Below, one piece after another: positions 1 to 64,000 of a DNA stretch of 64,000 nucleotides. The position numbers and the translations under genes are program-made. The notes under the pieces are model-generated. The model had not been told where the DNA came from. It did no database searches and worked only from the letters and a program-made list of their open reading frames with translations. Origin of the DNA: an uncultured Winogradskyella sp. (GTDB lineage Bacteria; Bacteroidota; Bacteroidia; Flavobacteriales; Flavobacteriaceae); assembly GCA_913061495.1 (NCBI GenBank), contig CAJXVG010000002.1, forward strand, positions 1 through 64,000, in the 5' to 3' direction. Position 1 is the first letter of the stretch. Each line of letters starts with the position of its first letter.

Positions 1-29
1 CGGCAGCGTCAGATGTGTATAAGAGACAG
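1..29 (+). other. Illumina Nextera adapter remnant (not genomic)
   Basis: Bases 1-29 match the 3' part of the Nextera read-1 transposase adapter. Bases 11-29 are the 19-base Tn5 mosaic end, AGATGTGTATAAGAGACAG. This is library sequence left on the contig end, so genomic DNA starts at base 30. It also shows that the left edge is an assembly end, not a biological border. Confidence 0.97.
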
Positions 30-144
30 AAATAAAATAAAACGCACCAACTACTATGCTTAACTTAATAAGTACAAAAAAGAATTGTTTAGTTTTGTAT
101 GGCACGTTAAAATGCATGCCACAAATTAAACCAAAAACTCACAG

Positions 145-783
145 ATGCAGCCACATTTAAAACAATACGTTTTATTATTTATCTTTTTTTGTGCATCACA
201 TAATCTAAGTGCACAATTTAGGGAAACAAGCAAATGGAAAGCACTTTTTGCAGTTGGTGTTAATTATCCCACTACCGATGGGTTTGTAAAAGGAACGTAT
301 GCAAAATCCGTTAATTTTCCAACAGTAAATATTGGATTACAACATATGTTTAAGCGTCAATATGGTGCAAAACTCGATTTTGGTTTCAACCGATTTAAAA
401 GCGATGATGGTTCGCCTGAGTTTAAAATTAACTACACACGTGTTAATGCCCAGTTTATTTATGATCCTTCTGAATATATTGGTTTTTTGCCCATGCGCAT
501 GCGAACAGTTTTATATACTGGTCCTGGATTGGCATTTGTAAAACCTTTGGGCAATTTAGCAGAGAACAAACAGAGTTATTTAAACTTTAATGCTGGTTTT
601 GAATTGCATTATGCCATTAACAAAAAGGTTTCCCTTTACACAGACATTGCTTATTTGTATGGTTTTACGTCTTTAGAAGATTACGATCCTGTATTAGAAG
701 GTTTGGGAGCTTTTAATGGCAGTGTTTTAAACGTTACCTTTGGAGTAGCGGTTTCGTTAAGTGGCTGCCAATATTGCGATTGA
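145..783 (+). CDS. Secreted outer-membrane beta-barrel protein, OmpA/porin-like
   Basis: The 212-residue product starts with a signal peptide: basic start, hydrophobic run LLFIFFCAS, and a likely cut after LSAQ. The mature part has alternating hydrophobic/polar strands with aromatic girdle residues, such as NIGLQHMF, KLDFGFNRF and VSLYTDIAYLYGF. This is typical of small eight-stranded OmpA-N or 'outer membrane beta-barrel' proteins of Bacteroidota. It probably sits in the outer membrane, and no ligand can be inferred. The ATG at 145 is the only start that gives a full signal peptide. A possible -7 box (TAGTTTTG, 90-97) lies upstream, but no good -33 TTTG is visible. The stop codon lies 4 bases before the ruvC ATG, so the two may be co-transcribed. 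Confidence 0.75.
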   Translation: MQPHLKQYVLLFIFFCASHNLSAQFRETSKWKALFAVGVNYPTTDGFVKGTYAKSVNFPTVNIGLQHMFKRQYGAKLDFGFNRFKSDDGSPEFKINYTRVNAQFIYDPSEYIGFLPMRMRTVLYTGPGLAFVKPLGNLAENKQSYLNFNAGFELHYAINKKVSLYTDIAYLYGFTSLEDYDPVLEGLGAFNGSVLNVTFGVAVSLSGCQYCD

Positions 784-787
784 TATT

Positions 788-1342
788 ATGAGTGAGGAAA
801 AAATTATTTTAGGCATAGATCCAGGAACCACTATAATGGGCTTTGGACTTATAAAAATAGCGAGCAAAAAAATGCAGTTTATGCAATTAAATGAGCTTCA
901 ACTTAAAAAATATGATGACCACTACCTAAAACTAAAACTAATTTTTGAACGTACCGTAGAATTAATAGACACCTATCACCCAGATGAAATAGCAATTGAA
1001 GCTCCATTCTTTGGAAAAAATGTACAAAGTATGTTAAAGCTAGGAAGAGCGCAAGGTGTTGCTATGGCAGCAGGTTTATCGCGCGAAGTTCCAATTACAG
1101 AATATGCACCAAAAAAAATAAAAATGGCAATTACCGGAAACGGAAATGCCAGTAAAGAACAAGTTGCAAAAATGCTTCAAGGCATGTTAGGTCTAAAAGA
1201 ACTGCCCAAAAACTTAGATTCTATGGACGGTTTGGCAGCAGCAGTTTGTCATTTTTATAATCAAGGTAGAGTTGAGGTTGGAAAAAGTTATTCTGGTTGG
1301 TCAGCTTTTTTGAAAAAGAATGAAAAGCGTGTTAAAAAATAG
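788..1342 (+). CDS. ruvC: Crossover junction endodeoxyribonuclease RuvC
   Basis: RuvC cleaves Holliday junctions made by RuvAB during recombinational repair. The product is 184 residues, the normal family length. The first catalytic Asp is in GIDPGTT (residue 11), the catalytic Glu is in EIAIEAPFF, and the C-terminal Asp/His cluster is DSMDGLAAAVCH. The central MLKLGRAQGVAM motif is also present. The ORF track begins at a GTG (761) inside the preceding gene. The ATG at 788 fits the family N-terminus, MSEEKIILGIDPG, and begins 4 bases after the upstream stop. Nothing unusual was seen. Confidence 0.96.
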   Translation: MSEEKIILGIDPGTTIMGFGLIKIASKKMQFMQLNELQLKKYDDHYLKLKLIFERTVELIDTYHPDEIAIEAPFFGKNVQSMLKLGRAQGVAMAAGLSREVPITEYAPKKIKMAITGNGNASKEQVAKMLQGMLGLKELPKNLDSMDGLAAAVCHFYNQGRVEVGKSYSGWSAFLKKNEKRVKK

Positions 1343-1380
1343 ACACTTTTTCTCTAATCGTTAGACTATAAAATAATTAA

Positions 1381-2508
1381 ATGAGCGGCATCTACATTCA
1401 CATACCATTCTGTAAACAGGCATGCCATTATTGCGATTTTCATTTTTCTACCTCCTTAAACAAAAAAGATGAACTTATCTCTGCTTTGGCAAAGGAAATT
1501 GAACTCAGAAAACCCGAATTTAAAAACCAAACCGTAGAAACTATTTACTTCGGTGGAGGTACACCAAGTTTACTTTCTAATGCCGAATTACAATTTTTGA
1601 TTGATTCAATTTATAGCAATTATAATGTCTCACAAAACCCTGAAATAACTTTAGAGGCAAACCCAGATGATTTATCAAAAGATAGAATCATTGATTTGTC
1701 AAAAAGCCCAATAAATCGATTATCTATAGGTGTTCAATCTTTTTTTGAAGCCGATTTAAAATTGATGAATCGTGCACACAATGCTAAAGAAGCAAAGTTA
1801 TGTTTGAGTGAGGCAACAAAGTATTTTGATAATATTTCGGTAGATTTAATTTATGGTGTCCAAGGCGCTTCAAACGAGCAATGGTTGAAAAATATAGAAA
1901 TAGCATTGAGTTTCAAAATACCGCATATTTCGAGTTATGCCTTAACGGTTGAGCCAAAAACAGCACTTGCGTCTTTTATAAAAAAAGGAATTATTGAAGA
2001 TGTAAATGACGAGCAAGCCCATGAGCAATTTCATATATTGAAAGAAAAACTAGAAGTGTCAGGATTTATACATTATGAGTTATCAAATTTTGGTAAAGAA
2101 GGCTACTTTAGCAGAAACAACTCGGCTTATTGGCAAGGCAAATCGTATTTGGGAATTGGGCCTTCAGCACATTCATTCAACGGAAAACAACGTGGATGGA
2201 ATGTGAGGAATAATTCAAAATACATTAAAGCTATTCAGAAAAATGAGTTGCCAATTGAGATGGAAACGTTAACCATTACAGATCAATATAACGAGTATGT
2301 AATGACTGGTCTTAGAACTATTTGGGGTGTGTCTTTTGATAAAGTAAAAAAAGATTTTGGCCAATCATATAAAGACTATTTGCTTAAAGAGTCAGAAATT
2401 TTTATAAATCAACATTTGTTGTATATTGAAGAAGGGCATCTACTAACCACTAAAAAAGGACAGTTTTTGAGTGATGGCATTGCTTCAGAATTATTCAAAC
2501 TAAATTAA
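1381..2508 (+). CDS. hemW: Radical SAM heme chaperone HemW
   Basis: This is a cytoplasmic radical SAM protein of the HemN/HemW group, which binds heme and helps deliver it to respiratory enzymes. It is 375 residues long. The radical SAM cluster motif is CKQACHYC (C11, C15, C18), the CxxxCxxC form. It is followed by the GGGTPSLL glycine motif and the SIGVQSF segment found throughout the HemN/W family. The short length and missing N-terminal extension favour HemW over the coproporphyrinogen dehydrogenase HemN. It lies 38 bases after ruvC on the same strand. Many databases still label such proteins 'coproporphyrinogen III oxidase'. Confidence 0.93.
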   Translation: MSGIYIHIPFCKQACHYCDFHFSTSLNKKDELISALAKEIELRKPEFKNQTVETIYFGGGTPSLLSNAELQFLIDSIYSNYNVSQNPEITLEANPDDLSKDRIIDLSKSPINRLSIGVQSFFEADLKLMNRAHNAKEAKLCLSEATKYFDNISVDLIYGVQGASNEQWLKNIEIALSFKIPHISSYALTVEPKTALASFIKKGIIEDVNDEQAHEQFHILKEKLEVSGFIHYELSNFGKEGYFSRNNSAYWQGKSYLGIGPSAHSFNGKQRGWNVRNNSKYIKAIQKNELPIEMETLTITDQYNEYVMTGLRTIWGVSFDKVKKDFGQSYKDYLLKESEIFINQHLLYIEEGHLLTTKKGQFLSDGIASELFKLN

Positions 2509-2533
2509 AAATTACAGAAATAAGTTAGTATAC

Positions 2534-3283
2534 ATGATAGCAACTATACAATATAATTCAAAAAAACTAAAAGTAGATTTATCAAAACCATTGGATATTT
2601 CAATTCCTTTAAAAGGTGATAAATCTAATGTAAATGCGTGGTATTTAGACCATCCTACTATTGCGCCAGAGATTTTGGATGATAAAACCATAAGTGTAGA
2701 AAAAGGTGCTTCGGTAAATTTTAATACCATTAATTTTAATCCACATGCGCATGGCACACACACTGAAACTGTTGGTCATATAACAGAAAAATCATATCCC
2801 GTAAATAAACATTTAAAACAGTTTTTCTTTTTGGCTGAGGTGATTACCGTTGCTCCAGAAAAGTATATAAAAGACAATATGATTTCTAAAAAGCAAATTC
2901 AATTTGCTTTAGGGAACAAAAAGCGAGATGCATTGGTAGTACGGACAATGCCAAATATAAAAGACAAAAAATCGAGACAGTATTCACATACCAATTGGAC
3001 GTATTTTAAAAAAGAGGCCATTGAGTTGTTGGTAAAAAAAGGGATAAATCATCTTTTGGTAGATTTACCGAGTATTGATAGGGAAGAAGATGGAGGCGAG
3101 TTAAATTCCCATAAAGCCTTTTGGAATTTTAATGGAAAAATAAGAACAGATGCAACAATTACAGAGTTAATTTATGTGCCTAATAAAGTTAAGGATGGAA
3201 CTTATTTGCTCAACCTTCAAATTGCACCATTCGAGAACGATGCAACTCCCAGTAAACCTGTTTTGTATAGAATAATAGATTAA
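2534..3283 (+). CDS. Cyclase-family metal-dependent hydrolase (kynurenine formamidase-like)
   Basis: A 249-residue protein of the 'cyclase' superfamily, which includes bacterial kynurenine formamidases. The metal-binding signature HAHGTHTETVGH matches the family pattern HxGTHxDxPxH, with Glu in place of the usual Asp. The later segment LLVDLPSIDREEDGGELNSHKAFW resembles the conserved second half of these enzymes. The substrate is unknown, since no tryptophan-catabolism genes lie nearby. It starts 26 bases after hemW, so it is probably in the same operon. Confidence 0.82.
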   Translation: MIATIQYNSKKLKVDLSKPLDISIPLKGDKSNVNAWYLDHPTIAPEILDDKTISVEKGASVNFNTINFNPHAHGTHTETVGHITEKSYPVNKHLKQFFFLAEVITVAPEKYIKDNMISKKQIQFALGNKKRDALVVRTMPNIKDKKSRQYSHTNWTYFKKEAIELLVKKGINHLLVDLPSIDREEDGGELNSHKAFWNFNGKIRTDATITELIYVPNKVKDGTYLLNLQIAPFENDATPSKPVLYRIID

Positions 3284-3309
3284 ATGTAATTTTCCTTAAA
3301 ACTTATACA

Positions 3310-3930
3310 TTGGAAACATTTTTTATAATAATCATAAGTATTTTAGTTACACTTGGGTTGGTCACTATTTTCAAACAATGGAAAACCAATAAGAAGACCA
3401 ATGCACAATCGGTTTTACTTTTAGACAAAATTAAACGTGTGTGTAAGTTTATAACTGTTGAGGGTGACTTCGCTGAAATTTACCATTACGAAGATGTAAA
3501 GGCAAAGTTTTTAAAATTGGTTTCTAGCCGAAAAAAAGCACTTGTAGTTATAAATGCAAAGGCTTATGTAGGATTTGATTTGGGTAAAGTTGAAATGCGA
3601 TCTAATCTAAAAACAAAGGTTGTAATGCTGTCACATTTTCCCCAGCCCGAAGTGCTATCGGTAGAAACTAACATTAATTATTATGATAAAAGAGACGGCA
3701 TGTTTAACAAGTTTGAAGCAGCCGATTTAACTGAGCTACAAACAAAAGCAAAACAACATATATTAGATAAAGTTCCGGAAAGCGGATTGTACAATGTGGC
3801 AAAACAAGAAGCTTTAGAGGCTATTCAACTCATTGAAAACTTAGTAGAAACCATTGGGTGGACTTTAGATTATTCTGCTTTAAAAATAGACAATGAGGAT
3901 AAAAAACTTGAAGAAAGGAGGCAATCTTAA
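3310..3930 (+). CDS. DUF4230 protein with an N-terminal membrane anchor
   Basis: A 206-residue protein. It has one N-terminal transmembrane helix (residues about 2-20, FFIIIISILVTLGLVTIF) and then a soluble domain of the DUF4230 family, recognised from FITVEGDFAEIYHYEDV and the C-terminal helical part. The function of DUF4230 is not known. The start appears to be TTG (3310), 27 bases after the cyclase stop; no in-frame ATG gives the membrane helix. It is followed after 5 bases by the YjbR gene, so the two are likely co-translated. Confidence 0.8.
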   Translation: METFFIIIISILVTLGLVTIFKQWKTNKKTNAQSVLLLDKIKRVCKFITVEGDFAEIYHYEDVKAKFLKLVSSRKKALVVINAKAYVGFDLGKVEMRSNLKTKVVMLSHFPQPEVLSVETNINYYDKRDGMFNKFEAADLTELQTKAKQHILDKVPESGLYNVAKQEALEAIQLIENLVETIGWTLDYSALKIDNEDKKLEERRQS

Positions 3931-3935
3931 GTGCT

Positions 3936-4298
3936 ATGAACATAGAAGAATATAGAAATTATTGCCTCAGCAAAAAAGAGGTTACTGAGCATTTTCCCTT
4001 TGACGAAGACACCCTTGTTTTTAAAGTTTTAGGAAAAATGTTTGCATTAGCCTCGCTTAAAAAGTGGGAAAGCGGTGAAGGTTTTATCAACTTAAAGTGC
4101 GATCCAGGATATGCTCAAGAACTCAGAGCAGATTACAATAGTATTAAACCTGGTTACCATATGCATAAAAAATTATGGAACAGCGTATATATTCACTCGG
4201 GTGAATTGCCAGCTAGTTTAATAACCAAGCTAATTGACCACTCTTATGATATGGTGGTAAAAGGATTACCCAAAAAGTTGAGAGAAACGCTCAATTAA
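3936..4298 (+). CDS. MmcQ/YjbR family protein
   Basis: The 120-residue product is a full-length member of the MmcQ/YjbR family (CyaY-like fold, often called DNA-binding). Characteristic segments are VTEHFPFDEDTLVFKVLGKMFAL, the INLKCDP strand, and PGYHMHKKLWNSVYI near the C-terminus. The role in the cell is unclear. It starts 5 bases after the DUF4230 stop. An AAGGAGG lies 15 bases upstream but is part of the previous coding sequence, so it may not serve as a ribosome site. Confidence 0.87.
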   Translation: MNIEEYRNYCLSKKEVTEHFPFDEDTLVFKVLGKMFALASLKKWESGEGFINLKCDPGYAQELRADYNSIKPGYHMHKKLWNSVYIHSGELPASLITKLIDHSYDMVVKGLPKKLRETLN

Positions 4299-4325
4299 TT
4301 CTACATTTACATCTTACAAAATATT

Positions 4326-4901
4326 ATGTCTTTAGAAAGAGAATTACAAAAGCGCAGCAATGCTAAATGCGAACTTTGTGGAAACGAAGAAAACCTATCC
4401 GTCTATACAGTTCCAGATATTAAAGAAAACAGTCTTCAAACTAATTTGTATGCATGTAAAATTTGCATTTTACAAATGGAAGATTCTGAAAAAATAGAAC
4501 CTAACCATTGGCGTTGTTTAAACGAAAGCATGTGGAGTGAGCATGATGCTGTAAAGATAATGGCTTGGAGGATGTTGCATACAATTGATGAAGATTGGAC
4601 ACAAGATTTATTGAATATGATGTATTTAGAAGAGGATGTCTTAGAGCTAGCAAAAGCATCGGGAGATGGTGAAGATGACGAAAACAAATTAATTCATAGA
4701 GATGTAAACGGTGTTATCTTAGAGCATGGAGATTCCGTAATTTTAATAAAGGATTTAAAAGTAAAAGGTTCTAGTATGGTAGCCAAGCAAGGCACTGCTG
4801 TTAGAAATATCCGATTAGATCATGAAAACGAAACCTATATTGAAGGCAAAGTTGATGGGCAACAGATTGTAATTATTACTGAGTATGTAAAGAAACTTTA
4901 A
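4326..4901 (+). CDS. PhnA/YjdM-like zinc-ribbon protein
   Basis: A 191-residue protein with two parts. The N-terminus is a zinc ribbon with CxxC pairs at residues 15/18 (CELC) and 44/47 (CKIC). The C-terminal 70 residues are the PhnA/YjdM domain: RDVNGVILEHGDSVILIKDLKVKGSS and then VRNIRL. The name refers to phosphonate metabolism, but no C-P lyase genes are present and the domain's true role is uncertain. It converges tail to tail with a small minus-strand membrane ORF; the stop codons overlap by 4 bases. Confidence 0.83.
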   Translation: MSLERELQKRSNAKCELCGNEENLSVYTVPDIKENSLQTNLYACKICILQMEDSEKIEPNHWRCLNESMWSEHDAVKIMAWRMLHTIDEDWTQDLLNMMYLEEDVLELAKASGDGEDDENKLIHRDVNGVILEHGDSVILIKDLKVKGSSMVAKQGTAVRNIRLDHENETYIEGKVDGQQIVIITEYVKKL

Positions 4902-5041
4902 TCTTCTTTATCGTTCTTTTTAAATAAACCCAAACCTAAGGGAAACATAAATACCAAAAACAGATACTTGCCAGTAACTAATCCATAAATGATAATGGCT
5001 GCTAAAACTATCCATAATATTAGTTTATAACTATAGTTCAT
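4898..5041 (-). CDS. Small membrane protein, 47 residues
   Basis: The ORF track gives a longer frame from 5128, but that start overlaps the divergent DUF1272 gene. The ATG at 5041 gives MNYSYKLILWIVLAAIIIYG, a compact protein with one or two hydrophobic helices and a charged tail (KKNDKED). Similar short unnamed membrane proteins are common in Flavobacteriia. No function can be assigned. The assignment rests on the membrane-like composition and its tight fit between two genes. Confidence 0.55.
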   Translation of the reverse strand: MNYSYKLILWIVLAAIIIYGLVTGKYLFLVFMFPLGLGLFKKNDKED

Positions 5042-5090
5042 GTTGCAAAAATAATTGTCTGATTTCAAAAGCGAAAAACTTCTCCTTAAT

Positions 5091-5357
5091 ATGTTAGAAA
5101 TTAGACCTACTTGCGAAAACTGTAACAAAAAATTACCTTACAATTCTTCTGAAGCTATGATTTGTACTTTTGAATGCACCTTTTGCCAAGACTGCGTTAC
5201 ATTACTGCAGCAGGTTTGTCCAAATTGTAGAGGTGGTTTTGAAAAGCGACCTATAAGACCAAAACAGCTTTTAAAGAAATATCCTGTTTCAAATGTGGTG
5301 GTTCACAAACCAGTAAATATTTTAAATTATAAAAATAGCCTAAAGACTAAATTTTAG
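5091..5357 (+). CDS. DUF1272 zinc-finger protein
   Basis: The 88-residue protein begins MLEIRPTCENCNKKL. It carries a treble Cys pattern (CENC, CTFC-QDC, CPNC) and the family tail GGFEKRPIRPK, a clear match to DUF1272. The ATG at 5091 fits the family start; the track's upstream start (5055) would add 12 residues that are not part of the domain. It probably binds zinc. Its function is unknown. Confidence 0.85.
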   Translation: MLEIRPTCENCNKKLPYNSSEAMICTFECTFCQDCVTLLQQVCPNCRGGFEKRPIRPKQLLKKYPVSNVVVHKPVNILNYKNSLKTKF

Positions 5358-5573
5358 TAAAGTATTTACTCACATATTAGTATTCTGAATTTGTGTTGTT
5401 TATCGAAAAAAAAGAACAGTTACTTCTAATTATCTAGTCAATATCACCATTTGTCGATTTTATAACTATACTGCTCTGATAATTAGCATCTTTATGTAGT
5501 CCCTAAGACTGATAGCACCAAATTTACTGATTAATAGCCCTTGAATATTGTCGAACATAAAAAACTATTTATT

Positions 5574-5861
5574 ATGGAATTACAAATTACAAACTACAAC
5601 AACAGCTTTAAAATAAAGGGCACGTTGAACAAATTGAATTTAAGAACCTTCAATTCACATTTCTCAAATATTTTTGAAAAATTAGATGATGTCTTAATCA
5701 ATATCGAAAACGTAGAGAGCATAGATAGAGCAGGTGTAATGGCACTCGCCAGATTGCATAACGAATCTATCAATAAAGCAAAACGATTATCTATAGTTGG
5801 CTTTGGCTGTAAGGAATTATACGACCATTTTAAGACCCAGAATGAAACTGTAGCTGCATAA
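5574..5861 (+). CDS. STAS-domain protein (anti-sigma-factor-antagonist-like)
   Basis: A 95-residue single-domain protein with the STAS fold pattern: an N-terminal strand, the DVLINIENVESIDRAGVMALARL segment around the usual phospho-acceptor position, and a terminal helix. In SpoIIAA-type proteins the acceptor is the Ser of DSxG; here the site reads SIDRAGV, so the serine precedes the Asp and classic phosphorylation is uncertain. No anti-sigma kinase is adjacent. The ATG at 5574 is preferred over the upstream TTG (5541). The 216 bases upstream hold no other gene. Confidence 0.72.
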   Translation: MELQITNYNNSFKIKGTLNKLNLRTFNSHFSNIFEKLDDVLINIENVESIDRAGVMALARLHNESINKAKRLSIVGFGCKELYDHFKTQNETVAA

Positions 5862-5969
5862 TTAGCTAAAGCTAAAAAAATTCACAAAAAATAAAGTGTT
5901 TCCAATACTTCTATGGTGATAGATAGTAGTATTTAGATTTACTTTATTTTTTTATGTCTGCACGTGAAC

Positions 5970-6440
5970 TTAACACGACATATCTGCAACTATTTTCCAC
6001 TCACCATTAATTTTTTTGAAGATAATAATAAAAACACCATCTGCATTTCCTACTTCTCGTTTTAGATGATATTCACCCATAACCCAATAATTGTCGCCTT
6101 CAATTTTTGAAATATCATTGATTACAAAATTTAGTGTTCCGCTTTCGGCTTTTGTAGGATAGCCTTTTTTATAATTATCTAGTGTATTTTGCCAACCTTT
6201 AGTTAAGCCATTACTGCCGTAAAATTTAAGAGAATCACTTTTCCAGTAGCCATCCATAAAACCTTCAAGATCATGGTTGTTCCATGCAATTTCTTGAGCT
6301 TCCATAACAAGTCTTATTTCTGCTTCAGCACTATTGAAATCTGTATTTCGTTGTTCTAACGATTCTGTATTTACATCGGCTTTAATACTAATACAACCAA
6401 AGCAAAGAAGTGCCAATAAAAAAGAAGAAAAATATTTCAT
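5970..6440 (-). CDS. Secreted SnoaL/DUF4440-like protein (NTF2 fold)
   Basis: A 156-residue protein with a signal sequence (MKYFSSFLLALLCFGC). The cysteine in LCFGC could act as a lipobox, so it may be an envelope lipoprotein. The mature part fits the DUF4440/SnoaL-like NTF2 fold: AQEIAWNNHDLEGFMDGYW, then a YWVMGEYHL strand, and a C-terminal INGEWKIVADMSC. Such proteins bind small molecules or have unknown roles. It has no obvious operon partner. Confidence 0.78.
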   Translation of the reverse strand: MKYFSSFLLALLCFGCISIKADVNTESLEQRNTDFNSAEAEIRLVMEAQEIAWNNHDLEGFMDGYWKSDSLKFYGSNGLTKGWQNTLDNYKKGYPTKAESGTLNFVINDISKIEGDNYWVMGEYHLKREVGNADGVFIIIFKKINGEWKIVADMSC

Positions 6441-6557
6441 ATAGAGAAAGTTTAATTTTTTGAACTTAAAGGTAACGAACCTGTTTTAATTATTTTGTGC
6501 GTTGGTTTTTTGGGTATCCAAATGTAAACAAGATTTATCTATTAGGAATACTGCTTC

Positions 6558-7658
6558 CTAAAGCACTCCCTTTTGCTTCTTTAAAAAAGCATCTGCTTGG
6601 TATTGCATTAATTCGCGCGCTTTTTTGCGTTTGTAGTTCATTACGTCTTCTTCATCTGCAATCTCATTGTACACTTTATTGTTAATATCGTTATCCGTTT
6701 TTAACAATAGTTTGCGCTCTGCAACTTGTTGTGCTGTCCAAGTTTTAATGATTGTTTCCTGATCTTGTAAACGAAAATCAAATTCACCTTTTGGAGATAA
6801 TAGTTTCGCAATTATTGGTGAAGTTTCAATTGCTAAAAACAGCAGAAATATAAAGAATGAGGGCAACCATGGTAATTTTCCTAATGCTGTAATTCTGGCC
6901 ATTAAGCCATCAAAATTGTCAATGATAGGTTGGGAATCAGTCACATTAGCTTCATAAGAGCTTTGAAGTGAATTGATCTGGCTTTCAATAGTTGCAATCT
7001 TAGCTTTGTTATCGGTTTTCAACTGTTGCAATTCGGCCAAGGCAGCATCATGCTTCTCTCGTTTCTCTTTATAAACAGGCCCTTTTCCCAATAGTTTGGT
7101 GCCAGCTGTACCTTCAGCCTCAGAAATGTAAGTGCTATAAAGTGCATTGACTTCGGTTTCCTTATTATTTATTTCAGATTGAAGTCCTGAAATTTGATTT
7201 TCAAGCTCTGTTATTTTGGGATTGAATTGTTGTGCAATTTGGTTTTGGTTTGTTAAGGTTAGATCATTTTTTTGTTCTAATAAAACCTGATTAATTTCCT
7301 TTTCAAAAATCTTGAGTTCCAAAGGTTTTGAAATAACAACGGCAATGATTATAGCTAGGAAAATCCGTGGAGTCGCTTGAATAATTTCATCTATAAAATT
7401 ATCTCTTTTTTTAATGGTGGAAACAATGTAACGGTCTAAATTAAAAATAAGCAAACCCCAAATTAAGCCAAAGAAAATAGATGAAATGAGATTGTCAAAA
7501 ACTGTATAAAGGGCATAACTAGCAGCAATTGTTGCCATTGCAGCAGTGAAGAAAACGGTAGCTCCAATACCTGCATACTTGTTTTGCTCACCAATGGAGC
7601 ATTCTTCTAAAATATCGGTATCAGCTCCCGAACAAAGGATAAAAAATTGTTTTAACAT
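6558..7658 (-). CDS. DUF4407 membrane protein with coiled coil
   Basis: The 366-residue protein matches DUF4407. Two or three transmembrane helices lie in the N-terminal 110 residues (around 30-50, 55-75 and 90-110). They are followed by a long Gln/Glu/Lys-rich coiled coil (about 125-245) and another hydrophobic helix near LPSFFIFLLFLAIETSPIIAK. A soluble basic tail ends the protein. This layout suggests an envelope-spanning or scaffold protein, but the function is unknown. It is transcribed alone, in the same direction as the blaR1 block behind it. Confidence 0.8.
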   Translation of the reverse strand: MLKQFFILCSGADTDILEECSIGEQNKYAGIGATVFFTAAMATIAASYALYTVFDNLISSIFFGLIWGLLIFNLDRYIVSTIKKRDNFIDEIIQATPRIFLAIIIAVVISKPLELKIFEKEINQVLLEQKNDLTLTNQNQIAQQFNPKITELENQISGLQSEINNKETEVNALYSTYISEAEGTAGTKLLGKGPVYKEKREKHDAALAELQQLKTDNKAKIATIESQINSLQSSYEANVTDSQPIIDNFDGLMARITALGKLPWLPSFFIFLLFLAIETSPIIAKLLSPKGEFDFRLQDQETIIKTWTAQQVAERKLLLKTDNDINNKVYNEIADEEDVMNYKRKKARELMQYQADAFLKKQKGVL

Positions 7659-7729
7659 GATTGATTGTTTTTTGATTGACAGTATATTAGAACGCTAAAA
7701 GTTATGTTTTGTTACATTTTTAAACGAAA

Positions 7730-7752
7730 AAAGCCTCGAGTAACGAGGCTTT
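7730..7752 (-). terminator. Rho-independent terminator after the blaR1-like gene
   Basis: Perfect 9-bp stem AAAGCCTCG/CGAGGCTTT with a 5-base loop. It lies 23 bases beyond the minus-strand stop of the M56 gene. On the minus strand the stem is followed by a T run. Confidence 0.85.
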
Positions 7753-7775
7753 AAGTAGAATTTGATTTTTAAACT

Positions 7776-10025
7776 CTAATCTTCAATCCAAAATTTTACA
7801 TATCCTTTTTTATTTTGAATATTAGAGTGGACACTTATTTTTGGATTATCCTTGGTTATTTTGAGAATTTCCTCATAAGAAACTTTTTTGTCTTCAAAAT
7901 AGTATGTTATGTCATTATTCTTTAGATTTTTCACAAATTCATGGGCTGATTTAGGAGTTGGAGGAGGCGGAGGAAGAACCTTACCTTCTTTATCAGTGAT
8001 ATAGCCATCTTTATTATAATATGTTTTTTCCCCTCTGTAAACAGTAAAATAATGACTCTCCCCATTTTCTAACATTTCAAAACCAGACTCAACACCTTTA
8101 GGAGTTTCTTTTATAATTTCATTTAAAGTTTTCTTTTTACCATTCTTGTATTGTGCTGCCTTTGTTGGTGGTGGAGGTGGTGGTGGAACTTCTCCTCCAT
8201 TCTTTTTTGTTTTTGGAACTTCTGGAGCTGGAGGAGGTGGAGGTGGTGGAGGAAGATGAGGCCAAGCTTCAGCATTTTCTCTTTGTTCTTTAGACATTAG
8301 TTCTCTATAGATTCTATAGTACTTATCGTAATCTTTTTGTTTAATTATTGGGTATTGGTTTTTGTCATTATTAGCTTCCGATTTTCTTACTACCTCATTT
8401 ATTTTTTTTGCCCAAGTATTGTATTCTGCAACTTGTTTTGGTGTTGCTTTTTGTTGATTGTTGATTTCGTTTCTTGGTTTATCATATTTTGCTGGTATAG
8501 GTGGTGGCATCAGAATATAATAAGACTTCAATTCTTCCTCTGTAAATTGATTATATAATTTTGTAGCCTGGTTATACAGAATTTTAAGCTCAGTATTATC
8601 TGTTTGTGGCCCATTTATATACTTTTTAATAGCTTTGGAATATGTTTTGGACAATGCTTTATAGTCATTTACAAAAGCTTCTTTATAGAATTTATTAAAG
8701 CCATCTTTAGTGTATAAACTAAATTGAAAGGGTTGAGGAAATTTTTCGCTTAGCGCATTTTTATGAACCTTAGAACCCATGTAATATACAATGTCTTCTG
8801 GCGAGTAATTGTTTAATTTAGTATTTGATATTGATTTTTTATCTAACCAAAGGGCGAATTTGTCTTTGTTTTTCCAAGATTCAAATTGGCTTTTTGAAGG
8901 GGTTTTAGGTTCAACCGAATATAATTTAGGAATTATTTCCTTAAGAAAAGGATGCAATTCAACCGAATTGCGCTGCTGTTCATTCATGAGGTCATAGATA
9001 GCAGCTAAACGCTCGTGTGTACCAACAGGTATAATTATATTTGAAGAACTTTTTAATTTGTCAATCCAATTTCTATACTCTTGCATGAGTTTTTCTGATG
9101 CACCTTCATTCTGCTCCTCGTTTTCAACTTGCAAAACTTGTAACGTTTCTGTCGGTTCTCTTTCAACATATTTTGTTTCAGCAAAACTGTAAAAAAGAAA
9201 TGCAATAATTGGGAGCAACACTAAAGTGCTCAACCAAATTCTGGTTTTTGATGTTTGTGTTTTCATAACTGTAAATCGTTTTTTGATGGATGAATAATTA
9301 ATGGCACTTGCCAATTCATAATGTGGAGTGCTTGATGAAAATTGTAATAATATATTTTGATAGTTTTTAGTGGCAATACCTTGATTTAAAACTGCTTGGT
9401 CTGCCAAAAATTCGTGATTCAGTTTTATGTGATGTTTCAGTATGTAGATCAATGGGTGAAACCAAAATACAATCTGTAGTAGTTCCATGACCAAAATATC
9501 AATACTGTGCAATTGCTTGGCGTGTGTTTCCTCGTGCAGCATCACTTCTTTAGGGATGTTCTGTTTTTCAAATTTTGATTGATTATAAAATATATAGTTG
9601 AAAAATGAATGTGGAATGCGATACTCTTTCAATAATACATAAATAAAAGAACGTTCAACTATAGTTTTACTGCTTGAAATCCGTCGGTACATTTTAGCAA
9701 GATTCACAATAAATCTGATGCAAAAGAGGGAAACTCCAAAACCGTATATGAGCCAAAGGACAGTTTCTAAATCTAAAAATTGAAGTTGACCTTGAGGAGT
9801 TTCTGTTAGCTCCGTTGGAAATGCCATTGGCAGAGTTTCAAAATCAGAAACAACAGGTTCAACATATTCCTTAATGGTTAATTTAGGAATAACCAAAGCC
9901 ACAACCATTGCACCCAATAAATAATAACGCTTTAGGTGGTGAAAACTCTGCTTTTCTAACAACAATACGTAAAGTAACCAAAGCAATAACAAACAACCCG
10001 AAAATTTTAAAAGGTAAGTTTCCAT
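7776..10025 (-). CDS. M56-family (BlaR1-type) membrane metallopeptidase sensor
   Basis: A 749-residue BlaR1/MecR1-like protein. The N-terminal half has four membrane helices and the cytoplasmic zinc protease site HEETH (near residue 165), followed by HEFLADQAVL with the third ligand. In known systems this protease is activated by an external signal and leads to cleavage of the BlaI repressor. A beta-lactam-binding transpeptidase domain is not visible. Instead the C-terminal region after a helix near residue 275 is long, charged, and contains three proline runs (PPPPPPPPAP, PPPPPPP, PPPPPTP). The signal may therefore not be a beta-lactam. It directly follows blaI with a 2-base gap. Confidence 0.88.
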   Translation of the reverse strand: METYLLKFSGCLLLLWLLYVLLLEKQSFHHLKRYYLLGAMVVALVIPKLTIKEYVEPVVSDFETLPMAFPTELTETPQGQLQFLDLETVLWLIYGFGVSLFCIRFIVNLAKMYRRISSSKTIVERSFIYVLLKEYRIPHSFFNYIFYNQSKFEKQNIPKEVMLHEETHAKQLHSIDILVMELLQIVFWFHPLIYILKHHIKLNHEFLADQAVLNQGIATKNYQNILLQFSSSTPHYELASAINYSSIKKRFTVMKTQTSKTRIWLSTLVLLPIIAFLFYSFAETKYVEREPTETLQVLQVENEEQNEGASEKLMQEYRNWIDKLKSSSNIIIPVGTHERLAAIYDLMNEQQRNSVELHPFLKEIIPKLYSVEPKTPSKSQFESWKNKDKFALWLDKKSISNTKLNNYSPEDIVYYMGSKVHKNALSEKFPQPFQFSLYTKDGFNKFYKEAFVNDYKALSKTYSKAIKKYINGPQTDNTELKILYNQATKLYNQFTEEELKSYYILMPPPIPAKYDKPRNEINNQQKATPKQVAEYNTWAKKINEVVRKSEANNDKNQYPIIKQKDYDKYYRIYRELMSKEQRENAEAWPHLPPPPPPPPAPEVPKTKKNGGEVPPPPPPPTKAAQYKNGKKKTLNEIIKETPKGVESGFEMLENGESHYFTVYRGEKTYYNKDGYITDKEGKVLPPPPPTPKSAHEFVKNLKNNDITYYFEDKKVSYEEILKITKDNPKISVHSNIQNKKGYVKFWIED

Positions 10026-10027
10026 AA

Positions 10028-10393
10028 CTACTTGTTTTCAATTTCTTTATCAATAATGGCTTTTAATGCTTCTAGTTCCTTTTTTGTAAAATCTGTTTTG
10101 CGTGTAAAAAAGGATGCGAATTGCGATGCACTATCGTTAAAAAAGGTTTTAATAAGGCCGTTTACGTGTTTAGAAAAGTAATCTTCTTTTTTAACCAGAG
10201 GATAATATTCTCTTGATTTCCCGAAGGTTTTATAATCTACGAATCCTTTGCCAATCATGCGTTTCAATAATGTTGCAACCGTTGTGGTTGCAGGTTTTGG
10301 TTCTGGATAAATATCTAGTAGGTCTTTCATAAAAGCTTTTTCGAGCTTCCAGAGGTATTGCATAAGCTGTTCTTCGGTTTTGGACAATTCCAT
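10028..10393 (-). CDS. BlaI/MecI/CopY-family transcriptional repressor
   Basis: A 121-residue winged-helix repressor. It starts MELSKTEEQLMQYLWKLEKAF and continues with the family recognition region ATTTVATLLKRMIGKGFVDYK; the C-terminal dimerisation helix carries the typical FFNDSASQFASFF pattern. It should repress its own operon with the M56 sensor through the operator described just upstream. The two genes form the standard sensor-protease/repressor pair. Confidence 0.92.
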   Translation of the reverse strand: MELSKTEEQLMQYLWKLEKAFMKDLLDIYPEPKPATTTVATLLKRMIGKGFVDYKTFGKSREYYPLVKKEDYFSKHVNGLIKTFFNDSASQFASFFTRKTDFTKKELEALKAIIDKEIENK

Positions 10394-10415
10394 GTTCTAC
10401 AAGTTTAGAGTTTAC

Positions 10416-10450
10416 TCTACAAATGTAGAATAAAAATTTGGATTTCAAAA
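10416..10450 (-). promoter_or_regulatory. BlaI operator overlapping a Bacteroidota promoter
   Basis: The dyad TCTACA-AA-TGTAGA (10416-10429) matches the BlaI/MecI core TACAnnTGTA. Read on the minus strand it contains TACATTTG, a perfect TAnnTTTG -7 box (10420-10427). A TTTG lies 18 bases further upstream (10446-10449). The repressor would therefore sit exactly on the -7 element. The blaI ATG is 23 bases downstream of the dyad. Confidence 0.85.
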
Positions 10451-10507
10451 TAAATGAATCGAAAATTTAGTAAATCCGTACCTTTGATTTTTTTAAAAGT
10501 CCCTAAA

Positions 10508-11902
10508 ATGATGAACAAATCAATTTTAATAGCCCTTTTTTTCTTCAGCGTTAATGTGTGCTTATCCCAATCTGTTCAGGATATTATTGATCAAGTGAGT
10601 ACAGATAATATTCAACAAAGTGTTGCCGAGCTTTCAGGTGAGCAACCAGCTGTAATTAATGGTTCATCACAAACCATAAGTAGTAGAGTAGAAACTAATA
10701 ACGATTTGGCAGCAACCTATATTGAAGAGCGTTTATCTGCTTTGACAAATTTGGATGTTGAAATTCAGAATTTTAATACCAATGGAAAAAATATAATTGC
10801 AACTCAATTGGGTAAGACCAATGCTGATGATGTTTACATTATCTGCGCACATTACGATTCTGTTACTACATTCTGTGCAGATGATAATGCCACTGGTGTT
10901 TCTGCTGTTTTGGAAATAGCCCGAATTTTATCAACACAGTGTACCGATAAAACAATTGTATATGCACTTTGGGACGAGGAAGAAGTAGGGCTAAGAGGTT
11001 CTAATTTTTATGCGCAACAAGCTGCAGACACTTCAAATGGAAATGCTCGTGATAACATTTTGGGTGTAATAAACATGGATATGATAGGGTATGATGGAGA
11101 TGCTCCAGGAACAGATGGAGATAATGAGTTTGACATTGATGTTCGCAACATTGCAAATTCTATTGCCATAAAAGATGATTTACTTAATCTCTTGAATACG
11201 TATTCTTTTGATTTGAGCGCAATTGTTGTTAACCCTGGAACATCGGCCAGCGATCATTCCCGATTTTGGAATCAGGACTATTCTGCTGTTTTAGTTGGTG
11301 AATCATGGGAAACCGACGACCAAACTCCAGATTATCATTCTTCTGGTGACCGAGCAGAAGATTTAGATTTTCAGTATATGACAGAACTCACAAAATTAGT
11401 AGCTAGTTACATTGCAACTAAAGCAAACTTATTAACTATAGACAACACAATTTCTCAAAATGCTGATAATTTATCGGCAAATGATAATTCAGAAAATTCA
11501 AGTTATCAATGGATTGATTGTAATACCAATAGCGTAATTGATGGTGAAAACAATCGTGTTTTTACTCCTACCTCATCAGGAAACTATTCTGTTTTGGTTA
11601 GTGACAGTACTTGTTCTGAACAAAGTGATTGCCTAGCTTTTACCCTTTTAAATACCAAAGAATTTACAACTTCAGAAATACTGGTGTACCCAAATCCGGT
11701 ATCCTCTGTTTTAAAGGTTGAAAATAATACAGGATTAGACGTGGATATTTTAATAAATGATATTTCAGGAAAAGTGATTCATTCTTCTAAATCAAAAAAT
11801 GCTTCCATAGAAATTGATGTAAAAAATAAAGCAACAGGGATTTATTTTGTTACGATTTCTTCGAACTTAAAATCTTCAACATTTAAAATTTTAAAAGAAT
11901 AA
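10508..11902 (+). CDS. Secreted M28-family zinc peptidase with type IX sorting domain
   Basis: The product is about 464 residues from the ATG at 10508; the track's earlier start (10454) would put 18 residues before the signal peptide MMNKSILIALFFFSVNVCLSQ. The catalytic part has the M28 co-catalytic zinc ligands: AHYDS, DDNATG, DEEEVG, MDMIGYD and a late DHSRF. The C-terminal 80 residues (VYPNPVSS ... DISGKVIHSS ... GIYFVTI) form a Por/type IX secretion sorting domain, so the enzyme is exported across the outer membrane. A Cys-containing linker domain (YQWIDCNTN) lies between. It probably degrades extracellular peptides. Confidence 0.9.
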   Translation: MMNKSILIALFFFSVNVCLSQSVQDIIDQVSTDNIQQSVAELSGEQPAVINGSSQTISSRVETNNDLAATYIEERLSALTNLDVEIQNFNTNGKNIIATQLGKTNADDVYIICAHYDSVTTFCADDNATGVSAVLEIARILSTQCTDKTIVYALWDEEEVGLRGSNFYAQQAADTSNGNARDNILGVINMDMIGYDGDAPGTDGDNEFDIDVRNIANSIAIKDDLLNLLNTYSFDLSAIVVNPGTSASDHSRFWNQDYSAVLVGESWETDDQTPDYHSSGDRAEDLDFQYMTELTKLVASYIATKANLLTIDNTISQNADNLSANDNSENSSYQWIDCNTNSVIDGENNRVFTPTSSGNYSVLVSDSTCSEQSDCLAFTLLNTKEFTTSEILVYPNPVSSVLKVENNTGLDVDILINDISGKVIHSSKSKNASIEIDVKNKATGIYFVTISSNLKSSTFKILKE

Positions 11903-13291
11903 TTATTTTTTCATTTCAGTAAAATACTTATAAAACCAAGGAATGGTTTCTATGCCTTTAAGATAATTCCAAACTCCAAAATGTTCGTTTGGAGAATGTA
12001 TAGCGTCACTGTCTAAGCCAAAGCCCATTAAAATGGTTTTGCTCTTTAATTCCTCTTCAAAAAGTGATACAATAGGAATACTGCCTCCACTTCGTTGTGG
12101 TATTGGAGTTTTGCCAAAGGTTTCTTCGTAAGCTTTCGATGCTGCTCTGTACCCAATGCTATCAATTGGTGTAACGTAACCTTGTCCACCGTGATGCGGA
12201 TTTACTTTAACTTTCACACCTTTTGGTGCTATATTTTCAAAATGAGTTTTGAACAATGTTGTGATTTCTTCCCAATCTTGGTTTGGTACTAAACGCATTG
12301 AAATTTTTGCATAAGCTTTACTTGCAATAACAGTTTTTGCTCCTTCTCCAGTATAACCTCCCCAAATTCCGTTGACATCTAAGGTTGGTCTAATTGAGTT
12401 TCGTTCGTTAGTAGTATAGCCTTCTTCTCCATAAACTGCATCAATATCCAAAGCATCTTTATAGTTTTCTAAAGAGAAAGGTGCTTTTGCCATTTCTGAA
12501 CGTTCTGCGTCAGACAGGTTTTCAACCTTATCGTAAAATCCAGGAATGGTGATATGGTTGTTTTCATCATGAAGTGAAGCAATCATTTTAGTTAACACGT
12601 TGATAGGGTTTGCAACAGCACCACCATATAAGCCCGAGTGTAAATCACGATTTGGACCAGTGACTTCAACTTCAACATAGCTTAAACCTCGTAACCCTGT
12701 GGTAATTGAAGGTACATCTTTTGCAATCATACCAGTATCTGAAATCAAAATGACATCATTTTCTAATTTTTCTCTATTTGCGGCAACAAATTTTGAAAGG
12801 TTTACGCTACCAACTTCTTCTTCACCTTCTATCATAAATTTCACATTACACGGCAGCTCATTATTAGCTGTCATATATTCCATGGCTTTAACATGCATGT
12901 ACATTTGCCCTTTATCGTCACAAGCTCCTCTGGCAAAAATAGCACCATCAGGATGGAGCTCTGTGTTTTTAATCACAGGATCAAAAGGTGGTGATAACCA
13001 TAAATCTAAAGGGTCTGGTGGCTGTACGTCGTAATGTCCATAAACCAGAACGGTTGGTAAGCTTTTATCAATTATTTTTTCTCCGTAAACTATTGGATAT
13101 CCATCCGTTTCACATATTTCAACATGTTCGCAACCTGCTTTCTCTAAACTAAGTTTTATGACTTTGGCAGTTTCTAAAACATCAGCTTTATAAGCTGAAT
13201 CTGCACTGATTGAAGGAATTTTTAAAATAGCAATGAGTTCATCTAAAAAACGTTGTTTGTGTTCTTTTATATAGGAATTAATGTTTTGCAT
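11903..13291 (-). CDS. M20-family dipeptidase (CNDP-like)
   Basis: A 462-residue cytoplasmic metallopeptidase of the M20 dipeptidase group. The metal site shows VYGHYDVQPP (His/Asp), ACDDKGQ (bridging Asp), EGEEEVGS (catalytic Glu and ligand) and ISDTGMI. The insertion/dimerisation domain is present, and the late His ligand is in DAIHSPNEHF. Length and motifs match the carnosinase-like dipeptidases common in Flavobacteriia. The stop codon directly abuts that of the M28 peptidase on the other strand. Confidence 0.93.
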   Translation of the reverse strand: MQNINSYIKEHKQRFLDELIAILKIPSISADSAYKADVLETAKVIKLSLEKAGCEHVEICETDGYPIVYGEKIIDKSLPTVLVYGHYDVQPPDPLDLWLSPPFDPVIKNTELHPDGAIFARGACDDKGQMYMHVKAMEYMTANNELPCNVKFMIEGEEEVGSVNLSKFVAANREKLENDVILISDTGMIAKDVPSITTGLRGLSYVEVEVTGPNRDLHSGLYGGAVANPINVLTKMIASLHDENNHITIPGFYDKVENLSDAERSEMAKAPFSLENYKDALDIDAVYGEEGYTTNERNSIRPTLDVNGIWGGYTGEGAKTVIASKAYAKISMRLVPNQDWEEITTLFKTHFENIAPKGVKVKVNPHHGGQGYVTPIDSIGYRAASKAYEETFGKTPIPQRSGGSIPIVSLFEEELKSKTILMGFGLDSDAIHSPNEHFGVWNYLKGIETIPWFYKYFTEMKK

Positions 13292-13356
13292 AAGATTATT
13301 TGGTTTCTAACAAAAATAAGAAAAACAATCTCTAAATATTTCTTCTTTAAATGCTA

Positions 13357-13386
13357 TTTGAATATTGAAACTATTGTTTATATTTG
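13357..13386 (+). promoter_or_regulatory. Promoter of the tRNA-Leu locus
   Basis: TTTG (13357-13360), an 18-base spacer, then TATATTTG (13379-13386). This is a near-ideal Bacteroidota primary sigma promoter. It lies 25 bases before the truncated tRNA and reads through it into the intact tRNA-Leu. Confidence 0.8.
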
Positions 13387-13411
13387 CATCCCGTTTTTAC
13401 GGGAACTTATT

Positions 13412-13451
13412 GCGGGCGTGGTGGAATTGGTAGACACGCTAGACTTAGGAT
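13412..13451 (+). pseudogene. 5' half of a tRNA-Leu(UAG), broken after the anticodon loop
   Basis: The 40 bases GCGGGCGTGGTGGAATTGGT... to AGACTTAGGAT align with the 5' half of the intact tRNA-Leu just downstream, but have a different acceptor arm (GCGGGCG). The match ends right after the anticodon loop CTTAGGA. The expected 3' stem (TCTAG) and the rest of the tRNA are missing. It is probably a gene split by integration or a relic of a tandem pair. Confidence 0.8.
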
Positions 13452-13485
13452 TTAACCTAAGAAAAAGTGTTAAAATATTTAAAAT

Positions 13486-13567
13486 GCGGATGTGGTGGAA
13501 CTGGTAGACACGTCAGACTTAGGATCTGATGCCGCGAGGTGTGCAGGTTCGATTCCTGTCATCCGCA
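13486..13567 (+). tRNA. tRNA-Leu (anticodon UAG)
   Basis: The acceptor stem GCGGATG pairs with CATCCGC, with discriminator A at 13567. The D arm holds GGTAGACAC, the anticodon stem is TCAGA/TCTGA with loop CTTAGGA (anticodon TAG), and there is a long variable arm and the T arm GCAGG-TTCGATT-CCTGT. The class II shape is complete. CCA is not encoded. Confidence 0.95.
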
Positions 13568-13572
13568 CAAAA

Positions 13573-13597
13573 GCCGAAGAGAAATCTTCGGCTTTTT
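13573..13597 (+). terminator. Terminator after tRNA-Leu
   Basis: GCCGAAGA-gaaa-TCTTCGGC, a perfect 8-bp stem followed by five T, 5 bases after the tRNA. Confidence 0.92.
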
Positions 13598-13638
13598 CAT
13601 TTTAAAAAATGGGATTTTCTTCACGATTTTTGACCTTG

Positions 13639-13660
13639 GGTACAACATAGGTACAACATT
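13639..13660 (+). repeat. Tandem 11-bp repeat next to the tRNA
   Basis: GGTACAACATA is followed at once by GGTACAACATT. It lies 72 bases from the tRNA end, in a 213-base stretch (13598-13810) that has no gene. Short direct repeats like this often serve as integrase arm sites at an element end; that role is an inference. Confidence 0.6.
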
Positions 13661-13810
13661 TTACCTTTTTTCAGAACTGAATTGGCTTTAGTACTATATC
13701 CATTCATTTGATAACAAATCCTATTTTCTGTATTGAGGATTAATAAATTTTAGGTTATCTCAACCTCTGTTCTTCGTTTGAGGGGTTTATTATCATACAA
13801 TATACACGCA

Positions 13811-13960
13811 AGGTAAACTCGTAAAATACTTCCATCAAAAGACTACGGCATAAAACCAACGCTTAAGCCCCTACTCATTTATTCCGTTTCCTTTTGAGCC
13901 AAGATTTTATCTTCCGTTTGGTTTCTGCTCAAATATTGTTTAATCAAAAATTTGAGTATT
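13811..13960 (+). repeat. Duplicated leader, copy 1 (before parB)
   Basis: About 150 bases, from AGGTAAACTCGTAAAATAC to the base before the parB ATG. They recur with mostly identical sequence at 15862-16009, before the next gene. Shared blocks include CCATCAAAAGACTACGGCATAAA, TTTATTCCGTTTCCTTTTGAG and CTCAAATATTGTTTAATCAAAAA. It is probably a shared promoter or untranslated leader. No coding potential was seen. Confidence 0.8.
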
Positions 13961-15748
13961 ATGACAACAAAAGCGAGTACCAAAATGAAGCGCAGTAGAG
14001 CGAAATCTACTGCCAAGAAAGAAGTAAACGGAAAGAAATCCGAAGTACTTCAAATTCAGAACTTACCATTGGGTAAAATCAAGCCTGACCTTGAACAGCC
14101 CAGAAAAACTTTTAATGATGATGCCTTGCAGCAGCTTTCTGAGAGTATCGAAAAGCACGGTGTGTTGCAGCCAATCACGGTAAGGCAACTAAATGGCCAT
14201 TATATCATCGTGATGGGCGAACGCCGATATCGTGCGAGCAAGCTTGCAGGAAAAAAGACCGTACCCTGTATCGTAAGAACTTATGAGAACAATGATGTTC
14301 TGGAAGTTCAAATCATCGAAAACCTGCAAAGACAGGATGTTGAACCGACCGAAGAAGCCGATGCGATTGCTTACCTAAGTGAGAAGTATTCACCTACCGA
14401 AATTGCGAAGCGATTGGGTAGAACGGATAACTTCATCAGACAGCGTTTGAAACTGGCCGGATTAATTGATGGTTTCAAGCATTTTGTACGCAATGGCGAA
14501 ATGACCATTTCCTTGGGCGTAGGCGTGGCACTTTTTGAACCGGAAGAGCAACAGATGATGTTGGAAACGATGGGCGAGGATTTTAATGCACATCAGATAA
14601 ACAGGATGATTAAAGACCAGACATACTATTTGGAAAAAGCATCTTTTGATGTAGCCGATAAAAAATTGGTCCCAAAAGCTGGGTCTTGTGTTGAATGTCC
14701 TTTCAATGCCGCAAATCAAGGCAATCTGTTCGGCGAAGGAAAGATGGTCTGTACGAAAGCAGCCTGTTTTGAAACGAAGAAAAGCAAATCGCTCTTGAAC
14801 CTGATTGAAAAATCCAAGAAAGAGAATATCCTTCTAATTCCTGAAATACGACAGTATTGGGCAGATGACGAAAACAATAAGCTCATTATATCCCAATTGG
14901 TAAAGAACGGATTGAAAGTTTATTTACTGGACGATGTTGAAATTATAGAGAATCCGATTGAGCCAACAATCGAAGCTATTCAGAAAGAATATCAACATTA
15001 CGATTATTCTGAAGATGAATTAAAGGCAGAATTGGATGAAGCAATGCAAAATTATAAAGAAGCATTGGAAAAATTCAGTTCAGCAAAAGAAGAAGGATTT
15101 AAAAACGGTATTGTGTTCCATCCCGATTCATTCCAGCACAAGGAAATTTTTGTAAAGATTGTTGAAAAATCAAAGAACGATTCTACGGAATATTCGGCAC
15201 CATTGGCGAACAGAAAAATGGCAGATTGTACGCCTGAAGAACAAATCGTAAAAATTAACGAAAGGGAAATCCGTAAGAAGCAAATTGAGAATAACAAGCA
15301 GTTTGAAGAAGTGGTTCAGATGATTCGTGAAACGAAATACGTTGATACAAAGAAAACACTTTCAACAGATGAAATGGTGGCATTCTCGATATCGCTATTT
15401 GAGAACAATGTGGACTATATGAGCCAACAAAAGTATTTCTCAAAGTTCTTGGGCGACACTTTAAAGATGACCAAAGTTGAAATGGTCGAGAATTTCAAGA
15501 AGAAATTCAAAAAGGAAATCTTCCATAAGCTGATACGGTATATGCTCACGAAACAAGTTCATTTTGGCGAAAGCAATCACGTCAATAATCTGACAAACAT
15601 TTCATTCTACAGCGCAATGCAAGGATATTACAAATCCAAGATTGCCGGCATAGAAAAGGAATATGCCGAAAAACGAGACAAGCGTGAAGCACGTTTGAAA
15701 GAGCGTATCACAGTTCTTGAAAAGCAAATTAAGGAACTCAACGATTAG
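13961..15748 (+). CDS. ParB/RepB/Spo0J-family protein of the mobile element
   Basis: A 595-residue protein from the ATG at 13961; the track start is a TTG 9 bases earlier. The ParB N-terminal domain covers about residues 30-130, including the nucleotide-binding box GERRYRASKLAG and the ENLQRQDVEPTEEA motif. A helix-turn-helix follows (SPTEIAKRLGRTDNFIRQRLKLAG). Next comes a Cys cluster (SCVECPFN ... VCTKAACF) that may bind metal, and a long Lys/Glu-rich coiled C-terminus. No ParA is nearby, which is usual for ParB-like proteins of Bacteroidota plasmids and integrative elements, where they may regulate transfer or maintenance. The leader upstream is duplicated before the next gene. Confidence 0.88.
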   Translation: MTTKASTKMKRSRAKSTAKKEVNGKKSEVLQIQNLPLGKIKPDLEQPRKTFNDDALQQLSESIEKHGVLQPITVRQLNGHYIIVMGERRYRASKLAGKKTVPCIVRTYENNDVLEVQIIENLQRQDVEPTEEADAIAYLSEKYSPTEIAKRLGRTDNFIRQRLKLAGLIDGFKHFVRNGEMTISLGVGVALFEPEEQQMMLETMGEDFNAHQINRMIKDQTYYLEKASFDVADKKLVPKAGSCVECPFNAANQGNLFGEGKMVCTKAACFETKKSKSLLNLIEKSKKENILLIPEIRQYWADDENNKLIISQLVKNGLKVYLLDDVEIIENPIEPTIEAIQKEYQHYDYSEDELKAELDEAMQNYKEALEKFSSAKEEGFKNGIVFHPDSFQHKEIFVKIVEKSKNDSTEYSAPLANRKMADCTPEEQIVKINEREIRKKQIENNKQFEEVVQMIRETKYVDTKKTLSTDEMVAFSISLFENNVDYMSQQKYFSKFLGDTLKMTKVEMVENFKKKFKKEIFHKLIRYMLTKQVHFGESNHVNNLTNISFYSAMQGYYKSKIAGIEKEYAEKRDKREARLKERITVLEKQIKELND

Positions 15749-15764
15749 CTTTTGTTGTTTGGAG

Positions 15765-15800
15765 AAGGGTCGGCATTCGTGCTGGCCCTTTTTCTTTTTT
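15765..15800 (+). terminator. Terminator after parB
   Basis: The stem AAGGGTCGGC/GCTGGCCCTT (G-T pairs allowed), with loop ATTCGT, is followed by TTTCTTTTTT. It lies 17 bases after the stop. Confidence 0.85.
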
Positions 15801-15861
15801 ATGATAGTGTTTTGAAAGTTGGGTTCATAAGGAAGGGGTTATCAATCAATAGTTAGTGCAA

Positions 15862-16009
15862 AGGTAAACTCGTAAAATACACCCATCAAAAGACTACGGC
15901 ATAAAGCCCACGCAACACCCTACGCTTATTTATTCCGTTTCCTTTTGAGCTGAGATTTTAGCTTCCGTTTGGGTACTGCTCAAATATTGTTTAATCAAAA
16001 AATTTCATT
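15862..16009 (+). repeat. Duplicated leader, copy 2 (before the 53-residue ORF)
   Basis: The second copy of the leader seen before parB, ending directly at the ATG of the small gene at 16010. It differs from copy 1 mainly in the middle (CACCCTACGC against CCCCTACTC) and in the last ten bases. Confidence 0.8.
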
Positions 16010-16171
16010 ATGAAACGAACATTCGAACATCCTAAAATTTCGCTACAAGAAGCTGAAATACATTATCAACAAAGTAGTGAAAATTACAGCATTGATAGTG
16101 CTGAAAGTCATATGGCGTATTACAGGGACAAGCATCCCAGCCATTACAAAGTATTGTTAGAAAATGTTTAA
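16010..16171 (+). CDS. Small acidic/His-containing protein, 53 residues (below the ORF-track cutoff)
   Basis: The ATG at 16010 opens a 54-codon frame ending TAA at 16169-16171: MKRTFEHPKISLQEAEIHYQ ... HPSHYKVLLENV. It is supported by position: it directly follows the same leader that precedes parB, and the next gene begins 15 bases later. It is soluble and rich in His, Tyr and Ser. No family is recognised and the function is unknown. Confidence 0.6.
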   Translation: MKRTFEHPKISLQEAEIHYQQSSENYSIDSAESHMAYYRDKHPSHYKVLLENV

Positions 16172-16186
16172 TTAAAAATCAAAATT

Positions 16187-16483
16187 ATGAAATGTAAAAA
16201 TTGCAAATCCTCGGAAGCGCTAATCGATAGCGACTCAATGTATAGTAGTCATCTCTGTCTTGACTGCGGATACTATTACAAGGAAGATGGCCAAGAAGAA
16301 ATTGAAATTTTGCCTTTCTGCTTATTGGTAATAGACGACGTGCTATATCAGCCAATTGCAGCAATGAAAGCGTTGTTGAACATACTTAGAACTTACCGAG
16401 CGAAGAAAGAGCGGAATAAGATTGTCCTTAGAAAATTCTTTACTGAAACATCGACATTCAAGGAAAAAACATTTTTTCTGTAA
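16187..16483 (+). CDS. Small zinc-ribbon-like protein of unknown function
   Basis: The 98-residue product begins MKCKNCKSSEALIDSD. It has two CxxC-type pairs (CKNC, CLDC) about 22 residues apart, a typical short zinc ribbon, then a hydrophobic stretch and a basic C-terminus. It is preceded by the A-rich leader TTTAATTAAAAATCAAAATT, nearly repeated before DUF932. It probably belongs to the element backbone. Confidence 0.6.
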   Translation: MKCKNCKSSEALIDSDSMYSSHLCLDCGYYYKEDGQEEIEILPFCLLVIDDVLYQPIAAMKALLNILRTYRAKKERNKIVLRKFFTETSTFKEKTFFL

Positions 16484-16560
16484 GGTCGAATCCAAATGAT
16501 AAAAAATGAGGTCAGTCTCTAAAATCGGCCTCTATAATGTCTAATTAAAAATCAAATATT

Positions 16561-17397
16561 ATGTATTTAAAAAATCTGCAACAGGATGAAATCTTTGTTC
16601 CATCAGAAATGAAATCCTTAAAAAGTCTGACACAGATGGAATCTCGAAGAGGGCTTGAAAATGCCATTATTTCAAATGGCAAAATCGTCAATGTGGTCTC
16701 GAACAGTTATGGCCATATTCCAAACCAACTGTTCTTCAAGAAAGCCGAGGAGATGTTAACCGATGCACAACTGAATTTCCACAAACGCACCATAAACAAG
16801 AATGATAGGTCGTTCATTACTGACTTTATTATCGATGACAAAAGCCAGTTTACTGTCAAGAACGATAAAGATTTGATACTTCCGATGCTTCGGTTCAAAA
16901 ACTCGTATGACGGAAGTGAAAAGACCTCTGGTCACTTTGGGTTTTATAGAGAAGTGTGCTCAAATGGTCTGCACGTTTCACAGGCTGAAATCGAGTTTTC
17001 CATAAAGCACAGTAAGAACAATACGCACTTAATTATGCCGAGGTTGAACAATCTTTTCGATAAATTTCTGGACAACGAATTCTACACCATTACCAAGAAA
17101 TTCGACAAGATGAAGGAATTTAAAATCATCGACACACAAGAATTTGTGAAAGCGATTCTTGACAGAACGAAATTGTTCAGATATGAATGTAGCGACAAGA
17201 ATAGCGACCCTTCAAAAAAGTCTCGTGAGGTCATAGAAATCTTGAACTACGAAGCCTTGCTACTGAATGAAGAACCAAATCTGTGGTTAGGTTACAATGC
17301 ATTCAATTCAGTACTTCATAACGTTTTGAAGAAAAGCTTCGGCCAACAAGAACGGTTAGATAAAAAGCTGTTTGATGAAGTCTATGCTATGGCATAA
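16561..17397 (+). CDS. DUF932-family protein
   Basis: The 278-residue protein resembles the DUF932 phage/plasmid-like family. It carries NGKIVNVVSNSYGHIPN near the start, the central LRFKNSYDGSEKTSGHFGFYREVCSNGLHV segment, and a helical C-terminus. DUF932 genes are frequent on plasmids and integrative elements next to ParB-like and SSB genes; the biochemical function is not known. The start at 16561 follows the leader TAATTAAAAATCAAATATT. It marks the end of the left backbone before the metal-resistance cargo. Confidence 0.75.
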   Translation: MYLKNLQQDEIFVPSEMKSLKSLTQMESRRGLENAIISNGKIVNVVSNSYGHIPNQLFFKKAEEMLTDAQLNFHKRTINKNDRSFITDFIIDDKSQFTVKNDKDLILPMLRFKNSYDGSEKTSGHFGFYREVCSNGLHVSQAEIEFSIKHSKNNTHLIMPRLNNLFDKFLDNEFYTITKKFDKMKEFKIIDTQEFVKAILDRTKLFRYECSDKNSDPSKKSREVIEILNYEALLLNEEPNLWLGYNAFNSVLHNVLKKSFGQQERLDKKLFDEVYAMA

Positions 17398-17479
17398 AGT
17401 TAATATAGGTTTGTCCAGTACCTCAAACTGGATTTTTTCTGCCTTACCATTTTGCAACACAGTTGCACCAAAATATTTT

Positions 17480-17487
17480 TATCTTTG
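17480..17487 (+). promoter_or_regulatory. -7 promoter box for the metal-efflux operon
   Basis: TATCTTTG is a perfect TAnnTTTG. It ends 4 bases before the GTG start at 17492, so the transcript would be leaderless or nearly so. No well-spaced -33 TTTG is evident. Confidence 0.6.
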
Positions 17488-17491
17488 CATT

Positions 17492-17800
17492 GTGAAAGTT
17501 GTAGCAATCATACTATCGTTTTATTTTTTGGCACTCAATGTAGTGCCTTGTAGCGATGCGACAAATAGTGCCGATGATACCCAAGTTGTTACAGTAATTG
17601 ATATTGATGGCGACCACGACCAAGACTGTGAGTTATGCTCGCCTTTCTGTCAATGTCATTGCTGCCACGTTCATACCATAAATTTTGGGCTTGCTGCTTT
17701 TGAGACGCTACAGCCTGCTATTCCTCAAGAATTCTTTGCCCATTTCGATGACCTTGGCAAAGATATTCCCCATTCCCTTTTTCAGCCACCTCGGGCATAA
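17492..17800 (+). CDS. DUF6660-like small secreted Cys/His-rich protein
   Basis: The ORF track starts at 17372 inside DUF932, but the real protein most likely starts at the GTG at 17492: 102 residues, beginning VKVVAIILSFYFLALNVVPC. A signal peptide or lipobox-like segment is followed by an acidic stretch and a metal-binding-looking cluster (DCELCSPFCQCHCCHVHT). This layout fits DUF6660, small proteins found at the head of heavy-metal RND operons in Bacteroidota. It may bind metal in the envelope; this is inferred. Confidence 0.7.
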   Translation: MKVVAIILSFYFLALNVVPCSDATNSADDTQVVTVIDIDGDHDQDCELCSPFCQCHCCHVHTINFGLAAFETLQPAIPQEFFAHFDDLGKDIPHSLFQPPRA

Positions 17801-17919
17801 TTCAGTTTTCATAGGATAACTATATCCTTTTTTGAAGTTTTCCTAATGGGAATGCTCAACTATGTTTTTGCTACGCGAAAACGCAAACTCGTTTTTTAAC
17901 TGAATTAATACATTAATCT

Positions 17920-20900
17920 ATGATTAACAGAATCATTGATTTTTCAATCAATAACAAATTCATCATTGGTCTGTTCACGTTGACTCTTATAGGAGTTGGC
18001 ATTTGGTCAATGGCAACAGTAAACCTTGGGTCTGTCCCAGATATTACCAATAATCAGGTGCAGGTCATCACGCAATCGCCCAATCTGGGAACGGAAGATA
18101 TTGAACAGTTCGTAACCTATCCCGTAGAACTATCTATGGGTAATTTACCAGGCGTTACAGAAATAAGATCTATCTCACGCTTTGGCCTTTCCGTAGTTAC
18201 TATCGTTTTTGAAGACGATATGGGAACCTATCTTCCTCGACAGCTGGTACAGGAAAAACTAAACGAACTGGGCGAATCTATCCCTGAAAAATTTGGAAGT
18301 CCATCTATGGGTCCCATCTCTACTGGTTTAGGTCAAATCTATGAATACACTATAAAGCCAGAGGAGGGTTTTGAAAACAAGTATTCGCCTATGGAACTGC
18401 GCACCGTGCAAGATTGGGTTATCAAGCGACAACTCACATTACTGGAAGGCGTGGTAGAGGTCAACTCTTATGGAGGCAGTATTAAACAGTACGAGGTCGC
18501 TGTCAACCCAGATAAGTTGAATAGTTTGGGTATTAGTATTTCACAAGTGTATGAGGCTCTCGCTCGGAACAATGTGAATACAGGCGGTGCTTACATAGAA
18601 AAAAATAAAATGTCAAATTTCATAAGAGGTGAAGGTCTTATTCGCTCTTTGGAAGACATCAAGAATATCTCGATTATCAACGAAGGCAACATTCCCGTAA
18701 CTATTGGAGATGTTGCAACACGCGTCCATTTTGGGAATCAGGTACGTTATGGTGCTTTTACGCAAGACGGTAAGGAAGCCGTGGGAGGAATAATAATGAT
18801 GCTAAAAGGTTCAAACCCTAATGCGGTTATTCAAAATGTTAAGAATCGTATGGCAGAAATTGAAAAATCCCTGCCAGAAGGTCTCACTATCGCCCCTATC
18901 ATTGATCGTAGTGAGCTAATTGCCAGAACGACCGATACCGTTAAAACCAATTTACTGGAAGGCGCCCTAATCGTGATATTTGCCCTTGTTTTATTGTTGG
19001 GTAGTTTAAGAGGTGGCATCATAACGGCCACGACCATACCGTTGTCCTTGCTTTTTGCCTTTATATTAATGAAGCAATTTAATGTATGGGCAAACTTAAT
19101 GAGCTTGGGAGCTATTGATTTTGGGATTATCATAGATGGTGCGGTAATTATTATAGAAGGAACGGTTTATGAGATCCAAAAACGGATTAGGTCTGGCAAG
19201 CTAAAATTCAATCAAGGCGTGATGGATAAAGTGGCTTATGATGCAGGAAGCACGATGATGGGTTCCGCTTTTTTTGGACAGATAATTATCCTCATCGTTT
19301 TTACGCCTATACTTTTTCTAACTGGTGTAGAAGGTAAAATGTTTAAACCTATGGCATACACCTTTGGGTTTGCAATGATAGGTGCCATCATCTTGTGTCT
19401 CACGTATGTGCCTATGATGGCAGCGCTTTTTATGAAACCAGTACAAAATACCAAAAACTGGTTCGGCAGGTTTGAGCGCTGGCTCGAAAAAATAAGTGAT
19501 AAAATTATAGGTGCTATTCATAGTGCATATATGCCATTATTAAAGGGAGCCCTTAAACTAAAACTTATTGTTTTATCAGCTGCTGCCGTATTACTTCTTA
19601 TTGCTGGTTTTATCTTTTCTAATATGGGTGGAGAATTTGTGCCCCAGCTTGATGAAGGAGATCTAGCAATGCAAGCGCTCATTAGACCAGGAAGTTCATT
19701 ATCCGAATCTATTGAAGTTTCCAAGAAAATAGAAACTATCCTATTAGAAAGTTTCCCTGAAATCAAGACGGTAACTGCTCGTATAGGTGTTGCAGATATT
19801 CCTACCGATCCTATGCCTATGGATATTGCAGATATGTACATCATCCTAAACAAGGATATGGACGAGTGGACAACAGCTTCTACTAAAGAAGGTTTGATAG
19901 ATGCTATAAGAGATAAACTGGATGATGAACTCGTGGGTGTAAATTTAGTTTTTACCCAACCAGTAGAGTTACGATTTAACGAGCTGTTAGAAGGCGTAAG
20001 AGAAGATATTGCTGTAAAGCTGTATGGCGAAGATTTAGATGTGTTATCACAAAAGGTTCAGGAAATGGCAGCGATTATACAGACCGTTCCTGGCGCTGGT
20101 GATGTGAGTGCAGAACGAACTGCAGGATTACCACAGATGACCGTAAAATATAAGCGTGATAAAATGGCGCAATATGGACTGGATATTCAAAAAGTAAATG
20201 ATTACATAAGTACCGCATTCGCTGGCGGAACCGCAGGAGTAATTTTTGAAGGCGAGAAACGATTTGATCTCGTGGTACGATTTGATGAAAGCCATAGAAA
20301 AAGTATCGATGACCTACGCAATATGTATATCGATCTTAAGGATGGCAATCAGATACCCATTATCGAAATAGCCGAAATTGAATACGTCCCTGGACCTATG
20401 CAAATTTCACGTGACAATACGTATAGAAGAACCTACGTAGGTGTAAATGCAAGAGGCAGGGATGTGGAGTCTGTAGTAAAAGATATTCAGCAAAAATTAG
20501 ATGAAGAACTGGACTTGCCATCAGGCTATTATATTACCTATGGTGGCGAGTTTGAAAATCTACAAAGCGCAAAGGATCGTTTGATAATCGTTGTACCCAT
20601 CGCCCTGTTTTTAATATTTATACTGCTGTACTTTGCCTTAAAATCCTTTTCACAATCGCTAATGATTTACATAGCGATTCCCTTGGCGGCCATCGGTGGT
20701 GTGTTTGCCCTATGGTTGCGGGATATGCCATTTAGTATTTCGGCAGGTGTCGGCTTTATTGTGCTATTTGGTGTTGCAGTTCTTAACGGACTGGTACTTA
20801 TAAACCGATTTAATTCTTTAAAAGAAGAAGGTGTGATAAGTATAAAGGATAGAATATTTCAAGGGACTAAAGAACGTATTCGTCCCATTATGCTCACGGC

Positions 20901-22365
20901 CACCACTGATATTTTCGGCTTTTTACCTATGGCATTTTCCACATCGGCCGGTGCAGAAGTCCAACAGCCGCTCGCTACGGTAGTTATCGGTGGAATGCTT
21001 ACAGCTACGCTGCTCACGTTGGTCGTGCTTCCCGTACTATATACCTTTATAGAAAAGAGACGCGAGCGCAAAGAGCAGAATAAGATTGGTTCGTTTAATC
21101 CGCAAGGCTTGACTACGATTTTGATAGTTGGTTTTATGTTAGGTGGCACCGCTTTCGCGCCTGCCCAGAGCGCAGTCGAAGGGAGAGCGCAACAATCACA
21201 AGCACCTGTGCAAGATCTCATTGCTAAGGACAGCATCACGCCCATCACATTATCACGAGCTGTAGAAATTGCCAAAGAAAATTATCCTGTACTCAAAGCA
21301 AGCCAACTCGAAATCGAAAGACAGAATGCACTCTCAGGCAATGCCTACGACTTCGGTAGTACACAGATCTTTACGGGTGGCGAAGAAGTGGCCGATGGTC
21401 AAGGTATTTATACCTTGATAGGTATCGGTCAACAAAATATTGATCTATTGGGAATAGGTGCCAAAAAACGCTTGCAACAACAACGCATCCAGTTAGCCGA
21501 AACAGCTTTTGACCTATCTGAAATCCAGATAGAACTGGAAGTCAAAAAAGCCTGGTCAGAAGCTTTTCAGGCAAAGAAGAAATTTGTTCTTTATCGAGAA
21601 CTGGACAGCATTTATGGTCAATTTGCACAATCTGTAGAACTCAATTTTGAAGTCGAAGCCATTTCGAGACTGGAATATGCTGCTGCGCGCAATCAAGCGT
21701 TACAGATAACCAACAGGTTTCAGCAGGCAGAAACAGATTATTTAATCGCATTACAACAACTCAATCTTTGGTTGACACCAGATACGATGTACACCGTTGC
21801 TGATGAATTGGAAGCTACTGAAATTTCAATTTTAAAGACTGATAATACATTAAATAATCATCCCGAGTTATCGCTTTCGCGAAAGCGTATAGACGAAGCA
21901 CAAGCAAGCTATGACGCAGCAAGGGCAAGTTTACTGCCCCAGTTTAATCTGCAAGGTGGCCTGCAACGTGTCAATGGCGAAAGTGGTTTTTATACCTATC
22001 AAGCTGGGATTTCCATACCACTGTTTTCTGGACCTGTCCGTAGTCGTGCAAAAGCGGCAAAACTCAATGCACAGATTGCAGAAACCAATGCCGTTTTCAA
22101 ACAACGCGAGCTAAAATCGCAATTCGTACAGGCACAGCAAAATTATGCACGATGGCGGGATACCTGGTTTTTCTATAAAACCGAAGCTTTGCCACTTGCC
22201 ATAGACCAGCGCAAAGGTGCATTGCTGGCATACAAAGAAGGAGCGCTGGATTATGCAGCATTCACGCAAATAATACGTGATGCCATACAGACCGAAATGG
22301 ACGCGCTGGACGCACTTGATAAATATTTAGAAGCCCTGTTTGATTTACAATATTTCCAAAACTAA
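17920..22365 (+). CDS. Heavy-metal efflux RND transporter fused to a TolC-like domain (CzcA type)
   Basis: A proton-driven inner-membrane pump that exports heavy metals from periplasm and cytoplasm. Residues 1-1060 are a complete HME-RND pump with twelve membrane helices and two periplasmic loops. Helix 4 carries DFGIIIDGAVIIIEG, the form (DFGxxxDGAxxxxE) typical of CzcA-like exporters of divalent Zn, Co or Cd. Around residue 1065 a second signal-like helix (LTTILIVGFMLGGTAFAPA) leads into a 390-residue TolC/OEP domain (about 1100-1481). Pump and outer-membrane channel are thus one 1481-residue polypeptide, an arrangement known in Bacteroidota. The matching adaptor starts 6 bases downstream. 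The palindrome CGCTTTCGCGAAAGCG lies in its TolC part. Confidence 0.93.
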   Translation: MINRIIDFSINNKFIIGLFTLTLIGVGIWSMATVNLGSVPDITNNQVQVITQSPNLGTEDIEQFVTYPVELSMGNLPGVTEIRSISRFGLSVVTIVFEDDMGTYLPRQLVQEKLNELGESIPEKFGSPSMGPISTGLGQIYEYTIKPEEGFENKYSPMELRTVQDWVIKRQLTLLEGVVEVNSYGGSIKQYEVAVNPDKLNSLGISISQVYEALARNNVNTGGAYIEKNKMSNFIRGEGLIRSLEDIKNISIINEGNIPVTIGDVATRVHFGNQVRYGAFTQDGKEAVGGIIMMLKGSNPNAVIQNVKNRMAEIEKSLPEGLTIAPIIDRSELIARTTDTVKTNLLEGALIVIFALVLLLGSLRGGIITATTIPLSLLFAFILMKQFNVWANLMSLGAIDFGIIIDGAVIIIEGTVYEIQKRIRSGKLKFNQGVMDKVAYDAGSTMMGSAFFGQIIILIVFTPILFLTGVEGKMFKPMAYTFGFAMIGAIILCLTYVPMMAALFMKPVQNTKNWFGRFERWLEKISDKIIGAIHSAYMPLLKGALKLKLIVLSAAAVLLLIAGFIFSNMGGEFVPQLDEGDLAMQALIRPGSSLSESIEVSKKIETILLESFPEIKTVTARIGVADIPTDPMPMDIADMYIILNKDMDEWTTASTKEGLIDAIRDKLDDELVGVNLVFTQPVELRFNELLEGVREDIAVKLYGEDLDVLSQKVQEMAAIIQTVPGAGDVSAERTAGLPQMTVKYKRDKMAQYGLDIQKVNDYISTAFAGGTAGVIFEGEKRFDLVVRFDESHRKSIDDLRNMYIDLKDGNQIPIIEIAEIEYVPGPMQISRDNTYRRTYVGVNARGRDVESVVKDIQQKLDEELDLPSGYYITYGGEFENLQSAKDRLIIVVPIALFLIFILLYFALKSFSQSLMIYIAIPLAAIGGVFALWLRDMPFSISAGVGFIVLFGVAVLNGLVLINRFNSLKEEGVISIKDRIFQGTKERIRPIMLTATTDIFGFLPMAFSTSAGAEVQQPLATVVIGGMLTATLLTLVVLPVLYTFIEKRRERKEQNKIGSFNPQGLTTILIVGFMLGGTAFAPAQSAVEGRAQQSQAPVQDLIAKDSITPITLSRAVEIAKENYPVLKASQLEIERQNALSGNAYDFGSTQIFTGGEEVADGQGIYTLIGIGQQNIDLLGIGAKKRLQQQRIQLAETAFDLSEIQIELEVKKAWSEAFQAKKKFVLYRELDSIYGQFAQSVELNFEVEAISRLEYAAARNQALQITNRFQQAETDYLIALQQLNLWLTPDTMYTVADELEATEISILKTDNTLNNHPELSLSRKRIDEAQASYDAARASLLPQFNLQGGLQRVNGESGFYTYQAGISIPLFSGPVRSRAKAAKLNAQIAETNAVFKQRELKSQFVQAQQNYARWRDTWFFYKTEALPLAIDQRKGALLAYKEGALDYAAFTQIIRDAIQTEMDALDALDKYLEALFDLQYFQN
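21872..21887. repeat. Palindromic word CGCTTTCGCGAAAGCG, copy 1
   Basis: Perfect 16-base palindrome inside the CzcA-TolC gene, read as SLSRKR. See the finding on this recurring word. Confidence 0.75.
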
Positions 22366-22371
22366 AAAAAG

Positions 22372-23598
22372 ATGAAAAAATTAAAATATATACCGATTAC
22401 CGCAATGCTTTTTGCATTGACATTATTCAGCTGTGGCGACTCAAAAACTGAAGATGGCCACGATGAAGCCACCCATTCTGAAACGGAAGAAAACAATTCT
22501 GAAGGTGAGACCGGTCAAGGAAACCTTAACGAAGGTGAAGCTGAGGAAGTAATGCTCACGGCACAGCAGTTTGAAGCCTTACAAATGGAAATTGATACGC
22601 TCGCGCAACGCAATATGAGTGGTTATGTAGAAGCAAACGGCACGCTGGAAGTACCACCCCAAAACGAAGCAAATATTACCGCGCTTGCAGGAGCAAATGT
22701 GGCATCCATAGAGGTTATAGAAGGAGACGAAGTCAAAAAGAATCAAGCGGTGGCTTATTTATCACATCCCAGCATCATCCAGATTCAATCAGATTATTTA
22801 AACGCTTACAGCAATAGTAAATTTCTGAAACAGGAATATGAACGTCAAAAAAGACTTTATGAAGCTGGTGTAGCATCTGGAATGAATTTCCAAAAAGCAA
22901 CGGCAGACTATCAGTCATCTACCGCAATGGTAAATGGTCTTGAAGCGCAATTGCGACAGTACAACATCAATGCAAGTGGTGTGCGCAATGGTACTATCTA
23001 TCAGCGTGTTGCATTACGCAGTCCCATTTCAGGTGTTGTAGAAAAGGTTTTCATAAAAACTGGTCAATATGTAGAACCACAAACCAACTTAATGGAAATA
23101 GTAGATACAGACCACGTACACGCAGATTTAATGGTTTTTGAAAAAGATGTGGACAAAGTGAGGAAAGGCCAAAAGATACGTTTCAATATTCAATCGCGTC
23201 CAGGGAAAGAACTGGAAGCCGTGATTTATTCGGTTAGCCAAACCTTTGAACAAGATCCAAAAGCAGTGCACGTTCACGCTGAAATTGAGAATAAAGAAGG
23301 TGGTCTTATCCCAGGAATGTACATTAAAGGTAAAATTGAAGTTGACAATCAGCAGACAACCGCATTACCTGAAAGTGCCGTAGTTACAGAAGCTGGAAAG
23401 AATTATGTGTTTACAGCGCAAAGAGAAGGCGATGCGTGGAGTTTTACACCAGTAGAGGTTACAACCGGCGAGAAAGATGGCGACTGGATAGCCATACGCT
23501 TTTTTGAAACCCCAGATCCTAACACGCGTTTTGCATTCAACAATGTCTATTACCTGATGGGAGAAATGAAAAAGGGAGAAACTGAACACGAACATTAA
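22372..23598 (+). CDS. Efflux RND periplasmic adaptor (CzcB/CusB type), lipoprotein
   Basis: The 408-residue membrane-fusion protein links the RND pump to the outer-membrane channel. It begins with a lipoprotein signal (ALTLFSCGDSK, Cys21 likely lipidated) and an acidic His/Glu-rich linker. Then come the barrel-sandwich (NITALAGANVASIEVIEGDEV), the alpha-hairpin, the return lipoyl half (LRSPISGVVEKVFIKTGQYV) and the beta-barrel domain. The gene starts 6 bases after the pump, so it is clearly in the same operon. Confidence 0.92.
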   Translation: MKKLKYIPITAMLFALTLFSCGDSKTEDGHDEATHSETEENNSEGETGQGNLNEGEAEEVMLTAQQFEALQMEIDTLAQRNMSGYVEANGTLEVPPQNEANITALAGANVASIEVIEGDEVKKNQAVAYLSHPSIIQIQSDYLNAYSNSKFLKQEYERQKRLYEAGVASGMNFQKATADYQSSTAMVNGLEAQLRQYNINASGVRNGTIYQRVALRSPISGVVEKVFIKTGQYVEPQTNLMEIVDTDHVHADLMVFEKDVDKVRKGQKIRFNIQSRPGKELEAVIYSVSQTFEQDPKAVHVHAEIENKEGGLIPGMYIKGKIEVDNQQTTALPESAVVTEAGKNYVFTAQREGDAWSFTPVEVTTGEKDGDWIAIRFFETPDPNTRFAFNNVYYLMGEMKKGETEHEH

Positions 23599-23603
23599 TT
23601 ACT

Positions 23604-24245
23604 ATGGATAAGACAAGAAGAAATAATCTTAAACAAGCCAGAACACTACAGATTTGGAACGTTGTTTATGATGTTATTGAAGTAGTGGTCTCGCTTATAG
23701 CAGGATTTACGGCCAATAGTTCGGCATTGATTGGTTGGGGATTAGACAGCACGATTGAAGTCGTAAGTGCGGGAACATTAGGCTGGCGACTACACGGCGA
23801 GATTAAAGGTATCGATGAAGAAAAAGTAAAGCGAAGGCAAAAAATCACGTTAAACGTAATTGCAATTTCCTTTATGCTCATCTGCGTTTTCATTTCGTAT
23901 GACTCACTTACAAAACTCATCAATCAAGAAACGGCAAACTGGAGTACGATGGGACTGATTATATTATTGGTTTCCCTGGTTGTAAATCCTATCCTGATCT
24001 ATTTCAAAAGAAAGTATGGAAAGAAATTAGACAGTCCAGCCTTGCTGGCTGATGCTAAAGACACCTTTATTTGCTTATACCAAACCGTGGTCGTACTTAT
24101 AGGATTGCTATTGGTCAACTGGTTAGGCTGGTGGTGGGCAGATCCTGTGGCGGCATTACTTATCGTTCCGTACGCTGCAAAAGAAGGCTATGAAGCCTAC
24201 AATAAAGCTAAAAATATCAATTATAACACCGCACAAAATGACTGA
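23604..24245 (+). CDS. CDF-type cation transporter, short form
   Basis: A 213-residue membrane protein with the cation diffusion facilitator transmembrane core. The metal-site helices read ALIGWGLDSTIEV and SPALLADAKDTFICLYQT, with the Asp residues on helices 2 and 5. It has five to six helices and lacks the usual C-terminal cytoplasmic domain. It probably moves Zn, Co or similar ions. It starts 5 bases after the adaptor gene, and its end overlaps the Fur-family gene by 8 bases. Confidence 0.82.
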   Translation: MDKTRRNNLKQARTLQIWNVVYDVIEVVVSLIAGFTANSSALIGWGLDSTIEVVSAGTLGWRLHGEIKGIDEEKVKRRQKITLNVIAISFMLICVFISYDSLTKLINQETANWSTMGLIILLVSLVVNPILIYFKRKYGKKLDSPALLADAKDTFICLYQTVVVLIGLLLVNWLGWWWADPVAALLIVPYAAKEGYEAYNKAKNINYNTAQND

Positions 24246-24660
24246 AATTGAAAAAACATTAAATGACCATAACGTGCGTCCCACCGCAATGCGCATCTTG
24301 ATTTATAAGTATATGGCCGATAGGGATGCCGCCATCGCCCTGACTGATATTGAGAATGCTTTCGCAAAAGCGGATAGAACCACATTGTACCGAACCCTAA
24401 AAACGTTTGAAGAAAAAAACGTGGTGCATCACATAGATGACGGAACTGGAATCTCTAAATACGCACTTTGTGAAGAAGGCTGTAATTGTGAAATAGAACA
24501 GGATTTGCATTTACATTTTCATTGCACTAACTGTGACGAAACAGTTTGTTTAACGGAACAAAAAATCCCGCATATCAATTTGCCAGATGGATATTTGGCA
24601 GAGGATGTTAATCTCGTGGTTACGGGAATATGCGAAAAATGCAGCAGTAATTTACTTTAA
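24238..24660 (+). CDS. Fur-family transcriptional regulator (Zur-like)
   Basis: A 140-residue winged-helix metal sensor starting MTEIEKTLNDHNVRPTAMR at 24238; the track's earlier start lies inside the CDF gene. The DNA-binding helix is DRTTLYRTLKTFEEK. Metal ligands are seen in LHLHFHCTNCDETVC and in the C-terminal pair CEKC, i.e. two CxxC-type structural zinc pairs plus a His-rich sensory site. An extra CNCEIEQ segment precedes these. As the only regulator among the efflux genes, it probably controls this operon in response to zinc or a related ion. The near-palindrome GCTTTCGCAAAAGCG lies within it. Confidence 0.85.
   Translation: MTEIEKTLNDHNVRPTAMRILIYKYMADRDAAIALTDIENAFAKADRTTLYRTLKTFEEKNVVHHIDDGTGISKYALCEEGCNCEIEQDLHLHFHCTNCDETVCLTEQKIPHINLPDGYLAEDVNLVVTGICEKCSSNLL
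24358..24372. repeat. Palindromic word, copy 2 (one mismatch)
   Basis: GCTTTCGCAAAAGCG inside the Fur-family gene, read as AFAKA. Confidence 0.55.
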
Positions 24661-24681
24661 TAAACAAACGAACAAATTAGA

Positions 24682-25479
24682 TTGATTTTGAAAAAAAGCA
24701 CTTTTATAATAACTAAAATGGACTGCCCTTCAGAAGAGCAGATGATTCGGATGAAGTTAGAGTCTTATGCTCAAGTAAAACACTTGGATTTTGATATTCC
24801 AAACAGAAAATTGGAAGTATATCACGTGGACGACGTCAAGGCGATAAAAACGTCTATAGCCAGCTTAAAACTTGGGGATTCCTTAGAAGGAACCACAGAA
24901 GCCGAACCACCCGTAATGGAAGACCAATCCAAACAAAAAAGAATCCTATGGTGGGTCTTGGGCATCAACTTTGGCTTTTTCGTTATCGAAATGACCACCG
25001 GTTGGATTTCTTCTTCGATGGGTCTTGTGGCAGACTCATTAGATATGCTGGCAGATTCCATCGTATATGCATTAAGCCTATTTGCGGTAGGCGGTGCCAT
25101 TTCAAGAAAAAAGAAGGTTGCGAAATACAGCGGATACTTTCAGATGGCATTGGCAACACTTGGGTTTGCAGAGGTCTTGAGAAGGTTTTTTAGCAATACC
25201 GAAACACCCTTGTTTCAATGGATGATTATCGTTTCAATTTTCGCATTGGCAGGTAATTTGATATCGCTCTGGCTCATCAACAAGGCAAAGAGTCAAGAGG
25301 CTCATATGCAGGCAAGTGCCATTTTTACATCCAATGATATTATTGTTAATGGTGGTGTTATAGTAGCTGGGGTGCTGGTTTATTTTCTGAATAGTAAATG
25401 GCCCGATTTAGTGATTGGCGGCATCGTTTTCACTTTTGTAATGCGCGGTGCATTGAGAATATTGAAATTATCGAAGTAG
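24682..25479 (+). CDS. CDF-type transporter with an HMA-like N-terminal domain
   Basis: The 265-residue product has two parts. Residues 1-75 look like a degenerate heavy-metal-associated domain: the metal loop reads TKMDCPSEEQMIRM, with one Cys instead of CxxC. The rest is a CDF membrane core with five or six helices, including GLVADSLDMLADSIVYALSL and a HMQASAIFTSNDIIVN segment with the second set of metal-site residues. The start is a TTG, either 24682 or, more like the family, 24688. It lies between the Fur gene and the P-type ATPase in the same direction. Probable role: metal export. Confidence 0.75.
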   Translation: MILKKSTFIITKMDCPSEEQMIRMKLESYAQVKHLDFDIPNRKLEVYHVDDVKAIKTSIASLKLGDSLEGTTEAEPPVMEDQSKQKRILWWVLGINFGFFVIEMTTGWISSSMGLVADSLDMLADSIVYALSLFAVGGAISRKKKVAKYSGYFQMALATLGFAEVLRRFFSNTETPLFQWMIIVSIFALAGNLISLWLINKAKSQEAHMQASAIFTSNDIIVNGGVIVAGVLVYFLNSKWPDLVIGGIVFTFVMRGALRILKLSK

Positions 25480-25512
25480 TTTTTAAAATGATATCAAACT
25501 TGATTAGAACAT

Positions 25513-27477
25513 ATGAAAAAGAAAAAAATAAACTTACGTGACTTAGAACCAAAAAAACAACAAGGCGAGCACAGTCACGACGATGGCCATAACCATAGCA
25601 GCCCTGAAGAAATTTCAAATTTTAGAACCTATCTACCGGCTATTTTCAGCTTTGTGATGTTGATAGCCGGAATCGCTATTGATTACTTTGATGCGTTTCC
25701 TTTCTTCAAAGGATGGATTCGCGTAGTATGGTACACGGTAGCCTATATCCCTGTAGGTTTTCCGGTGATAAGAGAAGGCTGGAAAAGTATTAAAAATGGT
25801 GATTTTTTTACGGAATTCTTCTTAATGTCCATAGCCACTTTAGGTGCATTTGCCATTGGCGAATATCCCGAAGGTGTTGCCGTAATGCTGTTTTATGCTG
25901 TGGGCGAACTCTTCCAAAATGCGGCCGTTAACCGTGCGAAAGGAAATATAAAAGCCTTACTCGATGTAAGACCCAATGAAGCTTTGGTTTATCGTGATGG
26001 CGACTTTGTTTCAGTAAATCCCGAGACTGTTGAAATTGGCGAAAAGATACAGGTACGTGTAGGCGAAAAAGTTCCGCTTGATGGTATTCTGCTTTCTGAA
26101 AAGGGTTCTTTTAATACTGCTGCCTTGACAGGCGAAAGCAAACCTGATACGATTGCTAAAGGCAATACTGTTTTTGCCGGAAGCATTAATCTTGATGGCG
26201 TAATCGAAATCGAGACGACCAAGGAATTCAAGGATAGTTCCATTGCACGAATTCTGGATATGGTGCAGAATGCAACCGCCAAAAAATCAAAGACCGAACT
26301 GTTCATTAGAAAATTTGCAAGGATTTATACGCCTATCGTTGTATTCCTTGCCATCGGACTGACGTTTCTACCTTACTTTTTTGTAGATGATTATGTGTTT
26401 AGGGATTGGCTCTATCGAGCATTGATATTCCTCGTGATTTCGTGTCCTTGTGCGTTGGTCATCTCTATTCCTCTCGGCTATTTTGGCGGTTTGGGTGCGG
26501 CATCGCGCAATGGTATTCTTTTTAAAGGTGCATCCTTTTTGGATGCAATGACTCAAGTGAACACAGTCGTAATGGACAAAACAGGAACTGTTACCAAAGG
26601 GGTTTTTAAAATCAAGGAAATCAATTCCATCACATTTGAGGAAGTCAAATTTATGAAGTATTTGATGGCGATGGAAGAACAATCTACCCATCCCATTGCA
26701 AAGGCAATACTGGAATATAAAGCGGACGGGGCGGATTATGAGGCAACCGATGTTTCAGAAATTGCAGGAAAAGGTTTAAAAGGAACAGTCAACGGAAAAA
26801 CGGTGTTGGTAGGTAACAAAGCTTTGATGACCTCAAACAGCATAGAAGTCCCTTCGGAAACGGATGGCATTGTAGAATCAATAGTTATGGTGTCCATTGA
26901 TGGGAAATTTGCAGGTTATGTAACCATTGCAGATGAACTAAAGGATGATGCGCACCAAGCCATTAAAAGAATTCGAGATTCAGGAATTTCAAAAATCATA
27001 ATGCTATCAGGTGATAAGGATTCAATAACTCAACAAGTTTCAAAAGAATTAAATATCGATTGGGCAAAAGGTGGGTTGTTACCTGAAGATAAACTGAATG
27101 AGGTTGAAAAGCTTAAAAAGCAACCTGAAACGAAAGTCGCATTTATCGGCGATGGCATTAACGATGCACCCGTATTGGCAGCGAGTGGTGTGGGTATTGC
27201 GATGGGCGGTTTAGGAAGCGATGTCGCCATTGAAACGGCAGATGTCATCATCCAGACCGACCAACCGAGCAAGATTGCAAGAGCTATTAAAATTGGTCGT
27301 TCAACCCGTAGGATTGTCTGGCAAAATATTGGGCTTGCCTTTGGGGTTAAGGTCATTGTACTAATTCTCGGTGCAGGTGGATTAGCGACAATGTGGGAAG
27401 CCGTTTTTGCTGATGTTGGTGTTGCTTTATTGGCTATTCTCAATGCTGTTCGATTGCAGAAAATGAAGTGGAACTAA
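25513..27477 (+). CDS. Zn/Cd-type heavy-metal P-type ATPase (CadA/ZntA-like)
   Basis: The 654-residue P1B ATPase exports divalent metals using ATP. The N-terminus is a short His-rich tail (HSHDDGHNH) with no HMA domain. Core motifs are the TGES actuator loop, SCPCALVISIPLG in the sixth membrane helix (the CPC form of Zn/Cd/Pb and Cu pumps), DKTGTVTKG with the phosphorylated Asp, STHPIAKA (the conserved HP) and GDGINDAPVLA. Its place with CDF and Fur-like genes favours zinc or cadmium over copper. It starts 34 bases after the CDF gene and closes the first metal block. Confidence 0.93.
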   Translation: MKKKKINLRDLEPKKQQGEHSHDDGHNHSSPEEISNFRTYLPAIFSFVMLIAGIAIDYFDAFPFFKGWIRVVWYTVAYIPVGFPVIREGWKSIKNGDFFTEFFLMSIATLGAFAIGEYPEGVAVMLFYAVGELFQNAAVNRAKGNIKALLDVRPNEALVYRDGDFVSVNPETVEIGEKIQVRVGEKVPLDGILLSEKGSFNTAALTGESKPDTIAKGNTVFAGSINLDGVIEIETTKEFKDSSIARILDMVQNATAKKSKTELFIRKFARIYTPIVVFLAIGLTFLPYFFVDDYVFRDWLYRALIFLVISCPCALVISIPLGYFGGLGAASRNGILFKGASFLDAMTQVNTVVMDKTGTVTKGVFKIKEINSITFEEVKFMKYLMAMEEQSTHPIAKAILEYKADGADYEATDVSEIAGKGLKGTVNGKTVLVGNKALMTSNSIEVPSETDGIVESIVMVSIDGKFAGYVTIADELKDDAHQAIKRIRDSGISKIIMLSGDKDSITQQVSKELNIDWAKGGLLPEDKLNEVEKLKKQPETKVAFIGDGINDAPVLAASGVGIAMGGLGSDVAIETADVIIQTDQPSKIARAIKIGRSTRRIVWQNIGLAFGVKVIVLILGAGGLATMWEAVFADVGVALLAILNAVRLQKMKWN

Positions 27478-27540
27478 TTATTGTCCAAGTTATATTTTGA
27501 TTTCAAGTCTTAAAACTCTAAAAATATACTCAAATTTCAT

Positions 27541-27548
27541 TAGTTTTG
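27541..27548 (+). promoter_or_regulatory. -7 promoter box for the second metal operon
   Basis: TAGTTTTG (TAnnTTTG) ends 6 bases before the ATG at 27555, again implying a leaderless or very short leader transcript, as at 17480-17487. Confidence 0.55.
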
Positions 27549-27554
27549 TATTTG

Positions 27555-27995
27555 ATGCAAAAACCAAATAAAATAGCGGCATTTTTCTTTTTAGGCTTGT
27601 TTAGCCTATTGATGTTGCATCAGGCTTTTCCACATTTGCATCATCAGCACGAGGAAACGCATTCCCATTCAGATATTGCCCATACTGGCGAACATCATCA
27701 TCACGATGACAGTTCTCACGAAAAGAAAGAATCACCATACGGTTTCTTTGGATTTTTTATGGATATGCACGTCCATTCCACGGTGTCCAGCGACGTTGTT
27801 GTACTTAAAAGGAATACTGTTGAGCGGCAAACTATCGTAGATGACAATGTCGTAAAACTTACTTCTGATTTTCAAGAATTTTATGTCGTTGATAATAGGC
27901 AAAACGATAAACCGCCAATTTATCATCCGCCCAATAGGCATTTTAATCCTTACCTCTCATCCCTCGATTTACGGGGCCCACCATCTTTAGGTTAA
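27555..27995 (+). CDS. Small His-rich envelope protein at the head of the second RND operon
   Basis: A 146-residue protein from the ATG at 27555; the track start at 27546 is a TTG within the promoter box. An N-terminal hydrophobic helix (IAAFFFLGLFSLLMLHQAF) is followed by a His-rich segment (HLHHQHEETHSHSD, GEHHHHDDSSH). The C-terminal part is Pro/Asn-rich. It is probably periplasmic or membrane-anchored, with metal-binding capacity. No named family is recognised. Its layout mirrors the DUF6660 gene in front of the first RND operon. Confidence 0.68.
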   Translation: MQKPNKIAAFFFLGLFSLLMLHQAFPHLHHQHEETHSHSDIAHTGEHHHHDDSSHEKKESPYGFFGFFMDMHVHSTVSSDVVVLKRNTVERQTIVDDNVVKLTSDFQEFYVVDNRQNDKPPIYHPPNRHFNPYLSSLDLRGPPSLG

Positions 27996-28001
27996 TCGTT
28001 T

Positions 28002-28031
28002 AGGAATACCTACCGCTACGGCAGGAATCCT
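28002..28031. repeat. Imperfect hairpin between the His-rich gene and tolC
   Basis: AGGAATACCTACCG-cta-CGGCAGGAATCCT forms a mismatched inverted repeat in the 71-base gap. It could attenuate or stabilise the transcript; there is no T run. Confidence 0.4.
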
Positions 28032-28066
28032 CTTATACTTTAAGATTAAACCTAAAACTTCAAACA

Positions 28067-29251
28067 ATGAATAAATACATCGTATCCGCGATTTGCGGAT
28101 GCCTGTTCTTCGTTAATGGTTTCTCACAGGATAAAAACATTGGGGAACTGCTAAACGTAATAGAACAGAACAATACTGAGTTAAAAGGCTATCAATCTTT
28201 CATTGAAAGCCAACAGCTCGAAAACAAGAGCACCAATAATTTACCCGACCCACAGCTTTCAGGCTATTATTTGCCCTTTGGCGATAACGTATCGGGAAAT
28301 TACACCGAATATGAAATATCGCAATCCTTCGAATTTCCGACGGTTTACGGTTCACGCAGTAAATGGAACGACTTAAAGGCGATACAACTGCAAACGTCCT
28401 ATGCCAAAAAGCGGCAGGAAGTTTTATTGGAAGCAAAATCGGTATTGATTGAACTCGCTTTCCTTCGAAAGCAGAAAGCTATTGAATCCGAAAGGCGAAC
28501 CCAGAGCAAACAGGTTTTCGACCAGGTTCAAGAGCTGTATGATAAGGAACAAGTCGGGATTTTGGATTTGAACAAGGCGAAAATCGCTTGGATTCAAGAG
28601 CAATTCGTTGTTCAACAGATTGAAAGCGAAATCCAAATTGTACTGTCCAACCTCAGAACATTGAATGGCGGGAATGCCATTGATGGCTTTACAGCAGGTA
28701 TCGATTTGCCTATCGAGGTTGCCGAGGTCGAAACGCTTTGGCAAGAAAGATTAACCAGCGACCCTTCGTTACAAGGTTTAAAGGCAGCTGAAACGGCTTC
28801 GCTTCAAAAAGTAAAACTGGAAAAAAACAAGGTCTTGCCAAATTTGGCACTTGGTTACAATTATCAGGGTGTTAGCGGCAGTAATTTTTCGGGTTTTTAC
28901 GGTGGTCTTTCCATTCCGTTGTGGAACAGCAAGAACAAAGTTAAAGCGGCCGAAGCCGATTATGAGTATCAGCAATCGAATACGCAAGTCATTACCGCTT
29001 CGCTCTATGCCCAATTTCAAGAAACATACAATCGATACGAATTGATGCTCGAAAAATACAATAAGTATCAAACCACAATGGGCAACTTAAACAGCGAACA
29101 ACTGCTCTTTAAGGCCTATATGTTGGGCGAATATTCGTTTATGGATTACTATGTAGAGCTTCAGTTTTACCGCAATGCATCTGACAGAATGTTGCAGATG
29201 GAAAAAGAAATACAATTACTTCAGGCACAATTATTAAAACATACATTATAA
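28067..29251 (+). CDS. TolC-family outer-membrane efflux protein (CusC type)
   Basis: A 394-residue outer-membrane channel component with a signal peptide (AICGCLFFVNGFSQ). The two repeated OEP helical segments are visible: NNTELKGYQSFIESQQLENKS with LPDPQLSGYY, and LKAAETASLQKVKLEKNKVLPNLALGYNYQG. It is the dedicated channel of the second RND system, in contrast to the first system, where this domain is fused to the pump. It is followed after 18 bases by a His-rich lipoprotein. Confidence 0.88.
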   Translation: MNKYIVSAICGCLFFVNGFSQDKNIGELLNVIEQNNTELKGYQSFIESQQLENKSTNNLPDPQLSGYYLPFGDNVSGNYTEYEISQSFEFPTVYGSRSKWNDLKAIQLQTSYAKKRQEVLLEAKSVLIELAFLRKQKAIESERRTQSKQVFDQVQELYDKEQVGILDLNKAKIAWIQEQFVVQQIESEIQIVLSNLRTLNGGNAIDGFTAGIDLPIEVAEVETLWQERLTSDPSLQGLKAAETASLQKVKLEKNKVLPNLALGYNYQGVSGSNFSGFYGGLSIPLWNSKNKVKAAEADYEYQQSNTQVITASLYAQFQETYNRYELMLEKYNKYQTTMGNLNSEQLLFKAYMLGEYSFMDYYVELQFYRNASDRMLQMEKEIQLLQAQLLKHTL

Positions 29252-29269
29252 ACCTTTAAAACAAAGATT

Positions 29270-29560
29270 ATGAAAATTTCAAAAATAATATTTGCAATAG
29301 CAATCGCATCAACATTTTTGGTAAGCTCTTGCAGGGAAACAAAAAAAGAGAGTACAGATGACCACGGTCACGAACACAATGAAGACGGAAGCCATATGCA
29401 CGAGGAAGACATAGAACAAGAAGAATTTGAAGTAGGAAAAGATTCTATGGAAACGAAGACAAATGACCACGGGCACGACCACGATGCAGACGGTAACCAT
29501 TCAGATGACGGTTCTGATACCCACAAACACGATGATGGTTCTGAACACCACGACCATTAA
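29270..29560 (+). CDS. His/Asp-rich lipoprotein, 96 residues
   Basis: A lipoprotein signal with lipobox VSSC at about residue 21 precedes a very acidic, His-rich mature chain with repeated DHGHEHNEDGSH-like units. The repeats suggest loose binding of metal ions in the periplasm or at the outer membrane. It has no catalytic motif. It is part of the tolC-adaptor-pump operon, with an 18-base gap before and 20 after. Confidence 0.75.
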   Translation: MKISKIIFAIAIASTFLVSSCRETKKESTDDHGHEHNEDGSHMHEEDIEQEEFEVGKDSMETKTNDHGHDHDADGNHSDDGSDTHKHDDGSEHHDH

Positions 29561-29580
29561 AACTCAAATACATTCAAAAG

Positions 29581-31083
29581 ATGAAATATATAATAATTGT
29601 GCTTGCCTTTTTGGCAATGTCCTGTAATAACAAGGCAGAAGATGCACACGCACATAATGCAGATGGAAGTCACGTGGGCGAAGAAATTCCACGATTGAAC
29701 CATACTATCTGGACAGATAAAACAGAACTCTTTGTTGAGTTTCCTGCGCTTATAGTGGGCAACGGCAGCAAATTCGCAGCCCACTTTACGGTTTTGGATA
29801 AACACCAACCCGTTCGGGAAGGTTCTGTAACGGTAAGTTTGATAAAAGATGGTAAAGGAATCAGAAATAAGGCAGATGCACCGTCATCACCAGGTATTTT
29901 TTCGCCTGCTATACAACCAAAAGAAGCTGGGAACTATCAATTGGTTTTTGAATTGACGACACCAGAGTATTCAGATAAAATTTCCATTGATGATGTAATG
30001 GTATATGCCACTACGGATGAGGCCATAAAAGCTTTGGGTAAGGAAGAAGACGATGGAAGTATTTCGTTCTTAAAGGAGCAGGCTTGGAAAATCGATTTTC
30101 AGACCGCACCTGTTGTTTCTGGTAAAATCTACGATGTCATCAACACATCAGGTGTTTGGATGCCATCGCCAGGTTCAACAAAGTCCTTGGCGGCAAAATC
30201 CAATGGTGTGGTGGATTTTAAAATGGATAACCTTACAGAAGGTACAGCGGTAAAACAAGGCCAGCTGTTAATGAGCTTGAACAGTCAAGGTTTAGCTTCG
30301 AACAATTTGAGTACGGATATCGCTTCCGCGAAAGCGAAATTCCAACAAGCCAAATCGGAATATGAACGGAAGAAAGAGCTATACGAGTCTAAAATTGTCC
30401 CAAAATCTGAATTTGAGAAAGTGGAAAGCAGTTTTGAGATAGCCAGAGCTAACTATCAATCCTTGGTATCCGGTGTTTCGGGCGGAAGCAAACAAATCCG
30501 CGCCCCTTTTGATGGGTTTATCAAATCCATAACCGTTTCAAATGGCGATTATGTAGCACAAGGCGTTGCGCTGGTAAGCGTTGGAACACATCAATCCAAG
30601 GTTTTAAAAACCCAATTGGCACCCGACTACGGACTTACGATGGACAATGCACAGGGCATTTGGTATCAGGATAATGACGGCCAATGGAAGGACGTAACCG
30701 ATGCAGAGGGCAAAATCCTTTCTATTGGTAAAGACGTAGAACGTGAAAACCCATTGATTTCTGTTTTCGCACAAGTAAACGCAGAGGTCGAAATGCCAGA
30801 AGGTAGCTTAACGCCCGTACAGATTGCGATGGGAAATGCTACCCAAAACACAATGATTCCCGTGAATGCTCTTTTGGAGGACTATGGCAGCTATTCCGTT
30901 ATCGTTCAGCTTTCGGGCGAAAGTTTTGAAAGACGACCTGTAAAGATTGGAAAACGCAATGGCGAAAATGTAGAGATACTGGAAGGTCTGCAAGTGGGCG
31001 AAGTGGTCGTGACAACGGGAGCGTATCAAGTTAAAATGGCTTCAATGTCCGGTTCTACACCGGCACACGGTCACGAACATTAA
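29581..31083 (+). CDS. Efflux RND periplasmic adaptor (CusB type), extended, lipoprotein
   Basis: A 500-residue membrane-fusion protein. A lipoprotein signal (LAFLAMSC) and a His-rich stretch come first. An extra beta domain of about 110 residues follows (LFVEFPALIVGNGSKFAAHF ... LVFELTTPEYSDKI), not seen in the first adaptor. Then come the barrel-sandwich halves (SNGVVDFKMDNLTEGTAVKQG, IRAPFDGFIKSITVSNGDYV), the coiled hairpin and the C-terminal beta domains. The protein ends HGHEH. It pairs with the pump 12 bases downstream. A near-perfect copy of the CGCTTTCGCGAAAGCG word lies in the hairpin. Confidence 0.9.
   Translation: MKYIIIVLAFLAMSCNNKAEDAHAHNADGSHVGEEIPRLNHTIWTDKTELFVEFPALIVGNGSKFAAHFTVLDKHQPVREGSVTVSLIKDGKGIRNKADAPSSPGIFSPAIQPKEAGNYQLVFELTTPEYSDKISIDDVMVYATTDEAIKALGKEEDDGSISFLKEQAWKIDFQTAPVVSGKIYDVINTSGVWMPSPGSTKSLAAKSNGVVDFKMDNLTEGTAVKQGQLLMSLNSQGLASNNLSTDIASAKAKFQQAKSEYERKKELYESKIVPKSEFEKVESSFEIARANYQSLVSGVSGGSKQIRAPFDGFIKSITVSNGDYVAQGVALVSVGTHQSKVLKTQLAPDYGLTMDNAQGIWYQDNDGQWKDVTDAEGKILSIGKDVERENPLISVFAQVNAEVEMPEGSLTPVQIAMGNATQNTMIPVNALLEDYGSYSVIVQLSGESFERRPVKIGKRNGENVEILEGLQVGEVVVTTGAYQVKMASMSGSTPAHGHEH
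30321..30336. repeat. Palindromic word, copy 3 (one mismatch)
   Basis: CGCTTCCGCGAAAGCG inside the second adaptor gene, read as ASAKA in another phase from copy 1. Confidence 0.6.
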
Positions 31084-31095
31084 AAACGAAGAGAA

Positions 31096-34000
31096 ATGTT
31101 AAATAAAATATTATCAATTTCACTTCAAAACAGATTGCTCATTCTATTGGGAGCGGTTGCATTGAGCGTGTTGGGCATCTATTATGCCCGTACGATGAAC
31201 GTGGATGTATTCCCAGACCTAACGGCACCTACGGTAACCATTCTTACCGAAGCGCACGGAATGGAATCTGAAGAAGTCGAAAAATTAGTAACCTATCAAT
31301 TGGAAACTGCCTTGAACGGTTCGCCCAACGTGAGACGAATCCGTTCGTCATCGGCAGCAGGTATTTCCATTGTTTGGGTAGAATTTGAATGGGGAACCGA
31401 TATTTACCGTGCACGCCAAATTGTAAGCGAACGCATCCCAATGGTACGAGAGAACCTACCCGAAGGAATCGGTGCGCCTACAATGGCACCTATATCTTCC
31501 ATTATGGGCGAAATAATGCTCTTGGGCGTGACATCGGATAGTCTTTCGCCAATGGAATTGCGAACCTTGTCCGACTGGACCATCAGGCCTCGTATAAAAG
31601 CCATTGGCGGTATTGCAAATGTGGTGGTCATTGGTGGAGATTACAAGCAGTACCAAGTATTTGCCAATCCCGAAAAGATGAAGTATTACGACGTAAGCCT
31701 ATCAGAATTGGTAGAACACGTTAGGGAGGCTAACGAAAATGCCCCTGGCGGTATTATAAACCAATATGGCAATCAATACATCATTAAAGGAAGCGGTAGA
31801 GCCTATGTGCTGGAAGACTTGCAGGAAGCGGTTCTAAAGCAAGTAAACGGCCAGACCATAAAGATTAAGGATGTGGCCACGGTACAAGTAGGAGCTGCCG
31901 ATAAAATTGGCGATGGCTCGTTAAACGCAAATCCCGCTGTGATTCTGACCATTTCTAAACAGCCCGATGTAAACACCTTGGAGCTGACAGACCGCTTGGA
32001 TGAAGCGATTGCTGATTTAGAATCCTCATTGCCAAACGGGGTCAACATCAAAAGTCAAATCTTTAGACAATCCGATTTTATTGATGCTTCTATTAGTAAT
32101 CTAAATATGACCCTTTTAGAAGATGCATTTTTTGTAATGATTATCCTTTTCATCTTTCTGATGAACTGGAGAACTACCGTTATTTCCTTGCTGGCTATTC
32201 CTATTTCATTATTGGTTTCCATCATCATATTAAAATGGTTGGGTTACACCATAAATACAATGAGTTTGGGTGGTATGGCCATTGCTATAGGTGCGCTGGT
32301 AGATGATGCCATCATCGATGTGGAAAATGTGTATAAACGCTTGCGCGAAAATATCAGAAAACCGAAAACAGAGCGGGAATCGACCATAAAAGTAGTACGT
32401 GATGCTTCGGTAGAGATACGAAGTTCCATTATCATCGCTACCTTAATTATTATTGTATCATTTGTGCCCTTGTTCTTTTTAAGCGGAATGGAAGGTCGCT
32501 TGTTGCAACCGCTGGGAATAGCCTTTGTAACATCAGTATTGACCTCATTGGTAGTTGCCGTGACGGTCACGCCTATTCTGTGTTCCTATTTATTGAACAA
32601 TGAAAAGCTTTTGAACAAGCAGGCTGAAGGTACACGCGTGGAGCGATGGCTACAAAGACGGTATGGAGCTCTTTTGGAACGTGTAACCAGAATACCCAAA
32701 ACCATTATAGGCGTAACCGTGATTGCCTTTCTGTTAAGTCTGTTGGTTGTCACACAATTAGGGCGGAGTTTTCTTCCTGAATTCAACGAAGGCTCTTTGG
32801 TAATTAGTGTTGTCGGTCCCCCGGGAATGTCTTTGGAAGAAAGCAACAAGACAGGTAAATTAATCGAGACTATACTATTGGATATGCCCGAAGTAGAGGT
32901 CGTTACCCGAAGACAAGGCCGTGCCGAACTGGACGAACACGCGCAAGGTGTCAATGCTTCTGAAATTGATGTGCCTTTTGTCCTTGAGGACAAAACAAAA
33001 GAAGAGTTCTTTGAGGAAGTCCGAAACAAATTGAGCGTTGCACCAGGTGTCAATATTACCTTGGGACAACCCATCGCCCACCGTATTGACCATATGCTTT
33101 CCGGAACACGCGCCAATATTGCCATCAAGATATTTGGTTCAGATTTACAACAACTATTTGAAGTAGGCAAAAGCGTGGAACAGAACATCAAGGACATTGA
33201 TGGATTGGCAGATGTTGCGGTTGACCAACAAATTGAAGTACCGCAAATACGCATCAAACCCAAACGCCAGATTTTGTCGGCTTATGGAATGACGGTGGGT
33301 AATCTTATGGAACAAGTGGATATCGCTTTTGCGGGAGAAGAAGCGGGCGAGATTTATGAAGGACAGCAATATTTTGATTTGGTGGTCCGTTACGAAAAAC
33401 CGTTTCGCGACAATATTGAGAACATCAATAAGACCTTGATCAGTTTACCGAATAGAGGACAGACCACGTTAGGCGAATTGGCTACGGTACAATCCGTGAG
33501 TAGTCCAAATACCATCAATCGGGAAGATGTGCAACGAAAGATTGTGGTAGCCGCCAATGTACAGGGCAGGGATTTGCGTGGTGCGGTAAACGAAATAAAG
33601 GAAGTTGTGGCCAATAACGTGAATATGCCAGAAGGCTACCGTGTGCAATATGGTGGACAGTTTGAAAGTGAATCCAAAGCATCACAGCTTCTCTTGATAA
33701 CGGCCATCATCGCCATAGCTGTCATTTTCTTGTTATTGTATTATGAATTCAAGGACGTAAAACTGGCGTTCGTAGTGTTGATTAATTTACCTCTGGCATT
33801 AATTGGCGGCATCTTAATTGTCTATTTCACATCAGGCATCATCAGCATAGCTGCGACCATTGGATTTATTAGTCTTTTTGGGATAGCAACACGTAACGGT
33901 ATTTTATTGGTTTCTCGTTATGAAGATTTGCGAAAAGAAGGAATCCAAGGATTTCAATTGATAAAAAAAGGTGCATTGGATAGATTGAATCCCATATTAA

Positions 34001-34179
34001 TGACTGCCTTTACCACAGGTCTGGCTTTGATACCATTGGCCTTAAAAGGTGGCGAACCTGGTAGTGAGATACAAAGTCCTATGGCAGTTGTTATTTTAGG
34101 AGGATTGTTATCGGCTACTATTTTGAACTTGGTGGTAATTCCTTGTGTATATCAGTTGGTTCTGAAAAGGGAAAAATAG
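31096..34179 (+). CDS. Heavy-metal efflux RND transporter (CusA type)
   Basis: The 1027-residue RND pump has the normal unfused length. Helix 4 carries AIGALVDDAIIDVEN, close to the CusA form (AIGAxVDxAIxxxEN) linked to monovalent Cu/Ag, unlike the DFG form of the first pump. The twelve-helix layout with two large periplasmic loops is complete (e.g. NMDVFPDLTAPTVTI at the start, GIATRNGILLVSRYEDL near the end). With its TolC, His-rich lipoprotein and adaptor it forms a second, self-contained efflux system, probably for Cu or Ag. Confidence 0.92.
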   Translation: MLNKILSISLQNRLLILLGAVALSVLGIYYARTMNVDVFPDLTAPTVTILTEAHGMESEEVEKLVTYQLETALNGSPNVRRIRSSSAAGISIVWVEFEWGTDIYRARQIVSERIPMVRENLPEGIGAPTMAPISSIMGEIMLLGVTSDSLSPMELRTLSDWTIRPRIKAIGGIANVVVIGGDYKQYQVFANPEKMKYYDVSLSELVEHVREANENAPGGIINQYGNQYIIKGSGRAYVLEDLQEAVLKQVNGQTIKIKDVATVQVGAADKIGDGSLNANPAVILTISKQPDVNTLELTDRLDEAIADLESSLPNGVNIKSQIFRQSDFIDASISNLNMTLLEDAFFVMIILFIFLMNWRTTVISLLAIPISLLVSIIILKWLGYTINTMSLGGMAIAIGALVDDAIIDVENVYKRLRENIRKPKTERESTIKVVRDASVEIRSSIIIATLIIIVSFVPLFFLSGMEGRLLQPLGIAFVTSVLTSLVVAVTVTPILCSYLLNNEKLLNKQAEGTRVERWLQRRYGALLERVTRIPKTIIGVTVIAFLLSLLVVTQLGRSFLPEFNEGSLVISVVGPPGMSLEESNKTGKLIETILLDMPEVEVVTRRQGRAELDEHAQGVNASEIDVPFVLEDKTKEEFFEEVRNKLSVAPGVNITLGQPIAHRIDHMLSGTRANIAIKIFGSDLQQLFEVGKSVEQNIKDIDGLADVAVDQQIEVPQIRIKPKRQILSAYGMTVGNLMEQVDIAFAGEEAGEIYEGQQYFDLVVRYEKPFRDNIENINKTLISLPNRGQTTLGELATVQSVSSPNTINREDVQRKIVVAANVQGRDLRGAVNEIKEVVANNVNMPEGYRVQYGGQFESESKASQLLLITAIIAIAVIFLLLYYEFKDVKLAFVVLINLPLALIGGILIVYFTSGIISIAATIGFISLFGIATRNGILLVSRYEDLRKEGIQGFQLIKKGALDRLNPILMTAFTTGLALIPLALKGGEPGSEIQSPMAVVILGGLLSATILNLVVIPCVYQLVLKREK

Positions 34180-34197
34180 CAAACGAATTACAATTAA

Positions 34198-34229
34198 AAA
34201 CCTTCTTACTATGGTAGGAAGGTTTTTTT
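34198..34229 (+). terminator. Terminator of the second RND operon
   Basis: The stem AACCTTCTTAC/GTAGGAAGGTT (one G-T), with a 4-base loop, is followed by a run of seven T. It lies 19 bases after the pump stop. Confidence 0.9.
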
Positions 34230-34243
34230 ATGCATTAATTTTA

Positions 34244-34415
34244 TAATCCCACTCAGCACATTCCCCTACATTCCGTGAAAAGAGCTTCATTACAAAGGTC
34301 TTGGACACAATCCCCAATTTCAGTTTTCCATTCCGTTAACCCTTCCCGTCCCGAAACTTCGGGACTGGGAAGGAACACTACATTTCCGTACCAAAATCGT
34401 GAATTAATTTCGCTT
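34244..34415 (+). repeat. Direct repeat flanking the defence-like insert, copy A
   Basis: About 170 bases, from TAATCCCACTCAGCACATTCCCC to AAATCGTGAATTAATTTCGCTT, matching 40803-41001 in the same orientation. It contains a strong hairpin CCTTCCC ... GGGAAGG (34341-34373) whose inner part (GTCCCGAA-ac-TTCGGGAC) differs from copy B. The rest of the 308-base gap (34180-34487) holds only the terminator and AT-rich sequence. Confidence 0.88.
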
Positions 34416-34487
34416 GAAACCCGTCTTATTTTTCACAAAGTCTATTTGTTTTTTAATTCAGTTATATTGTGTGAAAATTTAGCTTAA

Positions 34488-34898
34488 ATGGAAAAACTAA
34501 CGGAAAATAAAACCATTGAATTACTGATGCCTCATTTGGTTCAACAAGGCTATGAGATAGAGAGTTATTGCTTGGGCCAAACGAGAGGATATGATATTGT
34601 AGCTGTAAAGAATGGCCAAAAATTATTAATTGAGGTAAAAGGTGCAAAAGCACATAAGGATTTGCCTACGAAGCGACGAGATTATTTCAACTCTGGACAG
34701 ATTAAAACTCATTTGGGTAAAGCAATTATTAAATGCTTAGAAACCAAAGTTGCGTTCCCAAATGCAAAAATTGCCATTGCACATCCTGAGGATGAACAAA
34801 TAAGAAAAGCAATAGCCAGTATTATTCCAGAGCTCAATAAGATAGGTATACAACATTATTGGGTTAATGCTAATGGAACGGTAACCCTTGAAAAATAA
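34488..34898 (+). CDS. Small PD-(D/E)xK nuclease-like protein
   Basis: The 136-residue protein has a likely restriction-endonuclease-like core: Asp36 in GYDIVAV, then Glu49 and Lys51 in LLIEVKGA, spaced as in PD-(D/E)xK enzymes (D-x12-ExK). An N-terminal helix (IELLMPHLVQQGYEIES) and a C-terminal helical part complete a minimal fold, as in NERD or Mrr-like single-domain nucleases. It may cut or process DNA, but could also be an inactive relative. It is the first gene after repeat copy A and lies directly before the 34917 gene. Confidence 0.62.
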   Translation: MEKLTENKTIELLMPHLVQQGYEIESYCLGQTRGYDIVAVKNGQKLLIEVKGAKAHKDLPTKRRDYFNSGQIKTHLGKAIIKCLETKVAFPNAKIAIAHPEDEQIRKAIASIIPELNKIGIQHYWVNANGTVTLEK

Positions 34899-34916
34899 TT
34901 GATTTTGAATACAACA

Positions 34917-35660
34917 ATGAATTCCAAATTATTTTCTTTATTTCATTTCTTGAATGAGAACAGATATCATAATAAAAGGGTCCAATCAAATTCTTATTAC
35001 CGGTTTTTAGCGCCGTTCGATTCACTCGAAGATAAATTGTATTCAGTTCTTCATCACGTAGCGAATACACAAAGCCAACCTAAAATTGATTTACTCGCAC
35101 CTTTTTTTCAGAAAGTATATTCGAATAAATCGCAGCTTCATAGTTTTAAGACATTCATCGATTTTCTAACAGATAAAAAAAATGGTGCCTATAATTATGA
35201 ATCCCTTTACAATGGTATGTTGAGACAAAAAGGTTGGGGCAACAAAACATCTGCCTTATTTACCAAAACCATTTATCACTTACATAATGTTAAGTATGAA
35301 TTTCAAAATTCAATATGGGACGATGCACCCAAACTCATAGACGTGAACGAGAAATTTTTCTCGCCAGTTGATGCTGTGATTGAAGCAATTTTCCATCGTA
35401 TTGACCCAACAACTAAATGGAATTTCCATAAAATAAATAAACTGCTACTGCATAATTATTCTTCTGAAGAAATGGAAGTTTGGGATGACCTTTGGTTTTG
35501 GGGGTTTATAAATCAACGCGGTTCTGGTCTAACAAGAGAATTTGTTTGGAACGAATCCAAATATTGGGCATTACTTGAGACTGAAAAGAATAATGCTGTG
35601 ATTGAAGAGATAAAATTGAAATCGTTGCAATTCCTTTCCATATTGAACCCAAAACAGTAA
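34917..35660 (+). CDS. Unknown protein paired with the PD-(D/E)xK gene
   Basis: The protein is 247 residues from the ATG at 34917; a TTG at 34899, touching the previous stop, is also possible. It is soluble, mostly helical, and rich in Asn, Phe, Trp and Lys. It has no membrane segment, nucleotide-binding motif or recognised domain. Segments such as YNGMLRQKGWGNKTSALFTKTIYHLH look like a DNA- or nucleotide-binding helical domain, but this is only an impression. Its position 18 bases after a nuclease-like gene suggests a two-gene unit. Confidence 0.55.
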   Translation: MNSKLFSLFHFLNENRYHNKRVQSNSYYRFLAPFDSLEDKLYSVLHHVANTQSQPKIDLLAPFFQKVYSNKSQLHSFKTFIDFLTDKKNGAYNYESLYNGMLRQKGWGNKTSALFTKTIYHLHNVKYEFQNSIWDDAPKLIDVNEKFFSPVDAVIEAIFHRIDPTTKWNFHKINKLLLHNYSSEEMEVWDDLWFWGFINQRGSGLTREFVWNESKYWALLETEKNNAVIEEIKLKSLQFLSILNPKQ

Positions 35661-35743
35661 CATATGTATTTGCTATTATCATATTCTAAGTTTGTCTGAA
35701 TTTAGATAGATTTAATTTCCAATTATTACCACTTAATCTATAT

Positions 35744-35791
35744 AGTGGCGAAAATTTGTTTTCAAATATTCGCCACTTTTTTGTATTTTTG
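35744..35791 (+). promoter_or_regulatory. Long hairpin overlapping the abiE promoter
   Basis: AGTGGCGAAAATTTG (35744-35758), loop TTTT, CAAATATTCGCCACT (35763-35777): a 15-bp stem with one mismatch, followed by TTTTTT. The -7 box TATTTTTG (35784-35791) begins 6 bases later, and the antitoxin ATG is at 35813. It could end upstream transcription, and also act as the inverted repeat bound by the antitoxin, since AbiEi is known to autorepress through inverted repeats at its promoter. Confidence 0.7.
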
Positions 35792-35812
35792 GCAAAGTTT
35801 TGATTTTTAACT

Positions 35813-36580
35813 ATGCCAAAGATTATTGAAAATAAACTGATACAAGCTTTCAAAGACCGTAGTTCTTTTGATAGGGATGCGCTATATAACTTCTATCTGG
35901 ATTTCGAACCAGACCTAAAAGAAAGTACATTTAGTTGGCGAATTTATGACCTGAAGAAAAAGGACATAATTAAAACCATTGGTCGTGGACTTTATGTTAT
36001 TTCCTATAAACCTAAATATAAACCTCTTCTATCTGATAGTGTGTTCAAAATAGCCCGTAAAACCAATGAGCGTTTTGAAGATATAAAATATGCCATTTGG
36101 GAAACCCAATGGCTCAATGAGTTTTCTCAGCACCAGACGTCAAATCAAATGATTGTCGTCGAAGTAGAAAAAGAGTTTGTAGACTCACTCTATTACTACC
36201 TAAATGATAATCTAAGAATGGATTTTTTCCTAAATCCAGATGAAAAGGAAATTCAATTCTATATTTCAGAAAGTAACGTGCCAGTTATCATTAAACGTTT
36301 GGTGACAAGGGCACCCATACAAAAAATAAAAAATAAAAAAGCGGTAGTGCCCATTGCAACACTTGAAAAGATTATGGTGGACCTGTTTGCAGATGAAAAT
36401 CTGCTACATTTTTACCAAGGTTCTGAAATGGTAAACATCTACGAGAAAATAATTGATAGATATAGCATCAATTTTACAAAGTTGTTCAGCTATGCCAAGC
36501 GACGAAAAAAAGAACAGGAAATAAAGCAGTTTATAAGCAACAACATTCCAAATTTCTTAGAAGATATTAAATATGATTAA
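35813..36580 (+). CDS. AbiEi-like type IV antitoxin / regulator (DUF6577-like)
   Basis: The 255-residue protein has an N-terminal winged-helix region (about residues 1-70: STFSWRIYDLKKKDIIKTIGRGLYVIS), the pattern of AbiEi-type antitoxins, in which an HTH arm is followed by a 'GRGLY' wing. The remainder is an alpha/beta domain, as in DUF6577 proteins found next to AbiEii. It should neutralise the downstream AbiEii toxin without a stable complex and repress the operon. Its last 8 bases overlap the toxin start, the usual AbiE arrangement. Confidence 0.82.
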   Translation: MPKIIENKLIQAFKDRSSFDRDALYNFYLDFEPDLKESTFSWRIYDLKKKDIIKTIGRGLYVISYKPKYKPLLSDSVFKIARKTNERFEDIKYAIWETQWLNEFSQHQTSNQMIVVEVEKEFVDSLYYYLNDNLRMDFFLNPDEKEIQFYISESNVPVIIKRLVTRAPIQKIKNKKAVVPIATLEKIMVDLFADENLLHFYQGSEMVNIYEKIIDRYSINFTKLFSYAKRRKKEQEIKQFISNNIPNFLEDIKYD

Positions 36581-37676
36581 TAACAAAAGTTTTGAAAAGG
36601 AATGGCTGAATGGCTTCCGTGCAAAAAAGGAACATAAGGGTATCGATGTAACTATATTGGAAAAAATGGTTCACGCACTATCATTACTCGAACATTTAAA
36701 AGTTTTAGGACTTGATTTTGTTTTCAAAGGTGGAACATCACTTGTGCTTTTGCTAAAAGAAGGGAACCGATTTTCTATTGATATCGATATTATTTCCAGC
36801 GTTGAGCGTGATAAATTAGAAGAAATTTTGGATGCAGTTGTAGCCAATTCACATTTCAAAAAGCACGTGCTTAATGAGCATAGAAGTTATAAGGAAGGTG
36901 TTCCAAAGGCACATTACACCTTTGAGTTCGAGTCGGTATATAATCCAAACGTTCCTGGAACCATTCTATTGGATATCCTTTTTGACAGTCCGCACTATCC
37001 AGAACTTATAGAATCGCCCATTGAAACACCTTGGCTTTCCATTGATGGAACTGCTACAACAATTACTACGCCTTCGGTAAACGCTATTTGTGGCGATAAG
37101 CTAACAGCTTTTGCACCAGATACCATAGGCATACCATACTACAAAGGCGACCAGTTATTTGCAATGGAAATCTGCAAGCAATTGTTCGACTTGGGAAAAC
37201 TTTTTGAAAATATTTCTGATGTAGCAATGGTAAAGAAAAGTTTTTCAGCTTTCGCGAAAGCAGAACTATCCTATCGAAGTTCGGACAAGGATTTTAGTAA
37301 AAGGAAACTCAATGAAAAGGATGTGCTATGGGATTCCATAAATACCTGTGCTATTATGGCAAGACGAGAACGTAACCCAACCGCTGAAAAGAAAAAGAAA
37401 TTTGCAGATTTAAGCTCTGGCATACGAAGCTTTGGTAGCGCATTTTTAATGACAGGGAACTTTAGGATTGAAGAAGCATTGGCAGCTTCGGCCAAAGTAG
37501 CTTATTTGAATGCTATTATTCTACAAAAAGAGGATGTTGAAATAGAATATTATGAGAATCAGGATACAAAGGAATTGGTTATTAAAAATCCGGATTGGGC
37601 CTTTTTGAACAGATTAAAACGCCAACCCGATAAATCTATATTTTATTATTGGAACAAGGCGGTAGAACTATTGTAA
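36573..37676 (+). CDS. AbiEii/AbiGii-family nucleotidyltransferase toxin
   Basis: A 367-residue toxin of the AbiEii group (MenT/AbiEii nucleotidyltransferases), which block growth in phage defence. The nucleotidyltransferase motif is visible: VFKGGTSLVLLLKEGNRFSIDIDIIS, with GG-T-S and the DxD pair, and the later motif NAICGDKLTAFAPDT with the conserved Lys. A helical C-terminal domain follows. It overlaps the antitoxin by 8 bases and is followed 11 bases later by a membrane-protein gene, unlike the usual two-gene abiE operon. A copy of GCTTTCGCGAAAGC lies at 37248. Confidence 0.87.
   Translation: MINNKSFEKEWLNGFRAKKEHKGIDVTILEKMVHALSLLEHLKVLGLDFVFKGGTSLVLLLKEGNRFSIDIDIISSVERDKLEEILDAVVANSHFKKHVLNEHRSYKEGVPKAHYTFEFESVYNPNVPGTILLDILFDSPHYPELIESPIETPWLSIDGTATTITTPSVNAICGDKLTAFAPDTIGIPYYKGDQLFAMEICKQLFDLGKLFENISDVAMVKKSFSAFAKAELSYRSSDKDFSKRKLNEKDVLWDSINTCAIMARRERNPTAEKKKKFADLSSGIRSFGSAFLMTGNFRIEEALAASAKVAYLNAIILQKEDVEIEYYENQDTKELVIKNPDWAFLNRLKRQPDKSIFYYWNKAVELL
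37248..37261. repeat. Palindromic word, copy 4 (14 of 16 bases)
   Basis: GCTTTCGCGAAAGC, perfect palindrome in the AbiEii gene, read as AFAKA. Confidence 0.7.
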
Positions 37677-37686
37677 ATTAATGTGA

Positions 37687-39105
37687 ATGGAATTAAAGTA
37701 TATTATAGAAATCTGTGTCGCTATCGACATCGCAATTTTGGGTATAGCATATCCTATTATCGTGGATAAAATATCCAATATAGGTCACAAGTTTTCATCA
37801 AACTATCTGGCTAATGCTTTTGAAAATGAATTTCCGCAGATAAAACTTTTTGGGATAATTCCCGGAAGGTCAAGAAGAATAACAGTATTTGAATGGGTTT
37901 TGTTCTTTACAATCGGCTCTTTTATATTCTTAATATTAGACCGTGAACCTTTTTTTTGGAAGGATAGTTGGATGATGCAAAACTCAGCAAAACTTCTAAC
38001 GCTATTCTTAACAATATCATTGGTTGTTATTTTTATTATTTGGTTAGATAAGGTTTCGCTGTACAATGGCAAGTCCACACGTTTGCTTACCTATATAATT
38101 TCCGAATACCGAAAGCTAAAAAAAGATCAAGATGATAAATACCATTTTAAGATTATCAATGAACTTGCAATATTTGCCATTAGGACACAGGATAAAGGTT
38201 TAGAAGAAACATTGGTTAATTTCTACACGGAAGAATTCAATAATTACCGTGCTAACTTCATTAGACCAAGAGAGGAAGAAAAACCAGATGGATTTGAAAA
38301 CTTTAAAGTTGAGTTTAATCACGAGTTCCACTATGGTATCAGGGAAATCATTAGAGAAGTTGCCAAAGGTAGAAATGAAGACTTGCAAAGTCTCGAATAT
38401 TTTGTTGTAAGTGGCGTATGGTTAATGGGACAAGGTATTTTTGAAACACCCATCTCAAATGACACCTATAAAGAACTTTGGCGCAATGTTGTGCTCATAT
38501 CAAACAATCCCAAATTTATAGGTAACTATTGGGGTACGGCACATCAATATTTTAATTTTGGATTGCAACGAGTCTATGGCACAGATTACAATTTTGAGAC
38601 TAAAAAATATGATAACCAGTCATTAATAGATAAAAGAGACAACGAAAGAAAACGTTTTTTTGAGTTTCACTTGGCCTTAGGAGGCTTATTGATATACCAG
38701 AAAAACTATGAAGCACTTAAAACGCTGTTTACATACACACAACACCAGCCACCTAAATATGTTCTGCTTCCTAATAATATGACCGAGATTTTTACGTGGT
38801 TCAGTAGCTTTAAAGACGAGTTTGGGAGAGGTTATTACCCTATTGATTTATCATACCCTTTCCCAGGATTGGATAATTTAGGGAACAGAAGGCGCGTTAC
38901 ATTCTACATCTGTCAGTATTTGACATTGCTTTTTTTAAGACAGTTTAAACTGCCAGAACACAATACCTACGATAACTTCACAAGACAACCTACTTTACCA
39001 CAAACCGAAGTGTTAGAACTATTACGATGGCAAGAATCCATAAATTATTTCAGGTTTTGTTTAAAAAAGGTGTTGAAAGATGAAAATCTCTTAAATACAA
39101 TATGA
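37687..39105 (+). CDS. Membrane protein of unknown family, third gene of the abiE operon
   Basis: A 472-residue protein. Three membrane helices lie in the first 125 residues (about 6-24, 70-86 and 104-123). A 345-residue soluble C-terminal part follows, rich in aromatic and charged residues and largely helical (LLTYIISEYRKLKKDQDDKYHFK, then a TWFSSFKDEFGRGYYPIDLSYPF loop). There is no nuclease, ATPase or protease motif, and I do not recognise the family. A membrane anchor with a large cytosolic domain is a common design for defence sensors or effectors. The next gene starts 2 bases after its stop. Confidence 0.6.
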   Translation: MELKYIIEICVAIDIAILGIAYPIIVDKISNIGHKFSSNYLANAFENEFPQIKLFGIIPGRSRRITVFEWVLFFTIGSFIFLILDREPFFWKDSWMMQNSAKLLTLFLTISLVVIFIIWLDKVSLYNGKSTRLLTYIISEYRKLKKDQDDKYHFKIINELAIFAIRTQDKGLEETLVNFYTEEFNNYRANFIRPREEEKPDGFENFKVEFNHEFHYGIREIIREVAKGRNEDLQSLEYFVVSGVWLMGQGIFETPISNDTYKELWRNVVLISNNPKFIGNYWGTAHQYFNFGLQRVYGTDYNFETKKYDNQSLIDKRDNERKRFFEFHLALGGLLIYQKNYEALKTLFTYTQHQPPKYVLLPNNMTEIFTWFSSFKDEFGRGYYPIDLSYPFPGLDNLGNRRRVTFYICQYLTLLFLRQFKLPEHNTYDNFTRQPTLPQTEVLELLRWQESINYFRFCLKKVLKDENLLNTI

Positions 39106-39106
39106 T

Positions 39107-40018
39107 ATGAAAAAGAAGGAGATAAAGAAGCTAAAAAAGAAGTCATCAAAATTTATTGATGTTCTCGAGTCATCAATTGAAGAGGCTATTGAAGCTGCAA
39201 GATTAAATGCGGATATTGACTACGAAAAAGAATGGGAATTCTATGAAAAATCTAAAGATGCGATTGTTGGAGCATTAGAAAAGTTTGATAGTATTCAAAA
39301 TTCAGAGAAGGATTTTGAAGGAGAGCCTACTATATCTTTCGGTGTAAACGGTACAATGAATTTATTTCAAAAATCTGCATTTACAACTGGAGATATTCCA
39401 CATCTAAATGCAGACACGATATTATCCCAGCAGATAGTTTACCAGAACATCAATTATTATATTCCCAATGCGTTTTTATCGGCACGGAAAAAGAGGTATC
39501 TTCTTCGCAAAGAAGATTTGGTAAAAGGGATAGAAAAATTAGGATTTGATGTGGACAGAGATATTATGGTAGCAATGAATCTCAATATATATGGCATCGA
39601 TGATTTCCAGAACATTGAGGAACATATAACACGAGTTCCATCTACAGGACTCAAAAATGTACTATTCGTTTTACCGAAAGCCGATTTGCCTATCCTAAAA
39701 CATAAAGAACTTGAGGATAGTGAACAGCAAGAACATCAATTGGGCATATTAGATGATGATAGAAAAATCTATGGTTCTTTAATCGACCTAACACAAGATG
39801 CCAATGCGGGACATAGAGAAAAATGGAAAAATTCAAACGTTGATTTTGCGACCGATTTAAAAGTACAGCTAACTATAGCTTTTATTACTGAAGTTGTTTG
39901 GAAAGCCAATGCCAATGTAGTTCAAATTAATATTGAAACTTCATTAAAGGAACAAGGCATCGTAAATGAGCTGTCTGATATAGAGAAGTTGGTGCCAAAA
40001 AAGGAAACTAATGATTGA
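39107..40018 (+). CDS. Unknown charged protein, fourth gene of the abiE operon
   Basis: A 303-residue soluble protein. The first 70 residues are a very basic start (KKKEIKKLKKKSSKF) followed by an acidic, probably coiled-coil helix. The middle and C-terminal parts (FGVNGTMNLFQKSAFTTGDIPHLN, then a GLKNVLFVLPKADLPILK strand, FATDLKVQLTIAFITEVVWKA) look like an alpha/beta domain. I recognise no family. Its start is 2 bases after the membrane gene, and its end overlaps the UPF0489 start by 8 bases, so the three proteins are probably made together. Confidence 0.58.
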   Translation: MKKKEIKKLKKKSSKFIDVLESSIEEAIEAARLNADIDYEKEWEFYEKSKDAIVGALEKFDSIQNSEKDFEGEPTISFGVNGTMNLFQKSAFTTGDIPHLNADTILSQQIVYQNINYYIPNAFLSARKKRYLLRKEDLVKGIEKLGFDVDRDIMVAMNLNIYGIDDFQNIEEHITRVPSTGLKNVLFVLPKADLPILKHKELEDSEQQEHQLGILDDDRKIYGSLIDLTQDANAGHREKWKNSNVDFATDLKVQLTIAFITEVVWKANANVVQINIETSLKEQGIVNELSDIEKLVPKKETND

Positions 40019-40802
40019 GTTCAGAAACCCTCATCACATAGAACCACCAGGCGTTTTGAGACAAATTCTATCTCATCCTGCAAATGACACAGAAGTTATT
40101 GAACTTGCAGTTTTTCAAGAACATCGTTACGCATTTTTCTATTGGAACAAATGGATGCAAGACAACAAATCTAAGATTCCACCTTGTTTGGTTTCATTGG
40201 ATTGGCATCAGGATTTATGCCATCCGTGTGAAACAGAAAGAGAATGGCTTGATAAATTGGATTTGACAAGCGATGCTGAAGTCGCTTTGTTTTCTTGGGC
40301 CAAATTAGCTGGAAATAACGATGGGCATATTCTGTGTGCGGCATATCTTAACTTGATTGGCGATATTTATGTGCATTGTAGGCAAGAAATGGGACCAAAT
40401 ACTTGGCAAGATGAAGAATTGATAGACACCTATGGCAACAAACACACCATCAAAAAATTCAAAACTTATGAAGGTCTTCAAGATGCGCTTCTGAAGGCGT
40501 CAAAGTCGTCCGTATTTTTTGATATTGATTTGGATTTCTTTTCAGTAAATAACGGCCTGAGTGATGGCTCGTTCGAATTCACGTATCTTCAAGAAGAAGA
40601 AATAAGAACGATGTTGGATAAAGACCATCCGCTAATAAGTTGGATTTTTGAGCGGATAAAAGGGTTTACTATTGCAACAGAACCTGAACATTGTGGTGGG
40701 CTTTTAAAAAGCAACAAATTTCTTGACCTAATTAGTGACATTTATTTCAACCCAGAGTTATTTGCCCCAAAATGCAATTGGAAATGGAAACCAAAGTATT
40801 AA
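40011..40802 (+). CDS. UPF0489-family protein (arginase-like fold)
   Basis: The 263-residue protein fits UPF0489 (the C5orf22-related family), which shares the arginase/deacetylase fold. Metal-site-like motifs are present: SLDWHQDL (the DxHxD of arginases), FFDIDLDFF (DxD) and ATEPEHCGG near the C-terminus. Some UPF0489 members are peptide arginases that turn arginine into ornithine in ribosomal peptides, so a protein-modifying activity is possible here; this is inference. There is no precursor peptide nearby. Translation starts inside the end of the previous gene, and the stop codon touches repeat copy B. Confidence 0.75.
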   Translation: MIEFRNPHHIEPPGVLRQILSHPANDTEVIELAVFQEHRYAFFYWNKWMQDNKSKIPPCLVSLDWHQDLCHPCETEREWLDKLDLTSDAEVALFSWAKLAGNNDGHILCAAYLNLIGDIYVHCRQEMGPNTWQDEELIDTYGNKHTIKKFKTYEGLQDALLKASKSSVFFDIDLDFFSVNNGLSDGSFEFTYLQEEEIRTMLDKDHPLISWIFERIKGFTIATEPEHCGGLLKSNKFLDLISDIYFNPELFAPKCNWKWKPKY

Positions 40803-41001
40803 TAATCCACTCAGCACATTCCCCTGCATTTCACGCTCGCCTGCTGAAAAAGCAGGCAACCACTTCACTTCGGGAAAAGAGCTTCACTACAAAGGTCTTG
40901 GACACAATTCCCAATTTCAGCTTTCCATTCCGCTAACCCTTCCCGCTATGCTGGGAAGGAACACTTCATTCCAGAGCCGAAATCGTGAATTAAGTCCGCT
41001 T
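40803..41001 (+). repeat. Direct repeat flanking the defence-like insert, copy B
   Basis: It matches copy A (34244-34415) in the same orientation, with an extra segment near its start containing CCTGCTGAAAAAGCAGG. Hairpin arms CCTTCCC/GGGAAGG (40938-40959) enclose a shorter loop than in copy A. It begins directly after the UPF0489 stop codon and runs into the structured region before ssb. Confidence 0.88.
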
Positions 41002-41511
41002 TTCTAATCGGAAAGCCATCGCTTTGATTTTCTTGACAGGATTTTCGGCGCGGTCTTCTTGAGCCCTCACTCGAAAATCCTTAAAAACCAAACCGCTGTC
41101 TTACACATTTTAAGGGGTTTATAATGGATAAAGCCTTTGTTGTTTTTCGGGTCATCGAAAAACAGGCACGACATAACCAATTCTAACTTAACCACAGTTG
41201 CTTATCTCGCTTAACTGTCGGTACGCTCAAACGCAACTGCGTTTAAAAGAATTGCTAATGCCCTTATGGAACTTGTCAAGACTGTACGAGTTTTAGGGAA
41301 AAATAAGGCTTCTACTTCCTTGAAAATCCGAGGATTTTACTACGTCGCAAACACACCTGATTTTACCCTAAAAGTCTTGACAAAACCCACTCTATCCATT
41401 GTGCGGTGCACGAAAGAAAAGAACAAACACCCCTTAAAATTTAATTCAGTTTAAAACAAATAGGGGAAATATAAACCAGTCTGTAACAAAGCAGACACAA
41501 ATCTTTTTATT
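41002..41511 (+). other. Gene-free, structured region before ssb
   Basis: 510 bases with no convincing gene. Nested inverted repeats are visible. The outer arms are GTCAAGACT...TTTTAGGG (41275-41298) and CCCTAAAAGTCTTGAC (41366-41381). Between them is the hairpin AAAATCC-ga-GGATTTT (41323-41338). A further hairpin AACGCA-ac-TGCGTT lies near 41230. It may be a replication or transfer site or a structured RNA. Confidence 0.5.
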
Positions 41512-41856
41512 ATGAGTACTATTAGAAATCACGTACAATTGATTGGAAACGTTGGACAAGAGCCAACCATTACGAACCTTGAAAGCGGTAAAAAAGTAGC
41601 CCGTTTTTCATTAGCCACAAATGAGTATTACAAAGACAGCAAAGGCGAAAAGCAAACGGACACCAACTGGCATACCGTAGTGGCTTGGGGCAAGACGGCT
41701 GAAATCGTTGAAAAATTTGTCGAAAAAGGCAAAGAAGTAGGAATTACAGGGAAGCTAAAGACCCGAACCTACACTACCGATGATGGCAACCAACGCTATG
41801 TAACGGAAGTTGTAGCCGATGAAATCCTATTACTTGGAAGCAAAAACGACAAGTAA
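41512..41856 (+). CDS. ssb: Single-stranded DNA-binding protein (element-encoded)
   Basis: The 114-residue OB-fold protein begins MSTIRNHVQLIGNVGQEP. It contains the SSB strands (VARFSLATNEYYKDSKGEK, NWHTVVAWGKTAEIVEKFVEKGKEV) and the RTYTTDDGNQRYVTEVVADEI end of the fold. It stops right after the OB domain with GSKNDK, lacking the acidic DDDIPF-type tail by which chromosomal SSB recruits partners. Element-borne SSBs protect transferred single strands and may help replication after conjugation. It is a single gene with its own terminator. Confidence 0.93.
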   Translation: MSTIRNHVQLIGNVGQEPTITNLESGKKVARFSLATNEYYKDSKGEKQTDTNWHTVVAWGKTAEIVEKFVEKGKEVGITGKLKTRTYTTDDGNQRYVTEVVADEILLLGSKNDK

Positions 41857-41869
41857 TCTTCAAAATTAA

Positions 41870-41905
41870 AGAGGGCGTTCCTCTGGAAAGTTGCGCCCTC
41901 TTTTT
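41870..41905 (+). terminator. Terminator after ssb
   Basis: GAGGGCG (41871-41877) pairs with CGCCCTC (41894-41900), followed by TTTTT. Confidence 0.9.
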
Positions 41906-41934
41906 CATTATCCATTAATTAAAATTAGATAACA

Positions 41935-42384
41935 ATGAAAGCACAAGTTAACGAAATAAAAATAAGCTACAAAGGAGGGTTAAAATCCTCTGAGTGGCAA
42001 AAAATAAGTAGTTCACAAGATGCGGCTGAACTGCTCTTTGAGGATTGGGATAAAGATAGAATCGCCATACAGGAAACTTTCAAAGTTGTATTGTTGAATA
42101 ACAGTAACAAAGTGAAAGGTGTCTATCAATTGTCACAAGGCGGAATTACAAGCACATTAATCGACCTGCGGATTTTGTTTGCTGTCATATTGAAATCCCT
42201 ATCTGTAGCTATAATTCTAACGCATAATCACCCAAGCGGAAAATTGATGCCAAGTGAGGCAGATAAAAACCTTACAAGCAAAATAAAAAAGGCAGCACAA
42301 TTATTCGATATTACCATTCTGGACCATTTGATATTTGCACCTGATGGGAATTATTATAGCTTTTCTGATAATGGACTTTTATAA
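41935..42384 (+). CDS. RadC-like JAB-domain protein
   Basis: A 149-residue MPN/JAMM protein of the RadC family. The metal motif THNHPSGKLMPSEAD (HxHPSG...S..D) and an upstream Glu (FKVVLLNNSNKVKG region) are in place. It lacks the N-terminal HhH part of chromosomal RadC, as is typical of plasmid and mobile-element versions. The role is unproven; links to DNA processing or anti-restriction in mobile DNA have been suggested. The gene lies 78 bases after ssb. Confidence 0.88.
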   Translation: MKAQVNEIKISYKGGLKSSEWQKISSSQDAAELLFEDWDKDRIAIQETFKVVLLNNSNKVKGVYQLSQGGITSTLIDLRILFAVILKSLSVAIILTHNHPSGKLMPSEADKNLTSKIKKAAQLFDITILDHLIFAPDGNYYSFSDNGLL

Positions 42385-42395
42385 ATTAGAAAGCT

Positions 42396-42593
42396 ATGAT
42401 TTATTTGAATTTTACCGATTTGAGCGAGGAAACACAAGAGCGATTACTTGCCAATTCTAAGGAAGATGTAAAGGAAAAATATGGCAAGGATATTATGGAT
42501 TATGCAACCAAGCATAATACCAATTTGGACAAGATGTTGGACGAAGAAGCGTTGCGAAATTTATATTCCTACACCTATATATTCAATATCTGA
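42396..42593 (+). CDS. Small acidic protein, 65 residues
   Basis: MIYLNFTDLSEETQERLLAN and a helical acidic/basic chain. It lies 11 bases after the RadC-like stop and just before a terminator, so it is probably the last gene of that operon. No family is recognised. Confidence 0.6.
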   Translation: MIYLNFTDLSEETQERLLANSKEDVKEKYGKDIMDYATKHNTNLDKMLDEEALRNLYSYTYIFNI

Positions 42594-42612
42594 TTTACAA
42601 GAATTTAAAAGA

Positions 42613-42641
42613 AGCACCTCTAAAAATTTAGAGGTGTTTTT
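42613..42641 (+). terminator. Terminator after the RadC-like operon
   Basis: CACCTCTAAA / TTTAGAGGTG stem (42615-42636) followed by TTTTTG. Confidence 0.88.
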
Positions 42642-42713
42642 GTATGTAATTAATATATAATCAAGAAAAAAACGTATCTTTATTTCGCTGAAATTCAGCA
42701 TTCAAATTTAAGT

Positions 42714-42889
42714 AGGGTTATCCAATTTTCGACTTTCGCCGATAACCCTGCACATCGAATAATAACATATCGGAAAATCATTTTCCCTGAAAATGGCAAT
42801 CGGCTTTTTAGCCAGATTGTATGGATTTTTGTCACGCTTGCGCGTGACGAAAAGGAATAGCAAGAGGGTAACGGGCTGCGCCGCGTTAC
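42714..42889. other. oriT candidate: cluster of hairpins upstream of the mobilisation genes
   Basis: Four inverted repeats lie within 176 bases: AGGGTTATC/GATAACCCT (42714-42749), GGAAAAT-c-ATTTTCC (42772-42786), GTCACGC-ttgc-GCGTGAC (42831-42848) and GTAACG/CGTTAC (42868-42889). The region has no credible gene and lies directly upstream of the BfmA-like and relaxase genes, where oriT sits in Bacteroidota mobilisable elements. The nick site is not identified. Confidence 0.6.
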
Positions 42890-42959
42890 ATATTCCATTT
42901 TCGTTTTAATCTATTGACTTTTAAGCACTTAAAAATAAAGTAGATATAAAAAACCCATC

Positions 42960-43015
42960 GATTTGCGTCAAATGGTCTTGAAACACTAGTAAACAGGGAT
43001 GGATTTACGTCAAAT
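42960..43015 (+). repeat. Pair of 14-base direct repeats before the mobilisation operon
   Basis: GATTTGCGTCAAAT (42960-42973) and GATTTACGTCAAAT (43002-43015), 13 of 14 identical and 42 bases apart. The first also holds the dyad ATTTG-cgt-CAAAT. They may be binding sites for the accessory mobilisation protein. Confidence 0.6.
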
Positions 43016-43035
43016 CTTTAAAAAAGCGAAAGAAA

Positions 43036-43416
43036 ATGGACTCATTCATCACAATTAGGTTCAAACGGAAAACTGCCAAAAGGTTTCAGGAATTTTCTAA
43101 GAAGCACTTCAAAACGCACACCGAAGCGATGGAAAATATCCTTGATTTTTTCCTTTACAATGAGATATCGCCAAAGGAAAAATTGGGGCCAACTGGACGT
43201 ACCATCGAAGCTAAGTTACTCAAAAGAATCAATGCGGTTATTGCCATAATGCGTGATGTGGAAAAGACCCAAACCAAACCTACGGTTGCAATGTTGCAAT
43301 CCCTTTTTGTAATGGACGAACCCAAAAAGAAACCACTCATTTTGGAAAAAAAATATGCTGAGGAAAAGAAAGAAGTACGCTTTCGCGAAAAGCGAAACAC
43401 CAACAATAAACTTTAA
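43036..43416 (+). CDS. BfmA/BtgA-family mobilisation accessory protein
   Basis: A 126-residue basic protein. The N-terminus (SFITIRFKRKTAKRFQEFSKKHFKTHTEAMENILDFF) fits the ribbon-helix-helix-like DNA-binding part of BfmA/BtgA mobilisation proteins. A GRTIEAKLLKRINAVIAIMRDVEK helix and a very basic tail follow. In relatives this protein binds oriT and helps the relaxase. It lies 11 bases before the relaxase gene. One copy of the palindromic word (43378-43393) lies in its tail. Confidence 0.8.
   Translation: MDSFITIRFKRKTAKRFQEFSKKHFKTHTEAMENILDFFLYNEISPKEKLGPTGRTIEAKLLKRINAVIAIMRDVEKTQTKPTVAMLQSLFVMDEPKKKPLILEKKYAEEKKEVRFREKRNTNNKL
43378..43393. repeat. Palindromic word, copy 5 (partial)
   Basis: CGCTTTCGCGAAAAGCG-like: the core TTTCGCGAAA is intact with one added A. 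It is read as RFREKR. Confidence 0.5.
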
Positions 43417-43427
43417 AAAGTTAGCTT

Positions 43428-44447
43428 ATGTACATCACAATCACAGCTCAAAAAATGGGCGGTAACTTTTCCAAAAGTTCAGCAGATTTTGTGGGCTATT
43501 TAGAGAAGGAAAATCAAGGATTGGAACATCAGGATATGGAACATTTTTTCAATCAATATGGCGATGAGATTTCTGCGCAAGAAGTAGTCAAAGAGATAGA
43601 TGGTAATACCGCAAAATTAGAAAAACACGAACCAAGATTCTATTCAATTACCGTGAGCCCTTCAAAATATGAATTGCGAAAACTTCAGAACAGTAGCGAA
43701 GATTTAAAAAGATATACTCGCGAGCTGATGAAGGATTATGTGGCTTCATTTAATAGAGAAATTAAAGGGCGACCTGTCAGTATCGACGACATAAAATATT
43801 ATGCGAAAATTGAACATCAACGCACATTTAAGGGGACGGATTTTCAGGTAAAGGAAAACCAACCCTTTGCCACAAAAATACTTCAGTTAAAAACGGATAT
43901 CCGAAATATTCAAGAAGGGCGAGCTGAAGGAAATATCAAAAAGATGAAAAATGAAATTGCCAAACTGGAACGTCAAGCACCACATCAACAAAATGGAAAA
44001 CGGATTGTCCAGGGAATGGCGAAAGATGGAAACCAAAGTCATATCCATATCATCGTGAGCCGAAAGGATGCATCAAACAGATTTAGTTTGTCACCCGGAA
44101 GCAAATACAAAGCTTCCGATGTGAAGTTGAATGGGGAAACCGTAAAACGTGGTTTTGACCGAGACAAGTTTTTTGAGAAAGCTGAAAAGACGTTTGACTA
44201 TAAACGCAATTTTGCCGAGACCTACAAAGCACGAAAGGATTTTGTAAAAAATCCCAATCTATATTTCGCAGCCTTGATGAAATTACCAGCAAATGAAAAG
44301 GCATTGGCTTTCAAAATGATTACAAAAACGGGATTGCCGATAGTGCCAAGTATTCCAGTAAGTCAAACGCAAATTGCACTTCGGGTTTTGAAACGGTTAA
44401 GACGTGGTGCTGAAGTGGCCATCAAATCAAGTTCAATAGGAATTTAG
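43428..44447 (+). CDS. MobB-family relaxase
   Basis: A 339-residue relaxase-type protein of the Bacteroidota MobB/BfmB kind. It begins MYITITAQKMGGNFSKSSADFVGYLEKEN. It contains YYAKIEHQRTFKG and the candidate metal-binding HUH-like segment GNQSHIHIIVSRKD (HxH), preceded by a Tyr-rich region (RFYSITVSPSKYEL). It would nick oriT and pilot the strand. It is the second of three closely spaced mobilisation genes (11-base and 3-base gaps). Confidence 0.83.
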   Translation: MYITITAQKMGGNFSKSSADFVGYLEKENQGLEHQDMEHFFNQYGDEISAQEVVKEIDGNTAKLEKHEPRFYSITVSPSKYELRKLQNSSEDLKRYTRELMKDYVASFNREIKGRPVSIDDIKYYAKIEHQRTFKGTDFQVKENQPFATKILQLKTDIRNIQEGRAEGNIKKMKNEIAKLERQAPHQQNGKRIVQGMAKDGNQSHIHIIVSRKDASNRFSLSPGSKYKASDVKLNGETVKRGFDRDKFFEKAEKTFDYKRNFAETYKARKDFVKNPNLYFAALMKLPANEKALAFKMITKTGLPIVPSIPVSQTQIALRVLKRLRRGAEVAIKSSSIGI

Positions 44448-44450
44448 GGT

Positions 44451-46031
44451 ATGGAAATAGACAATCTCATAACAATACTTTCAATTATTGGTGTGGCCAG
44501 TATCGTTTTTTATGTGATGTTTCGAGTGAGCAAGTATGCGCTTTTCTTGAATTTTATAATGCTTTCGTGCTTGGTTTTCTATTTAATTGAAGTGAACGAA
44601 TTGGTATCGATATTGCTATATCTGGTATGCCCTCTAATGCTAATTAATATAGGATTGTATGTTTTTCTGCATAAAACTGAAAATGCACAAAATAGCGATA
44701 GAAAATATCAAGTCAATTTTGCTACTACCAAGGGAAATTTCAAATTGGATAATATCAAAAGAGGCGCATCCATAATCGGTTCTGCCGGAAGTGGAAAAAC
44801 CGAAAGTGTAGTGTATGGCTTTTTGAAACATTTCCGGAAAGAGCACTTTTGTGGAATAATCCACGACTACAAGGATTTTGAGCTTACCGAAATGGCATAT
44901 CCGCTTTTTAAGGATAGCGATATCCCGTTTAAGGTCATTTCCTTCGATAAAATAATCCATAGGGTAAATCCTATTGCGCCACGCTACTTAGAGAACGAGG
45001 AAAGCGTAAACGAAGTCTCACGTGTATTAATAGAAAACCTTTTGGAACAAAGAGAAAGCGGAACTACTGGAACTACAAAATTCTTTAACGACGCGGCGGA
45101 AGGTTTGATTGGTGGATTGATTTGGAAACTGAAAACCGACTATTCCAACTACTGTACGCTTCCACATTTGATAGCGATTTATCAAATGCTCGATACCGAT
45201 AGCCTTATCCAGTTTTTGGAAACCAACACCACATCGAGAGCAATGGCAGATGCTTTTATTAGTGGTAAGGATTCCGATAGACAGACAGCTGGCGTAAAAA
45301 GCACCTTGGCAAATGCGCTGAAACGAATCAGTACACAGCGGATTTTTATGACACTATCCGCAGACGAAGTCCCATTGAATATCAATAGCGAGGAAAATCC
45401 TGCAATTATTTCCGTGGTCAATAACCCAAAATATGAAACGTCTTATTCGCCCGTTATTGCAACCATAATACATACGATTACCAAGCAAATGAGCGTGAGC
45501 GGTCAAAGACCGTCTTTTCTTTTGATGGAAGAAGCGCCGACTATTCGCTTATTGAATATGCACCGAATTCCGGCAACGCTCAGAAGTTATGACATCGCTA
45601 CTATTTATGTGATGCAGGACAAAATCCAAAATGATATGATGTATGGCGATAAGGCAAGTAAGGCTATTTTAAGCAATCTATCCTATCAGTTTTTTGGCAA
45701 GGTCAACGACCCAGATACTGCCAAATATTACGAGCGCTTTTTTGAAATCATCAAAGACCCAACGAAAAGCATCAGTCGTGGACATAACTTGGATTTTGAT
45801 ACACGAATCACAACAGGCGAAAAGGAAATCCCTAAAATTAGAGCAGATGTGTTCTTTAGATTGAAACAGGGCGAGTTTATTACCTATGCTGATGGAAAGG
45901 ATAAGAAAGTGCAGTTTAAGTTATCAAGAATCCAAAGGCAGCTTCCTGAAGAATCGAAGCAGTTTTCTCAGGCTGATTTAGCAACTAATTTTACGAAGAT
46001 ATATAGAGATGTAAAAACGATATTTAGTTAA
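44451..46031 (+). CDS. Coupling ATPase (TraD/TraG/VirD4-like, MobC type)
   Basis: The 526-residue type IV coupling protein recognises the relaxosome and pumps DNA to a conjugation pore. Two or three membrane helices occupy the first 75 residues. The Walker A motif is GSAGSGKTES (about residue 112) and the Walker B is FLLMEEAPTI. The sensor part RSYDIATIYVMQDKIQND follows. It is encoded 3 bases after the relaxase stop. No pore (Tra) genes follow, so the element probably needs a helper conjugation system or has its pore genes elsewhere. Confidence 0.88.
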   Translation: MEIDNLITILSIIGVASIVFYVMFRVSKYALFLNFIMLSCLVFYLIEVNELVSILLYLVCPLMLINIGLYVFLHKTENAQNSDRKYQVNFATTKGNFKLDNIKRGASIIGSAGSGKTESVVYGFLKHFRKEHFCGIIHDYKDFELTEMAYPLFKDSDIPFKVISFDKIIHRVNPIAPRYLENEESVNEVSRVLIENLLEQRESGTTGTTKFFNDAAEGLIGGLIWKLKTDYSNYCTLPHLIAIYQMLDTDSLIQFLETNTTSRAMADAFISGKDSDRQTAGVKSTLANALKRISTQRIFMTLSADEVPLNINSEENPAIISVVNNPKYETSYSPVIATIIHTITKQMSVSGQRPSFLLMEEAPTIRLLNMHRIPATLRSYDIATIYVMQDKIQNDMMYGDKASKAILSNLSYQFFGKVNDPDTAKYYERFFEIIKDPTKSISRGHNLDFDTRITTGEKEIPKIRADVFFRLKQGEFITYADGKDKKVQFKLSRIQRQLPEESKQFSQADLATNFTKIYRDVKTIFS

Positions 46032-46184
46032 CCAATTATGGTTATTATTGATAAATATTATGATTTCACTATTTTGATAGGATAATATAATTTTCTAAAA
46101 TTGTTTGAATAAGTTTATGCACAATAGATTTGGGGCTTATTGGTTAGATTATTTTTTTAAGAATTTGTAATAATTCATTATTCT

Positions 46185-47402
46185 TTAAATAGGTGGTTTT
46201 TTTAGAAAAATGAGAAAACCAATAGCAACTAAAATAATGCTTCCTGCAATTAGAAATGGATAATAAAAACCACCGGTAACCAACCAAGTTCCTAAAATGG
46301 GACCTAAAATCTGACCAACGCTGTTTGTTGAACTTTGTATTGAAATATTTCGCCCTGTATTTGTTTTGGATAACAAGGATACCGCAGACAACAAATTAGG
46401 TGTAACCATAGCACCACCAGCAGCAAACACCACAATTAAACCGTACACAACAAATTCATTTTTGAAAAAAGGAAAGGCAATTAATGAAATTCCTGAAATG
46501 AATAACCCAAAGCCAATTTGCTTTTTAGTAGATAGAATCTTTTCCCCATAACTGGCAAATACAGGCTGCAAAACAGCCATTATTGTACCACACAGCATAA
46601 AACCAATACCAACCTGGTTGCTGTTAAACCCTAATTCGTCTTTACCGTAGATTGAAAAAACAGTTTCAAACAAAGTCACCACAAATTGGATGACAAATGA
46701 TAGCGCCAATAGGACAAGGAAATATTGGCTGAACGAGAACCGAAAAGTGAATTTTTGAGTTGTAAATTTATGGATGCGAACAGAATTTTTTAGCCATTTT
46801 ACAACAATGACTAAAACAATAGAACCTAATAATGCAGCGAATAAAAAAGGTGTGGAAAATCGACCCAAATGTAGTTGACCAATTGCATACTCAAAATGAA
46901 GGTCTGATTGCGAAAGAAAGCCACCGATAACGGGTCCAAAAATAACCCCTGAACTAATGGCTACACCAGACCAGGCCATTATCTTCGTTCTACGTTTTTC
47001 AGAGGTAATATCACTTAAATATGCGTTGCTTACAGGAATAACGGAAGAAGTGAAAACACCACCAAAAATCCGAGCGATATATAGCATAGTAAGTGATGTT
47101 GCAAGCCCAGTTAGCAATTGCATTATTACAAAGCCAATCAAACCAATAATAATGACGGGTTTACGACCATATCTGTCAGATAACTTTCCCCAAACGATAA
47201 CAAAAATTAATTGAAATAGAGGATAAATACTGGTAAGCAACCCAATATGGAAGTTGATTAAATCGGTGTCGAGATTGTCTTTTAAAGCTAATCTTTCGGT
47301 ATAGTAGGGAAGGGTTGGCAATAAAATACCATAACCCAACATCACTACAAATAAACTCAACAGGATTAAAGATATCCTGTTGAGTTTTTCTTTTTTGTCC
47401 AT
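46185..47402 (-). CDS. Major facilitator superfamily exporter (drug:H+ antiporter type)
   Basis: A 405-residue protein with twelve predicted helices. The MFS loop 2-3 motif is GKLSDRYGRKPVI, and the motif C region of 12/14-TMS exporters is seen as GVAISSGVIFGPVIGGFL. It resembles TetA- and Bmr-type exporters; the substrate is unknown. It is the last gene of the long minus-strand cluster, and its start codon directly abuts the stop of the copper ATPase, so a link to metal tolerance is possible. A gene-free 153-base gap separates it from the coupling ATPase. Confidence 0.88.
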   Translation of the reverse strand: MDKKEKLNRISLILLSLFVVMLGYGILLPTLPYYTERLALKDNLDTDLINFHIGLLTSIYPLFQLIFVIVWGKLSDRYGRKPVIIIGLIGFVIMQLLTGLATSLTMLYIARIFGGVFTSSVIPVSNAYLSDITSEKRRTKIMAWSGVAISSGVIFGPVIGGFLSQSDLHFEYAIGQLHLGRFSTPFLFAALLGSIVLVIVVKWLKNSVRIHKFTTQKFTFRFSFSQYFLVLLALSFVIQFVVTLFETVFSIYGKDELGFNSNQVGIGFMLCGTIMAVLQPVFASYGEKILSTKKQIGFGLFISGISLIAFPFFKNEFVVYGLIVVFAAGGAMVTPNLLSAVSLLSKTNTGRNISIQSSTNSVGQILGPILGTWLVTGGFYYPFLIAGSIILVAIGFLIFLKKPPI

Positions 47403-49505
47403 TTATTTTTTACCGATTTTTCGCTTTAATAATTGCGCATTAATAGCTACTATAATAGTACTTAAGCTCATAAATACCGCACCAACCGCAGGACCTAAAA
47501 CAAAACCTGAAGAATATAATACACCGGCTGCTAAAGGAATAGCCACGACATTATATCCTGTAGCCCAAATCAAATTCTGAATCATTTTATTGTAGGTGGC
47601 TTTCCCAAAGAGAATTAAATTGGCAATATCCTGTGGATTACTGTTGACCAGAATAATATCGGCAGTTTCAGCTGCTACATCTGTACCTGAGCCTACTGCA
47701 ATTCCTACATCGGCTTTTGCGAGAGCGGGCGCATCATTAACACCATCACCCGTCATAGCTACAAAATCACCTTTGTTCTGTAACTCTTCTACAATTTCAA
47801 CTTTTTGATGTGGCAATACCTCGGCGTAGTAACCATCCAATCCAAGTTTTTCACTCACAGCCTTAGCGGTTTTTTCATTATCGCCAGTTGCCATTAGAAC
47901 TTTAATGTTATTCTTTTTAAATATTTTGATTGCCTCGGCAGATTCCGGTCTTATTTCATCAGCAAGCGCAATGTAACCTGCCAGTTTCCCATCAATTAAT
48001 ACAAACACGACAGTTTCAGCGGCATCACTATAAGCGTCTTTTGGGATGTCTATTTTTTCATCTCTTAAATAGCCAGGACTTACTACCTTAACTTCTTTGC
48101 CTTCAACATTTGCCTCTACACCCTTACCTGTAATTGCATTAAAGTTTTCAGGTTTTGGAATGGTTATGTTATCTTCTTTTACTTTTTTAATAATCCCAAC
48201 AGCTATTGGATGTTCAGAACTTTGTTCCAATGCACTTGAAAGTCTTAAAATTTCCTCTGTTGAATAAGTCTCGTTAACAGACTCGATTCGAGTGACACCA
48301 AAATCACCTTTGGTTAGTGTTCCTGTTTTATCAAAAAGCAAAGCTGAAATTTTTCTGGACTCTTCAAACGCAGTTCTATTTCGAATAAGCAATCCATTTT
48401 GAGCAGATACTGCCGTAGAAATCGCAACCACCAATGGAATAGCAAGCCCTAATGCGTGTGGACAAGCAATAACCATAACGGTAACCATTCTTTCTAAAGC
48501 ATAGACAAACGGAAAGCCTAAAATCAACCATACTGCTAATGTTCCAAAACCAATAGCCAAAGCGATATAGGTTAGCCATTTTGCAGCTCTATCTGAAAGG
48601 TTTTGCATTTTAGATTTAGTTTTTTGCGCTTCTTCAACCATTTTGATAACCTTGTTGAGATAGCTGTCTTTTCCAGTATGTTCAACTTTTACTTTTAAGG
48701 TGCTATTGCCATTTACCGAACCACCAATAACCTTATCGCCTTCATCTTTTTTTACAGGTTTAGATTCGCCTGTGAGCATAGATTCATTTAGGTAACTGGT
48801 TCCGTCTACTATTATTCCGTCAGCTGGAACTTTTTCACCTGGTTTTACCAAAATCACATCATCTTTTAGTAAATCTTCCAGAGGAATGTCTTCTATGGTG
48901 TCGCCTTTTACCCTGTGCGCTTCCGCAGGCATCATACTCACCAACAACTGTAGGGCTTTTGATGCACCTAACACACTTTTCATTTCTATCCAATGGCCAA
49001 GCAACATTATGGCTATAAGTGTTGATAGTTCCCAGAAAAAGTCTTCACCTCTTAAGCCAAAAACCGTAGCAGTACTATAAAAATAAGCTACAGAAATTGC
49101 CATAGAAATCAAGGTCATCATTCCTGGTGCACCTTTTTTGACTTCAGACCAAAACCCTTTTAAAAATGGCCAACCACCATAAAAATATACAACAGTGGAA
49201 AGTGCAAAAAGGATGTATGGATTTCCTGGAAGTAAAAATTCATAACCAAAAAATTCTTGAATCATTGGTGAGAAGAACAATATGGGGATGGTAAGCACGA
49301 GTGTTACCCAAAACCGTTTTCTAAAGTCTGCAATCATCATTTTATGATGGTCGTGACCCATTTGACCGTGACCCGGATTGTGACCCGAATGGTCCCCACC
49401 TTTGTGGTTCATTTTAGAATGGTCTTCTTTTTTGTGTTTCATCTTCGAATGGTCCATTTTAGAATGGTCCATTTCTTCGTGATTGTGGTGTTCGTGATTT
49501 TCCAT
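47403..49505 (-). CDS. Copper P-type ATPase, CopB type
   Basis: The 700-residue P1B-3-like ATPase exports copper (or silver). Its N-terminal 55 residues are a His/Met-rich tail (HSKMDHSKMKHKKEDHSKM), replacing HMA domains. The membrane metal motif is ACPHALGLAIPL, the CPH form that marks CopB. TGES, DKTGTLTKG, SEHPIA (HP), TGDNEKTA and GDGVNDAPAL are all present. It is more specific for copper than the CPC pump at 25.5 kb. Confidence 0.95.
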   Translation of the reverse strand: MENHEHHNHEEMDHSKMDHSKMKHKKEDHSKMNHKGGDHSGHNPGHGQMGHDHHKMMIADFRKRFWVTLVLTIPILFFSPMIQEFFGYEFLLPGNPYILFALSTVVYFYGGWPFLKGFWSEVKKGAPGMMTLISMAISVAYFYSTATVFGLRGEDFFWELSTLIAIMLLGHWIEMKSVLGASKALQLLVSMMPAEAHRVKGDTIEDIPLEDLLKDDVILVKPGEKVPADGIIVDGTSYLNESMLTGESKPVKKDEGDKVIGGSVNGNSTLKVKVEHTGKDSYLNKVIKMVEEAQKTKSKMQNLSDRAAKWLTYIALAIGFGTLAVWLILGFPFVYALERMVTVMVIACPHALGLAIPLVVAISTAVSAQNGLLIRNRTAFEESRKISALLFDKTGTLTKGDFGVTRIESVNETYSTEEILRLSSALEQSSEHPIAVGIIKKVKEDNITIPKPENFNAITGKGVEANVEGKEVKVVSPGYLRDEKIDIPKDAYSDAAETVVFVLIDGKLAGYIALADEIRPESAEAIKIFKKNNIKVLMATGDNEKTAKAVSEKLGLDGYYAEVLPHQKVEIVEELQNKGDFVAMTGDGVNDAPALAKADVGIAVGSGTDVAAETADIILVNSNPQDIANLILFGKATYNKMIQNLIWATGYNVVAIPLAAGVLYSSGFVLGPAVGAVFMSLSTIIVAINAQLLKRKIGKK

Positions 49506-49523
49506 TATTGTCTTGTTTAAGTG

Positions 49524-49817
49524 TTATCGTAATTTTTTTCTCATAGCTTCCGAAATGTTTTCGGCATAGACGCCATAGGCATCTACCAAAAGTCCTTTAA
49601 TCCCATTTTTTGATGAAATAGCATAAAGCACACTGTTATCGTCGGTACTGCTCATACCCTCAAAACGATGCATCTCGTCAACATTAAAATCTTCTGGGTG
49701 TATTTCAATTTTTAGTGAGGCACACTCCAAACATTCTGGTTTTAGGTTAAAATCATATGTATAGCCTTTTCCCTGTAAATCGTTTATTGCTTCTGAAAGT
49801 GTGTGGTAGTTGTTCAT
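49524..49817 (-). CDS. Small conserved-looking protein, 97 residues
   Basis: A soluble protein starting MNNYHTLSEAINDLQGKGYTYDFN. It contains KPECLECASLKIEIHPEDFNVDE and ends in a helical stretch. A CxxC (CLEC) is its only notable motif. Similar proteins are sometimes labelled 'phosphoribosylpyrophosphate synthetase' in databases, but it lacks any PRPP motif; the label probably comes from the nearby true synthetase. Function unknown. It is 7 bases downstream of the 50.4-kb gene. Confidence 0.65.
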   Translation of the reverse strand: MNNYHTLSEAINDLQGKGYTYDFNLKPECLECASLKIEIHPEDFNVDEMHRFEGMSSTDDNSVLYAISSKNGIKGLLVDAYGVYAENISEAMRKKLR

Positions 49818-49824
49818 TTTCGTT

Positions 49825-50469
49825 CTATTTATAAGTCATTGTAAAATAACTATTATCTTCTTCTGTAAATTTCTGAAAGGTCAATAAACCATTCCCGTTT
49901 AATTTTTCGTTGACGGTATAGTTGAGTTGCTTAATGCGAATGCCCCACGCATAGGCCTTAATATTTATTTTTGAATTAATGTTGGTTTTATTGTCCTTCA
50001 ATGTTCGGTCGTAAATCTTTATGATGCTTTTTGAACCAAAAAAATCCAACAGTCCTGAATCAAAAGTCATTTCTAATTCTATATCTTCAAGGTTGTCCAA
50101 ATCGTAGAGCTCTTTAAATTTTTTAGAGGTGGTATTAATTTCGGTCTCCTTTGATTTTGGGTTTGAAAACGGAAAAGCCATTACCATTACACTTGCCTCA
50201 TCAGGCTTACAGCGATAGGTTGTGGTGTATTTATCGGTCGATTTTTTGTCTTTATCAAACAATTCCGTAACCACCTTAATTTCATAGTATCCATTTTTCT
50301 CTATTGTTTTACCAGCTTCAAAAGTTTGTTTATTGAGAAAAGCACCTTTTTCATCAAAATTCTCACGAATGACCAATCTGCCTGAAATCTGCCCAATAAG
50401 CATTTCAGTTTGTCCAGTCATTGTGATGCTGAATAAAATAATCAGTACTATGAAGATTCGACTTCTCAT
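49825..50469 (-). CDS. Secreted protein of unknown function (DUF3108-like fold possible)
   Basis: The 214-residue product has a signal peptide (IFIVLIILFSITMTGQ). The mature chain is beta-rich (GRLVIRENFDEKGAFLNKQTF, YYEIKVVTELFD, SKINIKAYAWGIRIKQLNY), which recalls DUF3108-type or lipocalin-like envelope proteins, though the match is not secure. It overlaps the PRPP-synthetase stop by 4 bases, so it is co-translated with it. Confidence 0.6.
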   Translation of the reverse strand: MRSRIFIVLIILFSITMTGQTEMLIGQISGRLVIRENFDEKGAFLNKQTFEAGKTIEKNGYYEIKVVTELFDKDKKSTDKYTTTYRCKPDEASVMVMAFPFSNPKSKETEINTTSKKFKELYDLDNLEDIELEMTFDSGLLDFFGSKSIIKIYDRTLKDNKTNINSKINIKAYAWGIRIKQLNYTVNEKLNGNGLLTFQKFTEEDNSYFTMTYK

Positions 50470-51359
50470 ATATGGAGCATTAATTTCTTTACCTCTTTTG
50501 CCAGTATATCGCTTAAATCTATGCCATTGGACGGATGCGGAATGGTATTGCAGGTCACTATCTTTTCTACTCCGGAATCCAACAAATCTTGATAGGCATT
50601 ACCTGAAAAAACGGCGTGAATACCAACACATATAGGTGGTCTCATCCCTGCTTTTTTCAAATGCACCACGGTTTCAATCATCGTTCGCGCCGTAGAAATA
50701 ATATCATCTACCAAAATAGGTGTAGCATCTTTATATTTATCCACATCGGGGACAGAGACTTCTACATCACGGTCACCGTGACGCACCTTTTGTAATACTG
50801 TAAATGGTGCTCCTGCATTTTTGGCGACTTCTGAAACCCATTGTTCACTTTCAGAATCGGGACCGATAAGTACTGGGTTTTCGATGTTTTCCTTTATCCA
50901 ATCTGAAATAGCATCGGCAGCGTGAATTACTTTATTTGGAATTTGATACACTTCTCCTAATGAACTAATTCTGTGTAAGTGAGGGTCAACCGTGGTAATG
51001 CTATCGGCAAAACCTGAAATCAATTTTCCGAAGAAACCAGAAGTTACCCCTTCGCCTTCATTAAATACTTTGTCCTGCCTCATATATGCCAAATAGGGCG
51101 CTACCAAACAGGTGCACATTGCCCCTAATGATTTGGCAGTATGACTTAAAAAATAAAGGGGCAACAGTTTTTCATCCGGTTCGTGCAAGGTGCATACCAG
51201 TACCACACATTTATCTTTAACATCAGATAAGATGCGTGTGTACGATTCCCCGTCAGGGAATTTACGCAAAATGGCTTTGCCCACTTCAGCATCCATTTTT
51301 GTAGCCATTAGTTCTGTGAGTTCTTCATTTCCGGGAAGACAGAATAATATTGTTTTCAT
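50466..51359 (-). CDS. Ribose-phosphate diphosphokinase-like enzyme (PRPP synthetase)
   Basis: The 297-residue protein belongs to the PRPP synthetase family. FPDGESYTRI, SLGAMCTCLVAPYLAYMRQDKVF, TVDPHLHR and the PRPP loop VDDIISTARTM are present. It is shorter than the classical enzyme (about 315), and the PRPP loop differs from VDDMIDTGGT, so it belongs to a divergent subgroup. Next to an AMP phosphorylase-like gene (6 bases upstream), it could either make PRPP or work in the reverse direction on ribose phosphates released from nucleotides. A normal prs presumably exists elsewhere in the genome. Confidence 0.85.
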   Translation of the reverse strand: MKTILFCLPGNEELTELMATKMDAEVGKAILRKFPDGESYTRILSDVKDKCVVLVCTLHEPDEKLLPLYFLSHTAKSLGAMCTCLVAPYLAYMRQDKVFNEGEGVTSGFFGKLISGFADSITTVDPHLHRISSLGEVYQIPNKVIHAADAISDWIKENIENPVLIGPDSESEQWVSEVAKNAGAPFTVLQKVRHGDRDVEVSVPDVDKYKDATPILVDDIISTARTMIETVVHLKKAGMRPPICVGIHAVFSGNAYQDLLDSGVEKIVTCNTIPHPSNGIDLSDILAKEVKKLMLHI

Positions 51360-51365
51360 AGTTTT

Positions 51366-52868
51366 TTAAATTATAGTTATGATGTCGTTATGGTTGTTTT
51401 TATATTCCAGAGCATAGTTGAGTTCGCCTTTGGATTCAGCATATATGGTATATAATAATTGGTCTATTTCAATTTTTTCATTTAAATGGACATTCAAAAG
51501 AATCCCTGCCGATTTAGACTGCGGTGCGCCGGAAAGCTTGGCGAGTTTTGCTATCTTTCTATTATCTATGTGCTTTAAAACCCCAGAGTTTTCTGCTCTA
51601 ATTTCGGTTTTATAGGGTGCTAAAACAGGTTTTGAAAAGCGACCTTGCGCATTACAAATAGCAAGGAATTTTTTATAAGCCTGACCAGATTTGAGAATTT
51701 CACGTGCGGTTTCCAGTCCCTTTCCTTTTTCTACTTTTCCAGAAAGTTCTAATAGTTCAGTAGCTAAAAGCAATGCTCTTTCTGTTAAGTCTTTAGGTGC
51801 ATCTTCCTCATTTTTCAAAACTTTTAATATATCTATGGCTTCTAATGTAGGACCGATACCCCTTCCAACAGGCTGCGTGCCATCCGTAACTACAACTTTT
51901 ACATTCAAGTCAACAGATGTCCCAACGGTTTCCATATGATTTTTTAGTTTTTGAGCCATTTCGGTACTGCGAACCTTGGCGGTTTCACCCACGGGAATAT
52001 CAATGACCACGTGAGTGGAACCAGCTGCTGCTTTTTTAGAGAGTACCGAAGCAATGAGCTGCCCTTCACTATCAATATCCAAGGCTTTTTCAATTTTGAT
52101 GAGCACATCATCGGCAGGACTTAACTGCGCCGTGCCTCCCCAAACAAAACATCCGCCTTCTTTTTCTACTACAGTCTTTATTTCCTCGGAAGAGAGCGTA
52201 ACATTGGTCAATACTTCCATTGTATCTGCTGTGCCTGCTGGCGAAGTGATTGCCCGTGAGGATGTTTTTGGCATAGTAAGACCATACGCGGCAACAATGG
52301 CAACGACCAATGGTGTTGTTCTATTGCCAGGCAATCCACCAATGCAATGCTTGTCGACCACGATATCCTTGTTCCAGTTCAGTTGCTTTCCGGAAGCAAT
52401 CATTGCTTTAGTAAGGTCACTTATTTCATCAATATCCATTCGGTCGCCAGCACAGGCAGTAATAAATGCCGAAAGGTGGATGTTGGAATAATCGCCTTCC
52501 ACGATATCGGTTATGATGTTGTTATAGGCCTTATAATCCAGTTTTTTGTTATAGATTTTTGCCCTGACGTGGCTTAAGGATTCTATAGGTTCTAAATGGG
52601 AAACATACAATGTATCGTTTTGGGACACATTGAGTTTTTTCGCAGCAGCATCTGATAGTCCGATTTCATTGGGCAACAAGATATCAGAATTCAAAACATT
52701 AAGACTTGCCACGATTGATGTACTTGCGTTGGATATTCTTATTCGGGTAAGTGCCTCAAACCCTTCTGAAATACAGACGTGGCAATCTTCGCGCATATAC
52801 ACTACATTTTCGTTTTGGGTATAGATTCCGAGATGTTTATATTTTAATATGTTTGAGTGTGTGTCCAT
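51366..52868 (-). CDS. AMP phosphorylase-type enzyme (thymidine phosphorylase superfamily)
   Basis: The 500-residue enzyme matches the long AMP phosphorylase subfamily: about 85 extra N-terminal residues before the pyrimidine-phosphorylase core, a length near that of archaeal AMPpase, and the signature DKHCIGGLPGNRTTPLVV, ITSPAGTADTMEVL and GGTAQLSPADDVLI. In archaea this enzyme turns NMPs and phosphate into base and ribose 1,5-bisphosphate. There is no R15P isomerase or RuBisCO nearby, so the fate of the product is unclear; it may feed the adjacent PRPP-type enzyme. Confidence 0.85.
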   Translation of the reverse strand: MDTHSNILKYKHLGIYTQNENVVYMREDCHVCISEGFEALTRIRISNASTSIVASLNVLNSDILLPNEIGLSDAAAKKLNVSQNDTLYVSHLEPIESLSHVRAKIYNKKLDYKAYNNIITDIVEGDYSNIHLSAFITACAGDRMDIDEISDLTKAMIASGKQLNWNKDIVVDKHCIGGLPGNRTTPLVVAIVAAYGLTMPKTSSRAITSPAGTADTMEVLTNVTLSSEEIKTVVEKEGGCFVWGGTAQLSPADDVLIKIEKALDIDSEGQLIASVLSKKAAAGSTHVVIDIPVGETAKVRSTEMAQKLKNHMETVGTSVDLNVKVVVTDGTQPVGRGIGPTLEAIDILKVLKNEEDAPKDLTERALLLATELLELSGKVEKGKGLETAREILKSGQAYKKFLAICNAQGRFSKPVLAPYKTEIRAENSGVLKHIDNRKIAKLAKLSGAPQSKSAGILLNVHLNEKIEIDQLLYTIYAESKGELNYALEYKNNHNDIITII

Positions 52869-52896
52869 ATTTTATTGGTTGTTGTGATTTTTCGAT

Positions 52897-54273
52897 TTAT
52901 TCTATTTCTTCGATGGTGTATAATTGCGGAATTTCTGCATCCCACCCATAGGTTTCCTTGATGCCTTTTTGCAATGCTTCTGCACTCTCTTTTTCACCGT
53001 GTACAATGAAAATACGTTCGGGTTTGTTTTTTATCTTATCCATCCAGTCCATAAGTTCTGCGTGGTCTGCGTGTGCCGAAAGCCCTTCAATTTCTGCGAC
53101 CTGCATTTTAAACGGCACCCATTTTCCATATACTTTTAGTTCTTTTTCACCTTCCAATAATTTTCTGCCACGAGTGCCTTCAGCTTGATAGCCTACAAAA
53201 AGTAAGGTGTTATTTGGATTTTGTGCCTGTGTTTCAAGATAGTTAAGCATTCTTCCGCCTGTGAGCATTCCGCTTCCTGCAATCACGATTTTGGGTTTGT
53301 TATCTGTTCTTAATTCCATTGTTTCACGATAGCTGCTAACAACCGTAAAGTGCGAGCACATTTCGTCACATTCATTGTCTTCCAATCTGTGCCAATCCCG
53401 AGTTCTATGAAACAGTTCCAATACGTTGGCACCCATCGGACTGTCCATAATCATTTGTACTCTGGGGATTTTCTTTTCTTTCAATAATTTCCAAAAGATG
53501 AGCATCATTAGCTGGGCACGTTCTACCGAAAAACTTGGGACAAATAAGCTGCCACCTCTGTTGATGGTGTCATTGACCAATTTTTCAATTTGTGGAAGTG
53601 CTTCTACTTCATCGGGATGAAGCCTTCCTCCGTAGGTGGATTCAATAAATAACACATCCGCTTTCTTTGGCTTTAAGGGTGGAAACAGTAACAAATCATT
53701 TGTTCTGCCTATATCGCCAGAAAACACGAAACGTTTTCCGCGTATATCTAACTCAATGTATGTGGCACCAAGGATGTGTCCGTTGTATTGAAACCTCGCT
53801 TTCACATCTTTGAGAATGGGTAGCCATTGCGAGGGTGGTACTCCTTTGAAGTAAGGGATTGTTTTTTCTACATCATTTAAATCGTAAAGTGGTTCCGCAG
53901 GACTGTGTTTGGAATAGCCCTCTTTATTGGCACGTTCGGCATCCTGTTCTTGTATTTTGGCACTATCATTCAATATGATTTTTGCGATGTCCAAGGTGGG
54001 ATTGGTACCATAGATGGGGCCATTAAAGCCTTGCTTTACCAATCTCGGCAGATAACCTGTATGGTCCATATGGCCGTGGGTAAGCAAAACGGCATCAATA
54101 TCAGCAACATTAACAGGTGGGTACTCCCAGTTTTTAAGGCGTAATTCCTTCAATCCCTGAAAAAGTCCGCAGTCTATCAGTATCTTTCTATCTCCTGTAT
54201 CAACCAGATATTTTGAACCGGTTACTGTGCCTGCCGCTCCTAAAAAATGGATGTTTATTTTGTTGTTTTTCAT
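52897..54273 (-). CDS. MBL-fold metallo-hydrolase with beta-CASP and RNA-specificity domains
   Basis: The 458-residue protein resembles CPSF-type RNases. The metallo-beta-lactamase motif LLTHGHMDHTGYLP (HxHxDH), FSGDIGR and the distal His in GLSAHADH are in place. The beta-CASP insert has ADVLFIESTYGGRLHPD and VPSFSVERAQLMML, and the end RIFIVHGEKESAE matches the RMMBL RNA-specificity domain. It is probably a cytosolic RNA nuclease, which would fit next to enzymes that use nucleotides. Confidence 0.92.
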   Translation of the reverse strand: MKNNKINIHFLGAAGTVTGSKYLVDTGDRKILIDCGLFQGLKELRLKNWEYPPVNVADIDAVLLTHGHMDHTGYLPRLVKQGFNGPIYGTNPTLDIAKIILNDSAKIQEQDAERANKEGYSKHSPAEPLYDLNDVEKTIPYFKGVPPSQWLPILKDVKARFQYNGHILGATYIELDIRGKRFVFSGDIGRTNDLLLFPPLKPKKADVLFIESTYGGRLHPDEVEALPQIEKLVNDTINRGGSLFVPSFSVERAQLMMLIFWKLLKEKKIPRVQMIMDSPMGANVLELFHRTRDWHRLEDNECDEMCSHFTVVSSYRETMELRTDNKPKIVIAGSGMLTGGRMLNYLETQAQNPNNTLLFVGYQAEGTRGRKLLEGEKELKVYGKWVPFKMQVAEIEGLSAHADHAELMDWMDKIKNKPERIFIVHGEKESAEALQKGIKETYGWDAEIPQLYTIEEIE

Positions 54274-54288
54274 CTTTATGGTATTTAT

Positions 54289-54543
54289 TTAGAGTCCTCC
54301 ACAGCAGGACGGTGTATTGCTTTGGTTTTGGCTCGATTTATATAATTTTGTTATCTCATTATATAGATTTCGTGAATCCTCTTTGATATAAAGTGCTACC
54401 TTCTTAATAGAGTTAGTTTCTAACTCAACCATATCCAATAGAATTTCTATGGCCTCGTCAAGCAATTTCGGGTCGTCTTCGAGAGCTTCGTAAAACGGCT
54501 CAAAATCTAATTGGTTCTGTTGTTGTGAATTTTCTTTTTTCAT
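54289..54543 (-). CDS. Small acidic protein with a C-terminal CCGGL tail
   Basis: An 84-residue helical, acidic protein (FEPFYEALEDDPKLLDEAIEILLDM) ending SNTPSCCGGL. The adjacent cysteines at the very C-terminus suggest metal binding or a redox or anchoring role. No family is recognised. The gene lies between the ATP-cone gene and the MBL gene, 15 bases from the latter. Confidence 0.6.
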   Translation of the reverse strand: MKKENSQQQNQLDFEPFYEALEDDPKLLDEAIEILLDMVELETNSIKKVALYIKEDSRNLYNEITKLYKSSQNQSNTPSCCGGL

Positions 54544-54583
54544 TTGACTTTTTATTTAGAAATATTGATTGTTGCATTGTTTT

Positions 54584-55429
54584 TTATTGATGGACTGAAC
54601 ATAATTTTTCTGAATCTTCAAGAATCTTTTTATGTCTTTTTTTATCAATTCCTATTTTTTCCAAGAGCTTCGGACTTTCGTGAAGCTCTTTACAGAGTAC
54701 GATGCCTTCATCTAATAATTTTGTTTTTTCAGCTTTAGTAAGCGTTGTTAAAGCGGTTAAGGGATGTAGCCCAGATTTATCTATTCTGTCCTTGAGACCA
54801 TTTCCTCTTGGATAATCCCAACTGCTTAAAAGCATTCCAACACATTTCCCGTACTGAATGGCATCGGTTGTGAAACGCGTATTGGTGTACACAGCTCCTT
54901 TATGAAGTTTAGCCTCGTGACCTTTTTGGTGTTCCCATTGCTTTTCTACGTCCAAAAACCGTGAATGGATATATAATGGGATTTTTACATTACAAAACCT
55001 GCCTTGGTCGCTATGGTATTTGCATTCAATCATATAGTGTTTGTTTTCTTTTTGGGCGATAACATCAACTTCGTGCTGTACACAATTACCTTGAACAATA
55101 ACTCCCACCTTTGTGCTAAAGCCTTCCATCTCTAAAATCTTACCGACAAATTTTTCAAAAGGAAATCCTGATGGCCCTAATTCCATTATCGCTTTTTTTA
55201 GCTTGTATTTTGAGGCACTTACGCGAGATTTACGCTTAAGCATTTTAAATGCCATCTGATAGATTTTTTTTGTGGTAATTCCATCATAGAGTTGGCCTTC
55301 GACTTGTTCAACTATTTGCTGAATTAATTCTTCGCTCGCTTGTGAACGCCTTAAGGAATTGATAAGCTTATCTACATCAAAGGCTACCACATCACCAGAA
55401 TACTTCACTATGTTGATTGGATTTTTCAT
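54584..55429 (-). CDS. ATP-cone domain fused to an Mrr-like nuclease domain
   Basis: The 281-residue protein has an N-terminal ATP-cone (about residues 5-90: NIVKYSGDVVAFDVDKLINSLRRSQAS ... GITTKKIYQMAFKML), the nucleotide-sensing module of ribonucleotide reductases. It is joined to a PD-(D/E)xK core of the Mrr/restriction-endonuclease type: NCVQHEVDVIAQKENKHYMIECKYHS, with Glu/Asp then ExK. The C-terminal 80 residues are helical (DEGIVLCKELHESPKLLEKIG). It could be a nuclease controlled by ATP/dATP level. It overlaps the universal-stress gene by 4 bases. Confidence 0.82.
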   Translation of the reverse strand: MKNPINIVKYSGDVVAFDVDKLINSLRRSQASEELIQQIVEQVEGQLYDGITTKKIYQMAFKMLKRKSRVSASKYKLKKAIMELGPSGFPFEKFVGKILEMEGFSTKVGVIVQGNCVQHEVDVIAQKENKHYMIECKYHSDQGRFCNVKIPLYIHSRFLDVEKQWEHQKGHEAKLHKGAVYTNTRFTTDAIQYGKCVGMLLSSWDYPRGNGLKDRIDKSGLHPLTALTTLTKAEKTKLLDEGIVLCKELHESPKLLEKIGIDKKRHKKILEDSEKLCSVHQ

Positions 55430-56262
55430 TTTTTAATATGTATGGTCATTACTGGAAGCACGGAATGATTTGTAACGCCTTCGGCAATACTTTTTGAAAA
55501 TAGGCTCAAAAATCCCGTTTTTCCGTGAGTGCTCATTGCAATTAAATCTGCGGGCTGATGTTTTAAAAATGTATTGATGCCTGCTTCTACGGAAGACTCA
55601 TTATGGACGCTCATTGAGAAGTTTTTTAGATTGGGGAATTTTTCAAGAAATTCCTTTACAGGATTTAAACCAAGCTCTATGCTATTAAAGTCAGTTTCTG
55701 TGTTTACTCGTAACAAATGGATTTTAGCATCGCATTTTTTGGCTATTGACAATACTTCTTGAAATGGATGCGTGACATCCTCTTCAAAAGAAGAAACAAA
55801 TAGAATGTCCTTGAAGGGAAATGTGACATCCTCTTCTTTGACAACGATAATGGGCGCATTGGCTTTTCGAACTATTTTTTCAACATTACTACCAGTAATT
55901 TCTCTAATGACACCTTTGGTTCCACTACTGCCGGTAACGATGAAATCGTGATGGAAATGACCAGAATGTTCTAAAATATCTTTCTGTCCCGAATCAAATT
56001 GAAGAAAAGTTCGACATTTAAGACCTTCGTGCTCAGCCTTTTTTTCCAGTTCCCGCAATTTTGATTTAACGACTCCAATTTCCTTTAAAGTTTCGGGATA
56101 CCTTTTTTCTTTATGTTTATCCAGTTTTACCCAATCAACAGGGGTAGTCATTTGATGTAAAAAGTGTATCTCTGCATCGTATAGTTTGGCTATTTCGATA
56201 CCAAGATTTGCTGCTTTAGTGCAGTTTTTCGAGAAATCGGTAGGTACGAGTATGTTTTTCAT
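55426..56262 (-). CDS. Universal stress protein, two UspA domains
   Basis: A 278-residue protein from the ATG at 56262 (MKNILVPTDFSKNCTKAANLG); the longer track start adds 15 unlikely residues. Domain 1 ends with GSSGTKGVIREITGSNVEKIVR, the G-2x-G-9x-G(S) nucleotide loop of ATP-binding Usp. Domain 2 has MSTHGKTGFLSLFSKSIAEGV, a more divergent loop. Usp proteins help cells survive energy stress. A second Usp is cut by the right edge of the window. Confidence 0.88.
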   Translation of the reverse strand: MKNILVPTDFSKNCTKAANLGIEIAKLYDAEIHFLHQMTTPVDWVKLDKHKEKRYPETLKEIGVVKSKLRELEKKAEHEGLKCRTFLQFDSGQKDILEHSGHFHHDFIVTGSSGTKGVIREITGSNVEKIVRKANAPIIVVKEEDVTFPFKDILFVSSFEEDVTHPFQEVLSIAKKCDAKIHLLRVNTETDFNSIELGLNPVKEFLEKFPNLKNFSMSVHNESSVEAGINTFLKHQPADLIAMSTHGKTGFLSLFSKSIAEGVTNHSVLPVMTIHIKK

Positions 56263-56284
56263 AATTTTAGTTTTATTGTTTTTC

Positions 56285-57058
56285 TTATTGGGCGGTATAG
56301 CCACCATCGATAACCAGTTCGGAACCGGTCATAAATTTGGATTCATCAGAGGCCAGATATACAACTCCGTACCCTATATCGTCAGGTTCTCCCAAATGAC
56401 CAATTGGATGTAAACTTTCCAGTTGTTTTTTGCCTTCTTCTACGTCACCTTGAGCCTTGAGAAAATTCTCTACCATTGGGGTCCAGATATAAGCAGGATG
56501 GATAGAATTGATACGGATGCCATAGCCTTGTTTAGTACAATGTAGAGCGGCAGATTTAGTGAAAATGGTAACGCCGCCTTTACTTGCGTTATACGCAGGT
56601 AAATTGGGATCACCGATAAGTCCTTCAATGGAAGAGAAGTTGATGATGGAACCACCTTCATCTGTTTTCCTCATACCTTTTATCCCATATTTCGTGCCTA
56701 AAAAAGTGCCATTTAGGTTTATATCTATGAGGTTTTTCCAATCTTCAAGGGTTACATCTTCAACGGTTCCTCCGAGTCCTATTCCAGCAGAATTTGCTAA
56801 AATGTGTAATTTTCCATAAGTTTCAAGTGTAGTTTCAATAACGTTTTTCCATTCATCTTCTTTGGCAACATCTTGTTTAATGAATATGGCCTCACCACCG
56901 TCTTCTTTTATTTGTTGAACTACTTTTTTACCACCTTCTTCGTCTATATCTGACACGACTATTTTTGCTCCTTCTCGTGCCAATAGTTTAGCACTTGATT
57001 TTCCCAAACCAGATGCTCCTCCTGTGACAATGGCTACTTTATTTTTTACTCGTTTCAT
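56285..57058 (-). CDS. Short-chain dehydrogenase/reductase
   Basis: The 257-residue classical SDR has NAD(P) motif TGGASGLG, the NSAG motif (LANSAGIG), and catalytic Ser and Tyr-xxx-Lys in INFSSIEGLIG and PAYNASKGG. It resembles glucose-1-dehydrogenase or cyclohexanol-type SDRs; the substrate is unknown. An Asp at the end of beta-2 (VVSDIDEEGG) favours NAD. Its role may be alcohol or sugar redox balance in the adjacent fermentation-type genes. Confidence 0.88.
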   Translation of the reverse strand: MKRVKNKVAIVTGGASGLGKSSAKLLAREGAKIVVSDIDEEGGKKVVQQIKEDGGEAIFIKQDVAKEDEWKNVIETTLETYGKLHILANSAGIGLGGTVEDVTLEDWKNLIDINLNGTFLGTKYGIKGMRKTDEGGSIINFSSIEGLIGDPNLPAYNASKGGVTIFTKSAALHCTKQGYGIRINSIHPAYIWTPMVENFLKAQGDVEEGKKQLESLHPIGHLGEPDDIGYGVVYLASDESKFMTGSELVIDGGYTAQ

Positions 57059-57105
57059 AATTTTAAACTTTAAGATTAAACGATTAATTATTAAGTTTTT
57101 TTTGT

Positions 57106-58095
57106 TCAGGGAATCTCATTTCCTGAAACTTTTCCTTTTTCAAAACAATCCAGATTATAGATTGTAGTTTCTGCAATATTGGTCAATGCTGTTTCGGTCA
57201 AAAAGGCTTGATGACTTGTAATTAGTACATTATTGAAAGTCATTAACCGTGCAATTACATCGTCCTGTAATATATCTTCGGAATGGTCTTCAAAAAACAA
57301 CCCTTCTTCCTCCTCATACACATCGATGCCGAAATAGCCAATTTTTTTAGACTTTAAGCCTTCGATAACCGCTTTGGTGTCGACCAGTCCTCCACGACTT
57401 GTATTGATAAGCATTACCCCTTGTTTCATCAATGAAATATGCTTTGCATCAATCAAATGTTTAGTTGAAGCTGTAAGTGGAACGTGAAGACTTATGATAT
57501 CGGACTGTTTGCAAATGGTCTCGCAATCTGTGTAGCGAACACCATATAAATTGATAAGGTTTTCATCTTCAACTATATCGTGTACAAGGATATTACAGCC
57601 AAAACCGTGTAGAATTTTAACCAATACAGCGCCTATTTTCCCTGTTCCTATTACACCTACAGTTTTTCCGTTTAAGTCGAAACCTGTAAGTCCGTTTAAA
57701 GAAAAATTTTGGTCGCGTACCCTATTGTGTGCTTTAATCAGTTTTCGGTTAAGTGCGAGTATTAAAGCCATTGTATGCTCTGCAATGGCATAAGGGGAAT
57801 AGGCAGGAACACGTGCCACTTTGATTCCAAGTTCTGATGCTTTTTTTAAATCAACGTGATTGAAACCTGCCGAACGTAATGCGATAAATTTTATGCCCAG
57901 TTTGTGTAAAATAACCAAAACTTCCGAAGAGGCATCGTCACTTGAGAAAAGTGCTATGGCCTTTGAACCTTTTGCCAATAAAGCGGTTTCCTTTGTTAGC
58001 CGAAATTCCAGAAAATTCAATTGATGTTTTCCTTTATTAGCGTTTTCAATGGAAGGCTTATCGAATTTATGTGTGCTGTATATTATTGTTTTCAT
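57106..58095 (-). CDS. ldhA: D-lactate dehydrogenase-type 2-hydroxyacid dehydrogenase
   Basis: The 329-residue NAD-dependent enzyme has Rossmann motif GVIGTGKIGA, catalytic Arg in ALRSAGFNHVDL, Glu in YEEEEGLFFED region and His in TSHQAFLTETAL. This pattern and length match fermentative D-lactate dehydrogenases (LdhA) rather than formate or glycerate enzymes. It would turn pyruvate to D-lactate and restore NAD. It lies 3 bases after phosphofructokinase in a glycolysis-like run. Confidence 0.87.
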   Translation of the reverse strand: MKTIIYSTHKFDKPSIENANKGKHQLNFLEFRLTKETALLAKGSKAIALFSSDDASSEVLVILHKLGIKFIALRSAGFNHVDLKKASELGIKVARVPAYSPYAIAEHTMALILALNRKLIKAHNRVRDQNFSLNGLTGFDLNGKTVGVIGTGKIGAVLVKILHGFGCNILVHDIVEDENLINLYGVRYTDCETICKQSDIISLHVPLTASTKHLIDAKHISLMKQGVMLINTSRGGLVDTKAVIEGLKSKKIGYFGIDVYEEEEGLFFEDHSEDILQDDVIARLMTFNNVLITSHQAFLTETALTNIAETTIYNLDCFEKGKVSGNEIP

Positions 58096-58098
58096 AAT

Positions 58099-59070
58099 TT
58101 ATGTTCCAAATAGTTCTAAGAGTTCGTGCAGTTCTTTATTGACCTGATGTTGTTTAACCACTTCACTAAAAGGGGTTAAGTGCAATTGATTGTTTAAAAT
58201 CCCAACCATTACATTCTTTTTACTTTGTAAAAGTGATTTTACGGCTTCCACCCCAAGCCTAATACCCAACATTCTATCTAAAGCTGACGGATTTCCACCT
58301 CGCTGTATATGGCCAAGCTTTGTTATGCGTAAATCGACATTGGGATTGACTTCCTTTATTTTTGAAGAAACAAGTTCGGCACCAATTTCGTCACCTTCAG
58401 AAACTACGATTAGAAAAGCATCCTCGCTATTGTAATTTTTCACTTTATTCAATAGGTTAATAAAGTCCTTACCGCTCTCTGGAATTAAAATGGCGTCCGC
58501 ACCAACCGTCAAACCAGAATGAATGCCAATATAACCCGAATCCCTTCCCATTACTTCCACGATAAATACCCGATTGTGAGATTCGGCAGTATCCCTTATT
58601 TTATCAATATTTTCAATGGCTGTGTTAACTGCGGAATCAAAACCAAGGGTGTAATCCGTACCCGAAATATCGTTGTCAATAGTTCCGGGAATCCCTATGA
58701 ATGGGATATCGCATATCTCTGAAAAAGCAAGTAATCCCTTAAATGTACCATCGCCACCAATGGCAATCAACGCGTCTATTTTGTTTGCATTTAGGGTTTG
58801 CGAGGCTTTTTTTCGACCGTCAAGTTCCAGAAAACGTTTGCTTCGCGCCGTCTTAAGAATAGTGCCACCCTTTTGGGTCAGTTTTTGTAATTCGTGTGAT
58901 TTTAATTGAACCAAGTCACCGTCTATCAATCCTTCATATCCTTTTCTAAAACCACTAACTTTTATACCAGTTGCTTCAGCCGTTTTTGCAATGGCGTACA
59001 AGGCTGAATTCATCCCTGGACTATCACCTCCAGAGGTAAATACACCTATATGTTTTATAGTATTATCCAT
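58099..59070 (-). CDS. pfkA: ATP-dependent 6-phosphofructokinase
   Basis: The 323-residue PFK has the ATP loop GVFTSGGDSPGMNSAL, AIGGDGTFKG (Gly at the PPi/ATP switch), PGTIDNDISGTDYTLGFDSA (Gly rather than Lys, so ATP not PPi) and VEVMGRDSGYI. It makes fructose 1,6-bisphosphate, the substrate of the aldolase encoded two genes away. Start and length are normal. Confidence 0.94.
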   Translation of the reverse strand: MDNTIKHIGVFTSGGDSPGMNSALYAIAKTAEATGIKVSGFRKGYEGLIDGDLVQLKSHELQKLTQKGGTILKTARSKRFLELDGRKKASQTLNANKIDALIAIGGDGTFKGLLAFSEICDIPFIGIPGTIDNDISGTDYTLGFDSAVNTAIENIDKIRDTAESHNRVFIVEVMGRDSGYIGIHSGLTVGADAILIPESGKDFINLLNKVKNYNSEDAFLIVVSEGDEIGAELVSSKIKEVNPNVDLRITKLGHIQRGGNPSALDRMLGIRLGVEAVKSLLQSKKNVMVGILNNQLHLTPFSEVVKQHQVNKELHELLELFGT

Positions 59071-59072
59071 AG

Positions 59073-60413
59073 TTATAAAGCTTCTTTTTTAAGAATTTCA
59101 GTCTTTTTTATACCATACAGTCTATTAAAAACCATACAAGCTGTGAGGTCACCCGTTACGTTTACAGCTGTTCTGAACATTCCCAATAGTCTTTCTACAC
59201 CAATGATAATGATGATGCCTTCGGCTGGTATACCGACACTTCCCAAAACAGAAGCGAGTATCACCACACCACCTCCGGGAATTGCAGGTGTGCCAATGGA
59301 AGCAGCAACGATGGTTACGATGACCACAATAATATTGAGCAAACTCATTTCCAAGCCATAGGCTTGGGCTATGAATAGCGTAGTTATGGTTTGATAGAGT
59401 GCAGTGCCATCCATATTGACGGTTGCACCTATGGGGATGATAAAATTGCTAATGGTCTTGTCAACCTTCAATTCTTCTTCGGCTGTTTGAAGGGAAAGTG
59501 GCATCACGGCTGCAGAGCTTGTGGTTGAAAAGGCCAATAATTGAACGTCCCTTATTTTTTTTAGGAAATGCATAGGGTTTGCTTTTCCAAGAAGCACAAT
59601 TAGTCCTAAATAGAAAATTACCAAAAGTAACAGACCGAGCAGGACGACACCAACATAATAGGTGAGACCAGAAAGAGAACTTAAACCAACACTAGAGGTA
59701 AGCTGCGCCATAAGACCGAAAACAGCAATAGGCACTAGAAGCATTGACCATTTTACTACTGTCATACAGACTTCCTGAATGGCACTTAGAAGTAGCTTTA
59801 CTGGGCGCAGTAAGGCATTTTCTAGTGATAGCACAGCTACACCAATAATGATTGTGAAAATCACGATACTCAACATTTCACCGCTAACCATAGACGCCAA
59901 GGGGTTTTCGGGAAGCAGGTTTGAGATGGCATCAGGAATTGTTTCAATTCCGAAGGAAAGCTCGGGTTCATCAGTTGAAACTGCCATAATTTCATTATGC
60001 TCTTTTAGTGATTGTTGATGAAGAAAACGACCCGGTCTAAAAATTTGGGATAGTATCGTACCTATGCTAACCGAAACTATTGTTGTGCCCAAAAAATACA
60101 GTAAAACACCACCGCCAAGTTTTTTTAGACTATCCTTATCGTTACTTACGATTCCTGTGATGATAGAAGCCACAATCAACGGAATCATAATCATTTGAAC
60201 CAGTTTCAGAAATAGTACACCAGGCAATGCCAGCCAATTCCCCGCGATATCTGCGGTTTCTTTAGAAATCCATCCATTTTGTGGGCTTAACAACAAACCA
60301 AATCCGACACCTAAAAACAAGGCAATGATTACCTTAAGCCATAAGCGACTTTCTACCAGTTTGAGAAGGTAGTGGTTAAGTGATTTTAATGATTTTATCT
60401 CAGTGTCAAACAT
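59073..60413 (-). CDS. Dicarboxylate/amino-acid:cation symporter (DAACS family)
   Basis: The 446-residue membrane protein has eight or more helices, with the hairpin regions and signature NMDGTALYQTITTLFIA, and a SFSTTSSAAVMPL-like serine-rich loop (AFSTTSSAAVMPLSLQ). It is likely to import Glu, Asp or C4-dicarboxylates with Na+ or H+. In this context it could supply or export fermentation acids. It is placed between pfkA (2-base gap) and the aldolase (8-base gap). Confidence 0.92.
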   Translation of the reverse strand: MFDTEIKSLKSLNHYLLKLVESRLWLKVIIALFLGVGFGLLLSPQNGWISKETADIAGNWLALPGVLFLKLVQMIMIPLIVASIITGIVSNDKDSLKKLGGGVLLYFLGTTIVSVSIGTILSQIFRPGRFLHQQSLKEHNEIMAVSTDEPELSFGIETIPDAISNLLPENPLASMVSGEMLSIVIFTIIIGVAVLSLENALLRPVKLLLSAIQEVCMTVVKWSMLLVPIAVFGLMAQLTSSVGLSSLSGLTYYVGVVLLGLLLLVIFYLGLIVLLGKANPMHFLKKIRDVQLLAFSTTSSAAVMPLSLQTAEEELKVDKTISNFIIPIGATVNMDGTALYQTITTLFIAQAYGLEMSLLNIIVVIVTIVAASIGTPAIPGGGVVILASVLGSVGIPAEGIIIIIGVERLLGMFRTAVNVTGDLTACMVFNRLYGIKKTEILKKEAL

Positions 60414-60421
60414 TCTGTTGA

Positions 60422-61483
60422 TTATGCTATATTAATTTTATTATCCAGATACACTTCCTGAACAGATTGTAATATTTTCACGCCTTCACCGAAGGGCTTT
60501 TGAAATGCTTTCCTTCCCATTATCAGCCCAGAGCCGCCAGCCCTTTTATTGATAACGGCAGTTGTTACAGCTTCAACCAAATCAGACTCACCTTTGGACC
60601 CACCTCCTGAGTTAATCAGTCCTATTTTACCCATATAGCAATTAGCAACTTGTAATCGGCAAAGGTCTATGGGATGGTCTGTGGTTAGGATTTTATACAT
60701 TTCACCATCATATTTTCCAAATCCTATCTCTTTGAAACCAAAATTATTGGTGGGTAATTTTTGTTTGATGATGTCTGCTTGAATAGTAACACCCAAATGG
60801 TTTGCCTGCCCAGTTACATCGGCAGCTGCGTGATAATCTTCCTTGTTGGTTTTAAATGCCTCGTTCCGTGTATAGCACCATAAGATGGTGGCCATTCCCA
60901 GATTATGGGCTTCTTCAAAAGCTTCAGCTATTTCTTTTAGCTGTCTGTTGCTTTCTGCTGAACCGAAATAAATCGTAGCTCCTACGGCAATTGCTCCCAT
61001 ATCCCAAGCGGTTTTTACATTACCAAAGAGCGTTTGGTCATATTTATTGGGATAGGTGAGTAACTCATTATGGTTAATCTTAACGATAAAAGGGATTTTA
61101 TGGGCATACTTTCGAGCGTTCAAGCCCAATACTCCAAACGTAGATGCCACACCATTACAACCCGCTTCGATAGCAAGTTTTATAATGTTCTCAGGGTCAA
61201 AATAATCCGGGTTCTTGTAGAATGAAAAGGTTGCGCTATGCTCAATGCCTTGGTCTACTGGAAGAATACTCAAATAGCCTGTGCCACCAAGATTGCCGTG
61301 GTTGTATAATTGGTTAAGGCTTCTTATTACCTGTGGATTTCTGTTGCTATTGACAAATACTTTTTCAAGACTATTTTTACTTGGTGTCTGCAATTCATCT
61401 TTTGTGATTCTTTCACAAACGTGATTCAAGTAGAAATCAGCTTTGTCTCCTAAAAGCTCTGTGATATTTATATCTGTTTTCAT
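60422..61483 (-). CDS. fbaB: Class I fructose-bisphosphate aldolase (FbaB/DhnA type)
   Basis: The 353-residue Schiff-base aldolase of the DhnA/FbaB family is close in length to E. coli FbaB. Family motifs include the [15 protein letters not shown] start of the barrel, [27 protein letters not shown], and [12 protein letters not shown] with the phosphate loop. It is not the class II zinc enzyme usually found in Flavobacteriia glycolysis. It lies next to the type II GAPDH, with which it forms an archaeal-looking pair. Confidence 0.9.
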
Positions 61484-61494
61484 TTAAAAGAGGA

Positions 61495-62508
61495 TTAATG
61501 AATTCCTAAGCTTTCATTGGTTTTGGCGATGGATTTCCCCCCATCTGTTTCAATTCCAGTTAATGCCCTAATAGCATCGATAGTTTCTGGTATTACAATG
61601 GCTTGGTTATCGACTACATAGGCATAAAAAAGTTCGTCTCCCTGCACCTTTAACATATCTTTCCATAGCGCAACTTCGTACATATCGCCCCAAGGTCTTC
61701 CCATATCTAAGAACATTTCCTTGATGGTATTGTTAGAAACCAGACCTTGGTCATATTGAATTAGTTTAATACGACTTGAAGTTTTAAAGGCATTTAGCAC
61801 TTCTTGCTTTGTCGACTGCTTTTTCAATTTCACATTCCAGTAGTGCATATGGCTTAAGGTTTGCGGTACTTTTACTGCTGCGGTGATGACATCCAATTCT
61901 GGGTCAACACTTTTAGCATCCGGACCTTGATGGCTTGGAATATCTTTTTCGGGAACCATCGTATTCATAATACCACCTAAATGACTTTCCCAAGGGTCTG
62001 TAGCTCTTCTTAAAAGTGTACCTCTGGCATAATCCAATAAATCGGCTCTTTTTAAAGCGGTCAAGGTTCTTAAAATAGACGTAGTATTACAGGAAACTAC
62101 TCTTGTTGCATTCAAGTTTAGAGCGGATTTGTAATTATTTTCTGCACTAAAGGAATGCCCTGTAGTTTCGTGTTTTTCGCCACCGTGTAGAATAAATTTG
62201 ATGTTTTGCTCCTTGTAGATAACGACATTCTGAGCGGCAATTTTTTTTGGCGTACAGTCCACAACAAGGTCTGATTTCTTTAAAAGTTCCTGCATATTGC
62301 CTTTAACAGAAATCCCTTCAGATTTCATATTATCAGCTGCATCTTGAGTTGCTGCGTATATGTTGTAATTCTTTCTTACTGCATTTTGAATGCGCCAATC
62401 GCTGATGATATCGCAAACGCCCGAAAGCTTCATATCATCTTGTAAATTGATGGCATCTGCCACCCTTTTTCCTATGACTCCGTATCCTATAACTCCTACT
62501 TTTTTCAT
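61495..62508 (-). CDS. Type II (archaeal-type) glyceraldehyde-3-phosphate dehydrogenase
   Basis: The 337-residue enzyme is of the type II GAPDH family, distinct from bacterial GapA. The start MKKVGVIGYGVIGKRVADAI, the VVDCTPKK and HGGEKHE segments, the active-site SCNTTSILRTL (Cys about 140), and the C-terminal DMYEVALWKDMLKVQGDE are diagnostic. It oxidises glyceraldehyde 3-phosphate with NAD(P). Such enzymes are typical of archaea and are found only in scattered bacteria. It starts 20 bases after ndh and is followed by fbaB after 11 bases. Confidence 0.9.
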   Translation of the reverse strand: MKKVGVIGYGVIGKRVADAINLQDDMKLSGVCDIISDWRIQNAVRKNYNIYAATQDAADNMKSEGISVKGNMQELLKKSDLVVDCTPKKIAAQNVVIYKEQNIKFILHGGEKHETTGHSFSAENNYKSALNLNATRVVSCNTTSILRTLTALKRADLLDYARGTLLRRATDPWESHLGGIMNTMVPEKDIPSHQGPDAKSVDPELDVITAAVKVPQTLSHMHYWNVKLKKQSTKQEVLNAFKTSSRIKLIQYDQGLVSNNTIKEMFLDMGRPWGDMYEVALWKDMLKVQGDELFYAYVVDNQAIVIPETIDAIRALTGIETDGGKSIAKTNESLGIH

Positions 62509-62528
62509 ATAAATTTTGTTTTAATTAG

Positions 62529-63884
62529 TTATTCTTCTGTGTTGTCGACTAATGATTTGGGTTTGAAATTTCGAATAATTAGGCGGTTGCTTTTTTCATA
62601 AGTGAAATAGCTAACCGCCCAATTAAAACCAACCATCAATCTATTTCTAAATCCACTTATAGATAACAAGTGTACAATTGACCATAGCAACCAAGCGAAA
62701 TAACCAGCAAATTTGAATTTGCCTAAATCGGCAACAGCCTTTCGTTTTCCTACTGTGGCCAATGAACCTTTGTCTTTGTATTCAAAAGGTTTTACGCCTT
62801 CATCCTTAATAATTTTCAATAATACATTACCTAAATATTTGCCTTGCTGGATTGCTGTTTGGGCTACTTGTGGATGCCCTTTGGGTGTGTCTGTAGTAAT
62901 CATTGCCGCTATATCTCCCACGGCAAAAATATTTTTGTAGCCTTCTACCATTAAAAACGAGTCAGTTTTTAAGCGGTTACCCCAAACCAGGTGTTTTTCA
63001 TCTATACCTTTGGGGAATTGTCCTTTTACACCTGCCGTCCAGATGAGGTTTCTTGCTAAAATTTTCTTTCCGCTTTTCGTAGTAACCTCTGAACCGTCAT
63101 AATCACTTACCGACTCGTTGAATAGTACTTTTACATTTAAGTCTTTCAGATACTTTAAAGTTTTTGATGATGCTTTGTCTGACATTGTGCTTAACAACTC
63201 GTCAATAGCTTCTATCAAATAAATGTTCATTATGGAAGCAGGGTATTCTGGGTAATCCTTCGGTAGAATGTATTTGCAAAATTCAGCCAAAGCTCCTGCC
63301 ATTTCTACACCAGCGGGACCACCTCCAACAATAACGAAATTTGTTAGGGAATCACGTTCATCATCATCGCAGGTAATGGCTGCTTGTTCTAAGTTTTGCA
63401 GCATCATATGGCGAATGTTGAGGGAATCACGAATATCCTTCATCCCTAAGCTGTTTTGGGCTACGGAATCCATTCCGAAAAAATTTGTGGTCGTACCCGT
63501 TGCCAATACGAGATAGTCGTAGTGGACTTTTCCTTTGGTAGTTGTTAATGTATTTGATGAGGGTTGAATTTCCTCGACTTCCGCCAAGCGGAACACTACA
63601 TTTTTATATCCCTTAAATTGTTTTCTAAATGGAAACACAATGCTGTCTGGCTCCAAAGCACTTGTTGCCACTTGATAGAATAAAGGTTGAAATTGATGGA
63701 AGTTGTTTTTATCGAACAATACAACTTGTACTTCTTTATGTTTCAATTTTTCTACCAATGCCAGACCAGCAAAACCACCACCAATGATAACTACGCGAGG
63801 TAGGTCAGAATCTGGAAGGCAGATATCATCCGTTACCTTGCAAGCAGATGACATTATTTTCTTATGTTGGTGGCTATCTTTCAT
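62529..63884 (-). CDS. ndh: Type II NADH dehydrogenase (NDH-2)
   Basis: The 451-residue flavoprotein oxidises NADH and passes electrons to quinone without pumping protons. FAD motif IIGGGFAGLALVEKL, NADH motif IVGGGPAGVEMAGAL, the FAD-end VGDIA, and a C-terminal amphipathic, membrane-associated part (GYFAWLLWSIVHLLSISGF). The ORF starts at 63884; the ATG at 63854 (MSSACK) is an alternative. Next to GAPDH and lactate dehydrogenase, it supports NADH recycling. Confidence 0.9.
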   Translation of the reverse strand: MKDSHQHKKIMSSACKVTDDICLPDSDLPRVVIIGGGFAGLALVEKLKHKEVQVVLFDKNNFHQFQPLFYQVATSALEPDSIVFPFRKQFKGYKNVVFRLAEVEEIQPSSNTLTTTKGKVHYDYLVLATGTTTNFFGMDSVAQNSLGMKDIRDSLNIRHMMLQNLEQAAITCDDDERDSLTNFVIVGGGPAGVEMAGALAEFCKYILPKDYPEYPASIMNIYLIEAIDELLSTMSDKASSKTLKYLKDLNVKVLFNESVSDYDGSEVTTKSGKKILARNLIWTAGVKGQFPKGIDEKHLVWGNRLKTDSFLMVEGYKNIFAVGDIAAMITTDTPKGHPQVAQTAIQQGKYLGNVLLKIIKDEGVKPFEYKDKGSLATVGKRKAVADLGKFKFAGYFAWLLWSIVHLLSISGFRNRLMVGFNWAVSYFTYEKSNRLIIRNFKPKSLVDNTEE

Positions 63885-63906
63885 TTGTTAGTTGTTCATA
63901 TTTCAT

Positions 63907-64000
63907 TCACCCTTCATCTTTACCTCTTGCAATAAGTACCGAGCACTTGGCGTGGGTGGCTAAATATTGGGAAACAGAGCCTAAAAGTAAGCGCGACAAC
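63907..64000 (-). CDS. Universal stress protein, C-terminal end only
   Basis: The last 30 codons of a minus-strand gene cut by the window edge: LSRLLLGSVSQYLATHAKCS, then VLIARGKDEG and stop. This is the end of a UspA domain (GSVSxxxxxHAxCSVLI). The ORF track misses it because it is partial. The gap to ndh is 22 bases, so the cluster continues off the right side. Confidence 0.85.
   Translation of the reverse strand, partial: LSRLLLGSVSQYLATHAKCSVLIARGKDEG

Follow-up and report, generated by a model that had tools for sequence, protein, structure and literature searches.

A phosphorylase and PRPP-synthetase-like gene pair of bacterial islands and plasmids as a possible ribose 1,5-bisphosphate module

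What becomes of ribose 1,5-bisphosphate (R15P) in a bacterium that encodes an AMP phosphorylase-type enzyme, and what is the role of the small PRPP-synthetase-like protein encoded next to it? The question is raised by two genes of an uncultured Winogradskyella sp., found in a stretch of 64,000 nucleotides that we refer to, at its full length, as the window. The first-pass annotation had described them as an AMP phosphorylase beside a divergent PRPP synthetase, and this description held: both are intact open reading frames (ORFs) on the minus strand and, according to the ORF analysis of the window, 6 nt separate the phosphorylase from the downstream gene (hereafter PRS-like). The features discussed below are:

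51366-52868, minus strand: phosphorylase of the AMP (NMP)-phosphorylase type, 500 aa, intact ORF
50466-51359, minus strand: PRS-like enzyme (short PRPP-synthetase type, PRK07199 family), 297 aa, intact ORF, proposed here to be an R15P-directed phosphotransferase
50829-50855, minus strand: rebuilt pyrophosphate (PP) loop of the PRS-like enzyme, residues 169-177 (S E S E Q W V S E), after PD168, from the PRS-like alignment
50682-50708, minus strand: ribose 5-phosphate (R5P) loop DDIISTART, residues 218-226, from the PRS-like alignment

In profile searches the phosphorylase passed the cut-offs of NF003338 (PRK04350 subfamily; 689.5 bits, cut-off 434) and TIGR02645 (599.8 bits, cut-off 434.6) and stayed below that of the equivalog TIGR03327, AMP_phos (488.9 bits, cut-off 535). 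Its best solved relative is the AMP phosphorylase of T. kodakarensis (4GA5, E 7e-94), with which it shares the motifs PGN(R/K)T and PKTSSRAITS, both absent from the pyrimidine nucleoside phosphorylase (PyNP) 3H5Q. The T. kodakarensis enzyme phosphorolyses NMPs to R15P (PMC9700705, PMC8376864), and the same activity (NMP + Pi -> base + R15P) is a well supported prediction for the window enzyme, based on homology and on the PhnN fusions described below. The likeness to the archaeal NMP phosphorylase (AMPpase, TK0352; PDB 4GA4-4GA6) thus covers family, length class and both motifs, whereas the bacterial enzyme differs in falling below the TIGR03327 equivalog cut-off, in being partnered with a PRS-like gene and in belonging to a genome in which neither R15P isomerase nor RuBisCO was detected.

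This last point is relevant for the fate of the product. Profile searches of the window genome, which is estimated to be 96% complete, retrieved no RuBisCO (PF00016) and no R15P isomerase (TIGR00511), in agreement with the earlier claim that the archaeal route to RuBisCO is absent, and no PhnN (TIGR02322) over the cut-off, so that a known R15P consumer was not found there. The pentose bisphosphate pathways of Thermococcales and haloarchaea (PMC9700705) are similar in that R15P is a node of nucleotide-carbon metabolism, but they use R15P isomerase, while an isomerase over the cut-off was absent from all 52 bacterial genomes searched, nearly all of them with the phosphorylase. The isomerase route was consequently rejected for the pair genomes; the weaker matches (139-187 bits, against a family cut-off of 314) are probably other members of the R15P isomerase superfamily.

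The association of the two genes is far too strict for a chance adjacency, which we reject on the basis of a Fisher p of 3e-48: among 398 Pseudomonadota genomes, 45 had the phosphorylase, 41 the PRS-like gene and 40 both. Over genomes and plasmids, they occurred together in 93 of 93 loci (a few of these being duplicates of the same genome), with one SDR gene lying between them in a single genome (G309). The one exception among the PRS-like genomes of this sample is G836, with a PRS-like gene that has the PDxES loop and no phosphorylase; this gene (L195:7775-8716, minus strand) is located near amino-acid transport genes.

We found the PRS-like gene in 103 plasmid records, of which 48 are conjugative. 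The pair was present in all eight plasmid loci examined, and its genes overlap on plasmids of Acidovorax, Legionella, Sphingobium, Sinorhizobium, Paracoccus and Criblamydia. Few Bacteroidota have the family (3/395), and within the genus it is patchy, with four genomes (the window's own and same-genus relatives) over the cut-off. PRS-like proteins from other genera have 97-100% identity to that of the window, which indicates that the island moves horizontally. Separately, a MobC/TraG-like conjugative coupling protein (window 44451-46031) adjoins the island, and island proteins are 96-100% identical in other genera (loci L039, L041 and L052), pointing to recent horizontal transfer. Another short divergent PRS is found in a same-genus relative (G004, L212:4874-5713, minus strand); by eye, its neighbours are nicotinamide phosphoribosyltransferase-like, macro-domain and Nudix-type proteins, and this is probably a separate NAD salvage cluster.

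A way to approach the role of the PRS-like enzyme is to look at what takes its place when it is missing. Of the 45 Pseudomonadota genomes with the phosphorylase, five lacked PRS-like. One of them (G708) has only a partial match with an in-frame stop, and in the other four the phosphorylase is fused in one ORF to PhnN, the PhnN domain (with an intact P-loop) coming first and the phosphorylase behind:

L196:7331-9433, plus strand: PhnN-phosphorylase fusion, Pseudomonadota genome
L199:7619-9775, minus strand: PhnN-phosphorylase fusion, Pseudomonadota genome
L198, about 7305-9080, plus strand: PhnN-phosphorylase fusion, Pseudomonadota genome
L197:7659-9977, minus strand: PhnN-phosphorylase fusion, Pseudomonadota genome

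Two of the fusions were analysed by hmmscan and passed both curated cut-offs (TIGR02322 at 181 and 186 bits, against 156), and all four contain an over-cut-off TIGR02322 match inside the same open frame. Just upstream of the fusion, hmmscan identified nadC, coding for a PRPP-using enzyme, in two genomes. No genome with PRS-like in the Pseudomonadota sample had the fusion; nine of the PRS-like genomes had a free PhnN over the cut-off. Our literature searches found no description of either the pair or the fusion, the nearest report being that nadC and phnN adjoin in Variovorax (PMC11452294). PhnN, or ribose 1,5-bisphosphate phosphokinase, catalyses R15P + ATP -> PRPP + ADP, according to work cited in PMC9700705. 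It has a P-loop kinase fold unrelated to PRS-like and is absent from the window genome, yet it occupies the same place beside the phosphorylase. PRS-like and PhnN are thus alternative partners, and this arrangement is an independent argument that R15P is what the bacterial phosphorylase makes and what its partner acts on. The fusion by itself suggests a direct route from NMP to PRPP.

By fold and profile score the PRS-like enzyme belongs to the PRPP synthetase family. It passed the cut-offs of NF005537 (PRK07199; 394.1 bits, cut-off 322) and of TIGR01251 (PRPP synthetase, EC 2.7.6.1; 194.1 bits, cut-off 113) and remained below that of the class III equivalog NF002095 (206.8 bits, cut-off 296). 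Among the best matches listed by Foldseek for its AlphaFold model (mean pLDDT 77, with residues 94-105 under 50) there were only PRPP synthetases. The closest solved sequence is the class III (archaeal) PRPP synthetase of M. jannaschii (1U9Y), and this class, which includes also the T. volcanium enzyme (3MBI), shares with PRS-like the short form, the DDIIST R5P loop and the K-x-R catalytic loop. We know of no member of the PRS-like subfamily with known activity. The window genome encodes a canonical Prs elsewhere (contig C111).

To examine the active site we aligned 84 distinct PRS-like proteins. Residues F34, D36, E38, R94, Q95, D96, H127, D168, K191, R193, D218, D219 and T226, which belong to the AMP, R5P and catalytic sites, are invariant, residue 223 is T or S, and the motif DPHLHR, another difference from class III, is likewise invariant. 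The first-pass annotation had taken the DDIISTART loop for the mark of an altered function, a view that we had to discard as a diagnostic change: R225 is present in 73 of the 84 sequences (H, Q, T, S or A in the remainder), and the loop is otherwise as in archaeal class III enzymes, which already read DDIISTGGT. The invariant change is instead in the pyrophosphate loop, where PDxGG is converted into PDxESxQW. This loop reads GPDSESEQW in the window, and its E170, S171, Q173 and W174 are conserved in 84/84 sequences, none of which has the glycine-rich canonical form PDxG(G/A); one further genome has EA at the position of ES. By comparison, 26 of 26 canonical Prs of relatives have PDxGG, and two class III sequences PD(K/R)GA. 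The canonical AMP- and R5P-contact residues are kept in PRS-like with the exception of position 97, the basic residue after RQD, in place of which nine distinct members have T, A, I, S or V (class III differs from PRS-like here too, the residue being only sometimes lost in the latter). At this position, R99 of the E. coli enzyme contacts the beta-phosphate of ADP (PMC9232217), and the Ala mutant of human PRPS1 K99 is dead (PMC4363470). The pattern suggests that the AMP- and sugar phosphate-binding half of the site has been kept, and that the part dealing with the transferred diphosphate has been altered.

We therefore consider it about an even bet, judging from gene linkage and conserved residues, that the pair constitutes a two-step R15P module in which PRS-like would consume the phosphorylase product in a step not yet described. 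The part of the earlier interpretation that would link the second enzyme to R15P gains support from the strict linkage, the replacement by PhnN and the invariant PP loop, and is better grounded than before; the part that relied on DDIISTART is not supported. Such a module would draw on the breakdown of RNA or AMP at times of limited energy or oxygen. In the first step the phosphorylase would convert NMP and Pi to base and R15P; in the second, PRS-like, with its AMP-binding half intact and its pyrophosphate pocket rebuilt, would act on R15P. The reaction that we tentatively favour, while granting that it is less than an even prospect by a good distance, is that of an R15P:AMP phosphotransferase (R15P + AMP -> R5P + ADP), in effect PRPP synthetase run backwards with one phosphate fewer. 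This would be the least disruptive reaction on a scaffold with the AMP and sugar half of the site kept and the diphosphate part changed. The R5P could enter the pentose phosphate pathway and, where phosphoketolase and acetate kinase are present, could be converted further to give ATP. By our own estimate from textbook hydrolysis energies, the phosphotransfer probably costs roughly 10 kJ/mol in the standard state, so that high AMP and removal of R5P would be needed. Within the same R15P module, PRS-like might alternatively form PRPP from R15P and ATP (with ADP as the other product) as PhnN does; we regard this as rather unlikely, and on the PRS-like scaffold it would need a register shift.

The most serious competitor is that PRS-like works as a normal PRPP synthetase, perhaps without regulation (R5P + ATP -> PRPP + AMP), with the phosphorylase removing or recycling the AMP by-product or salvaging NMPs, and with a shared operon because both enzymes serve nucleotide metabolism under stress. 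This is a substantial possibility, if one that we would not expect to prevail: the TIGR01251 score, the fold, the annotation as ribose-phosphate diphosphokinase and the retained AMP, R5P and catalytic-loop residues all agree with it, and a 2026 survey that defined new bacterial PRPS classes found that these extra classes retain the universal catalytic residues (PMC13252144; its main text mentions no phosphorylase). Against an ordinary synthetase speak a PP loop that is both rebuilt and invariant, the loss of the essential K99 position in several members, the near-exclusive linkage to an R15P-forming enzyme, replacement by PhnN in the fusion genomes and the canonical Prs already encoded in the genome. 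This second Prs, together with the change at a substrate-binding place and the frequency of PRPS pseudoenzymes in eukaryotes (PMC13252144), could also point to a non-catalytic, regulatory or structural partner to either the canonical Prs or the phosphorylase, similar to the PRPS-associated proteins, but we think this improbable because a pseudoenzyme would not need the invariant K191, R193, H127, D168, D218, D219 and T226 seen in 84 distinct sequences. Least probable of all is a phosphorylase that works on nucleosides and forms no R15P, a true thymidine phosphorylase as annotated: the curated name of NF003338 and TIGR02645 and the missed TIGR03327 cut-off would allow it, and both the motifs common to the T. 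kodakarensis NMP phosphorylase and not PyNP and the fusion elsewhere to PhnN, an R15P-requiring enzyme, speak against it.

Returning to the proposed R15P module, the genes that accompany the pair give some indication of its setting. The island genes around the pair in the window include:

52897-54273, minus strand: beta-CASP MBL-fold RNase-like protein, 458 aa (Pfam Beta-Casp, RMMBL), third conserved operon member, 90/93 loci
54584-55429, minus strand: ATP-cone/Mrr-like nuclease-domain protein, 281 aa (PF03477, PF04471), 84/93 loci
55426-56307, minus strand: universal stress protein, 293 aa (PF00582), 78/93 loci
47403-49505, minus strand: copper-type P-ATPase of the island, located downstream of the pair (TIGR01511, 618 bits over a cut-off of 397), 87/93 loci
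58099-62508, minus strand: glycolytic genes, namely 6-phosphofructokinase, a dicarboxylate/glutamate-type symporter, class I FBP aldolase and type II (archaeal) GAPDH (NF002872, NF006707 and NF003251 over cut-off)

The RNase-like gene is 28 nt upstream of the phosphorylase and is followed, further upstream, by an 84-aa ORF and then by the ATP-cone/Mrr gene, that of the universal stress protein and the glycolytic genes. Two ORFs without family match are also kept downstream, one of 214 aa (window 49825-50469; 84/93 loci) and one of 97 aa (window 49524-49817; 82/93 loci), and the genes at 58099-62508 look like a spare glycolytic enzyme set travelling with copper export. In other organisms, phosphoketolase is found directly downstream of PRS-like in Legionella fallonii and also downstream of it in genome G529, where ATP synthase genes come next (by eye), acetate kinase is directly downstream in Criblamydia, and PPK2 lies within the Acidovorax island. 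Genome-wide, the enrichment of phosphoketolase is modest (10/40 pair genomes against 42/358 others, p 0.026), too weak for an obligatory partner.

An expression context is available from B. diazoefficiens, in which bll3117-bll3116-bll3115 (phosphorylase, PRS and MBL, homologous to the window operon by annotation and gene set) are up in microoxia and down in fixK2 mutants, have a predicted FixK2 box at -74 and are listed alongside phosphoketolase-acetate kinase (PMC6515984, PMC9104804). From the setting as a whole we infer that the pair may provide an emergency energy supply from nucleotides.

The pair may bear on the fate of R15P in bacteria outside RuBisCO and phosphonate metabolism; it is common on genomic islands and conjugative plasmids, and low oxygen induces it in a model rhizobium. 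The PhnN-phosphorylase fusion alone is a clear starting point in the search for a route from NMP to PRPP. If PRS-like uses R15P, many proteins that now bear the name 'ribose-phosphate pyrophosphokinase' or 'thymidine phosphorylase' would be misnamed, and there would be a new link from RNA turnover to energy supply. Should the enzyme prove to be an R15P:AMP phosphotransferase, it would, together with the phosphorylase, keep the energy of the N-glycosidic bond as ADP with no ATP spent, and the carriers of the island could escape an AMP-only energy crisis and ferment ribose from RNA.
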